A stretch of 40,338 nucleotides of DNA from assembly GCA_004138175.2 (NCBI GenBank), contig RYFE02000045.1, forward strand, positions 1-40,338. Direction: 5' to 3'. This DNA is from Chloroflexales bacterium ZM16-3. GTDB lineage: Bacteria > Chloroflexota > Chloroflexia > Chloroflexales > Chloroflexaceae. The position numbers were made by a program, and so were the translations under genes. Under the pieces are notes generated by a model. That model did not search any database. It saw only the letters and a list, made by a program, of their open reading frames with translations, and was not told where the DNA came from. Every line of letters starts with the position of its first letter. The first letter of the stretch is position 1. This document shows positions 1-40,338 of this stretch, piece after piece.

Positions 1-41
1 ATTTCATTTAGCGCCCAAAAATTTAAGCGAACGGTAAGGAC

Positions 42-218
42 ATGGTCGAAAAGGAAAAGGAAGCGCAAAAGGCGGGGGATGAGTTCAGGGACTACGTGCG
101 CCAGGATATCTACATCCGCCTGATCCGCGGCTTCGTCGCCCAGCTTGCCGCCCAGTACGAGTTTGCCGTCTTGCAGCAGGGGAAGGCAGGTGACGATGAC
201 CCCGACGACGCAGATTGA
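42..218 (+). CDS. Small acidic/helical hypothetical protein, 58 aa
   Basis: An ATG at 42 follows a good ribosome-binding site (ggtaagga, 33-40), and an in-frame TAA at 24-26 excludes an upstream extension. The 58-residue product has a Lys/Glu-rich start, an amphipathic middle (EFRDYVRQDIYIRLIRGF) and an Asp-rich tail. I recognise no family. Its end overlaps the start of the next gene (ATG at 196) by 23 bp, so the two are probably translationally coupled and part of the CRISPR effector operon. It may be a small accessory subunit of the complex. The ordinary codon use and the well-placed ribosome-binding site argue that it is real, but function is unknown. Confidence 0.55.
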   Translation: MVEKEKEAQKAGDEFRDYVRQDIYIRLIRGFVAQLAAQYEFAVLQQGKAGDDDPDDAD

Positions 219-651
219 TGAGCGCACCGTCGCCCACCTGAGCGACGCCTATCTCTACCCCGAGGCTGCGGCGCTGCTGCGGCGCTACCAGGCCGACTAC
301 GCGCTGCCAAAGAACCAGCAGCTGATCGGCCTGCTCACCTTTAGCCGTACCTGGGGCGAGCTGCTCAGCTATGTGAAGCACCAGATCGACCGCGACTGGG
401 GCCGGCGGGACGCGCACTACAAGGAGTTCTACACCGTCGTGCGCCGCTATCTGGATGACCCCAAGAGCGGCCTGTATCTCCGTATCAAGACCCAGTTTAA
501 CCTAATACCCGACGGTCTGACCAAGAACGAGACCCGCGCGATCTACGAGGTGTGGTCGGATGCGCTGGCCCGCGAGTTCATCCAGCACCTGGTCGCCGAG
601 GCGCTCTACCAGACCCAGGGCGCAACGAGGAGTGAGGACAATGGACGCTGA
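196..651 (+). CDS. csm2: Type III CRISPR small subunit (Cas11/Csm2-like)
   Basis: 151 aa from the ATG at 196; a GTG at 190 is an alternative start, and the longer frame back to 145 would run into the previous gene. The sequence is almost entirely predicted alpha-helix, with a conserved-looking stretch (QLIGLLTFSRTWGELLSYVK, then FYTVVRRYLDD), as expected for the small subunit that lines the backbone of a type III complex next to the crRNA-target duplex. Size (about 120-160 aa) and position immediately before the first Csm3-like RAMP match csm2/gr11 in type III-A and III-D loci. Family membership rests mainly on context, because Cas11 proteins diverge strongly. Its stop overlaps the next start by 11 bp. 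Confidence 0.7.
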   Translation: MTPTTQIDERTVAHLSDAYLYPEAAALLRRYQADYALPKNQQLIGLLTFSRTWGELLSYVKHQIDRDWGRRDAHYKEFYTVVRRYLDDPKSGLYLRIKTQFNLIPDGLTKNETRAIYEVWSDALAREFIQHLVAEALYQTQGATRSEDNGR

Positions 652-1474
652 CCTCTTCCGGCGCCTGGAGCGCCGCTACCTCTTTACAGGCGAGCTCACG
701 CTGCAAACCGCGCTGCACCTGGGCGGCGGCGACGCCACCCTCGGCAGCACCGATAGCCCCGTGGTGCGCCGGGCCGACGGCCAGCCCTTTATCCCCGGCT
801 CGTCGATCAAGGGGGCCTTCCGCAGCACCGTCGAGAAGCTGGCCGTGACCATCGGGCTGCCAAACATGGAGATCGATGCGATCGATCTCGGAAGCGACTG
901 GATGAAGGGCTTCATCAAGCGCCGCCGCGAAAAAGAGTGGACCGAAGAGCAGACTATCGAGCGCGTGAGCGCGGAGTGGCCGGCGACGGCGCATCTCTTC
1001 GGCACCCTGTTTACGGCCAGCAAAGCCAGCTTCAGTGACGCCTATCTGGTCGATGAGACCGAGGGCCTCGTCCAGCGCCGCGACGGCGTCGCGATTGACC
1101 GCGACTCGGAGCGGGCGATGGACCGCCTGAAGTATGACTACGAGGTTGTCCCGCCGACGGTGCGCTTCCGCTTCGAGCTGCTGCTGGAGAACCCCGGCCC
1201 GATGGATCTCGGCCTGACCTGCCTGGGGCTCAGCGAGCTGCGCTCGGGGTTCTTCAGCCTGGGCGGCAAGCGCTCCAGCGGGCTGGGCCGCTGTCTGCTG
1301 GAGAGCCCGCAGGCCTACGAGCTCGACCTGACGACCGCAAATCTGGCCAAGCGCGCCGAGCGGCTGGGCACGTATCTGCGCGGGCGCAGGCCCGAGGAGA
1401 AGTTTGACCGGATCGCCAACTTCGACGCCTTCCTCGACCGGCAGATCGAGTCGCTCGTGAAGGGGGTTGCCTAA
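641..1474 (+). CDS. cas7: Type III CRISPR RAMP, Csm3-like Cas7 (first copy)
   Basis: 277 aa from the ATG at 641, which has aggag at 629-633; the open frame extends upstream but only inside the previous gene. It carries the Csm3 signature: GGG at 28-30, then TDSPVVR with Asp38 in the place of the RNA-cleaving Asp (Asp33 of Csm3), then FIPGSSIKGAFR (50-61), and a C-terminal glycine-rich RAMP loop (LGGKRSSGLGR). Csm3-type Cas7 proteins form the crRNA-binding backbone and cut target RNA at 6-nt intervals. Asp38 suggests an active cutting site. The stop TAA shares a base with the next ATG, showing tight coupling. Confidence 0.9.
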   Translation: MDADLFRRLERRYLFTGELTLQTALHLGGGDATLGSTDSPVVRRADGQPFIPGSSIKGAFRSTVEKLAVTIGLPNMEIDAIDLGSDWMKGFIKRRREKEWTEEQTIERVSAEWPATAHLFGTLFTASKASFSDAYLVDETEGLVQRRDGVAIDRDSERAMDRLKYDYEVVPPTVRFRFELLLENPGPMDLGLTCLGLSELRSGFFSLGGKRSSGLGRCLLESPQAYELDLTTANLAKRAERLGTYLRGRRPEEKFDRIANFDAFLDRQIESLVKGVA

Positions 1475-2439
1475 TGCTCAAGCGACTGGTGAATGAGGCC
1501 CGCTTCACCCTAACGATCACCACCACCGGCCCGCTGCTGATCAAGTCCGGCTACGCGACCCTGACCGGGCCGGATATGACCCCGGTGCTGACCTACCGCA
1601 ATGGCCGGGCCGAGGTCTTCATCCCCGGCTCGTCGCTCAAGGGGGTGGTGCGCAGCCACATCGAGAAGATCATCCGCACCATCCGCCCGAATGAGATCGT
1701 CGTCGCCGACCCCTTCAAGAAGGAGGGGCCGGACCAGTCGGTGAGCTACTGGCTCCAGGAGCGCAAGAACAAGCTCAAGGAGTCGGGCGGCGAGATCGAC
1801 AACGCCACCGCCTACGCCGACTCCGACCCGGCAGCGCGGCTGTTCGGCTCGACCTTCTACAGCGGGCGGGTCAGCATCGGCGACGCCTATCTCGACGCGA
1901 AGGCGTCCATCCGGCCGACCGAGCAGCGCGACGGGGTGGGCATCGACCGGCTGACCGGCGGCGCGTATCGCGGGGCGAAGTTTGAGCTTGAGGTGGTGAC
2001 GGCGGGGACGACCTTCCACACCGACGTGCTGCTGCGCAACTTCGAGTGCTGGCAGCTCGGCGCGCTGCTGCTGGTCGTCGAGGATCTGGAGGACGAGCTG
2101 CTGCGCCTGGGCTCGGGCACCTCGCGCGGCCTCGGGGCGGTGAAGGGGAGCGTGGCCGAGGTGCGCACCCACCACCTCGGCCAGACGCCGGGGCGCGCGG
2201 CGGGCGCGATCTGGGGCCTGGGCAAATACCTGGGCAATGATCGCTCCTACGGCACCTGGCCCGACGATATGATCAGCGTGGCACCCGCCCCCGAGACGAC
2301 GGCCAAAGGCGTGCGGGCGATCCAGATCTGGCAGAAAGACAACCTGGCCGCGCTCAAGCAGGTCGCCGTCGCCGAGTTCGTCACGCGCATCGAGAAGTTC
2401 CCGGCCTACAAGAAGCCCCGGCCAGGGAGGGCAGCATGA
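1474..2439 (+). CDS. cas7: Type III CRISPR RAMP, Csm3-like Cas7 (second copy)
   Basis: 321 aa. Starts in a TAATG overlap with the previous Cas7 gene. It has the same motif order: a candidate catalytic Asp34 (GPDMTPVL), FIPGSSLKGVVRSHIEK from about residue 49, and a C-terminal G-loop (LGSGTSRGLGAVKG). The spacing from the Asp to the IPGSS motif is three residues longer than in the first copy. Several separate Cas7/Csm3 genes in one operon, together with Csx19, are typical of type III-D rather than III-A. A second backbone subunit with its own candidate cutting residue implies that not all backbone positions are equivalent. Confidence 0.88.
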   Translation: MLKRLVNEARFTLTITTTGPLLIKSGYATLTGPDMTPVLTYRNGRAEVFIPGSSLKGVVRSHIEKIIRTIRPNEIVVADPFKKEGPDQSVSYWLQERKNKLKESGGEIDNATAYADSDPAARLFGSTFYSGRVSIGDAYLDAKASIRPTEQRDGVGIDRLTGGAYRGAKFELEVVTAGTTFHTDVLLRNFECWQLGALLLVVEDLEDELLRLGSGTSRGLGAVKGSVAEVRTHHLGQTPGRAAGAIWGLGKYLGNDRSYGTWPDDMISVAPAPETTAKGVRAIQIWQKDNLAALKQVAVAEFVTRIEKFPAYKKPRPGRAA

Positions 2440-2981
2440 GCGAGCAGATCGCCTGGACCTCGGTTCGCAGCGTGGCGGACATCATCGCCGCGCTGTGCTG
2501 GGCCGACCCGGCCTGGATGTACCTTGAGCGGGTGCCGCGCAGCTTCCTCGACCCGGCGGCGATTGACTCCGCGCTGCGCCTGGAGCGCCTTGACCCGGCG
2601 ACACCCTTTGACGCCTGGGAGCGCGGGCGGATCTTTGACGACGCGCAAGAGCTGAAGTGGGAGCGCCTTAGCAACGACTTCCACGTCGTCTACTGCGGGG
2701 CCACGCCGCCGGGCGCGCTGACGGCCGCGCCGGTCGCGGTCTCGAACAGCGCCGACCCGAGCTACTTCCTCTGGGGCCAGAGCGTGCGGCCGGATGATCG
2801 CGCCGACCTGGGGATCGACCCTGACGACCCGGCCTATATCGAGCTGCGCATCCCGCGCGTGCTGCGCTACCCGCTGCCGCTCACCGCGCGCCGCGCCTGC
2901 GTCCAGGTCCACGAGCTCTTCGGCGCAGACGGCACGCTCTGCTACGCGCGCTGGGCCGGCGTGAGCGAGGAGAATCCATGA
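2436..2981 (+). CDS. csx19: Csx19-like type III-D CRISPR-associated protein
   Basis: 181 aa. Starts in an ATGA overlap with the preceding Cas7 gene and ends in an ATGA overlap with the following RAMP. It is not a RAMP: it lacks the IPGSS and G-loop motifs. It has a middle segment GRIFDDAQELKWERL, an aromatic FLWGQSV patch near residue 110, and a terminal stretch with YPLPL and CYARW. Size, composition and the Cas7-x-Cas7 position match Csx19 (TIGR03984 family), a III-D-specific component. The call is made from position and remembered family features, so a profile search would be needed to fix it. Confidence 0.65.
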   Translation: MSEQIAWTSVRSVADIIAALCWADPAWMYLERVPRSFLDPAAIDSALRLERLDPATPFDAWERGRIFDDAQELKWERLSNDFHVVYCGATPPGALTAAPVAVSNSADPSYFLWGQSVRPDDRADLGIDPDDPAYIELRIPRVLRYPLPLTARRACVQVHELFGADGTLCYARWAGVSEENP

Positions 2982-4012
2982 ACCCCTACGACTTCGTGCG
3001 CATCATCTGGGGCAAGCCGGGGCCGCGCCGCCCCGGCCCGACCCACGATCGATTCCAGGGGCTGAGCGGCCGGCTGGAGGCGACGATCACCGCCCTGACG
3101 CCGATCTTCCTGCCCGATCACAAGCAGGGCGACCCGCAGCAGTTCCTGCGCAGCACCGCCGGCGACCGGCCCTACCTCATCCCCGGCTCATCGCTGAAGG
3201 GACTCTTCCGCAACCTGGTCGAGACCGTGGGCGGCGGCGCGTGGTGGTTTTTGGAGGATGATCACAGTAGTAATATCCCTGCCGCATTTCGCCGCCCGTC
3301 CGACATCGACCGGCTCGATGCCGCATGCCGTATGTTCGGCTTTATGGGCGAGAAGGGCGGGCGCGACCAGGCCCCGATCCTGGCCGGCCACGTCAACTTC
3401 GGCGACGCAATCTGTGTCCAGGCGAAGCCGCACGCCCCGTTCTACACCGTCGCCCTGCTCGGCCCGAAGTCGCGCCACAGCATCTGGTACCTCGACGCCA
3501 ACCGGCAGTACGTGGCCGGGCGCAAGTTCTACTTTCACGCGACGAACGCCCCGATCAAAGCCAAGGCCGGCGCGCGCAAGGATCTCAGCACCCACATCCA
3601 GTCCCTCGACACGGGCAGCGTGTTCACCTTTCAGGCCGCCTTCGACAACGTGCTGGAGGAGGACTTCAACCTGCTGCTCTACGCCATGGTGCTTGAGCCG
3701 GAGATGCGGCACAAGTTCGGCTACGCCAAGCCAGCCGGGCTGGGCAGCGTCGCGATCACGCTCAACTGGATCAAGACCGTCGACCGCCTGGCGCGCTACC
3801 GGGCCGGCGGCGGGGGCATCACCCACTACGAGGGCGACGCGCTGACCAACTTCGTCAAAGACCGGATCGCCAGCTTCGTGGATGACCGCAGCTCGATCAC
3901 GCTCAGCGACCTGCGCCGGATCTGGGCCTGGCCCGCCACGTACGAGCTCCAGTACCCCGGCGAGGCCTGGTTCGACGATCATCCCACCACCCCAATTAGC
4001 GACACTCCTTGA
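2978..4012 (+). CDS. cas7: Large type III-D RAMP protein (Cas7/Csm5-like, TIGR03986-like)
   Basis: 344 aa, starting in an ATGA overlap with the Csx19-like gene. RAMP features are clear: LIPGSSLKGLFRNLVE near residues 67-82 and a C-terminal glycine loop (FGYAKPAGLGSVAITL). An Asp-containing loop precedes IPGSS (QGDPQQFLRS), but alignment to the catalytic Asp of the two upstream Cas7 copies is ambiguous, so this subunit may or may not cut. The extended C-terminus (about residues 255-344) resembles the large third RAMP of III-D operons. It probably sits at the end of the backbone that binds the distal part of the crRNA. Confidence 0.8.
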   Translation: MNPYDFVRIIWGKPGPRRPGPTHDRFQGLSGRLEATITALTPIFLPDHKQGDPQQFLRSTAGDRPYLIPGSSLKGLFRNLVETVGGGAWWFLEDDHSSNIPAAFRRPSDIDRLDAACRMFGFMGEKGGRDQAPILAGHVNFGDAICVQAKPHAPFYTVALLGPKSRHSIWYLDANRQYVAGRKFYFHATNAPIKAKAGARKDLSTHIQSLDTGSVFTFQAAFDNVLEEDFNLLLYAMVLEPEMRHKFGYAKPAGLGSVAITLNWIKTVDRLARYRAGGGGITHYEGDALTNFVKDRIASFVDDRSSITLSDLRRIWAWPATYELQYPGEAWFDDHPTTPISDTP

Positions 4013-4024
4013 CAGGTACTCACC

Positions 4025-5263
4025 ATGCGCGTGCTGATCGCAAACCTGGGCGAATCGCCCATCGTCGTTGCCGGGCTGGTCAACGTGCTCCAGCACGCCG
4101 GCCAGCCCGTTGATCGCGTTGAGATCCTCTACCCCAGAGTGGAGAGCGAGCGCTGGATCGGCGTGGGCTACGATCTGCTCTGCGCCGAGCTCAACAAGCG
4201 CCTGCCCGCGCCGGTGATCGGGGTGCCGCTGCCCTTCGCCGACGCGTGTACGCGCGACGACTGCCTCTTATTCTTGCGCACGCTCTGCGATCGAATCGAC
4301 CGCTACGAGCAGGCCGGCGATGAGGTGCTCCTCGGCATTGCGGGCGGCCGCAAGCACACCTCGGCATTAATGGCGCTGCCGGCCCAGTTTTACCGCTGCG
4401 TGGGCGGGGTCTACCACCTGCACGACCAGCGCGAGCAGAGCCCGGCGTGGCAGCGCTCGATCGAGGCGCTGGACGGCATGCGCGAGCCAGAGCGGGCGAG
4501 CTGGCTCAACCCGAGCGCAGAGCGCTTCACGCTGGTGAGCCTGCCCTTCCACCGGATCGCCGACGGGCCGGCGCTGCGGCGCTGGCTGGGCGCATCGAGC
4601 GCAGAGAGCGCGCCACCGATCACGATCAGCCCGCGCGCGCGCGCCTTCTACGGCGCCATCTTTGGGCCGGGCGGCATCCGCGCGGACGAGCCAGCGGAGG
4701 AGCGCGGCTCTCCGATCGAGCTGATCGCACCGCTAGGCGAGTCGCCGATGGTGGCGACTCAGGCGGTGGCGCTGCTGCGCGCGGCGGGCCGAAACGTCAG
4801 CGGGCTGCGCACGGTCTACCCAAGCCAGAGCGGCGTGGTCGCCGGCGGCACGGAGCTGCTCAAAGCCATCTGCCGCCGGGCCGGCCTGGCCTACCACGCC
4901 CACCCGCTGGTGATCGCCGACCTCGACAGCGCGGAGGCGATCCGCATCTTCCAGGCCGGGCTGCGCGAGGCGATCGGCGCGGCGCGGGCCATGGAGAATC
5001 AGCCCACCCCTGCGCTGCTGATCTCAGGCGGGCGCAAAGGCATGGCGGCGGTGGGGCTCTACGTGGCGCAGGCCGAGGCGCTCGGCGATGTCTACCACAC
5101 CACGATCACCGACCCCGCATTCGAGACCGCGCTGCTCATGCGGGTTGAGAAGGAGCGGGGCGGGCCGCTCGGCCAGCTGGCCAGACTGATGTTTCTCGAC
5201 GACCTGGAGCACGACACGTTCGCCCTAATCGACGTGCCGGTCGTCGCCCTGCGGGCCAGCTAA
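4025..5263 (+). CDS. Tandem double-CARF protein (two NE0113-type domains), no effector domain seen
   Basis: 412 aa. The two halves repeat the same signature: LGESPIVVAGLVNVL from residue 8 with GIAGGRK at about 104-110, and LGESPMVATQAVALL from residue 237 with ISGGRK at 333-338. This pattern (LGxSP-VV near the N-terminus, GGRK later) is that of the Cas_NE0113 group of CARF proteins, normally a single domain of about 200 aa. CARF domains bind cyclic oligoadenylates made by Cas10. No HEPN R-x4-6-H or PD-(D/E)XK motif is apparent and no spare length remains, so it may be a sensor/regulator or a ring nuclease acting as a pseudo-dimer in one chain. It lies 12 bp after the last RAMP and ends the operon just before the array leader. 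Confidence 0.75.
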   Translation: MRVLIANLGESPIVVAGLVNVLQHAGQPVDRVEILYPRVESERWIGVGYDLLCAELNKRLPAPVIGVPLPFADACTRDDCLLFLRTLCDRIDRYEQAGDEVLLGIAGGRKHTSALMALPAQFYRCVGGVYHLHDQREQSPAWQRSIEALDGMREPERASWLNPSAERFTLVSLPFHRIADGPALRRWLGASSAESAPPITISPRARAFYGAIFGPGGIRADEPAEERGSPIELIAPLGESPMVATQAVALLRAAGRNVSGLRTVYPSQSGVVAGGTELLKAICRRAGLAYHAHPLVIADLDSAEAIRIFQAGLREAIGAARAMENQPTPALLISGGRKGMAAVGLYVAQAEALGDVYHTTITDPAFETALLMRVEKERGGPLGQLARLMFLDDLEHDTFALIDVPVVALRAS

Positions 5264-5417
5264 TTGGCGCACCGATGACCACCTTAACAACTAAAAACTG
5301 CTCATATCGTAGGCAGTTCGACAAAAATCCCACATCGCCCCAGTGAAGGTGGTCATTGTCCTATCGTGATTCAGCTCGTCACAAAGGCGAATCGTCGGCC
5401 AGCAATGACGCGCCCCC
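5264..5417 (+). promoter_or_regulatory. Probable CRISPR leader
   Basis: 154 bp between the CARF gene and the first repeat, clearly richer in A+T than its surroundings (for example the run aacaactaaaaactg at 5286-5300). It contains an 11-bp perfect inverted repeat (atgaccacctt 5275-5285; aaggtggtcat 5346-5356) and a nested aactgc/gcagtt pair (5296-5301 and 5313-5318). Repeats next to this end are identical to one another while those at the far end have drifted, which also places the leader here. Confidence 0.6.
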
Positions 5418-5955
5418 CTCAGCAGCAGCCCACACCCCGCAAGGGGACGGAGACCAAGTGCCGCAGACGGGCTGGGATGAGGCGTCCCTTGCTCAGCAGC
5501 AGCCCACACCCCGCAAGGGGACGGAGACACCGAGCCGCCACCCCGACAGGTACGATCCGGGCTTCCCTCAGCAGCAGCCCACACCCCGCAAGGGGACGGA
5601 GACAGGCTACGCCCTGTTTGGTTGTAGAGACGGTTCCGTGTCTCAGCAGCAGCCCACACCCCGCAAGGGGACGGAGACACCTCTTCAAGATCCGGCTGAC
5701 CGAGATGTCAGTGAGCTCAGCAGCAGCCCACACCCCGCAAGGGGACGGAGACATTGTCTAGCGGGTTGGTGAATCTAAGCACCATACCCCTCAGCAGCAG
5801 CCCACACCCCGCAAGGGGACGGAGACTCGAGTAGACAACCCCAACACCCGCGCCTGTCATCATCTCAGCAGCAGCCCACACCCCGCAAGGGGACGGAGAC
5901 AAGACTGGCATCGAGCTCAACGCGAGCGCCGAGCAGCTCAGCAGCAGCCCACACC

Positions 5956-5963
5956 CCGCAAGG
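5956..5963. repeat. Left copy of 8-bp target-site duplication
   Basis: ccgcaagg, part of CRISPR repeat 8, directly abuts the left end of the insertion sequence and is repeated at 7383-7390. Removing the element and one copy restores a perfect 37-bp repeat. Confidence 0.93.
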
Positions 5964-5983
5964 AGGGGTGCGCTAAACATAAG
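5964..5983 (+). repeat. IS terminal inverted repeat, left
   Basis: Twenty bases, aggggtgcgctaaacataag, perfectly complementary to the right end at 7363-7382. Confidence 0.93.
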
Positions 5984-6214
5984 GTGAGTGAGTCCGGGTA
6001 GCGCTGAACATAAGGCGAAGGATGACCAGGAAAACCGCACGTTCGTACGGTTTCGGGCGATGCGTGCGGGGCTGATCGGGGCGGCGGGCGGCGTGGCGGC
6101 GGGTAGGCGGACGTAGGCGGACGTGGGCGGCGGGCGGCGACGGGCCGCATTGGCGCTGCTTTCGCTGTTGGGCGCAGGGAGTCATGCCCCGGAGCCGCGA
6201 GTGAGTCGGCCCAG

Positions 6215-7134
6215 GTCGGGGTGCGGGCCTCGACCTGGGCCATCAAGGGGAAGAAGTGGGTGATGTCATCCTCATTGAACGGGCGGGTGCGCTCGGCCAG
6301 CACGACCTCGGTGCCGTCGGGCAGGCGGGTGACGACGATGCCGGAGGCGTAGCCCCAGAGGATGTCCACACCGACCTGCATCTTGCTCGCGGGCTTGGCG
6401 TCGCTAGTGGGCGCAGGATGGTCATGGCCGGTCGCGTCCTCAGTAGCGGCGTTGCGGCGCTTCTTGACGCCGAGCTTGCAGTCGGGGTCGCCCGCAGGCT
6501 GGCGGGTCTTGTCGAGCCGGCCCTCCGTGATGAACTGCTTCGGGTTGTTCTCCTTGACCCAGGCGAGGATGGCCTGGGTATCGCCGGCGATGATATCGCC
6601 GAAGGTGGCCTGCTGGTTGGTCGGAAGGGTCGCCTTGAGCAGGTCGATGCTGGCGGAGAGCAGGAACTGGAGGGCCGGGTTGGGGAGGTGGCGCAGCACC
6701 GTGCTGAGCTGGCGGCGCGTGGGGACGCTGGCCGCCACGTCGAAGCCGTGGGGCGCGGTCGGGTCGGGGACACGGGCGAAGCCGAGCCAGTAGACCAGGG
6801 CCGGGTGCTCGATCAGGTACGTCCGCAGGTCGCTCATGAAGCGCTTGTCCTCCTGGAGCTTGACCAGGTAGGCGGCGGCAAAGGAGACGCGCGGCTGGGG
6901 CGTCGGGCCGGGGTAGGGCCGGTCGGCGGGGCGCTCGGGGAACTGGCCCCAGGGCAGGTCGCCGAGCAGGGCGCGGTACTTCTGGACGACCGGGTCGTCC
7001 GCGACCCAGGTCGGCAGCACGGCGTCGGGCTGGGCCAGCGGACAGGGGGATTCGGGCACGGCGGGCGGCGTGGCCGACGCGGGCCGCAGGTGGGCGACGA
7101 GCCGGTTGATGATTTGGCGAAACGGGGCTACCAT
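6215..7134 (-). pseudogene. Truncated DDE transposase
   Basis: The frame starts at the ATG complementary to 7132-7134 and is recognisable to about position 6220 (ends FFPLMAQVEAR). It then runs through unrelated sequence and out into the CRISPR repeats, stopping at 5938. The readable part has VSFAAAYLVKLQEDKRFMSDL, FGDIIAGDTQAILAWVKENNP (likely the first catalytic Asp, AGDT), DPDCKLGVKKRRN and VGVDILWGYASGIVV. This matches a transposase type I remember as common in Chloroflexota. The region expected to hold the second Asp and the Glu is missing, so a large internal deletion joins the gene to the left end. It cannot be an active enzyme. Confidence 0.85.
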
Positions 7135-7136
7135 AG

Positions 7137-7206
7137 AGGTACTCCAGATCGCGGTGGTGTGGTGTGTTGTAACCCAATCCTACCGCATCTGGAGTACCTT
7201 TGACAA
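7137..7206 (-). promoter_or_regulatory. Transposase promoter and anti-readthrough hairpin
   Basis: Read on the - strand: -35 TTGTCA (complement of 7201-7206), an 18-bp spacer, -10 TAGGAT (complement of 7177-7182). A 13-bp perfect inverted repeat (7137-7149 and 7187-7199) has its upstream arm inside the promoter spacer and its downstream arm (atctggagtacct) holding the GGAG ribosome-binding site just before the ATG. Transcripts starting at the promoter would begin near 7170, inside the loop, and lack the upstream arm. Transcripts entering from outside would fold and hide the ribosome-binding site. Confidence 0.7.
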
Positions 7207-7362
7207 CGACGGGGGATCGGGAACCGCCGTCGCCGTCCAGGGATCTGCCGTCGTCGGCCGACGGCCATTACGGGCCGAGCGACGCGAATCCTATGTCAAG
7301 CAGCGACAAGCGGCGATCTGCCGTCGCCCCGAACCGAAACGCCGTCGCCCGGCGACGCGAAT

Positions 7363-7382
7363 CTTATGTTTAGCGCACCCCT
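7363..7382 (-). repeat. IS terminal inverted repeat, right
   Basis: cttatgtttagcgcacccct, the exact complement of the left end at 5964-5983. Confidence 0.93.
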
Positions 7383-7390
7383 CCGCAAGG
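7383..7390. repeat. Right copy of 8-bp target-site duplication
   Basis: ccgcaagg immediately after the IS. It is followed by ggacggagac (7391-7400), the remainder of CRISPR repeat 8. Confidence 0.93.
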
Positions 7391-7718
7391 GGACGGAGAC
7401 ACCGTCAGGACGACGGTGATGGGAATCCCCAGGATGCCTCAGCAGCAGCCCACACCCCGCAAGGGGACGGAGACATAGCATCGGTAGCGCTCGCCGGCCC
7501 CAGATCGTCAACTCAGTAGATGCCAACACCCCGCGAGGGGACGGAGACTGGGCCGGGTTGAGCGGTCGATGGTCCGGCCAGAAGCCCTCAGCAGCTGCCA
7601 ACACCCCGCGAGGGGACGGAGACCCAAAGCCCCACTGGGCAATGAGGTTGGCGTTATTGACCTCAGCAGCTGCCAACGCCCCGCGAGGGGACGGAGACAT
7701 CATTCCACTATGCGCTTC

Positions 7719-7745
7719 TTTCCACTCGCCCAGGCGTGCTACAAT
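7719..7745 (+). promoter_or_regulatory. Possible promoter of the DUF4058 gene
   Basis: A -10-like TACAAT (7740-7745) lies 28 bp before the start codon at 7773. The best -35 candidate, TTTCCA (7719-7724), has a short 15-bp spacer, so the -35 assignment is weak. Confidence 0.4.
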
Positions 7746-7772
7746 ATCTCCAATCGCGCATGGAGGACACCG

Positions 7773-8543
7773 ATGGAGACGCCATTCCCCGGGATGGACC
7801 CCTACCTGGAGCAGCCGGCCATCTGGCCCGATCTCCACAATAGCCTGATCGTCGCCCTGCGCGACGACCTGGCCCCGCAGCTGCGCCCGCGCTACTATGT
7901 CGCGATCGAGGAGCGCACCTACACCGTCGAGCCGGGCGACCTGCTGCTCGCCGGGCGCGCCGACGTGGCGGTGGTCGGCCCGGCCTACGGCGCGGCGGAC
8001 CCCGGCTCCGAGCGCGCCGATTCCGGCGGGGTGGTGGTCTCGGTCGATATGCCCGACGAGGTGCGCGAGACCTACCTGGAGGTGCGGTCGGCCAGCGGCG
8101 AGGTCGTCACCCTGGTCGAGATCCTCTCGCCGACCAACAAGCGCCCCGGCGAGGGCCGCGGCCTCTACCTGCGCAAGCGCCGCTCGGTGATCGGCACGCT
8201 GACCCACCTGGTCGAGATCGACCTGCTGCGGGCCGGCGCGCCCATGCCAGTCTCGGGCTGGGCCGGCCAGAGCGACTACCGGATCATGATCAGCCGGGGC
8301 GACCGGCGCCCGCGCGCCCTGCTGCTGCCCTTCGGCGTCCGCCAGGCCATCCCCAGCTTCGCCCTGCCGCTGCTCCCCGGCGACGCGGAGCCCGCCGTTG
8401 ATCTTGGCGCGCTGCTGCGCGCGCTGTATGATCGCGGCGGCTACGACCTGCGCCTGCGCTACGCCGACCCCGCCGACCCGCCCCTGGCGGGCGATGATTC
8501 TGCCTGGGCCGATGACCTGCTCCGCGCGGCTGGGCTACGCTGA
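7773..8543 (+). CDS. DUF4058 family protein
   Basis: 256 aa from the ATG at 7773, which has ggagga at 7762-7767; the longer open frame only reads through CRISPR repeats. The N-terminus ETPFPGMDPYLEQPAIWPDLH is the hallmark of DUF4058 (PFPGMDPYLE-x-P-x-x-W-x-x-H). It is followed by RYYVAIEERTY and an internal VTLVEILSPTNKRPGEGRGLY block, also typical of the family. The biochemical role of DUF4058 proteins is unknown; the EILSPxNK block vaguely recalls nuclease-fold motifs, which is speculation. The gene begins only 74 bp after the last CRISPR repeat and appears to be a single transcription unit. Confidence 0.88.
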   Translation: METPFPGMDPYLEQPAIWPDLHNSLIVALRDDLAPQLRPRYYVAIEERTYTVEPGDLLLAGRADVAVVGPAYGAADPGSERADSGGVVVSVDMPDEVRETYLEVRSASGEVVTLVEILSPTNKRPGEGRGLYLRKRRSVIGTLTHLVEIDLLRAGAPMPVSGWAGQSDYRIMISRGDRRPRALLLPFGVRQAIPSFALPLLPGDAEPAVDLGALLRALYDRGGYDLRLRYADPADPPLAGDDSAWADDLLRAAGLR

Positions 8544-8702
8544 TACGCCTGGGTGCCAGCGAGGCGCTGATCAACCTCCTCGTCTGTGGGCACGCGATCT
8601 CCTCCTGATGTGGCGCGTCATGTCTCGTGCAGGATAGCACGCCTGGGCCGCCGCGAGCCGTGGTAGGATAGGGCCAGCCGGACAATCGATCTGGGAGGAG
8701 CC

Positions 8703-9593
8703 ATGCCCACCTACCCCTATATGCTCGTCGACGCCTTCACCGACCGCCCGCTCGGCGGCAACCCATGCGCGGTGATCTTTGACGCCGACCCGCTCGACGC
8801 CCCCACCATGCAGGCCATCGCCCGCGAGATGAACCTGTCGGAGACCGCATTTGTGCACCGCTCGGCGGTGGCCGACGTGGGCGCCCGCTACTTCACGCCG
8901 GTCGAGGAGATCCCGCTCGCCGGACACCCGACCATCGCCACGATCATCGCCCTCGTCGACGCCGGCCGGATCGCCCTCGCCGGCGATACGACCCACCTCA
9001 GCCTGGAGCTGCCCGCCGGCGTGATCCCGATCGTCATCTACGCCGAGGGCGGCCAGGCCCGCCGCGTCGTGATGAGCCAACTTGCGCCGCGTTTCCTGGC
9101 GGTCTATGACCCGGCGGAGGTGCTGCCGGCCTTCGGGCTGCGCGCCGAGGACGTCATGCCCGGCGCGCCCGTCCAGACGGTGAGCACCGGCACGCCGCAG
9201 CTGATGATCCCGCTGCGCGACCACGCGGCCCTGCGCCGCGCCCGCGTGGATCCGGCCGCCTTCGTCGCGCTGCGCGCGCGGGGCGACTTCTTCAGCCCAC
9301 ACCTGTTCTGCCTGGGCGGGGCGACGGCGGTGGGGCGCACCTTCGCGCGGCACTTCGGCCTGCCGCCGGACACGCCCGAGGACCCCTTCACCGGCTCGGC
9401 GACGGGCGGCATGGCCGCCTACCTCTGGCACCACGGCCTGATCGACGTGCCAACGTGGGTGGCCGAGCAGGGCCACTGGATGGGCCGCCCCGGCCAGGCG
9501 ACGGTCGCGGTGGTCGGCCCGCCTGCGGCGATCCGCACCGTGCAGGTGGGCGGCGGCGCGGTGGTGCTCATCCGGGGCGAGCTGCAGCTGTAG
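8703..9593 (+). CDS. PhzF/PhzC family epimerase/isomerase
   Basis: 296 aa with a strong ribosome-binding site (gggaggag ending at 8700). The N-terminus YPYMLVDAFTDRPLGGNPCAV and the motif MNLSETAFV with Glu47 match the PhzF family, in which this Glu is the acid/base catalyst. FTPVEEIPLAGHPT (start of the second conserved block) and EDPFTGSATGG near the C-terminus are also typical. Length fits the usual 260-300 aa two-domain DAP-epimerase-like fold. No phenazine genes are nearby, so the substrate cannot be given; most such proteins are orphan isomerases of small metabolites. The gene is convergent with the methyltransferase downstream, with a 36-bp gap. Confidence 0.92.
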   Translation: MPTYPYMLVDAFTDRPLGGNPCAVIFDADPLDAPTMQAIAREMNLSETAFVHRSAVADVGARYFTPVEEIPLAGHPTIATIIALVDAGRIALAGDTTHLSLELPAGVIPIVIYAEGGQARRVVMSQLAPRFLAVYDPAEVLPAFGLRAEDVMPGAPVQTVSTGTPQLMIPLRDHAALRRARVDPAAFVALRARGDFFSPHLFCLGGATAVGRTFARHFGLPPDTPEDPFTGSATGGMAAYLWHHGLIDVPTWVAEQGHWMGRPGQATVAVVGPPAAIRTVQVGGGAVVLIRGELQL

Positions 9594-9629
9594 GGCCGGC
9601 GCGACCCGACGCTGACCTTTGCGGGATGA

Positions 9630-10421
9630 TCACGGTTGATCACCCAGGCGCGCGACCAGGTGGGTGAAGCGGGCGATCTGGCGGTAGGGGTCGCGCCCGC
9701 TCAGCGCGAGCTCCAGCGCCTCCAGCGGCGCGGCGAAGGCCGGGTCGGCCTTGCGCGCGTTGTCGGCCAGGTAGTCGTTCACGCAGCGGATGCCGTAGTG
9801 GGCCACCACGGTGAGCCCGGCCGCCTCCAGCCAGCCGCGCAGCTCGGCCAGATCGTAGCGATGCACATCTACGTCAAACACGACCGTGCGGGCGACCGGC
9901 GCGGTCAGGGCCGCCAGCGCCGCCGCCGGGTCGGCCTGGATGAGGGCGGCGCGCAGCACCTCGGAGACCGGGTTGGCCGTAATCAGCGAGAGCACCCCAC
10001 TGGCGCGCAGCAGCCCGCGCAGGATGCGCAGCGCGCCGGCCGCGTCATCGAGGTACTGCACCACGTTATGACAGAGGATCAGGTCGAAGCGCGCGGGGCC
10101 GAGCTGCGCGGGGAGGTCGGCGAGGGCGGCGTGGATGGTGGCGACCTGATCGGCGAGGCCAGCATCGTCCGCCGCATGGCGGGCCTCCGCGAGCATGGCG
10201 GCGGAGTAGTCCGCGACGGTCACGTGGTGGCCCTGGGCGGCGAGGGGCAGGGCGTCGGCGCCATTGCCGCCGCCGATATCGAGCACCTGGAGCGGGCCGG
10301 TCGGCAGGTGGCGGGCCAGGTTGGCCTGGCCGACCCGGTAGCGCAGCCGCATCCAGGGCTCGCCCTGGAGCTGCTTCCAGGCGGCGATGTGATCGTCAAA
10401 GGTCTCGGGTGGGGTGGTCAT
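9630..10421 (-). CDS. Class I SAM-dependent methyltransferase (CmoM/SmtA-like)
   Basis: 263 aa from the ATG complementary to 10419-10421, with aggag about 8 bp upstream; the frame stays open further upstream, but without a better start. Motif I is VLDIGGGNGADALPLA, followed by VTVADYSAAML (acidic residue after strand 2) and FDLILCHNVVQYLDD (post-motif IV). The overall pattern, including the HYGIRCVNDYL segment and the C-terminal DPYRQIARFTHLVAR, resembles CmoM-type tRNA wobble-uridine methyltransferases, which have a similar end. Function in tRNA modification is plausible but not proven from sequence; another small-molecule methyltransferase is possible. Confidence 0.82.
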   Translation of the reverse strand: MTTPPETFDDHIAAWKQLQGEPWMRLRYRVGQANLARHLPTGPLQVLDIGGGNGADALPLAAQGHHVTVADYSAAMLAEARHAADDAGLADQVATIHAALADLPAQLGPARFDLILCHNVVQYLDDAAGALRILRGLLRASGVLSLITANPVSEVLRAALIQADPAAALAALTAPVARTVVFDVDVHRYDLAELRGWLEAAGLTVVAHYGIRCVNDYLADNARKADPAFAAPLEALELALSGRDPYRQIARFTHLVARLGDQP

Positions 10422-10568
10422 CGAGGGCGCTCCTGATTGCATGATCATCGGTATCACCCACGGTAGCATATCCTGCCAATCCCGCACGATGATAGCGCGC
10501 TGGCGCGGGGCTGAGGGCCGCTGTGTGCTATGATTCCGGGCACGGATTCGCCGTATGGAGCGGTTCGG

Positions 10569-11777
10569 ATGGGTATCGCTGGCGCAGATCGCACCATTAT
10601 TCACCTCGACCTCGACCAGTTCTTCTGTGCGGTCGAGGAGCAGCGCGACCCGACGCTGAAAGGGGTGCCTTTCGCGGTGGGTGGGCGACCGGAGGGACGG
10701 GGAGTCGTGGCCTCGGCGTCCTACGCGGCGCGGGCCTTCGGGGTACGCTCTGCTATGCCGATGGCTCACGCGGTGCGGCTGTGTCCGGCGCTGATCACCG
10801 TGCGGCCGGATTTTCCGGCCTATCGCGCCGCATCCCAGGCGGTGATGGAGCGGCTGCACGCGCTGACCGAGCTGGTCGAGCAGATCTCGATCGACGAGGC
10901 CTTTCTCGATGTGACCACCCTCGGCGAGCCCGGCGCGATGATCGCCTCCCGGCTCCAGGCCAGCGTCCGCGATGCGCTAGGCCTCTCCTGCTCGGTTGGG
11001 GTGGCGACCAACAAGCTGGTGGCCAAGATCGCCACCGATGTCGGCAAGGGCATGGCCCGCAGCGGCGCGCTGCCACACGCGATCTGCGTGGTGCCACCGG
11101 GCGAGGAGGCGGCCTTCTTGGCCCCGCTGCCTGCCGACGCGCTCTGGGGCGTCGGCCCGAAGACCGCCGAGCGGCTGGCGGGGATGGGCATCCTGACCAT
11201 CGGCGACCTGGCGGCCTGGCCCGCCGACGACCTGGCCCGCCGCTTCGGTCAGCACGGCGAGGATCTGACCCGCCACGCGCGTGGCATCGACCAGCGCCCG
11301 ATCGTCACCGAGCGGGCGGCCAAGTCGATCTCCCAGGAGACCACGTTCGCGCACGATGTGGTCGATCGAGCCAGCCTGGAGCGGACGATCCGCGCCCAGG
11401 CGACGGAGGTGGCGACGAAGTTGCGCCGCAAGGAGCTGATGGGCACGACGGTGAAGATCAAGATCCGCTGGCCGGACTTCACCACGCCGACCCGCCAGCT
11501 CACCCTGCGCCAGCCGACCGACGAGGCCGAGACGATCATCAATGCGGCCATGCGGCTATTCGGCCAGATCTGGAGCCGCGACCAGCCGGTACGCCTAATC
11601 GGCGTGGGCGTAAGCGGGCTCGGCACGCCGCCGCGCCAGCTCAGCCTGTGGGATCTCCTGGGGCCTGAAGAGCAGGCCCGCCAGGCACGGCTGCGCGCCG
11701 CCGTGGACGCCCTGCACGCCCGCTTCGGCACCGGCTTCGCCCGGCGCGAGGGCGAAATGCACGAGGAACAGGGATAG
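10569..11777 (+). CDS. dinB: DNA polymerase IV (Y-family translesion polymerase)
   Basis: 402 aa. The start at 10569 is preferred because the upstream in-frame ATG at 10530 lies inside a -10-like TATGAT (10529-10534), and ggag precedes 10569 at suitable distance. Catalytic residues are visible: Asp14 or Asp16 in HLDLDQFF, and Asp109/Glu110 in SIDEAFLDVT. Other family marks are SYAARAFGVRSAMP (finger), SVGVATNKLVAKIATD, the helix-hairpin-helix VGPKTAERLAGMGI, and a C-terminal little-finger domain with TVKIKIRWPDFTTPTRQ. The enzyme copies past damaged bases and is error-prone. The C-terminus has LSLWDLL, a candidate sliding-clamp-binding motif (QLSLWDLL). Confidence 0.95.
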   Translation: MGIAGADRTIIHLDLDQFFCAVEEQRDPTLKGVPFAVGGRPEGRGVVASASYAARAFGVRSAMPMAHAVRLCPALITVRPDFPAYRAASQAVMERLHALTELVEQISIDEAFLDVTTLGEPGAMIASRLQASVRDALGLSCSVGVATNKLVAKIATDVGKGMARSGALPHAICVVPPGEEAAFLAPLPADALWGVGPKTAERLAGMGILTIGDLAAWPADDLARRFGQHGEDLTRHARGIDQRPIVTERAAKSISQETTFAHDVVDRASLERTIRAQATEVATKLRRKELMGTTVKIKIRWPDFTTPTRQLTLRQPTDEAETIINAAMRLFGQIWSRDQPVRLIGVGVSGLGTPPRQLSLWDLLGPEEQARQARLRAAVDALHARFGTGFARREGEMHEEQG

Positions 11778-11828
11778 GAGCAGTTGATGTACTTCGAACA
11801 TAGCCTGGTAATCTCATATACAAGCGCA

Positions 11829-11927
11829 GAGCGCAGAGCGCAAAACAGCTATGCGGACAGAACGGTTGAGCCAGCATTGGCGCGCCCGATCACGTTCTGA
11901 TGCGATCCTGTTCTACGCTCTGCGCTC
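11829..11927. repeat. Inverted repeat between convergent genes
   Basis: gagcgcagagcg (11829-11840) and cgctctgcgctc (11916-11927) are perfect complements separated by 75 bp; further gcagagc/gctctgc copies flank both arms. It lies between the ends of dinB (+) and the DUF488 gene (-). It may act as a two-way terminator, although the loop is long and there is no T-run, or be a dispersed repeat. Confidence 0.5.
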
Positions 11928-11946
11928 AGCTGCTCTGCGCTCAGCC

Positions 11947-12387
11947 CTAGAGCCCCGGCAGCGTGAGCTGGCCGCCGTCGTCGCGCAGGGCGCGCGGCGG
12001 CGCGAACAGATGTACGACGGGAGCGCCCAGCCGCCCGGCGAGGAAGTCGGCCGCTAGGGCGCGATGGCAGCGCTGCGGGTCGGCGCAGCCGCAGAGCAGG
12101 GCTACCGGCCCACGGGCGAGCAGGGCGGCGATGGGGCCGACGGCGCGCTCGGGATCGGCGAGCGCGGCCGGGCCGCCGGTGAAGGCGTTGCGGTTACCCA
12201 GGGCGGGCAGGTGGACGTAGGCCGCGCCCATCAGCTCGACCAGGGCGTCCTTCCGCCACTGCGGCGACTTCGAGGTGGGCGCGATCCGCACATCGACCAG
12301 CGTCGCCCCCAGATCGCTAATCGCGTCGCGCAGGCCGACCGGCGCCCAGCCCGCGTAGCCGATGGTGTAGATGGTCATCTGGTGCAT
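11947..12387 (-). CDS. DUF488 family protein
   Basis: 146 aa (or 143 from the second Met). It begins TIYTIGYAGW, has LVDVRIAPTSK after the first helix, and ends with LLCGCADPQRCHRALAADFL. The Tyr-Thr-Ile-Gly-Tyr start and the C-x-C...CHR cluster are diagnostic of DUF488, a small widespread family of unknown function sometimes linked to DNA repair or restriction loci. It is convergent with dinB and divergent from the YbaK-like gene, with a 110-bp shared upstream region. Length is typical for the family. Confidence 0.9.
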   Translation of the reverse strand: MHQMTIYTIGYAGWAPVGLRDAISDLGATLVDVRIAPTSKSPQWRKDALVELMGAAYVHLPALGNRNAFTGGPAALADPERAVGPIAALLARGPVALLCGCADPQRCHRALAADFLAGRLGAPVVHLFAPPRALRDDGGQLTLPGL

Positions 12388-12497
12388 AGTCGCTCACTCC
12401 CGCGCGGGCAGATCCCGCACGCCGTGCATCCATGCTACCATAGCGATGTGTGACGATGGATTGAGCCTCGTGCTGAGCGGCGAGCGAAGGAGGAAGG

Positions 12498-12974
12498 ATG
12501 GCTGAGCTGAGCGGATCGGCCCAGCGCGTGCAGGATGCGCTGACCCAGCTGGGGATTGTCGGCACCGTGGTCAGGCTGCCTGCCAGCACACGCACCGCGC
12601 CCGAGGCGGCGGCTGCCGTCGGCTGCCAGGTCGGCCAGATCGCCAAGTCGCTGGTCTTCCGGGCGACCAGTAGCGACACGCCGATCCTGGTGATCGCCAG
12701 CGGGTCCAACCGGGTCAACGAGGCCCGGCTGGCGGAACTGGTCGGCGAGCCGATCGGCAAGGCGGACGCCGCGTTCGTCCGCGCCCACACCGGCTACGCC
12801 ATCGGCGGGGTCGCGCCGGTCGGGCACCCGCGCCCGCTGCGCACCTTCATCGACGCCGATCTGCTCGCGTATGCCGAGATCTGGGCGGCGGCCGGGACGC
12901 CCGACAGTGTCTTCGCGCTGGCCCCCGCCGATCTCTCGCGCCTGACCGGCGGTGAGGTCGCGACGCTGACCTGA
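12498..12974 (+). CDS. YbaK/ProX-type aminoacyl-tRNA deacylase
   Basis: 158 aa with a very strong ribosome-binding site (aaggaggaagg ending at 12497). Visible motifs are GQIAKSLVFRA with the conserved Lys of the editing site, VIASGSNRVNEARLAELVGEPIGKAD, and GYAIGGVAPVGHPRPL, which is the signature of the YbaK/ProRS-INS superfamily. These stand-alone proteins hydrolyse mischarged tRNA (commonly Cys- or Ala-tRNAPro). Which tRNA is edited cannot be told here. It is the first of four co-directional genes, with 19 bp to the next start. Confidence 0.92.
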   Translation: MAELSGSAQRVQDALTQLGIVGTVVRLPASTRTAPEAAAAVGCQVGQIAKSLVFRATSSDTPILVIASGSNRVNEARLAELVGEPIGKADAAFVRAHTGYAIGGVAPVGHPRPLRTFIDADLLAYAEIWAAAGTPDSVFALAPADLSRLTGGEVATLT

Positions 12975-12993
12975 TGACGCGGGAGACCCTTTG

Positions 12994-13800
12994 ATGCAGC
13001 TTGATGCCTACCTCACGCGGATCGGCTATACGGGCGCGCTCCGGCCCGACCTCGCCACGCTGTGCGCGCTGCACCGCGCGCATCTGCTGGCCATCCCCTA
13101 CGAGAACCTGGATATCCACCTGGGCCGTCGGCTGACCCTCGACCTCCCGCAGATCTTCGCCAAGTTGGTAGACGCGCGGCGCGGCGGCTGGTGCTACGAG
13201 ATGAACGGCCTCTTCGCCTGGGCGCTGCGCCAGATCGGCTTTCGTGTCCGCCTGCTGTCCGGCACGGTTGGCCGGGCCAGCGAGGGCGACACGGTCGAGG
13301 GCAATCATCTGGTGCTGCTGGTCGAGCTGGATCAGCCCTATCTGACCGATGTCGGCTTTGGCAACGGGCTTCTGGAGCCGCTGCCGCTGGTCGCCGGGCG
13401 CTACCACCAGGGGTTCCTGACCTATGCGCTGACCACAGACGACACGCGCTGGCACTTCCAGAACCACGCGCACGGCGGGCCGGGGTTCGACCTGCGGCTG
13501 ACGCCGCATCGCCTCGCCGACTTCGCCGCCGCGTGTCACGCCCTCCAGACCGTACCGACCTCGGGCTTTGTCCGCACGACCGTCTGCCACCGCTTCACGC
13601 TGACGGGGATTGTCTCGCTGCGCGGGGCGGTGCTGACCGAGGTGCGGGCGGAGGGGCTCGCGCGCCGCACGATCATCGACGCGGCGGCGTATGCGTCGGT
13701 GCTGCGGGAGCAGTTTGGCCTGGACATCCCCCAGGTCGCCGCGCTCTGGGAGGACATCTGGAGTCGACACCTGGCGTGGCTCGCCACGCAGGCTGCGTAG
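12994..13800 (+). CDS. nat: Arylamine N-acetyltransferase
   Basis: 268 aa from the ATG at 12994 (a TTG lies just before). The thiol-transferase triad is present: Cys67 in RRGGWCYEMNGLF, His105 in GNHLVLLVEL and Asp119 in LTDVGFGN. HLLAIPYENLDIHLGR at the N-terminus is the usual family signature. NATs move an acetyl group from acetyl-CoA to arylamines or hydrazines; the native substrate is unknown. Length (about 270-280 aa) is normal. It lies in an operon-like run between the YbaK-like and SGNH-hydrolase genes. Confidence 0.95.
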   Translation: MQLDAYLTRIGYTGALRPDLATLCALHRAHLLAIPYENLDIHLGRRLTLDLPQIFAKLVDARRGGWCYEMNGLFAWALRQIGFRVRLLSGTVGRASEGDTVEGNHLVLLVELDQPYLTDVGFGNGLLEPLPLVAGRYHQGFLTYALTTDDTRWHFQNHAHGGPGFDLRLTPHRLADFAAACHALQTVPTSGFVRTTVCHRFTLTGIVSLRGAVLTEVRAEGLARRTIIDAAAYASVLREQFGLDIPQVAALWEDIWSRHLAWLATQAA

Positions 13801-13830
13801 ACCGCTTGCACGGTATCGAGGAGTCCCACG

Positions 13831-14424
13831 ATGCCCGATCCGCATCCAAACGCAGGCGCTGCCGCGCCGCCCCGGCGGGTGGTCTTCTTCGGCGACTCGC
13901 GCGCGGACTGGTGGCAGGTTCCGGTGCTGCCGGGCTTTCAGTGTGTCGCGGTCGGCGTCCCCGGCGCCTCGGCGGCCTATCTGGCGCGGCGCTTCCCGGC
14001 GATGGTCGCGCCCCTGCGGCCAGACATCGTCGTGGTGCAGCTGGGCGTGAACGACCTGACCGGGCTGACGGCGCGCGCATCGGATCGCGACCAGGTGCTG
14101 GCGACGACCTGCGCGGCGATTACGGCGGTGGTCGCCGGCGGGCAGGCGCTCGGCGCGCGGGTGGTGCTGACGACGATCTTCCCGCTGGCGGGCGGGCCGC
14201 TGCCGGATCGCGCCGTGCAGGAGGCCATCGCTGCCGCCAACCAGAGTCTCCAGGCCCTGGCCGCCCCGGGCGTGCAGGTGCTCGACAGCGCGGCGGTGCT
14301 GGCCGGGGCCGACGGCTACGTGCGCCCCGCCTACGCCGAGGACGAGCTGCACCTCAGCCCGGCGGGCTACACGGCGCTCAACGCGGCCCTGGCACCACTG
14401 CTCGCGGCGGAGGGGAGGGAATGA
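13831..14424 (+). CDS. SGNH/GDSL-family hydrolase
   Basis: 197 aa with gaggag at 13818-13823. Block I is VVFFGDSRADWW (Ser nucleophile), block III is VQLGVNDLTG (Asn of the oxyanion hole), and block V is DELHLSPAGY (Asp and His of the triad). No signal peptide is apparent, so it is likely cytoplasmic. It would act as an esterase or lipase-like acyl hydrolase on an unknown substrate. Its stop overlaps the next start (ATGA), so the two are coupled. Confidence 0.92.
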   Translation: MPDPHPNAGAAAPPRRVVFFGDSRADWWQVPVLPGFQCVAVGVPGASAAYLARRFPAMVAPLRPDIVVVQLGVNDLTGLTARASDRDQVLATTCAAITAVVAGGQALGARVVLTTIFPLAGGPLPDRAVQEAIAAANQSLQALAAPGVQVLDSAAVLAGADGYVRPAYAEDELHLSPAGYTALNAALAPLLAAEGRE

Positions 14425-14849
14425 CCGACTGGCAACAGGAGGTGCTCCAGACCGCGCGGGTGGCCCGGCTGGCCACGGTGGACGCCCAGGGCCAGCCCCA
14501 CGTCGTGCCGATTGTGTTCGCCTACGACGGGCGGCGTCTTTACACGCCGCTGGACGGCAAGCCCAAGCAGGTCGCCCTCGACCGGCTCCAGCGGGTGAAA
14601 AACATCGCCGCGAATGACCAGGTGGCCGTCGTGGTTGATCACTACGACGAGGACTGGCAGCAGCTGGCCTGGGTGCAGCTGCGCGGGCGGGCGGCGGTGA
14701 TCACGGCGGGCGAGGACTACGACATCGGCCTCGCGCTGCTCCAGCGGAAGTACCCGCAGTACATGGCGATGCCACTCGACGGGTGCCCGCTGATTGTCGT
14801 GCAGGTCGCGCGGCTGCGGAGCTGGCGGGCGGCGGATGCGACCGCGTAG
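14421..14849 (+). CDS. PPOX-class F420/flavin-dependent oxidoreductase
   Basis: 142 aa, starting in ATGA overlap with the SGNH gene. The split-barrel fold is indicated by VARLATVDAQGQPHVVPIVFAY followed by RLYTPLDGKPK and a later VQLRGRAAVI strand. It matches the small PPOX-class enzymes (TIGR03668-like) that bind F420 or FMN. Substrate is unknown. It closes a four-gene run with the YbaK-like, NAT and SGNH genes. Confidence 0.88.
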   Translation: MTDWQQEVLQTARVARLATVDAQGQPHVVPIVFAYDGRRLYTPLDGKPKQVALDRLQRVKNIAANDQVAVVVDHYDEDWQQLAWVQLRGRAAVITAGEDYDIGLALLQRKYPQYMAMPLDGCPLIVVQVARLRSWRAADATA

Positions 14850-14878
14850 CGATGCGTACCCGGCGATCTGCAGCCGGT

Positions 14879-15082
14879 TTATTCCACTTTCCCCTTGAAC
14901 GTCGCGTAGATGGCCATCGCATGGCCTCGGCCAAGCCCAAAGTCTTCTTTGAGCCAGGCGACGATTTCACCAGCTTTGATGCCTGGCTTGAGCAAGCCTT
15001 TCGCCTCAGCCAGCTGCCGAAAATCCTCCGGCGTCTTCCCCGTCTTCGCCTTGATGGTGTCAATATATGCCTGGAATGACAT
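14879..15082 (-). CDS. DUF4287 domain protein
   Basis: 67 aa with aggag 7 bp before the ATG. Nearly the whole protein is the DUF4287 consensus: SFQAYIDTIKAKTGKTPEDF at the start, GIKAGEIVAWLKEDFGLG in the middle and HAMAIYATFKG at the end. It is a small helical, probably cytoplasmic protein of unknown role. It ends 29 bp from the convergent PPOX gene. Confidence 0.92.
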   Translation of the reverse strand: MSFQAYIDTIKAKTGKTPEDFRQLAEAKGLLKPGIKAGEIVAWLKEDFGLGRGHAMAIYATFKGKVE

Positions 15083-15162
15083 CGATGCTCCTCTGCTCGC
15101 GCTGCGCGCGGTCTCTGCGGCAGCGTGAGCGCTTCGCGTATGTGATGCACGAATCTCGTGAC

Positions 15163-15834
15163 CTAGACTCCTCCGGATCGGTCGATCACATCCTTCAGAT
15201 CGCGGTCGTTCGGCGTGGCGTAGCGCAGGGTCTGCTCGCCGCGGCTATGGCGCATGATCCGCTGCACGGCGGCCAGACTGGCACCATCGTCGAGCAGGCG
15301 GTAGGCCAGGCTGTGGCGCAGCGCGTGCGGCGAGGCGGTCTCCAGGTCGTCGGCGGCCTCCCGCAGTTTCGTCGCCTTGTCGAGGCGCGGCTCCTTCTGG
15401 GCGGCGGCGCGCAGCTGGGCGGCGGCGCGAGCGGCGATCATCGTGAAGCGGTGACGGATGGTGCGCGTGCTGATACCGGCGCGGAAGGGGCGACCTGGGC
15501 GGGTGGACTCGACCACGCCGAGGAGCCGCTCGCGCTCGGCGGGGCTGCCGGCGGCGGGCAGGCCGTCGGGGCAGCGCAGCTCGGTGAGATAGCGCCGCAG
15601 CAGGCGCACCGCGTCGGCGTGGAGCGGGACGCGGCCGAACTTGCCGGCCTTGCCGGCGCGCACCGTGACCGTGCGCCCGTCGAGGTCGAGGTCGCGCAGC
15701 TGCACATCGGCAGCCTCCTCGCAAACACCGCCGCCAGCGCAGCACTGGCGCGCATCACAGATGCAGTATAGGATGTTGTGCTCCAAGCGCGGCCAGATCA
15801 CCGACATGCGGAGCGCATCAGGCGAGTGGGCCAT
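15163..15834 (-). pseudogene. Degenerate tyrosine recombinase/integrase remnant
   Basis: An open frame of 223 aa whose C-terminal part is a phage-integrase catalytic domain: DVQLRDLDLDGRTVTVRAGKAGKF (the Lys strand), SPHALRHSLAYRLLDDGA (H-x-x-R box), IMRHS (second His) and LRYATPND (Tyr nucleophile). The first catalytic Arg, expected just before EEAADVQL, appears to be replaced (GGVCEEAADV). The N-terminal core-binding domain is absent; the first 35 residues look unrelated. This suggests a decayed integrase left by a former mobile element. Confidence 0.7.
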
Positions 15835-15861
15835 GTGTCCTTGCGGTATGAGGAAAACTCA

Positions 15862-16014
15862 ATGAACTGCTGCCACCACTGCTGCGACGCCGAGAACCTG
15901 TTCGACCGGACCGGCGACCTCGTTAGCCTGGCCGGGCTGCTTGGGAATAGCTCGACGGATACCTTTTCGTTTGCTTGCGTGCGTATGGAAAAGGAGCGAG
16001 GATGTCTGTATTGA
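15862..16014 (+). CDS. Cys-rich mini-ORF, likely remnant of a Cys-motif methyltransferase
   Basis: 50 aa from an ATG at 15862 with aggaaa upstream. It opens MNCCHHCCDAENLFD, a pattern like the N-terminal Cys motif I recall from a family of small SAM methyltransferases (C-x2-C near a LFD segment). After that it diverges into LVSLAGLLGNSSTDTFSF and stops inside the start of the YjbQ gene (overlap 16002-16014). It is either a 5' fragment left after deletion of the rest of such a gene, or a small metal-binding peptide coupled to YjbQ translation. Confidence 0.4.
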   Translation: MNCCHHCCDAENLFDRTGDLVSLAGLLGNSSTDTFSFACVRMEKERGCLY

Positions 16015-16409
16015 AGCGGCTTGCGATACGCACCCACACCCAGGAGTGCCTGGTCGACATCACCGACCGGGTCGCGCAGGCAGTGACTGATTCAGGCGTA
16101 TCCGAAGGCACCACATTGCTGTATGTGCCCCACACCACCTGTGGCATCACCATCCAGGAGAACGCCGATCCTGGCGTGCAGCACGACATGCTGATGGTGC
16201 TGCGGCGGATCTACCCACGCCAAGATCCGGGCTACCGCCACATCGAGGATAACTCAGCCTCGCACCTGCAGGCCAGCACGATGGGCTTCTCCCACTTCGT
16301 CTTCGTGAGCGGCGGCCAGCTGGTGCTTGGCCGCTGGCAGGCGATCTACCTGGCTGAGTTCGACGGCCCGCGCACCCGCGAGCTGTTTGTGAAGGTGCTG
16401 CCAGACTGA
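16002..16409 (+). CDS. yjbQ: YjbQ/UPF0047 family protein
   Basis: 135 aa from the ATG at 16002 with aaggagcgagg just before it; the frame extends nine residues further but without a better start. Signature: GTTLLYVPHTTCGITIQENA, followed by DNSASHLQASTMG, and ending LAEFDGPRTRELFVKVLPD. The family has reported thiamine-phosphate-synthase activity in some bacteria, with a metal site using the conserved His and Cys. Length is standard. The gene stands alone before a non-coding gap. Confidence 0.93.
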   Translation: MSVLKRLAIRTHTQECLVDITDRVAQAVTDSGVSEGTTLLYVPHTTCGITIQENADPGVQHDMLMVLRRIYPRQDPGYRHIEDNSASHLQASTMGFSHFVFVSGGQLVLGRWQAIYLAEFDGPRTRELFVKVLPD

Positions 16410-16772
16410 TCGCCCGTGATAGCGCGGTGCCCCGGCGATAGCACAGGCGTCGGCTGCCTGGCGCTGGCCTGAACCCTGGAATACAACGGTGGCCCTTTCG
16501 CTGCGGTCAATGCGCCCGCAGATGGGATAGCGCGCCGCACATTCCTGTGCACATATCTTCAGGGATAAAATAGTTGTCACATATATCCCCGCGTAGCCTT
16601 GTGAGCAACGCACGCGCATGGTATAGTTCGTGGCAAGAACCTATCCCTATGCCCAGGTTGCACCTATGCCCGCCGACGCGCTCCGGCCATCGCTGATTCC
16701 TCCCATTCCCGCCGACCCCGCTGTCGGGTGTCTCCTCCCCCCGCTCCCACCTACGACGGTATGGTGTCGGCC
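16410..16772 (+). promoter_or_regulatory. Non-coding gap with a good sigma70-type promoter
   Basis: No gene is seen in these 363 bp. A promoter with -35 TTGTGA (16599-16604), 17-bp spacer and -10 TATAGT (16622-16627) points at the large defence cluster. The stretch 16560-16590 is locally AT-rich (ataaaatagttgtcacatat). No clear operator palindrome is visible. Confidence 0.6.
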
Positions 16773-19700
16773 ATGACCACGCTGCTCCCCGGCACCGAGG
16801 TCTTCGCGCGCGACCTGCGATGGGAGGTGGTTGCTACCGAGAGCCTGGGCGCGCAGACGCTCTACCGTCTGCGCTGCCTCCAGGGCGACCTCAGCGGCCA
16901 GGAGCTGGATCTGCTCTCGCCCTTTGAGCCGGTCGCGGCGATCCGCCGCGCGCTGCGCCCCGAGCGCGCCGCGCCCCTGGCGGCCTGGCGGGCCTATCAC
17001 CAGGCATTCCTGCTGGAGCAGGCCCTCGGCCCTGACGCCCTGCTGGTCGCCCAGCCCGGCCGCCTGCGCCTGGAGCCCTACCAGCTGGTGCCGGTGCTGC
17101 GCGCGGTGCGCATGAGCCGCGTGCGCCTGCTGCTGGCCGATGGCGTCGGCCTCGGCAAGACCATCCAGGCCGGCCTGGTGATCACCGAGCTGATCGCGCG
17201 GCGGGTGGCCCACCGCATCCTGATCGTCTCGCCCGCCGGCCCGCTGCTGGAGCAGTGGCGCGTCGAGCTGGCCGAGCGCTTCGGCCTGCGCATGGAGCGC
17301 ATCGACCGCGAGCTGCTAGAGACGGTGCGCAAGGCCAACGAGCTTGGCGCGAACCCCTTCGACTCCATCCCGCTCGGCCTGGTCTCGATTGACTTCCTCA
17401 AGCAGGAGTCGGTGCTGACCCAGCTGGAGCGCGCCAGCTATGATGTGGTGGTGATCGATGAGGCCCACCACTGTATGGACCTCGGCGTGGCCCAGGAGCG
17501 CGCCGACTCGCAGCGGCGCACGCTGGCCGACCTGCTCGCCCGCCGCAGCGACGCGCTGTTGCTGCTGACCGCGACGCCCCACGATGGCAATGACCGCTCT
17601 TTCGCCTCGCTCTGCGAGCTGCTCGACCCCTCGCTGGTGGACGGGCGCGGCCAGCTGCGCGGCGAGCGCTACCGGCCCTTCGTGGTGCGCCGGCTGAAGC
17701 ACCATATCACCGACCCCGCGACGGGGGTGCCGCGCTTCCGCGAGCGGGTGGTGACGCCTTGCCCGGTGATCGCCGACCCGGCCCGCCACGCGGCCTTCAT
17801 CGCGCTCCAGCGCGGCCTGATGGCGATGATCGCCCCCGAGCTGCGGCGGGCCTTTCGCGCCCGCCAGTTCAGCGATGTGCTGGCTTACCTGGCCCTGCTC
17901 AAGCGCAGCGTCTCGTCGGTGGCCGCCTGCAAGGAGACCCTCGATGTGGTGGCCTCCCGCTTCCAGCGCATCCTGACCGAGGGCGCGGAGAGCCAGGACA
18001 GCCGCCGCCAGCGCCTGCGCACCCTGCGCGAGTACCAGCGCCGGCTTGACCGCTTCGGCACGATCAGCGCGGAGGAGGAGCAGGAGCAGCGCATGCTGGA
18101 GGCCGAGGACCTGGCCCAGCAGCTGGTCGCCCTCGACCGCGAGGTGCGCTCTGGCGCGCGACGTCAGGCCCAGCGGGCCAGCGTGATCGACCAGATCGAG
18201 GAGCTGATCGGCCTGGCCGCCGAGGCGCTATCTGCCGACCCCAAGCTCGACCAGCTGGTCGCCGAGCTGCGGGCCATCCGCGCCGCCGAGCCACGGGCCA
18301 ACGTGCTGATCTACACCGAGTACACCGACAGCCAGCAGGCGGTGGCCCGCGCCGTGGATCGAGCCGGCCTCGGCACGGTGCTGCTGATGAGCGGCGAGGA
18401 CGGCGCGACCGCGCGCGGCGAGGTAACGGAGCGCTTCCGCAGCGCCGACGGGCTGGTGCTGGTGAGCACCGATGCCGCCGCCGAGGGCTTGAACCTCCAG
18501 CAGCGCTGTCACCACCTGATCCACCTGGAGCTGCCCTTCAACCCGAACCGTCTGGAGCAGCGCAACGGGCGCATCGACCGCTTTGGCCAGACGCACGACC
18601 CGATGGTGCGCTACCTCTACCTGCGGGCCACCTTCGAGGAGCGCATCCTGCTGCGCCTGATCGCCAAGTACGAGCGCCAGCGCGCCCGCCTGACCTTCGT
18701 GCCCAACACGCTGGGGCTCTCTGCCGCCAGCGACCTGGGCGAGGCGCGGCTGCTGGAGGGCCTGATGGATGAGGACGAGCGGCTGTTTGATGTGGCCCAG
18801 AGCCGCTTTGACTTCGGTCAGCCCGACGAGAACGCCGGCAGCGACACGGCCACCCGCGAGCTGATGGAGGAGATTGACCGCAGCTTGCGCGGCTTTGAGG
18901 ATGCGGCCCGTACGAACCGCTGGCTGGGCGACCTTGGTATGAACGCCGACGCTGACCAGCTGGCCGCCGCCGATGCCGCCCGCGCCCAGGGCGCCTCGGT
19001 CAGCGCGGTCGATCTGGCCCGCTTTGTGTGCGACGCGGTGCGGCTCGATGGCGGTGATGTGCGCGACATGGAGCCGACCGTCAGTGAGCTGACCCTGCCG
19101 CCGGACTGGGCCTTCGGCCTCGACGACCTGCCGGGCTATCTGCCGGCCACCCGCCAGCTGCGCGTGACCACCGACCGCGAGCTGACCCGCGACGGCCTGG
19201 GCAACCCGGTGGGCTACCTGGGCCGCGCGCACCCGCTAGTGCGCCGGGCGCTCGACCGGGTGCGCCACCGCGCGCTCGGCGGGGACGCCCAGCACGGCCA
19301 GGATGTGCGCGTGAGTGCGGCGCGTGGCCCGGTGGCCACGCCGACCCTGCTCTTCACCTTCGTCGGCCGGGTGCTCAGCGGCGTCGGGCGCGAGCTGGAG
19401 CGGGTCGTAGGTGTCAGGTGTGAGCTGGCGGGGGGATCGGGCGCGCCGATCCATGTGACCTATCTCCCGACACCCGAGGCGTGGTTGTCGCTGGCTGAGC
19501 AGAAACAGGCGATCCGCACCACCGGGGTCTACGAGCAGCACTTTGCGAGTTGGTACGTTCAGGCGCAGGCCCAGGCGCGCGCGGTGGCTGAGCAGGAGTT
19601 CTGCGCCGGCCTGCCGACCGCCGCCTTTATCGCTGAGCGTCGCAGCGAGCTGGAGGCCGAGCGGGTGCGTCAGCAGGACTGGCTGCGCGCGCGCGCCACC

Positions 19701-19991
19701 GAGATCTGCGGGTCGCCAGCCCCCTCGGCTGCGGTGCAAGCCTCGTTGTTTGATCTGTCCGACGCCCCTACACCAAACACGGTTCTGGCCACAGGCTGGG
19801 CCGCCCTGGACGACCCGGCCCTGCGCTTGGCCGGCTTCGCCGTCGATGTCGCCCAGCCGGCGCGCGCGCGCGGCGAGGCCGACGGCGTGCTGCGGATCTA
19901 CCGCCAGCGCCTGGCCGCCCTCGATGAGCGCGCCGCCCTGCGCCCGCCCGAGGTGGTCGAGCTGGGCGCGCTGATGGTGGTGCCGGTATGA
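16773..19991 (+). CDS. drmD: SNF2-family helicase, DrmD-like
   Basis: 1072 aa from the ATG at 16773; an ATG at 16761 and a GTG at 16728 are alternatives, and none has a strong ribosome-binding site. Helicase motifs in order: DGVGLGKTIQAG (Walker A, about 124-130), VVVIDEAHH (DEAH at 229-232), LLLTATPHDG, LIYTEYTDSQQ, and motif VI QRNGRIDRFGQ from residue 596. This RapA/SNF2 layout with a long C-terminus is that of DrmD, the class 1 DISARM component. Position, preceding a large adenine methylase, supports this. It would use ATP to move along or remodel double-stranded DNA. A short segment at 19408-19422 carries a ggtgtcaggtgt repeat also seen in the methylase gene. Confidence 0.85.
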   Translation: MTTLLPGTEVFARDLRWEVVATESLGAQTLYRLRCLQGDLSGQELDLLSPFEPVAAIRRALRPERAAPLAAWRAYHQAFLLEQALGPDALLVAQPGRLRLEPYQLVPVLRAVRMSRVRLLLADGVGLGKTIQAGLVITELIARRVAHRILIVSPAGPLLEQWRVELAERFGLRMERIDRELLETVRKANELGANPFDSIPLGLVSIDFLKQESVLTQLERASYDVVVIDEAHHCMDLGVAQERADSQRRTLADLLARRSDALLLLTATPHDGNDRSFASLCELLDPSLVDGRGQLRGERYRPFVVRRLKHHITDPATGVPRFRERVVTPCPVIADPARHAAFIALQRGLMAMIAPELRRAFRARQFSDVLAYLALLKRSVSSVAACKETLDVVASRFQRILTEGAESQDSRRQRLRTLREYQRRLDRFGTISAEEEQEQRMLEAEDLAQQLVALDREVRSGARRQAQRASVIDQIEELIGLAAEALSADPKLDQLVAELRAIRAAEPRANVLIYTEYTDSQQAVARAVDRAGLGTVLLMSGEDGATARGEVTERFRSADGLVLVSTDAAAEGLNLQQRCHHLIHLELPFNPNRLEQRNGRIDRFGQTHDPMVRYLYLRATFEERILLRLIAKYERQRARLTFVPNTLGLSAASDLGEARLLEGLMDEDERLFDVAQSRFDFGQPDENAGSDTATRELMEEIDRSLRGFEDAARTNRWLGDLGMNADADQLAAADAARAQGASVSAVDLARFVCDAVRLDGGDVRDMEPTVSELTLPPDWAFGLDDLPGYLPATRQLRVTTDRELTRDGLGNPVGYLGRAHPLVRRALDRVRHRALGGDAQHGQDVRVSAARGPVATPTLLFTFVGRVLSGVGRELERVVGVRCELAGGSGAPIHVTYLPTPEAWLSLAEQKQAIRTTGVYEQHFASWYVQAQAQARAVAEQEFCAGLPTAAFIAERRSELEAERVRQQDWLRARATEICGSPAPSAAVQASLFDLSDAPTPNTVLATGWAALDDPALRLAGFAVDVAQPARARGEADGVLRIYRQRLAALDERAALRPPEVVELGALMVVPV

Positions 19992-20019
19992 TGAGGTTTC
20001 AGGTTTCAGGAGACACGCT

Positions 20020-21687
20020 ATGTCTGCTCGGTATGTTGCACTCCGCCATTTCGCCCAATATGCGCCGAGACAGTTGGTATTCCTCATGGCCTTTGCACTA
20101 CTCGCCGGAGGCTGCGGTGCCGCCGATGCTCGACGTGAGCCTACATCGTCCCCGCATATCCAGGGTACTGCCGAAGTAGACACCGCAGCAGCGACGGTCG
20201 CAACATCGACGGTCGCGCCCGTAGCAGCGATGGTCGCAACATCGACGGTCGCGCCCACAGCAGCGATGGTCGCAACATCGACGGTCGCGCCCGCAGCAGC
20301 GATGGTCGCAACATCGACCGTCGCGCCCGATGTGACTGAGCCAACGGTGGTGGCGCATGATCCAACTGTAGCTGTGATTACACCTGCGGCGACGCTTATC
20401 CCGCAGATGCCTGATGGGTGGGCACCCCTAAGCGCTGAGGAGCAGCAGTTTGTCCAGGGCGTTACGGACGGACATGCCGCCCTCACAACAGCGGTCGAAG
20501 AGTTGCGCATCTTCCTCTCGTACGGCGGGCAGGATGATGCTGATGTGCGAAGACGTACACTCATGACCGTCGATGATCTCCAAGGCGCGATCATGTCACT
20601 ACGAGCCTTCCCCTTGTCAGAGCGCTTTGGTGAGGCGTGGCAGCCCTACCTCGTCCTGCTTGATGATCTCGATGGGATCGGAACATCGGTACGTGAGGCG
20701 CTCCCCGAAAGTGGTGGGCCAATCCCGCCGCTCCTGGAGCGCGCGGGCATCCGGCTGGAGATGCTCGTCGGTCAGCTTCAATCGGCTGGCGAGGCGATTA
20801 CCGCGCTGGGGCGCATGCCATTTGCGGCCGATCCTTCGGGTCTGACCTACAGCTTTGACGGGCTTCAGATACATGCTGACGTAAACAGTGGGACGAGCAC
20901 GACAATTGGCGCCGCACCACCTACGGGCAGCATCGACGGCCCCGGTGCCACGCGCATCTGGGTTGAGGAGGAAACTCCGACCAATTTTGAGGAGCAACAT
21001 CCCTTCCGGCTGTTCAAGGCAAACCTTGACGGGAGCGAGCAACGGCTGCTGCTGTCGAGCGATACATTCTACGATATGGCTGATCGGCTTACGCAGATGC
21101 CCTACAACTTCGCTCCAAGCCGACTCACCTTGAGCGCAGATGGCACGCAGCTCCTCTTCCACGCCGGTAGCTGCTGCTCGCCAAGCACAGGCTTTAGCTC
21201 CTTCTTTGCGCTTGACCTTGCGACCGGCGATCTGCTCTGGTCACGCTACGATGGGGTGAATATCCCCGGCTGGATCGCACCCGATGCAGGGCGGGCGCTG
21301 GTGGGGGGCATGACCATCGACTCAGAAGGGTATCGCACGTCCACCTACTTTCTTGTCGGCGGCGCGGTGGATGTCGATCTCGGCAATGCGATCAGCGCCC
21401 TCAGCTGGCTCGCCGATGGGCGAATCCTCGTCGCGCGCGGCAACCAGGTGGTCATCCTCAAGGCAGACGGCAGCGATGATCGGGTGCTGGCGGACCTCTC
21501 TGCCAACGCCTACATCTCAGAGATGGCGCTGGCCCCTGACCAGCAGATGGTCGCTTTCCTAGCTCGTGATGGCACTCCAGAGAGTGGCGCAGCGCTCAAC
21601 CTCTGGGTGGTTGCCATGATGGGTGGAGGCGATCCACAGAGGCTTGCTGAAGTGCCTGCCGATGCGTCCGATCTGGGATGGCGGTGA
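20020..21687 (+). CDS. Predicted lipoprotein with Thr/Ala repeat and beta-propeller-like region
   Basis: 555 aa with aggag before the ATG. A signal sequence (hydrophobic LVFLMAFALLAGG, 19-31) leads to Cys32, a lipoprotein-type cleavage site. Residues about 56-103 are a low-complexity linker of four 12-aa units (VATSTVAPxAAM). The rest has short strand-rich repeats (DGSEQRLLLSSD, LTLSADGTQLLFHAG, ILKADGSDDRVLADLS, MALAPDQQMVAFLARDG), as in WD40/TolB-type propellers. It would be membrane-anchored outside the cell. It lies on the same strand between the DrmD-like and methylase genes, with 28- and 42-bp gaps, so it is probably co-transcribed. No lipoprotein is part of described DISARM, so its link to defence is unclear. 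Confidence 0.75.
   Translation: MSARYVALRHFAQYAPRQLVFLMAFALLAGGCGAADARREPTSSPHIQGTAEVDTAAATVATSTVAPVAAMVATSTVAPTAAMVATSTVAPAAAMVATSTVAPDVTEPTVVAHDPTVAVITPAATLIPQMPDGWAPLSAEEQQFVQGVTDGHAALTTAVEELRIFLSYGGQDDADVRRRTLMTVDDLQGAIMSLRAFPLSERFGEAWQPYLVLLDDLDGIGTSVREALPESGGPIPPLLERAGIRLEMLVGQLQSAGEAITALGRMPFAADPSGLTYSFDGLQIHADVNSGTSTTIGAAPPTGSIDGPGATRIWVEEETPTNFEEQHPFRLFKANLDGSEQRLLLSSDTFYDMADRLTQMPYNFAPSRLTLSADGTQLLFHAGSCCSPSTGFSSFFALDLATGDLLWSRYDGVNIPGWIAPDAGRALVGGMTIDSEGYRTSTYFLVGGAVDVDLGNAISALSWLADGRILVARGNQVVILKADGSDDRVLADLSANAYISEMALAPDQQMVAFLARDGTPESGAALNLWVVAMMGGGDPQRLAEVPADASDLGWR
20185..20328 (+). repeat. Four tandem 36-bp units in the lipoprotein gene
   Basis: Units start at 20185, 20221, 20257 and 20293, each containing gcaacatcga and ending gtcgcgccc. 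They differ from one another at only a few positions. They keep the frame and encode the VATSTVAPxAAM linker. Copy number is likely variable between strains. Confidence 0.92.
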
Positions 21688-21729
21688 TCGTCGGCGTCGT
21701 TCATATGCTGTCATTGTAGAGATTTCCCT

Positions 21730-24700
21730 ATGCCCCTCGCCCTGCTCCCCGATGTCAGCTTCAGCGGCCCGGCCCTGCCGGAGCCCTTTGTGCGCTTCGA
21801 GCTTGAAGCGGCCCTGGCCAAGGCTGGCCTGCTGCCGCGCGCCGCCGGGGCCGAGGGCCGTGCGCTCCAGGAGGACTGGGAGCGCTACCGGCGCAGGCTG
21901 CGCGAGCTGGTGGCCGCCGGCGGCCCGCTGCGCGTGCGCAACCACGTGGTCGATCCGCTGGTCTCGCGGCTGGGCTACGCGCGCATGGAGCCGGCCGGCG
22001 AGGTGCAGACCCGCGAGGGCCGCGAGGACGGCGGCGACCTGCTGACTTCCGCCGACGGCGTCGCCCGCCTGCGGGTCTGGTCGGTGGAGCTGGAGGCCGA
22101 CCTGGACGCGCCGGCGCGCCGGGGGGCGGCCTACCGCTACAGCCACGTCAGCAGCGCCCGCCGGGTGCTCCTGGCCGCCGGCGAGCGACTCGGCCTGATC
22201 ACCAACGGCGTCCAGCTGCGCCTGCTGATCTCCGACCCGGCCCGCCCCGACTCGCAGGTGATCATCCCGATTGACCCGCTCTGGAAGCAGAGCCGCGCCC
22301 TGCCCGACTCGTTCCGGCTCCTGCTGGCCCTGGCCTCGCCCGCCGGTGTGCTGGCCCTGCCCGCCCTGGTGGATCTGGCCCGCCTCCAGCAGGCCCGCGT
22401 CACCCGCGAGCTGCGCGCCCAGGCCCGCCGCGCCGTCGAGGGCTTCGTCCAGGAGCTGCTCGACCACCCCGAGAACCGGGCGGCTATCGCGGCCCACGCC
22501 GACCGCGAGGCCCTGGCTCGCGCCCTCTGGCGCGAGGGTCTGGTGCTAATCTACCGCCTGCTCTTCGTGCTCAAGCTGGAGTCGAGCGACGACCCGGCCC
22601 GCGCCTTCAGCTTCGCCTCGACCAGCCTCTGGCGCAACACCTTCTCGCCCAGCGTGGCCCTGGCGCCCTACGCCCGCAAGGTGCTCGATAGCGGCGCGGA
22701 GACTGGGCGGCTGCTTGAGGGCGGCCTGCGCGCCCTGTTCCGCCTCTTCGCCGAGGGCGTGCGGGTCAGCGAGCTGAAGATCGAGCCGCTCGGCGCGCTC
22801 TTCGGCGCGGCCGCCATGCCCACGCTCGACGGAATGCGCTGGGGCGAGCGCGCCGTGGCCCGCCTGCTCGATAACCTGCTCTGGACGCCGGCCAAGGGCC
22901 GCGAGGGCCGCGAGCGGGTCTACTACGGCCCGCTCGATGTCGAGGACCTCGGGCGGGTCTACGAGGCGCTGCTGGAGCTGGAGCCCGGCATCGCCGGCGA
23001 GCCGATGTGCCGCCTGCGCCGCCAGAAGCTTGAGGTGGTTCTCCCAATCGCCCAGGGCGAGAAATATCGCACCGACCCCGTAGGGACGCAGCGTGCTGCG
23101 TCCACTGCACCCGATAACCCCGACGACGCCGACGACGATGATGACACCGACGCCGAGGCCCCCGCGCGCGGCAAGAAGACCAAGGTCGAGTGGATCGAGG
23201 AGATCGCGCCCGGCCGCTTCTACCTGCGGGTCGGCCTGGGCCGCAAGTCCACCGGCTCCTACTACACGCCCCACACCTTCGTGCGCTTCCTGGTGCAGGA
23301 GACCCTCGGGCCTCAGTGCGATGAGCGCAGCCCCCAGGATAACCCACAGCCCGGCGCGCTTATCCGCATCCGGGTACTCGACCCGGCGATGGGCAGCGGC
23401 CACTTTTTGGTCGAGGCCTGCCGCTTCCTGGGCGCGCGGCTCTACGAGGCGTGCCGGCGCTGCGACGAGCTGGCGACCGAGGCCGAGGCCGCCGCGCTGC
23501 GTTGTTCCGACCCGGCCGAGCGCACCGCCCTGGAGGCCCGCGCCCAGGAGCTGCGCGCCCGCGTGCGCGACCTGCCCGACCCCGACGACGCCCTGGAGCG
23601 CTACCTGCCCAGCCGCGCCGCCGAGGGCGCGGGCGAGGGCGTCTCGCGGCGCATCGCCGAGGCGATCTGCCGCCGCCTGGCCGCCGTCCACTGCCTGTAC
23701 GGGGTGGACAAGAACCCGCTGGCGATCGAGCTGGCCAAGCTCTCGCTGTGGATCGAGGCCCACGCCGAGGGCCTGCCACTGACCTTCCTCGACCACCGGC
23801 TGGTGGTGGGCGACTCGCTCACCGGCCCATTTGTCGAGCACCTGTTCCGCTTCCCCGGCAGCCAGAAGCCCTTCGCCGACGACATGTTCGCCAGCGAGCT
23901 GCGCGCGCGCCTGGGCCATTCGCTGGCCGCCGCGCTGGTCCACGTGGCCGACCTAGAGGCCAGCGTGGGTGTGAGCTTGGCCGACCTTGAGCACAAGCGC
24001 GGCGCCCGCGCCCGCCTCGACGCCGCCCTGGCGCCCTTCCGCCTGCTCGCCGCCGCCTGGGCTGGCGGGGTGATGCTCGGCAAGGGCGGCTGCGACGACA
24101 GTGCGTATGAGTCGCTGGCGCACCACATCGCCACCGCCGATGCGCTGCCTGCGTCGTTCCCGTTGTCCGCATCGTTGCGCGCCATGATCGCCCGCGGCCT
24201 CGGCCTGCGCGCCCTGCCCGATGCCGCACAGATCCTTGATGATGCTCTGGCGATGCTCCTGGCCCCTGAGACCTGGGGCCTGACCCCCGCCCTGCCCTAC
24301 GACCTGGCCTTCCCCGAGGTCTTCTACCCCACCGGCGATATCGCCGCGCGCGGTGGCTTCGATGTAGTGTTAGGCAACCCACCGTGGGAGAAGCTTCGCG
24401 TAGAGAAGCGTGATGTGGTAGCTGCACTCGATCCGCGATTTCTTTCTGGCAGAGAGGTTGCTGGTATTGGTGAAGAACACAGAGTTATTGAAGCAATATT
24501 CGCGTCTAACCCTTCAGCGAGAGCTTACGAAGCGGAAATACATGAAATACGGCAAGTTTCCTCGGTTATTATTTTGCGGCCACAACTACAAAAAGGTCAT
24601 GACGCGCCAGCAAGCATACTTGATACTTATCATCTGTTTATGATAAAATTTCAGTCTGCTATTTCAGAAAGAGGCAGCATTGGCATTGTCCTTGGGGGGG

Positions 24701-26433
24701 GATTTGCAAAAAGTCCCACAGAAAATGCCTTAAGGAAAATAATCTTTGAAAGTCTGTCCATTAGGTATTTTATCCATTACTTTAATTTGAAACAGTTATT
24801 CTTGGAGGCTTCTTCTCGCATATCTTTTGTTGTAGTAGTCGGGGATACTTTTTGTAGAGAACCAGAAATACGAGGAGGATATAATCTCATAGAAGCATCG
24901 GATCTTCCAATCGACGGGAATGTTGGTAAATTAATACTTCTTGATAAGGGAAAAATATTACTCAAAAACCAATCACTAAATTCGGTTGAATTCGACGATT
25001 TAATTAATCCATCATTTAACAATCACCCTTATGCGCAGCTGATTATGGAGCAAGAGAACATTATTATAAGTGAAGGCTTACACAGAACCGAGAATAAGGC
25101 ACACATCGCCGATCTTCATTCGGTGGTTAATGGTTGCTTGGATGCAAGGCTACCTGACTTTCAAGAGCAAATACTGCAAGAAGGTTATCTTTGTTTGTAT
25201 GGAGGTCGTAGTATTGATTGTTTTAACCCTTTACCAATAGAAAAATCAGGTAAATGGACACCGCAAGTGGACCTTGTGGTTGATTACAGAAGTTCCAGGC
25301 TGAAATCTCAGTTGTCTGCTATCACGTTTTTTAGATTATCTTGGAGAAATACTGTTGGCCATATTGCAACAAATGAACGTAGCGCTCGTGCATGCATTTT
25401 GCCGTCAGGAGTTGCTGCCGCTGGATCAGTAATGCTTGAGACATCACCGAGTAAGAGGCCTAATAGTACGGCTCTTCTATACTGTTCAATACTCAACTCT
25501 TTTAGTTTTGACTATCAGGTTCGAAAGATTGTGCAAAATAACTTTAATAAGGCGATTTTTGCACAAGTCAGATATCCATCTGATATACGTTCGAAAGATT
25601 TCTTAGCTCATTGTGCCCTTCGCCTCAATGTCGTTCATTCAGGGTTTATTAAGCTTTGGCGGGAGCAGGTGGGCGATGCCTGGCGCGAGGAGCGGGCAGC
25701 GCTCGACTGGCCCGCGCTCAAGGGCGACGACGTGCGCTGGGCAGTGCGCGCCGCGATCGACGCCGTGGTCGCCGAAGCCTACGGGCTAAGCCGCGCGCAG
25801 TACGCCCACGTGCTCTCGACCTTCAGCCACAAGAGCTACCCCAAGGCGCCGGGACTGTGCCTAGCCGCCTTCGACGAACTGCAGTCGCTGGGCCTGGAGG
25901 CGTTCACGCAGAGGCACGACCCCTACTGGGACATCCCGCTCAACGAGGCGCTGCCGGAGCCGGTGATCACGATAGACGCGAAGTGGTTGGCGAAAGACAC
26001 GAATGCGAAAGGGGCGAAGGGCGCGAAGCTCCAGGACTCTGCGCCAGTCTATGCGTCGCCGCAGATGGCCCTTGACCTCGGCGAGGCGACGGCCCCGGCT
26101 CAGCAGGTGATCGACTTCGCGGCGGCTGCGGCGCGGCGGGGGAGGGCCAAGCGGGCGGCGGAGGATACGGCGGGGTATCAGGTGTCAGGTGTCAGCGATC
26201 AGGCCTCACAAGGCGAGGCTGACACCCGAGACCTGAGCCCTGACACCTACGCCCGGCTGAAGGCGCTGCTCGCACAGCAGGCGACGCTGACCAACGGCGA
26301 TGTCCAGGCCGCCCTGGGCATCGACGCGGCCACGGCGCGGGCGCTGCTGCGGCGGCTGGTGGACGAGGGGCTGGCGCGGGTCGAGGGGGAGCGGCGGGGG
26401 ACACGGTATGTGGCGGTCAGGACGGGCGATTGA
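21730..26433 (+). CDS. drmMI: Large adenine-specific DNA methylase, DrmMI/PglX-like
   Basis: 1567 aa from the ATG at 21730. Motif X-like YYTPHTFVRFLV lies near residue 512, motif I DPAMGSGHFLVEA near 550, and the adenine-methylase motif IV NPPW near 883. An N-terminal part (about 80-170) ends in LITNGVQLRLLIS, a pattern of HsdR-N/type IIG nuclease-like domains, but the usual E-x-K is not evident (VELEADLD), so it may be inactive. Residues about 880-1307 (DNA 24,370-25,650), the expected target-recognition region, are AT-rich, against very GC-rich flanks. The C-terminus (about 1500-1567) looks like a winged helix (LTNGDVQAALGIDAATARALL). It would methylate adenine to mark self DNA. Its 3' end overlaps the opposed toxin gene by 17 bp. 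Confidence 0.88.
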   Translation: MPLALLPDVSFSGPALPEPFVRFELEAALAKAGLLPRAAGAEGRALQEDWERYRRRLRELVAAGGPLRVRNHVVDPLVSRLGYARMEPAGEVQTREGREDGGDLLTSADGVARLRVWSVELEADLDAPARRGAAYRYSHVSSARRVLLAAGERLGLITNGVQLRLLISDPARPDSQVIIPIDPLWKQSRALPDSFRLLLALASPAGVLALPALVDLARLQQARVTRELRAQARRAVEGFVQELLDHPENRAAIAAHADREALARALWREGLVLIYRLLFVLKLESSDDPARAFSFASTSLWRNTFSPSVALAPYARKVLDSGAETGRLLEGGLRALFRLFAEGVRVSELKIEPLGALFGAAAMPTLDGMRWGERAVARLLDNLLWTPAKGREGRERVYYGPLDVEDLGRVYEALLELEPGIAGEPMCRLRRQKLEVVLPIAQGEKYRTDPVGTQRAASTAPDNPDDADDDDDTDAEAPARGKKTKVEWIEEIAPGRFYLRVGLGRKSTGSYYTPHTFVRFLVQETLGPQCDERSPQDNPQPGALIRIRVLDPAMGSGHFLVEACRFLGARLYEACRRCDELATEAEAAALRCSDPAERTALEARAQELRARVRDLPDPDDALERYLPSRAAEGAGEGVSRRIAEAICRRLAAVHCLYGVDKNPLAIELAKLSLWIEAHAEGLPLTFLDHRLVVGDSLTGPFVEHLFRFPGSQKPFADDMFASELRARLGHSLAAALVHVADLEASVGVSLADLEHKRGARARLDAALAPFRLLAAAWAGGVMLGKGGCDDSAYESLAHHIATADALPASFPLSASLRAMIARGLGLRALPDAAQILDDALAMLLAPETWGLTPALPYDLAFPEVFYPTGDIAARGGFDVVLGNPPWEKLRVEKRDVVAALDPRFLSGREVAGIGEEHRVIEAIFASNPSARAYEAEIHEIRQVSSVIILRPQLQKGHDAPASILDTYHLFMIKFQSAISERGSIGIVLGGGFAKSPTENALRKIIFESLSIRYFIHYFNLKQLFLEASSRISFVVVVGDTFCREPEIRGGYNLIEASDLPIDGNVGKLILLDKGKILLKNQSLNSVEFDDLINPSFNNHPYAQLIMEQENIIISEGLHRTENKAHIADLHSVVNGCLDARLPDFQEQILQEGYLCLYGGRSIDCFNPLPIEKSGKWTPQVDLVVDYRSSRLKSQLSAITFFRLSWRNTVGHIATNERSARACILPSGVAAAGSVMLETSPSKRPNSTALLYCSILNSFSFDYQVRKIVQNNFNKAIFAQVRYPSDIRSKDFLAHCALRLNVVHSGFIKLWREQVGDAWREERAALDWPALKGDDVRWAVRAAIDAVVAEAYGLSRAQYAHVLSTFSHKSYPKAPGLCLAAFDELQSLGLEAFTQRHDPYWDIPLNEALPEPVITIDAKWLAKDTNAKGAKGAKLQDSAPVYASPQMALDLGEATAPAQQVIDFAAAAARRGRAKRAAEDTAGYQVSGVSDQASQGEADTRDLSPDTYARLKALLAQQATLTNGDVQAALGIDAATARALLRRLVDEGLARVEGERRGTRYVAVRTGD
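23084..23103. repeat. In-frame palindrome inside the methylase gene
   Basis: ggacgcagc (23084-23092) and gctgcgtcc (23095-23103) are perfect complements around a 2-bp centre. It encodes part of a linker (VGTQRAAST) and looks like the intergenic palindrome type seen at 31370-31397 (both begin gtaggg). Confidence 0.75.
26178..26249. repeat. In-frame inverted repeat near the methylase 3' end
   Basis: Two aggtgtca units at left (26180-26195) are mirrored by ctgacacc (26219-26226) and ctgacacct (26240-26248) at right, around gcctc/gaggc. The 72-bp segment keeps the reading frame and encodes the linker between the conserved methylase body and the C-terminal winged-helix-like end. Confidence 0.72.
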
Positions 26434-26755
26434 CCCGCAGCAACAGGCCAGCAAGATCCGGCTGGGCGGTCATCGCAGCGGCGACCCGCGCCGCCTGGCC
26501 GATGAAGTCGGGGTCGTAGGTGCAGACGATGATGCCCGCGTGAGACGGAGACTCGCGATGCAGCCGGATGAAATGCTTGCGGTTGATCGTCACCAGCGCG
26601 CGCCCCTGCGCCACAGCGAAGGCGAGCACCTCCTCGTCGGGCACGGCGCGCCCGGCGTTGCCAGCGTCTCGGCTCGTCAGCACATCATAGCCGAGCCGCC
26701 GCAGCTCCTCGACAACCGGGAGTGGGAAGTTCTCATTGGCGTAGATCGTGGTCAT
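26417..26755 (-). CDS. DUF5615 PIN-like toxin
   Basis: 112 aa. The sequence starts TTIYANENFPLPVVEELRRLGYDV, has SRDAGNAGRAVPDEEVLAFA and then ALVTINRKHFIRLH. These acidic residues (Glu8, Asp33, Asp42 region) and the NxxHF segment fit the DUF5615/Mut7-C-like PIN fold, a predicted RNase. The gene follows the DUF433 gene by 3 bp on the same strand and is opposed to the methylase and DUF262 genes. It is probably the toxin of a two-gene module. Confidence 0.88.
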   Translation of the reverse strand: MTTIYANENFPLPVVEELRRLGYDVLTSRDAGNAGRAVPDEEVLAFAVAQGRALVTINRKHFIRLHRESPSHAGIIVCTYDPDFIGQAARVAAAMTAQPDLAGLLLRVNRPS

Positions 26756-26758
26756 CAG

Positions 26759-27088
26759 CTACGCGGCCTCGTTCTCGGCGATCTGCGCCGCAATCTCCGC
26801 ATGGTGCGAGCGGTCGTAGGCCCAGGCGTTGGCCAGATCCTCGGCGCGCAGGGCAGGGTAGGCCCGCAACAGATCAACCTCGCTCGACCCGAGCTTGCGG
26901 GCCTGGACGAGTACCCACACCGGGATGCGCGTGCGCACGACACACGGCTCCCCGCCGCTCACGCCGGGCGTGGCCTCGATGCCCGGGAAGGCGTCGCCCA
27001 GGTCGCGCACGACCCACTGGAGCAGCTGGGCCTTCTCGGCGCGGCTGATCTGCTGGAGGAGGAGTTCAATATCCTGTATGGCGGTCAT
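26759..27088 (-). CDS. DUF433 antitoxin
   Basis: 109 aa from the ATG complementary to 27086-27088, which has aggtga 5 bp upstream; an in-frame ATG at 27103 is the alternative. The DUF433 core is GVSGGEPCVVRTRIPVWVLVQARKLGSSEVDLLRAYPALRAEDLANAWAY. An N-terminal helix (IQDIELLLQQISRAEKAQLLQWV) precedes it. DUF433 proteins carry a helix-turn-helix and pair with DUF5615 toxins, usually repressing their own promoter. Gene order, antitoxin first, is standard. Confidence 0.9.
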   Translation of the reverse strand: MTAIQDIELLLQQISRAEKAQLLQWVVRDLGDAFPGIEATPGVSGGEPCVVRTRIPVWVLVQARKLGSSEVDLLRAYPALRAEDLANAWAYDRSHHAEIAAQIAENEAA

Positions 27089-27132
27089 GGTGATCACCTG
27101 CATGGATGCGTGAGATTTCGTTTCGTGTAGGC

Positions 27133-27160
27133 ATTATAGCAGCCTCGGAGGCCGCGTGAA
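27133..27160 (-). promoter_or_regulatory. Promoter of the toxin-antitoxin pair
   Basis: On the - strand a perfect -10 TATAAT (complement of 27133-27138) lies 45 bp before the antitoxin start, with a weak -35 TTCACG 16 bp upstream (complement of 27155-27160). The site lies in the short region shared with the DUF262 gene on the other strand, so repression here could affect both. Confidence 0.6.
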
Positions 27161-27230
27161 CGACTCGCAGGTAAACCCAACGCCTGCCCCCTTGTCTCTC
27201 ATATTTGACACCGTCGAAAGGAACATCCCC

Positions 27231-29195
27231 ATGCAGATTAGCACCATCCTTGCACAGATTGACCTTGGCGCGATGGCCCTGCCCGAGTTCCAGCGCGGCT
27301 ATGTCTGGAGCCGCGACCAGGTACGCGAGCTAATGACATCGCTCTATAAGCGGTACCCGGTGGGCGGCCTGCTGATCTGGAAGACTCGCACCGAGGGCGC
27401 TCATGCCCGCGGCGACGGCCAGCTCCAGCCCGGCTACGTCGATCTCATCCTCGACGGTCAGCAGCGCGTCACCTCGCTCTACGGCGTCATCCGGGGTAAG
27501 GCACCGGCCTTCTTCCAGGGGAATAAGGACGCCTTCACCAACCTTTACTTCAATATCGAGACCGAGACCTTCAAGTTCTACAGCCCCAAGGAGATGGACG
27601 GCAACCCGTTTTGGGTGAGCGTCACCGAGCTCATGCAGCCGGCCGGCGTCGGCCCCTTCATCGCCAAGCTCCAGGAGCCATCGGTTGACCCAGCCAAATT
27701 TGGGGCCTACATCACCCGCCTGAACAATGTCGCCTCGATCCAGACGCTCGACTTTCACGTCGATCTGGTCACCGGCGAGGAGAAGACCATCGATATCGTG
27801 GTCGAGATCTTCAACAAGGTGAACAGCGGCGGCACCAAGCTCTCGAAGGGCGACCTGGCTCTCGCCAAAATCTGCGCCAGCTGGCCGGACGCGCGCAAGG
27901 AGCTCCAGAATCGTCTCTCACGCTGGTCAGATGCCGGCTTCTACTTTGACCTCGACTGGCTTCTGCGCAATATCACCACGGTGACAACGGGCCAGGCACT
28001 CTTTACCGGGTTGGCCAACATGCCGGTGCCCACCTTCCAGCAGGGACTCAAGCAGGTCGAGCAACACGTCAATCACCTCCTCAACCTGCTTTCGGCACGC
28101 CTGGGCCTCGATCACCATCGCGTCCTGGGCAGCCGCTACGCCTTCCCAGTCATGACCCGGCTGCTCGCAACGCACGGCGGTGCCCTGAGCAATATCCGCG
28201 ACCAGAACCGGCTGCTCTACTTCTACATCCACGCCTTTCTCTGGGGTCGTTACGCTGGCTCGACGGAGTCGGTCATGAACGCGGACATCAGAGTGATGGA
28301 AGAGGCTGACGATCCGCTTGCCGGGCTGATCACCATCCTCCAGCGATCACGTGGTGATCTTCGTGTCCGCGCTGGCGACTTCGCCGGGAACAGTTTAGGT
28401 GCGCGCTTCTACCCGATGCTTTACCTGCTTACCCGCACGCTTAAGGCCCACGATTGGGGCAACGGCGGGCTGGAGCTGAACGCCCACATGCTCGGCAAGA
28501 CCAGCAGCCTTCAGGTTCACCATATCTTCCCCAAGGCGCAGCTCCGGAAGCGCGGCTACAAGCAGGGCGAGATCAATGCGCTGGCCAACTTCTGCTTCCT
28601 GACTCAGATAGCGAATTTAGAGATCAGCGACCGTGACCCAGCTGAGTACTTCGCGACGGTTGAGGCGGCCTACCCCGGTGTCCTGGCCTCGCAGTGGGTG
28701 CCAATGGATCGTGAGCTCTGGCACATCGACCGCTTCCGCGACTTCCTGGCCACCCGGCGTGAACTGCTGGCCCAGGCGGCAAACAGCTTCCTCGATAGCC
28801 TGATCACGGGAGCCGCAAGCAGTGAGCCGGTGTCCGAGCCAGCCCTGGAGCGGGTGCATGCCCTGGTGCTCACTATCCCTGGCGGCGCAGATGGTGAGGA
28901 GTTGGAGCAGATCCGCACGTGTAACGATTGGGTTGAAGCCCAGGGCCTGCCGCGCGGCGAGGAGCTGTATGAGCTGTCCCACCCGGAGAGCGGCGCGCCC
29001 CTGGCGGTGATCGACCTGGCCTGGCCGCGCGGCATCCAGGAGGGCCTGAGCCAGCCGATCGCCCTGCTGCTGAACGAGAGTGAAGAGGTCGAGGAGGCTG
29101 TCAACCAGGCCGGCTACACGTTCTTCACCGACCCAGTTCACCTCTGCGCCTACATCGAGCGCACGGTGCTGGCGGTCGCTGAGACAGGAGACTAG
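27231..29195 (+). CDS. DUF262-HNH protein (GmrSD-like)
   Basis: 654 aa from the ATG at 27231 (aaagga before it). A GTG at 27156 with ggagg would add 25 residues. The DUF262 ParB-like nucleotide-binding site is shown by LPEFQRGYVW (17-26) and DGQQRVTSL (75-83), then KVNSGGTKLSKGDLAL. A DUF1524-like HNH motif, VHHIFPKAQLRKRGYKQGE, is at about 429-447 with the following NFCFLT. This is the layout of GmrSD type IV restriction enzymes, which cut glucosylated-hydroxymethyl DNA using NTP hydrolysis. A C-terminal extension after about 560 (EELYELSHPESG) is additional. It precedes the helicase gene by 3 bp. Confidence 0.9.
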   Translation: MQISTILAQIDLGAMALPEFQRGYVWSRDQVRELMTSLYKRYPVGGLLIWKTRTEGAHARGDGQLQPGYVDLILDGQQRVTSLYGVIRGKAPAFFQGNKDAFTNLYFNIETETFKFYSPKEMDGNPFWVSVTELMQPAGVGPFIAKLQEPSVDPAKFGAYITRLNNVASIQTLDFHVDLVTGEEKTIDIVVEIFNKVNSGGTKLSKGDLALAKICASWPDARKELQNRLSRWSDAGFYFDLDWLLRNITTVTTGQALFTGLANMPVPTFQQGLKQVEQHVNHLLNLLSARLGLDHHRVLGSRYAFPVMTRLLATHGGALSNIRDQNRLLYFYIHAFLWGRYAGSTESVMNADIRVMEEADDPLAGLITILQRSRGDLRVRAGDFAGNSLGARFYPMLYLLTRTLKAHDWGNGGLELNAHMLGKTSSLQVHHIFPKAQLRKRGYKQGEINALANFCFLTQIANLEISDRDPAEYFATVEAAYPGVLASQWVPMDRELWHIDRFRDFLATRRELLAQAANSFLDSLITGAASSEPVSEPALERVHALVLTIPGGADGEELEQIRTCNDWVEAQGLPRGEELYELSHPESGAPLAVIDLAWPRGIQEGLSQPIALLLNESEEVEEAVNQAGYTFFTDPVHLCAYIERTVLAVAETGD

Positions 29196-29198
29196 CCG

Positions 29199-31373
29199 AT
29201 GGCCAAGTGGAACCTGATCGCCCCGCCGACCTTCCTCAACGAGCTGCTCGGCCTGCCGGCGGAGGTGAGCCGGCGGGTGACCCAGAAGGTCAAGGTGATC
29301 GAGCGCGACCCGATCTCGGCCCAGGGCGACGCGAAGAAGATTGGCAACCATAAGCCGCCAATCTACCGGGCGCGGATTGGGGACTACCGGCTCTTCTACA
29401 GCTTCGGCGACGGCTGGGTGAAGCTGCTCTGCGTGCGTAAGCGCGACGGCCGCACGTACCAGGACGCGCTGCCCGATGTTGGCGCGCCCGAGACGGCGCC
29501 GCCCGCGAGCCTGGTCGCCACCGAGCCGCCGCCCGCGAGCCCTGCGGGGCAGGCCGCCGAGGAGCCAGCGGTGTACGCGGCCGCCGACGAGCCCCTGACC
29601 CCCGACGACGAGGCCGATGCGCGCCTGCTGGCCCCCGAGCCGGCGGCATCATCATTGGAGCCGCGCCCGCTGCCGGTCGTGATCAGCGCCGAGTTGCTGC
29701 GCCAGTGGCAGATTCCTGCAAACCACTGGCCGGCCCTGCTTCAGTCTACGACCGAGGATGATCTGCTGGCGGCCGGCCTGCCGGTGTTGCTCTTCGACCG
29801 GGTCTGCGACATCCTCTTCCCGCGCAGCATCGCCGAGATCGCGCGCCAGCCTGAGTATGTGCTGCCCGAGCCCGAGGATCTGGATCGCTACATCGAGGGC
29901 GAGCTGACCGCCTTCCTACTCAGGCTGGACACCGACCAGCAGCGCATCCTCGATACCGCCCTCGACGGGCCAGCCCTGGTGAAGGGCGGGCCGGGCACCG
30001 GCAAGTCGGTGCTGGCGATCTACCGCAGCGCGCGGCTGGTGGAGGCCGGGCGCACGCCGGTGCTCTTCACCACCTACACCAACGCCCTGGTCAGCTACTC
30101 CGAGCAGCTGCTGGAGCGGCTGCTCGGCGCGCCCCCGGCTGATCGCGGCGTCGAGGTCAACACGGTTGACTCGGTGATCATGCGCCGCTACACCCAGGCC
30201 TACGGGCGGCCGCGCTTCGCCACCGACGGGCAGCTTGAGGACGCCCTGGAGCGCGCCCTGGATAGCGCGGACATCCCGGCGGCCAATGTCTTCGACCGCA
30301 AGGTGCGCATGGAGGTGCTGCGTAAGCTCGGGCTAGACTACCTGCTCGAAGAGCTCTGCGATGTGATCGACGCCCGGGGCATCGCCAGCCGCGAGGACTA
30401 TCTGGCCCTGGAGCGGCGCGGGCGCGGGGTGCCGCTGCGCGCAAATGTGCGCGCGGCGCTCTGGGCGGTCTACGCGGCATGGGCCACCGACCTCGACCGC
30501 CAGGGGCTGACGACCTGGGATCGCATGCGCCGCCAGGCTCTGGCCCTGGCCGAGGCGGACAGCGCGCGGCCCTACCAGGCGCTCGTGATCGACGAGGCCC
30601 AGGATCTCTCGCCGGTGGCGCTGCGCTTCCTGCTGGCCTCGGTTGCCTCGCCCCAGGGCATCTACCTCACCGCCGACGCCTCGCAGTCGCTCTACCAGCG
30701 CGGCTTCAGCTGGAAGGCCATCCACAGCGACCTGAGCGTGCGCGGGCGCAGCGTGCTGCTGCGACGCAACTACCGCAACACCGCCGAGATCACCGCCGCC
30801 TGCGCGGCCATCCTCCAGGGCAGCGGCGCGGGCGACGACGAGAGCGTGGCCCAGGAGTCGGCGGCCCACCACGGCGGCGCGCCCACGCTGCGGTTCGCCC
30901 GTGGCGGCGACGGCGAGGCCACGGCGATCCGTGATTTCTTCATAGCGGCGGCCCACGAGCTGCGCCTGCCCATCCACGCCGGGGCGGTGCTCTGCCACAG
31001 CAAGCAGCTCGCCCAACAGATCGCGGGTCGTCTGGCCCGCATGGGGACACCTGCCGAATTCATGGACAGCCGCGAGATCGATCTGCGCAAGCCGGTGGTC
31101 AAGGTACTCACCCTGCACGCCGCCAAGGGACTTGAGTTCCCCATGGTGGCAATCGCCCGGCTGGAGGCGGGCAGCCTGCCCCACACCCTCAGCCAGCTGC
31201 CCGAGGAGGAGCAGGCCGTGGTGCGCGACCAGCAGCGCCGGCTGTTCTACGTCGGCTGCTCGCGGGCCATGCGCGCCCTGCTTGTCTGCGCCGCCGCCGA
31301 TAGCCCCTCGATGTTTTTGGAGGGTCTGGACGCGCCGCTGTGGCGACGGGTAGAGGAACATCGGGGCGCGTAG
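29199..31373 (+). CDS. RelE/ParE-like domain fused to a UvrD-family helicase
   Basis: 724 aa, starting 3 bp after the DUF262 gene. Residues 1-90 look like a RelE/ParE toxin fold (VKVIERDPISAQGDAKKIGN, YRARIGDYRLFYSFGDGWVKLLCV). A Pro/Ala-rich linker follows. The helicase has GGPGTGKS (263-270), VIDEAQDLSP (DEAQD at 465-469), VKVLTLHAAKGLEF and RRLFYVGCSRAMRALLV, all superfamily 1A motifs. It would unwind or translocate on DNA; the RelE-like part could be a DNA- or RNA-binding or cleaving domain. The lack of a nearby RelB argues against a free toxin. Start choice follows the tight spacing with the previous gene. Confidence 0.88.
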   Translation: MAKWNLIAPPTFLNELLGLPAEVSRRVTQKVKVIERDPISAQGDAKKIGNHKPPIYRARIGDYRLFYSFGDGWVKLLCVRKRDGRTYQDALPDVGAPETAPPASLVATEPPPASPAGQAAEEPAVYAAADEPLTPDDEADARLLAPEPAASSLEPRPLPVVISAELLRQWQIPANHWPALLQSTTEDDLLAAGLPVLLFDRVCDILFPRSIAEIARQPEYVLPEPEDLDRYIEGELTAFLLRLDTDQQRILDTALDGPALVKGGPGTGKSVLAIYRSARLVEAGRTPVLFTTYTNALVSYSEQLLERLLGAPPADRGVEVNTVDSVIMRRYTQAYGRPRFATDGQLEDALERALDSADIPAANVFDRKVRMEVLRKLGLDYLLEELCDVIDARGIASREDYLALERRGRGVPLRANVRAALWAVYAAWATDLDRQGLTTWDRMRRQALALAEADSARPYQALVIDEAQDLSPVALRFLLASVASPQGIYLTADASQSLYQRGFSWKAIHSDLSVRGRSVLLRRNYRNTAEITAACAAILQGSGAGDDESVAQESAAHHGGAPTLRFARGGDGEATAIRDFFIAAAHELRLPIHAGAVLCHSKQLAQQIAGRLARMGTPAEFMDSREIDLRKPVVKVLTLHAAKGLEFPMVAIARLEAGSLPHTLSQLPEEEQAVVRDQQRRLFYVGCSRAMRALLVCAAADSPSMFLEGLDAPLWRRVEEHRGA

Positions 31374-31397
31374 GGGCGCGTCGCGACGCGCCCCTAC
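31370..31397. repeat. Perfect 28-bp palindrome at the end of the UvrD gene
   Basis: gtaggggcgcgtcg (31370-31383) is exactly complementary to 31384-31397. The stop codon of the helicase fusion lies inside it (31371-31373). It could act as a weak terminator or attenuator before the next gene, or be a dispersed palindromic repeat. Confidence 0.85.
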
Positions 31398-31426
31398 ATC
31401 AATGCACTACACCTGAGGAGTGACGA

Positions 31427-34400
31427 ATGAGCATCCCGCTGCGCGTCGCCGATGTCCTGGCCCAGGGCGAGCCCGCCCTGCGTGCCCTCAGCCCCTCGAT
31501 CGCCCAGCGGGTCTTCCAGCTCGACTGGGGCGGCGTCCCCAGCATCGCCCCGGCCCAGCTCGACGACCTCTTCTCCGCCATCCCTGCGGCCTGGGGCTTC
31601 GCTGAGCTGGGCGAAGTGATGGATGTCGCCACGATGAGCGACATGCTCGCTGAGCAGCTCATGATCTGGGTGGAGCGTAGGAGTCGGGAGTCAGGAGTCG
31701 GGAGTCAGGGTGTGGCGACACACCCTGCCGAGCTACCTCCCAACCCCCAACCCCCAACCCCCAACCCCCAGCCCCCAACCCCCAGCAGAATCCACCCCAT
31801 CCTCGCCCTTGAGCAGGTGACGGACGAGTACCAGCGCTACCTGCAGAGCGAGTTCCGCGCCAAGGACCCGACCCTCAAGGCCGCGCTGGACGCGGCGTTG
31901 GACGAGCCGCGATTCTTGGCCCAGGATCCGTTCTACCAGGCCCACCGGCCCTTCCGCGCCGGTGAGGCATGGGACGCCCTTGGCCTCGACCCGCGCCTCG
32001 CCCGGGTGATGCGCGCGCGCTCGGGCGGCGACCGCGCCTACCAGCACCAGTCGGCGGCGATCCAGACCCTGCTCTCCCCCGCACCGTCGCCAGTCGTCGT
32101 CACCACCGGCACCGGCAGCGGCAAGTCCGAGGCATTCCTGCTTCCCGTGATCCAGAACGCCATCGCCGACGCTGCGGCGTTCAACCGCAAGCCGGGGCTG
32201 ACCGCCATCCTGATCTACCCGATGAACGCCCTGGCCAACGACCAGATGGAGCGCATCACCCGCTACCTGGAGGAGTCGGGCTGGGCCGGGGCGGTCGAGG
32301 TCGCCCAGTACGATCGCAGCACCAATCAGCAGCGCCGACACGATCTGCGCGAGCGCCCGCCGCACATCCTGCTGACCAACTACATGATGCTGGAGTACCT
32401 GCTGGTGCGCCCGGCCGACCGCGACGACATCTTCGCCAACCACCGCTGCCGCTTTCTGGTGCTCGACGAGGTGCATACCTATCGCGGCACCCTGGGCACC
32501 AACATCGCGCTGCTGGTGCGCCGCCTGCGCGCCCACCTGGCCCGCGCCCGCCAGAACTGGCTCGCCAGCCCGCCCGACGAGCTGCGCGAGCGACGTTACC
32601 CGACGCTCACCCCGATCGGCACCTCGGCCACCATCAAGAGCATCGCCGACGAGGCGATCCGCCCCGAGGAGCGCCGCCGCCTGCGCGACGCGGCGGTGCA
32701 GGAGTTCTTCGGCAAGCTCACTGGCGCGGTCCCCGCGCGCATCCAGGTGATCAGCGAGGAGCTGGAGGAGATCGCCATCCCGACGGAGGCGCGCTACCCC
32801 GCCGATCCCCCGCAGGTTGGCCCGGTGATCACCCATGACCCTGCGCACGTGCGGCAGGTGCTCTGCGCTCTGGCCGGGGTGGCAGACGACACGCCGCTGC
32901 CTGATGCCGCCCGCCACGCCCGACTGCTCTGGGATCTGAACCGCTGGTTGATCCGCCAGCCACTCTCGGTGGAGCAGATCGTCGCCCGCGTGCGCGCCGA
33001 GGTGCCGGGCCGTGCGGATGCCCACGCGGATGTCGTGCGCGCCGAGGTCGAGGCGGCTCTGGTCGTCGGCTCCGCGCTCCCCGACGGCACGCCGGGCGCC
33101 CTGCGCCTGCGCGCCCACCGCCTGATCCGCGGCGGCTGGCAGTTCCACCGCTGCGTCAACCCGGAGTGTGGCCGGCTTTACCCCATGGGCGAGACCTCCT
33201 GCGCCACCTGTAGCTACCCAACCGCCCCGCTCTACCTCTGCCGCAGCTGCGGCGCCCACTACCTGCGCTTCGTCGGCGACGACCCGGACGACCCGACCGC
33301 TGGCCCGCTGCGCCCGAGCGCCCAGCGCGCCAGCGGCCACGAGTGGATGCTCTACGACCCCGCTCGCTTCGCAGACGGCGTTGGCGCGACCGACGATGAA
33401 GACGTGGAGGAGGACGCTCCCACGGCGGCGCGCGGCAACCGCAAGCGGCCCCAGCAGCTCAAGCGGCGGAAGGTCGAGCAGGGCTCCTTCGACCCGCGCA
33501 CCCTCTGGTTCAGCCGGGAGGCCGGCGACTTCGCGCTGCCGGTCACGCTCTCGCCCGCGCGCACCCTCTGCCTCTGCTGCGGCGCGACCCTGGGCAGCCG
33601 CAATGTGATCACCCCGGTGGCCCTCGGCACCTCCGCCGCCGTCAAGGTCATGGCCGAGGGCATGGTCACGGCGCTCGCCGAGGCTCACCAGGGTGACGAC
33701 ACCCACGACGGCAAGGAGCGCCTGCTGATCTTCAGCGATAGCCGCCAGGACGCCGCCCACCAGGCCCGCTTCATCACCTTCGCCAGCCGCTACGACCGCA
33801 TGCGCCGGCGGCTGGTGGAGATCCTCACTGCGCGCGGCCCGGTCGCGCTCCAGGTTGCGGTCGAGGCCCTCGGCCAGCGCGCTATCGACGCGCACGACAC
33901 CCCGCTGATGCCGCGTGGCACCTTCATCACCGGCGAGGAGCTGGAGCGGCTGCGCGCCTACGAGGAAGCACCGCTGCTCGATGACATCGCCCTGAATGCG
34001 GGCTATCGCGCCACCGCGATCAACCTGGGGCTCGTGACGGTCAGCTATGATCGGCTCGACACCTACGCCGCGCGCGATGGCGACACGCTGCGTGCCGCGC
34101 TTGGCCTGCGGAGCGCCGAGGAGCTGGCGTACCTCTGCCGCTGCGTGCTGGACGAGATCCGCGTGCGCGGCTGTCTCTCGCGCCCGATGCTGCGCTACCA
34201 CCCGCAGCACCCGAGCTGTCCGGCGTACGTGCGCGCCGCCGAGTGGGAGCGCCGGGTGAAGCAGCCCGGCGGCTACGCCCTCGGGCGCGATGGTCGCCCG
34301 ACGGCCAGCCTCGACCGCACCGATGTGCCGGCCGGGGTGCGCCTGAACAACCCCTGGCGGCGACCGAAGGCCGGTGGACGTGGCCCCAGCCTGGAGCGCA

Positions 34401-37084
34401 TCCTGGAGCACATCTTGGTCGGCTTTCACAGCACCACCCAGCCCGCCGCGCCCGACATGGTCGCGCTGTTGGGCTTCTTGCAGGATGGCAGCTTTCTGAT
34501 CGCCGCCGATCTGTTCGGCGCCCGTGATCGCGTGAATCTGCTCCAGGTCAACGCCGAGGCGATCCGGCTACGCCTGGTGGCCGACAGCGAGCGGCTGCGC
34601 TGCGGGGTCTGCGCGCTCCCGATGGCCGGCGCGCGAGTTGGCCAGCCCTGCCCGCGCTGCCACGGTCGGCTCATTGCCTGGCCGGCGGCGGAGGTCGATG
34701 CGAACCGCACGGTGCGGCGCATCCGGGCGGCGGAGGTCATCCCGCTGGTGGCCGCCGAGCACACCGCCCAGGTGCCAAACAGCGACCGCGCCGTGATTGA
34801 GGCCAACTTCAAGGCGCGCCCGGCGGTGTCGCCGCTCAACCTGCTGGCCTGCTCGCCGACCCTGGAGATGGGCATCGATGTGGGCGGCCTTGACGCGGTC
34901 ATCCTGCGCAACGTGCCGCCCCGGCCCGACAACTACGCCCAGCGCGGCGGGCGTGCGGGAAGGCGCACGCGGGTCGGCCTGGTGCTCGGCTACGCCCGCA
35001 ACACCCCCCACGACCAGTACTTCTACGACAAGCCCACCGAGATGATCGCCGGCGAGGTGCCGGCCCCCGCGCTGGCCCTGGGAAACCGCGACGTCATCCT
35101 ACGCCACCTCAGCGCGATTGCCTTCGGCGCGGCCGAGCCGGGCCTAGCCGGCAAGATGCTGGCCTACATCAACCCGCAGGGCGTGATCGACCAGGTGGCC
35201 GTCGATGCGCTGATCGCCGGCGTGCGCGCCCAGGTCGGCCACGCGGTCGAGCTGGCCGAGGCCGCCTGGGGCACCGATATCCTGCCGGCGGCGGGGCTCA
35301 GCGCGGAGAACCTGCGTGCCAGCCTGGAGCAACTGCCTGCGCGGACGCAGGATGTCTTCCACCGCATGGCCCGCCAGGTGGTCGAGCTGCGCCAGGCCAT
35401 CGAGCGTTTCAACGTCGATCTCCAGCGTGGCCGCGACGTCATCCGCGCAGCGGATCTGATCAACCGCCTGCTCGGGGCCGCCGGGCGCGCGGGCGACGCC
35501 GACGACCGCTCCTCGGGCTACCCACTGCGCCGCTTCGCCGAGTTCGGCCTGCTGCCCGGCTACGAGTTCCCCAGTGAGCCGGCCGCCCTACGCCTGCACG
35601 GTGACCTGCACGAGGACGACCCGATCAGCGTCGCGCGGCGATTCGGCATCGCGCAGTTCCAGCCCTCGGCCACGGTCTACGCGCGCGGGGCGCGCTGGAA
35701 GGTGCTCGGCCTCGACACCGCCTCACCCTGGAACCCGCGCGGCGACGGGCCGAGCTGGCTGTATCGCCAGTGCCGTCGCTGCGACCTGCGCTACGACGCC
35801 GATGAGCCGGCCTGCCCGCGCTGCGGTGCCGCCGAGCCGGGGCTCACCCTGCCTGCCGCTGAGTACGCCGGCTTCCTGGCCGTGCGCGACGAGAGCCCCA
35901 TTCTCGACGAGGAAGACCGCTACGCGGTGAGCAACCGCGTGGCCGGCTACCCGCAATGGGGTGCCGGCGTGGTTGGCCTCTGGTCGGCCGGGCCGGGCTG
36001 GGGGCTACGCCTGAGCGCCGAGGAGGAGGTGCGCTGGGTGAATGAAGGCCCGCCGCCGGGGCCGGCCGAGCGCGCGGGGCGGGCCTACCTGACGGAGGAT
36101 GCCGCCGGCTATCGGATCTGCCCGAGCTGCGGGCGCATCCTCCAGCCGCCCGCACCGACCGAGACCGCCAAGGGCGGCCGCCGCCAAGCCCGGCCCGCCG
36201 CCAGCGAGCGCGACGCCTTCGGCCACGGACCGGGCTGCGCCGAGGCCGGTCGCCCGCCCCGCCCGGTGGCACTGGTGACGGCGACGAAAGCTGAGGTGCT
36301 GCGCCTCCTCGCACCCGTGCCCGACCGCATCGACGATGCCGACCTCCAGCGCTGGGGGCTGAGCCTGGGCTACGCCCTACGCCTGGGCATGCGCCACCGC
36401 TACATGCTCGACGGCCCGGAGATCGAGTTTCTGCGGGAGGGGCCGTGGCCGGTGACGCAGGACGGGCGCACCTTCCGTCAGATGGCGCTCAGCTTCATCG
36501 ACCCAAGCGTGGGCGGGAGCGGCTATCTGCGCCGGATCGCCGCAGAGCTGCACATGGTCGCCCTGCGCGCCATCGAACACCTCGACCACCCCCACTGCAC
36601 CAGCGCCTGCTACCGCTGCCTGAAGTCCTACGAGAACCAGCGCTACCACGACCAGCTGAGCTGGCCACGGATCATCGCCGATCTGCACGCCCTGGCCGCC
36701 GCCGCGCCGGTCGTGCGCCCGCTGGAGCACGGCGATATCGACGACCCCGGCCCCTGGCTGGATGCCTACGCCGCCGGCGTCGGCTCACCGCTGGAGCTGC
36801 GTTTCCTGCGCCTGTTCGAGGCCCACGGGTTTCGCCCGCAGAAGCAGGTGCCGGTGAGCCCGGACGGCGGCCCAGCGATCTCGGTGGCCGACTTCGCCGT
36901 GCCCGAACGACGGCTGGCGATCTATGTAGACGGGGCGGCCTTCCACAGCGGGACCAACCGCGCCCGCGACACCCACCTGCGCGACCAGCTGCGGCGGGGC
37001 AGCCAGGCATGGACGGTGGTCGAGCTGCGGGCGGCCGACCTCCGACGGGGCCAGGCGCTGGTGGAGGAGCTGCGGGCGATCTAG
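31427..37084 (+). CDS. drmA: Giant helicase-DUF1998 protein (DrmA+DrmB-like fusion) with C-terminal nuclease-like domain
   Basis: 1885 aa with gaggag before the ATG. Helicase domain 1: TGTGSGKS (227-234), LIYPMNALANDQ, LDEVH (346-350), GTSATIKS. A zinc cluster follows at about 576-612 (CVNPECG, SCATC, CRSCG). Domain 2: CSPTLEMGIDVGGLDAVILR near 1143 and RGGRAGRR near 1170. The DUF1998 signature CTSACYRCLKSYENQRYH has Cys at 1724, 1728 and 1731. The last 100 residues (LELRFLRLFEAHGF, VADFAVPERRLAIYVDGAAFH) resemble Vsr/DUF559-type nucleases, though a Tyr stands where the acidic residue of IEVDG is usual. In DISARM, DrmA and DrmB are separate; here they appear fused. An MrfA-family helicase is the alternative reading. 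Confidence 0.82.
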   Translation: MSIPLRVADVLAQGEPALRALSPSIAQRVFQLDWGGVPSIAPAQLDDLFSAIPAAWGFAELGEVMDVATMSDMLAEQLMIWVERRSRESGVGSQGVATHPAELPPNPQPPTPNPQPPTPSRIHPILALEQVTDEYQRYLQSEFRAKDPTLKAALDAALDEPRFLAQDPFYQAHRPFRAGEAWDALGLDPRLARVMRARSGGDRAYQHQSAAIQTLLSPAPSPVVVTTGTGSGKSEAFLLPVIQNAIADAAAFNRKPGLTAILIYPMNALANDQMERITRYLEESGWAGAVEVAQYDRSTNQQRRHDLRERPPHILLTNYMMLEYLLVRPADRDDIFANHRCRFLVLDEVHTYRGTLGTNIALLVRRLRAHLARARQNWLASPPDELRERRYPTLTPIGTSATIKSIADEAIRPEERRRLRDAAVQEFFGKLTGAVPARIQVISEELEEIAIPTEARYPADPPQVGPVITHDPAHVRQVLCALAGVADDTPLPDAARHARLLWDLNRWLIRQPLSVEQIVARVRAEVPGRADAHADVVRAEVEAALVVGSALPDGTPGALRLRAHRLIRGGWQFHRCVNPECGRLYPMGETSCATCSYPTAPLYLCRSCGAHYLRFVGDDPDDPTAGPLRPSAQRASGHEWMLYDPARFADGVGATDDEDVEEDAPTAARGNRKRPQQLKRRKVEQGSFDPRTLWFSREAGDFALPVTLSPARTLCLCCGATLGSRNVITPVALGTSAAVKVMAEGMVTALAEAHQGDDTHDGKERLLIFSDSRQDAAHQARFITFASRYDRMRRRLVEILTARGPVALQVAVEALGQRAIDAHDTPLMPRGTFITGEELERLRAYEEAPLLDDIALNAGYRATAINLGLVTVSYDRLDTYAARDGDTLRAALGLRSAEELAYLCRCVLDEIRVRGCLSRPMLRYHPQHPSCPAYVRAAEWERRVKQPGGYALGRDGRPTASLDRTDVPAGVRLNNPWRRPKAGGRGPSLERILEHILVGFHSTTQPAAPDMVALLGFLQDGSFLIAADLFGARDRVNLLQVNAEAIRLRLVADSERLRCGVCALPMAGARVGQPCPRCHGRLIAWPAAEVDANRTVRRIRAAEVIPLVAAEHTAQVPNSDRAVIEANFKARPAVSPLNLLACSPTLEMGIDVGGLDAVILRNVPPRPDNYAQRGGRAGRRTRVGLVLGYARNTPHDQYFYDKPTEMIAGEVPAPALALGNRDVILRHLSAIAFGAAEPGLAGKMLAYINPQGVIDQVAVDALIAGVRAQVGHAVELAEAAWGTDILPAAGLSAENLRASLEQLPARTQDVFHRMARQVVELRQAIERFNVDLQRGRDVIRAADLINRLLGAAGRAGDADDRSSGYPLRRFAEFGLLPGYEFPSEPAALRLHGDLHEDDPISVARRFGIAQFQPSATVYARGARWKVLGLDTASPWNPRGDGPSWLYRQCRRCDLRYDADEPACPRCGAAEPGLTLPAAEYAGFLAVRDESPILDEEDRYAVSNRVAGYPQWGAGVVGLWSAGPGWGLRLSAEEEVRWVNEGPPPGPAERAGRAYLTEDAAGYRICPSCGRILQPPAPTETAKGGRRQARPAASERDAFGHGPGCAEAGRPPRPVALVTATKAEVLRLLAPVPDRIDDADLQRWGLSLGYALRLGMRHRYMLDGPEIEFLREGPWPVTQDGRTFRQMALSFIDPSVGGSGYLRRIAAELHMVALRAIEHLDHPHCTSACYRCLKSYENQRYHDQLSWPRIIADLHALAAAAPVVRPLEHGDIDDPGPWLDAYAAGVGSPLELRFLRLFEAHGFRPQKQVPVSPDGGPAISVADFAVPERRLAIYVDGAAFHSGTNRARDTHLRDQLRRGSQAWTVVELRAADLRRGQALVEELRAI
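31679..31785. repeat. Compound repeat in the linker of the giant helicase gene
   Basis: Direct copies of ggagtcgggagtca (31680-31708) are followed by a 7-bp stem with GCGA loop (gggtgtg 31708-31714; cacaccc 31719-31725). Then come seven or so ccccaa units (31737-31785) that encode a PPNPQPPTPNPQPPTP linker. The frame is kept through the whole segment. Confidence 0.8.
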
Positions 37085-37104
37085 CCAGGTAATAGGAGCG
37101 CATC

Positions 37105-38073
37105 GTGGCCAAACAGCTCTACCAACTCTCTGACCTCCAGGATGCCTTCGCCGCGCGCATTCGGGCGAAGGTTCAGGATCGCCGCGCCGACGCCCAGGAG
37201 AACGTTGAGGATGTCCCGCTGCTCGGCTGGCTGCTCAAGCCACTCGCCGGCCTGGCCTTTGACGCCCGCGAGAGTCGCAACACGAGCCGTGGCGAGCGCG
37301 GTGAGGAGAGTGTCCTTGGCACCCTGCTGCGCTGGCTGCCCGATCCCTGGGTCGTCTTTCACAACGTGGTCATCGAGCCACAGCCCGACGACTTCGCTCA
37401 GATCGACCTGCTCATTGTCGGAACCGTAGGGGTCTTTCTGGTGGAGACGAAGGCCTGGCGCGGCTCGTACAAGGGCTACCGCGATAGCTGGCAGCAGCGC
37501 GAGGGAAATGCCTGGACGAAGGTGTCGAGCCCGACGGCCCAGGTGCAGCGCCACGCCCGCCTGCTGGCCTGGTGGCTCGAGCAGCAGCGATCCCTGGTGC
37601 TCCCGCCTGATACGCGGTGCCTGATGACTCCGCTCGTCGTGTTCACGCAGGCACAGTGGCTTCACACAGCTCAGTGTTCGGTTGAAGTCTTTGATGGCGT
37701 GCGACCGCTGCTCCAGCACATCAAGGCGTATCCCGATGGGCTGCTGGCCAACAATCAGGTTGAGGCGATCTGCGATCTGATCATCCGCTCGCCGACCCCA
37801 GTGGCGCTTCCAACGCCTCCGCCTGAAGTGCAATCGCGCCCAGGCCCACAGTATCAGCTACCTCCTACAACCGTTCGATCTGCCTCTACACACCAGTCCT
37901 CAATCACGCCACCGGCACCGGCACCGAGCGCATCTCCGCTGTGCCGCCGCTGCGGGGTGCCCATGGTGCTGCGCACCGCGCGCCAGGGCGCTAACGCCGG
38001 CAATCAGTTCTATGGCTGCCCGAACTTTCCGCGCTGCCGTGAGGTGCAGCCGATAGGAGAGGCAAAAGCATAG
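37105..38073 (+). CDS. NERD-domain nuclease with topoisomerase-type zinc finger
   Basis: 322 aa with a GTG start and aggag at 37094-37098. The NERD core has VVFHNVVIEPQPDDFAQIDLL and VGVFLVETKAWRG, giving the PD-(D/E)XK residues Asp101, Glu114 and Lys116. After a Pro/Ser-rich linker, the C-terminus is a zf-C4_Topoisom finger (CRRCGVPMVLRTARQG, FYGCPNFPRCREVQPI). It would cut or nick DNA. It is the last gene of the cluster, 20 bp after the giant helicase, where a DISARM locus would carry drmC. Confidence 0.9.
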   Translation: MAKQLYQLSDLQDAFAARIRAKVQDRRADAQENVEDVPLLGWLLKPLAGLAFDARESRNTSRGERGEESVLGTLLRWLPDPWVVFHNVVIEPQPDDFAQIDLLIVGTVGVFLVETKAWRGSYKGYRDSWQQREGNAWTKVSSPTAQVQRHARLLAWWLEQQRSLVLPPDTRCLMTPLVVFTQAQWLHTAQCSVEVFDGVRPLLQHIKAYPDGLLANNQVEAICDLIIRSPTPVALPTPPPEVQSRPGPQYQLPPTTVRSASTHQSSITPPAPAPSASPLCRRCGVPMVLRTARQGANAGNQFYGCPNFPRCREVQPIGEAKA

Positions 38074-38143
38074 TGCGCTGCGGTGTGCTCTGCCTAGTCT
38101 GTGCGGTCGCGCCGTGGTGGTCGCCCTCGCCACACATAGCGCC

Positions 38144-38791
38144 TCAGCACGCCATATCATAGGGGTGCTGCGGCGGCTCGGCCTTCCAGATCCCGCGCGC
38201 TCGGCCGAGTGCCCAGTCTGCGGCGGCGACCGCGCCGGCGCAGGCCATGATCATATGGTCGGATGGGCTGGTGAACGCCGGGAGATCCGGGATGGCGTGG
38301 CGGCGCAGCCAGGCCAGCAGGGCGAGCCGGGCCTGTGGGTCGCGCTTCACCGCCCGCACCGCGTCGAGCGGTGCCTGCCGCAGCACCAGCGCGGCGCCGG
38401 GATGCACCTCGACAATCGCCGGCGGCCGATCGCCGGCCTGGAGCTCCAGCGCCCGCGCCAGGCTGATGCCGCGCAGGGTCAGGTAGGCCATCCGCGTCAT
38501 CGTTGGGGGCATCACCGAGCCCGGCCGCATCCCGTGGGCCACCGCCAGCCGCCGCAGCTCACGGTCCGCCACCCGATCGCCGCCGCCGACCTGGTAGGAC
38601 AGCGGCGCGTCGATGCCAACGACGATGGTGTCTGACGAGCCCTGCTCCCTGACCAGCCGCCCGATGGTGGGGTCGTCCAGGTCTTCCTGCGCGTTGACAA
38701 AGGTCAGCTGGCCGCCGGTCGCCTCCAGGCAGACCAGGGCGGTGTCTGCTGTATTGGTCGGGCCAGCGAGATCAATGCCGATTACACGCAT
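38144..38791 (-). CDS. DUF429 family protein (RNase H-like fold predicted)
   Basis: 215 aa. It begins VIGIDLAGPTNTADTALV and has VVGIDAPLSYQVGGGDRVADRELR and VEVHPGAAL. The two GID-containing strands and the later acidic site fit DUF429, predicted to have an RNase H-like nuclease fold. Function is unknown. It follows the next upstream gene on its strand by 14 bp, so they may be one unit. It is convergent with the NERD gene. Confidence 0.88.
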   Translation of the reverse strand: MRVIGIDLAGPTNTADTALVCLEATGGQLTFVNAQEDLDDPTIGRLVREQGSSDTIVVGIDAPLSYQVGGGDRVADRELRRLAVAHGMRPGSVMPPTMTRMAYLTLRGISLARALELQAGDRPPAIVEVHPGAALVLRQAPLDAVRAVKRDPQARLALLAWLRRHAIPDLPAFTSPSDHMIMACAGAVAAADWALGRARGIWKAEPPQHPYDMAC

Positions 38792-38805
38792 CAGGATGGC
38801 TCATT

Positions 38806-39414
38806 CTACCAGCGCCACCAGGGGCGCTTCGGCGCCGCGGCGGAGCCGAGGGCGGCCGCCAGCGCGCTGGCGCGCTCCACATAGGGGCGGGCCTGCTCCG
38901 GCTGGCCGCAGGCCTGGAGCAGGCTGCCCATCGCCAACGTCAGCGCCAGCGTGTAGCGGTCGTTGCGCGGCTGCCAGGCCTCCTCCAGGGCGCGCAGATG
39001 CGGCGCGACCAGCTGGAGCGTCGCTATGTCCTGGGCCTTGGTCAGGGCATTGACCGTGATACAGAGCGCCTGGACAACCATCACCTGGATCGGCTCGTCG
39101 GAGTGGCGGCTGGCGAGGAAGGCGCGGCCCTGCGCGGTGAGCGCGACGGTGCCGGGCGTCGGCGCGGTCAGCCAGCCATCCCGGATCAGTGTGGCAAGGG
39201 CGGCCTGACCATGAGTCCGCGCCCGGGGCTGGAGCGGGGCGAGCAGGAGGATGTCAGGGATCGGCGCCGGGCTGACGAAGCAGTCGGCCGCCTGGAGCAG
39301 GGCGCGCATCATCGGCGTCAGATCCGCGCCGCCATGATCCTCATCTTTCACAGATACCTCGTGGTAGCCACAGTGGCGGCACCGGCAGGATCGCCCGGCA
39401 GGTATTGGCACCAT
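38806..39414 (-). CDS. Hypothetical protein with N-terminal Cys/His patch and TPR-like C-terminus
   Basis: 202 aa. I recognise no family. The start has CRCRHCGYHEV, possibly a small zinc site. A middle part (QAALATLIRDGWLTAPTPGTVALTAQGRAFL) looks like a winged helix. The end (RNDRYTLALTLAMGSLLQACGQPEQARPYVERA) has the length and pattern of a tetratricopeptide repeat. It could be a regulator, or the C-terminal piece of a larger TPR protein. Start is uncertain. Confidence 0.5.
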   Translation of the reverse strand: MVPIPAGRSCRCRHCGYHEVSVKDEDHGGADLTPMMRALLQAADCFVSPAPIPDILLLAPLQPRARTHGQAALATLIRDGWLTAPTPGTVALTAQGRAFLASRHSDEPIQVMVVQALCITVNALTKAQDIATLQLVAPHLRALEEAWQPRNDRYTLALTLAMGSLLQACGQPEQARPYVERASALAAALGSAAAPKRPWWRW

Positions 39415-39862
39415 ATGCTACCACACCTCTGCCATCGAGCACAGCGCGCTGCACCTCGGCCACCTACAGCTCACCCGACAGCGTATGCTTCCCCAGCGCG
39501 ATCATGCTGATGCGACGTTGTGCTGCCTGACTTCGACCGGCGTGGGGGCGTACCCAATTATCCTTCGATGCGCGGCGCAATGGCTGGCCCAACCGCGCGG
39601 CCTGGATCGCCAGCGGTTGGGTCAGCCGGTCATCGTACGGCACGGTTGATCGCCGTCGGTGATGTGCTGGCACTGATGCCAGCACTGATGCCAGCACTGG
39701 TGCCAGCACTGGTGATAGCTCTTTCGTAGGGCTGCAAAAGTTTGCACGCTTCCGGGGGGCGGGAATCAGTGATAGGTGCGCTGTTTTCCTGCAAAAACTG
39801 GTTTTGCCAAACATTTGCAACCACTCATTTCCCAGCGAGCGAGCCGGCCTACCTTGGCTCGC
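39415..39862. other. Gene-poor stretch with repeats
   Basis: No convincing gene in 448 bp. It contains four 12-bp tandem units at 39670-39717 and a gcaaaa/ttttgc hairpin (39791-39796 and 39802-39807). Several open frames cross it, but their composition looks like chance. Confidence 0.5.
39670..39717 (+). repeat. Four tandem 12-bp repeats
   Basis: Units gcactgatgcca, gcactgatgcca, gcactggtgcca and gcactggtgata run head to tail, preceded by a related tgctg. They could be protein-binding iterons or a neutral microsatellite. Confidence 0.85.
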
Positions 39863-40230
39863 TCACCCCTCCCCAATAAGCCGCCCGCCGAGGTGGGCGT
39901 GGTAGGCGGCGCCGCGGGCGACGATCAGCTGGGGCTGGGCGAAGCGCACATCGTCCTGGATCTCGGCATCGCTGCGGGCACCGGGCTCATCGTACTCCTC
40001 CAGGTAGTTCGTCAGCGGGATCTCGACGGTTGGGAAGGCGCGCAGGAGCGCCGGGGCCACCGCCCAGGCACCGCCCCCGCCCAGGAGCACCCGCCCCAGC
40101 CGCCGCCCGTCCCCCCACAGCCATCGCGCCGTCAGGAGAATCGGCTCCGCCCCGGCCATGAGCGCCGCCGTCGCACCCGCCGGCAGCGCCCAGCTGCCGC
40201 CGCCATCCCGCCACTGTAAACTACAGTCTA
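39863..40230 (-). pseudogene. C-terminal part of an actin-like (ParM/StbA-type) ATPase, cut by ISL3
   Basis: About 120 codons, from CSLQWRDGGGSW to the stop at 39863. The segment GRVLLGGGGAWAVAPALLRAF and the later PQLIVARGAAYHAHLGG match the last conserved blocks of ParM/MreB-like actin ATPases (phosphate/adenosine site GGGA and the ANARGY-like end). The N-terminal half is missing because an IS end begins at 40231. It would have formed filaments for plasmid or DNA positioning. Assignment is moderately secure given the short length. Confidence 0.6.
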
Positions 40231-40338
40231 GGCTCTTGCGCACTTTTGGTGATCCCGAACATTTGTCGCCATCAGGCGATGAGCCGGAGCTTTAAGAGAT
40301 CGAGATTCGCACGGCCATACATCTGCCGTTTCACTTGC
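40231..40338 (-). mobile_element. End of an ISL3-family insertion sequence (runs off the window)
   Basis: The left boundary is ggctcttgcgcacttttggt from 40231, like ISL3 terminal repeats (ggctctt...tttggtg). It is followed by the transposase 3' end. The other end and the target duplication are outside the window. Confidence 0.75.
40272..40338 (-). CDS. ISL3-family transposase, C-terminal end (partial)
   Basis: The - strand reads VKRQMYGRANLDLLKLRLIA and stops at 40272-40274. The K-x-x-MYGRANxDLL motif is the characteristic end of ISL3 transposases. Only the last 21 residues are in the window, so integrity of the rest cannot be judged. Confidence 0.85.
   Translation of the reverse strand, partial: QVKRQMYGRANLDLLKLRLIA

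Follow-up and report, generated by a model that had tools for sequence, protein, structure and literature searches.

The window is the whole stretch of DNA analysed, 40,338 nucleotides from Chloroflexales bacterium ZM16-3; its features are collected in Table 1. The gene under study is a single open frame with an ATG start that encodes a protein of 1885 amino acids. Both helicase domains read from the letters in a first-pass annotation are matched by Pfam (DEAD and Helicase_C), the DUF1998 segment by an MZB/DUF1998 profile, and the proposed zinc cluster corresponds to Cys pairs of zinc type, located in the insert that separates the two RecA halves and forming invariant columns in an alignment of 25 rows. 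The same annotation proposed that one chain combines several functions. The chain does join an SF2 motor to a zinc/DUF1998 canopy and to a module of Vsr nuclease type at the C-terminus, but the DrmA-DrmB kinship attached to them did not stand, as detailed below.

Table 1 Features of the operon in the window
Feature	Positions	Strand	Basis
SNF2/RapA-type helicase, ArmA/DrmD/BrxHII-like, 1087 aa	16728..19991	+	profiles, blastp
u555, 555-aa protein without assigned family, between SNF2 and methyltransferase genes	20020..21687	+	ORF
Eco57I/PglX/DrmMI-like N6-adenine methyltransferase, ArmB-like, 1567 aa	21730..26433	+	profiles, motifs, blastp
u276, 276-aa protein overlapping the methyltransferase end; start possibly further in	26300..27130	+	ORF, tblastn
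DUF262/GmrSD_N protein, PADLOC HEC-05 type, slot gene	27156..29195	+	profiles
UvrD/GajB-like helicase, ArmD-like, with N-terminal extension; last slot gene	29199..31373	+	profiles, blastp
YprA-family helicase-nuclease, ArmC-like, 1885 aa	31427..37084	+	profiles, blastp, tree
RecA1: DEAD, residues 206–379; DEVH 347–350	32042..32563	+	Pfam, motif reading
Zinc-cluster region between RecA halves, residues ~575–720	33149..33586	+	invariant Cys columns, sequence reading
RecA2: Helicase_C, residues 1109–1180	34751..34966	+	Pfam; predicted model aligned with MrfA
MZB/DUF1998 zinc domain, residues 1648–1732	36368..36622	+	profile match
Vsr-type (EDxHD-like) nuclease domain, residues ~1770–1885	36734..37081	+	model, VIA, conservation
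NERD nuclease-like protein, topoisomerase-type zinc ribbon	37105..38073	+	Pfam NERD, 81 bits

The SNF2 protein is recognized by the DrmD models of NCBIfam (407 bits, below the cut-off of 610) and PADLOC (384.6 bits) and aligns with ArmA of E. coli ATCC 8739 (blastp, 29% over 650 aa, E 1.8e-59). The methyltransferase contains the motifs DPAMGSG at 551 and NPPW at residue 883 and matches E. coli ArmB (blastp, E 2e-17). For u555, PADLOC and NCBIfam scores were weak (21.1 and 12.5 bits, respectively), and there was no Pfam match at E 0.1 and no tblastn relative among the loci searched. Profile searches gave no family match for u276, and tblastn relatives (56–69%) came only from same-family genomes among the loci searched (G016, G002 and G003). 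The DUF262 protein scores 93.7 bits with Pfam GmrSD_N and 155.6 bits with PADLOC HEC-05.

The UvrD/GajB-like gene ends 53 bp upstream of the YprA gene, and its product matches E. coli ArmD across the helicase part (blastp, E 6e-36). Its N-terminal extension is RelE/ParE-like in a Pseudanabaena homologue (ParE_toxin, 5e-6); no Pfam match to ParE_toxin was obtained for the window copy. The main text of a paper on RelE/ParE (PMC11980606) does not contain the words UvrD, helicase, ARMADA or DISARM. On the other side, the NERD gene starts 20 bp downstream of the YprA gene. It has no tblastn match in the other loci searched, none of which backs it as a component of the system, and it was rejected as such. 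A NERD gene is one of three TALON traits and is present in the window.

Probable assignment to ARMADA

The 1885-aa protein is very probably an ArmC-like YprA-family helicase-nuclease within an ARMADA-type anti-phage operon composed of ArmA, ArmB, slot genes, an ArmD-like protein and the ArmC-like protein itself. ARMADA was described in 2025 as comprising a BrxHII-like helicase, a PglX-like methyltransferase and a YprA protein with a C-terminal Vsr domain (PMC12458937), and the window operon fits this description. It encodes a RapA-like SNF2 helicase, a PglX-like methyltransferase and a DUF1998 YprA helicase nearer to Druantia than to DISARM, whose C-terminal Vsr-type domain, a predicted nuclease, has a conserved active site. 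In the predicted model, RecA1 is followed by a helical stretch (model residues 353–431); ARMADA YprA proteins have a BrxA-like helical domain after RecA1 (PMC12458937).

All four ARMADA II proteins of E. coli ATCC 8739 are matched by window genes (blastp). The match to ArmC (E 3e-40) covers only residues 124–403 and 1074–1873 of the window protein, which take in both halves of the motor plus the C-terminus, and its scores of 154 and 140 bits exceed those of E. coli DruE (114 and 112 bits) by a narrow margin. The order in the window is A-B-D-C, with RelE-UvrD preceding YprA, and departs from the strict A-B-C-D order, RelE-GajB last, given for ARMADA II (PMC12458937).

The YprA tree, from which rows shorter than 1300 aa were left out and ten longer proteins were dropped by a motif filter (L058, L085, L086, L087, L088, L089, L091, L092, L110 and L114), contains a clade of 27 rows with 100% local support. 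E. coli ArmC is separated from this clade by long branches and its placement is uncertain; the assignment therefore stops at ARMADA, above the level of type I, type II or a third type. The core operon also occurs in loci of Calothrix, Holophagaceae, Planctomycetes and Myxococcota and on a Pseudanabaena plasmid; the genome scan kept the best 80 rows and is not a census. One same-family locus (G003) has the identical order methyltransferase-u276-DUF262-RelE/UvrD-YprA. Another (G002) speaks against the assignment, as DUF262 is the gene immediately before YprA there, with no RelE-UvrD between them.

A variable slot before the helicase-nuclease gene

The gap between the methyltransferase and YprA genes is a variable slot. 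Gaps longer than 600 bp occur at this junction in 22 of 32 loci and at the SNF2-methyltransferase junction in 3; 19 loci have them at the former alone, 3 have them at both, and none has them at the latter alone (p 3.8e-6, a guide only, as the rows are related). In all 32 loci the methyltransferase gene precedes the YprA gene on the same strand (order B-C), and for L123 the extent of SNF2 was assigned manually; L045, L046, L119 and L126 (other order) and L072 (methyltransferase uncalled) lie outside this set. The slot holds nine kinds of gene in the clade: RelE-UvrD (ArmD), DUF262, SIR2-pAgo, HEPN-RES, Schlafen, M78 peptidase-based pairs, OLD-like ATPase, ATPase_2-DUF234 and AbiE. Sister lineages have Hachiman, class II pAgo and NB-ARC there.

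There is a sizeable chance, somewhat below one half, that the slot genes are defence systems in their own right, collected in a defence-island hot spot and with no working link to the ARMADA core. Some are known as stand-alone systems, such as Hachiman (a HamAB pair in L130) and SIR2-pAgo (L055), and such genes occur in defence islands in any case. Frames on the opposite strand lie in the gap of L037, L054 and L075. The slot labels also change at least 11 times on the clade tree, a count based on 21 of the 27 rows, labelled by hand with the nearest recognized gene (in L059 and L078 the labelled slot gene differs from the nearest frame). Independence, however, does not sit easily with the concentration of long gaps at the methyltransferase-YprA junction, or with the spacing of frames on the YprA strand, where in 12 of the 22 clade loci that have a recognized slot gene this gene either overlaps the YprA start or ends at most 60 bp from it. 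Furthermore, E. coli ARMADA II cannot do without its RelE-GajB gene (PMC12458937).

We tentatively suggest, as a possibility only, that the fourth ARMADA component is interchangeable in this branch: an effector socket would precede the helicase-nuclease gene, ArmD being one of nine kinds of occupant, and the core would pass the infection signal to whichever gene is present. Should the slot genes need the core, ARMADA would act as a platform in which one sensing machine activates very different effectors, and the uncharacterized slot genes would be good candidates for novel antiviral toxins. We found no report of an ARMADA slot of swapped effectors in the open-licence literature searched, as judged for PMC12458937 and PMC12839542 by word searches of their text.

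The C-terminal Vsr-type domain

The motif VADF...IYVDGAAFH is present as described in the first-pass annotation, running from D1822 through F1823, Y1833, D1835 and G1836 to H1840. The noted residues of the domain are D1822, Y1833, D1835 and H1840 from this motif, together with E1790, Q1807, R1847 and D1848. Pfam REase_MTES_1575 matches residues 1800–1873 at 21.1 bits, under its curated cut-off of 38.2. The predicted model of the domain (pLDDT 86.7) was matched by VIA to I-Bth0305I (Z 10.7) and to Vsr (Z 9.2 for 1cw0, Z 8.5 for a second match) over 90–102 aligned residues, values of Z 8–9 being a modest excess over the background stated for VIA. This structure prediction agrees with the annotated Vsr type and points to a Vsr/EDxHD nuclease fold over most of the domain.

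The same C-terminal extension recurs in relatives. The clade profile matched 67 of 86 candidate C-termini at E 1e-3 (the 19 unmatched were left out of the tally), and the 67 aligned rows, window included, divide into 26 from the clade and 41 more distant. E1790, D1822, F1823, Y1833, D1835, H1840, R1847 and D1848 are unchanged in all 26 clade rows, and G1836 is replaced by Ser in one; the motif is therefore not due to chance. At the H1840 position, the more distant rows have Asp in 8 cases, Asn in 2 and Glu in 1, so that the His is dispensable across the wider family.

The active site had been annotated as altered, on the premise that an acidic residue usually precedes VDG in this family. The alignment supports neither statement: the residue before xDG is Tyr in 42 rows, Phe in 23, Leu in 1 and Gln in 1, and is acidic in none of the 67. 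E. coli ArmC likewise has Phe (AIFLDGFAFH), in a weak match to the clade profile (12.3 bits), and the Phe of Vsr itself (VIFTHG) falls at this position in a very weak alignment of the profile with PDB sequences (3.8 bits for the piece, whole-chain E 4.1). The DUF559 protein beside the Pseudanabaena homologue does have a Glu at the position (IEVDG). Judged from these alignments, the aromatic residue before xDG is a conserved arrangement of the protein's own family, like that in Vsr, and an altered or lost active site was rejected as the reading of this position.

It is nevertheless conceivable, though unlikely, that the domain is a dead nuclease retained for DNA binding or structure, as Druantia I and II Vsr domains are predicted in print to be inactive (PMC12458937). 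The (D/E)xK position has no acidic residue, and the Foldseek matches of the model are weak (best E 0.016, none below 0.001) and headed by mitoribosomal proteins rather than nucleases. The invariance of E1790, D1822, D1835, H1840, R1847 and D1848 across the clade argues against inactivity, as does the aromatic residue of Vsr in the weak alignment, and Bell et al. predicted the ARMADA Vsr domain to be active (PMC12458937). We favor an active domain; mutation of these residues would test for DNA cutting by the fused Vsr domain.

Motor, proposed mechanism and known systems

The DrmA-DrmB-like fusion of the first-pass annotation was rejected from profile and fold evidence. The top PADLOC profile for the whole protein is DruE, at 357 bits, against 53 bits for the best DrmA profile, whose strongest stretch is the generic RecA2 motif region. 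With the canopy half alone, six models matched at E 1e-4, all DruE, and no DrmB model did. A phmmer search of the PDB returned two large helicases and MrfA, and no DrmA. The predicted model of the motor half matches MrfA (Foldseek E 6.7e-13; VIA Z 27.2 over 427 residues), DrmA being absent from the 50 matches listed in the fold searches, and suggests that the motor fold is closest to MrfA. The annotation had itself named an MrfA-type helicase without special DrmA similarity as the result that would speak against it; this is near to the outcome, to which is added that the protein is a member of the ARMADA/Druantia branch.

A DISARM-like system with DrmA and DrmB fused and DrmC replaced is highly improbable: the SNF2 and methyltransferase neighbours do score best with the class 1 models DrmD and DrmMI, but these DruE, DrmA and DrmB results stand against it, a single chain takes the place of separate DrmA and DrmB genes, Pfam finds no PLD domain, and no PLD-type nuclease DrmC, in the eight operon proteins, and among the matches listed the PLD-named PADLOC and NCBIfam models fall solely on the helicase region of the SNF2 protein. 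TALON was considered because of the Chloroflexota host and the NERD gene, and was rejected on account of the C-terminus, which is of Vsr type and not the inactivated RNase H of TALON; TBP and TPR-CSD genes in the operon are a further TALON trait.

We hypothesize that ArmB methylates host DNA as a self mark, and that the SNF2 protein and the MrfA-like ArmC motor engage phage DNA, whether invading or replicating, and translocate it. Structure prediction supplies the fold of the motor, whose activity is suggested by MrfA, DruE and ARMADA II; by analogy with MrfA, the zinc/DUF1998 canopy would gate the motor. The Vsr-type domain, with a fold and conservation drawn from prediction and alignment, could then cut or nick DNA through E1790, D1822, H1840 and D1848. 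The gene or genes that separate ArmB from ArmC (DUF262 and RelE-UvrD in the window) may act as a second line of toxin or nuclease effectors housed in a swappable slot; the pattern of the slot is observed, and the effector role is putative. With this protein the ARMADA helicase-nucleases gain a clade that is well defined and widely spread.

Among known systems, Druantia DruE shares the fused motor, zinc modules and DUF1998, but type III has a PLD pair where the window protein has the Vsr-type domain, and E. coli DruH had no match among the 12 window proteins tried (blastp, 1e-3). MrfA (YprA of Bacillus subtilis) shares the motor fold and the MZB domain; its solved chains are of ~750 aa, and the large inserts of the window protein, like the nuclease domain at its C-terminus, are extra. 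Vsr and I-Bth0305I (EDxHD-Vsr type) share the predicted fold, an Asp followed by aromatic-x-D/H-G...H, and a conserved RD; the THG motif of Vsr has His where the window protein, with its domain fused to a helicase, has Asp. DISARM class 1 (DrmD, DrmMI, DrmA, DrmB and DrmC) has related SNF2 helicases and methyltransferases, but DrmA plus DrmB in place of one chain with weak DrmA similarity and no PLD found. The BREX auxiliary or backup effectors surveyed by Rakesh and Krishnan in 2026 (PMC12839542), namely GmrSD, Schlafen-HATPase-wHTH, OLD ATPase and HEPN genes, are embedded in core loci like the slot genes; the survey is devoted to BREX and systems related to it, and its main text does not contain the words ARMADA, DISARM or DUF1998. 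ARMADA I resembles the present branch in its wide phyletic spread and in having A-B before C, an order reported for many of its archaeal and cyanobacterial members, but RelE-GajB is absent from its description in the cited parts of PMC12458937 and is present here as RelE-UvrD. ARMADA II (ArmABCD of E. coli ATCC 8739 and NCTC 12900; PMC12458937) shares four homologous proteins and a YprA protein with a Vsr-type C-terminus. The window operon adds u555, u276, DUF262 and NERD, and its YprA protein, at 1885 aa compared with 2113 aa for ArmC, is 25–33% identical to ArmC in the matched parts.

The YprA-type protein and its relatives

The 1885-residue product of the largest frame considered here carries the domains listed in the table. 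The first-pass annotation had described it as a DrmA-DrmB-like fusion. PADLOC ranked DruE highest (356.7 bits), followed by BrxH-like, SngC and DpdJ, against only 53 bits for the DrmA profile, whose best stretch was the RecA2 motif; the zinc/DUF1998 half ("canopy"), scanned by itself (645 aa), matched six models at E 1e-4, every one of them for DruE. In phmmer comparison with the PDB, 9tu7 (DEAD/DEAH box helicase, 161 bits) was followed by 9wae (helicase, 113 bits), MrfA (6znp, 87 bits) and, lower, generic DEAD helicases. The AlphaFold2 model of residues 120–1240 (pLDDT 86.2, pTM 0.83) was closest to MrfA in both Foldseek (E 6.7e-13) and VIA (Z 27.2 over 427 residues, 24% identity). Together, the DruE-first profiles, the PDB matches and the MrfA-like model identify the protein as a predicted YprA/MrfA-type motor of the Druantia/ARMADA branch, and the DrmA-DrmB reading was abandoned.

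A scan of genome contigs recovered at least 79 loci with relatives (best 80 matches). Among the matches listed, best-segment identity was at least 48% at 35 loci, which span, by record title, at least ten phyla, and at most 32% at 44. In a FastTree phylogeny of 69 rows, 27 formed a tight group on a long stem (100% local support), hereafter the clade; E. coli ArmC and DruE were long branches of uncertain placement. Many clade loci encode an SNF2 helicase and/or a methyltransferase (MTase) upstream of YprA, including those of Calothrix, Holophagaceae, Planctomycetes and Myxococcota, and a Pseudanabaena plasmid (57% identity) has the same core neighbours. RelE-UvrD precedes YprA in the window, the same-family genome G003, Chloroploca Khr17, the Pseudanabaena plasmid, two Calothrix and one further genome, from the class of a Calothrix. 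G003 shares the order of the window, MTase-u276-DUF262-RelE/UvrD-YprA (u276, a 276-aa protein overlapping the MTase end); in G002, of the same family, DUF262 immediately precedes YprA.

In Candidatus Chloroploca sp. Khr17 (L038, L040), the MTase is broken into several frames and YprA is interrupted at its N-terminus, while a separate contig carries a second YprA copy with part deleted; decay or an assembly error may account for this. Two additional YprA-SNF2-MTase operons, ordered C-A-B, occur in the genome from which the window comes (L045 on G000:C46, L046 on G000:C77), and the Vsr profile found no match in the C-termini of their YprA proteins.

Features of the window and of related loci (L-numbers, loci with YprA relatives; slot, stretch between MTase and YprA genes; rows marked "outside clade" also give slot contents)
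Feature	Position or loci	Context or source
Eight co-directional genes: SNF2 helicase, 555-aa protein, methyltransferase, 276-aa protein, DUF262/GmrSD_N, RelE-UvrD, YprA, NERD	16728–38073	window
555-aa protein	20020–21687	SNF2-MTase junction
YprA frame	31427–37084 (+)	window
DEAD	residues 206–379	Pfam
Helicase_C	residues 1109–1180	Pfam
MZB (DUF1998 zinc domain)	residues 1648–1732	Pfam
REase_MTES_1575	residues 1800–1873	Pfam, sub-threshold
RelE-UvrD	window, L037, L052, L053, L054	clade slot
DUF262	window, L055, L066, L080	clade slot
SIR2-pAgo	L055 (1290 bits); L056 (fragment, by clustering)	clade slot
HEPN-RES or RES	L055, L059, L069	clade slot
HEPN-RES, DUF262, SIR2-long pAgo	L055:1–6277	three stacked effectors ahead of YprA; spacing tens of bases or less
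Schlafen AlbA_2-HATPase	L060, L070, L078, L080; L073 (by clustering)	clade slot
M78 peptidase	L068 (with MqsA-like HTH gene); L072, L098 (by clustering)	clade slot
OLD-like AAA_21	L083; L069, L082 (by clustering)	clade slot
ATPase_2-DUF234	L084	clade slot
AbiEi-AbiEii	L057	clade slot
Hachiman HamAB pair	L130:5619–9951	outside clade, ARMADA-type MTase to YprA; HamA 225 bits, HamB 1196 bits
Class II pAgo	L103	outside clade
NB-ARC-TPR	L110	outside clade
M78-HTH genes	L099, L106	outside clade
AAA_15	L124	outside clade
Schlafen	L085, L093	outside clade
AAA_5 (McrB-like) and DUF2357-PDDEXK genes	L043:5772–9879	slot of a sister-lineage operon, same-genus genome
DruE-like helicase (2082 aa) and large neighbours	L037:25672–35737	Pseudanabaena plasmid, convergent to ARMADA operon

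The C-terminal nuclease-like domain

The C-terminal motif that had been read as an altered active site is exact: D1822-F1823 and I-Y1833-V-D1835-G1836-A-A-F-H1840. A model of residues 1739–1885, built from an alignment of 20 clade sequences (pLDDT 86.7), gave weak Foldseek matches, the best (E 0.016) to a T. gondii mitoribosomal protein, which we take to be a RAP protein, and another to PvuRts1I (0.055). VIA placed near the top the homing endonuclease I-Bth0305I (Z 10.7), two Vsr structures (1cw0, Z 9.2 over 102 residues with 24% identity; 1vsr, Z 8.5, 26%) and, from N. gonorrhoeae, an endonuclease-like protein (Z 8.9). A single nuclease type covers EDxHD and Vsr, according to passages of PMC12350094.

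The clade profile segment aDFavperrlaiYvDGaafht aligned, very weakly (3.8 bits, chain E 4.1), to PDFVVDEYRCVIFTHGCFWHH of Vsr 1odg, and its RD, also very weakly (6.5 bits, same chain), to the RD of Vsr. By this very weak alignment, the position before xDG at which the first-pass annotation noted a missing acid is Phe in Vsr and Tyr in the window protein; it is Glu in the DUF559 protein adjoining the Pseudanabaena operon. In Vsr, the Asp and the aromatic-x-His segment serve metal binding and catalysis.

The profile matched 67 of 86 candidate C-termini. All 26 clade rows, that of the window among them, share E1790, Q1807, D1822, F1823, Y1833, D1835, H1840, R1847 and D1848. D1822, D1835 and G1836 are also kept by each of the 41 remoter rows, of which 39 have Tyr or Phe at 1833, and E1790 and D1848 occur in 30/30 and 33/38 rows aligned there; position 1840 is His in 30, Asp in 8, Asn in 2 and Glu in 1. 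This conservation argues for a predicted functional nuclease site. The supposed oddity is accounted for and ordinary for the family, the aromatic residue being common to the relatives. The Asp replacing H1840 is found in sister-lineage Vsr domains (L051, L112, L113, L115, L120, L124, L125, L128), which mostly retain the remaining site residues.

Putative effector genes between methyltransferase and YprA

At 32 loci with both junctions measurable, gaps above 600 bp occurred at MTase-YprA alone in 19, at both junctions in 3 and at SNF2-MTase alone in 0 (binomial p 3.8e-6, a guide only, the rows being related); the E. coli anchor locus has a gap at neither. Such an MTase-YprA gap is present at 14 of 16 measurable clade loci versus 20 of 29 outside. 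The upstream stretch was listed for 31 clade loci (MTase unrecognised in 14, mostly through contig ends): 22 have a recognised toxin or defence gene, two (L063, L081) have no room for a slot gene, and seven (L061, L062, L064, L067, L075, L076, L101) are unannotated or ambiguous. At 12 of these 22 loci, that gene overlaps the YprA start or ends at most 60 bp from it.

On the clade tree, 10 labels (one being "none") over 21 rows require at least 11 changes, compared with a minimum possible of 9 and a shuffled mean of 14.3, which suggests that slot contents were repeatedly replaced, yet stayed fixed for a while within lineages.

Proposed mode of action and comparison with ARMADA

Methylation would mark self, and the SNF2 and YprA motors would contact unmodified or replicating DNA. 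Nicking or cutting would fall to the fused Vsr domain, to which the canopy may link the steps of the motor, with slot genes as possible second-line effectors. For a relative, DruE of Druantia III, parts of PMC13192584 describe loading on 3'-tailed DNA and a role as helicase-nuclease effector. The backup-effector idea is not new, because a 2026 study already presents the same kinds of genes in BREX loci as auxiliary and backup effectors (excerpts of PMC12839542). We found no report of effector genes at one junction of ARMADA operons in the open-licence literature searched, and as far as these searches go the arrangement is unreported.

In the definition of Bell et al. 2025 (sections of PMC12458937), ARMADA comprises a helicase like BrxHII, a methyltransferase like PglX, and a YprA helicase whose C-terminal Vsr nuclease is predicted to be active. 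Type II further includes a RelE-GajB helicase, and defence in E. coli depends on all four genes. With the E. coli ATCC 8739 island as ARMADA II reference, the window matched ArmA (E 1.8e-59), ArmB (2e-17) and ArmD (6e-36, helicase part). YprA residues 1074–1873 matched ArmC 964–1804 (3e-40) and residues 124–403 also matched ArmC (5e-36), the middle being unmatched; ArmC scored 154 and 140 bits and DruE from that island a lower 114 and 112. DruH of the island had no match among the window proteins compared. For the 555-aa protein, the searches made found neither a recognised family nor a relative; in the Pseudanabaena operon, the SNF2-MTase junction is occupied by an annotated Phd/VapC pair. 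The DruE-like/ARMADA neighbourhood on the Pseudanabaena plasmid recalls the Druantia-ARMADA pairing of E. coli.

The window system belongs to a known kind, ARMADA. It differs from E. coli ARMADA II, ordered A-B-C-D, and what is new is its order A-B-D-C, the added genes and the effector slot.
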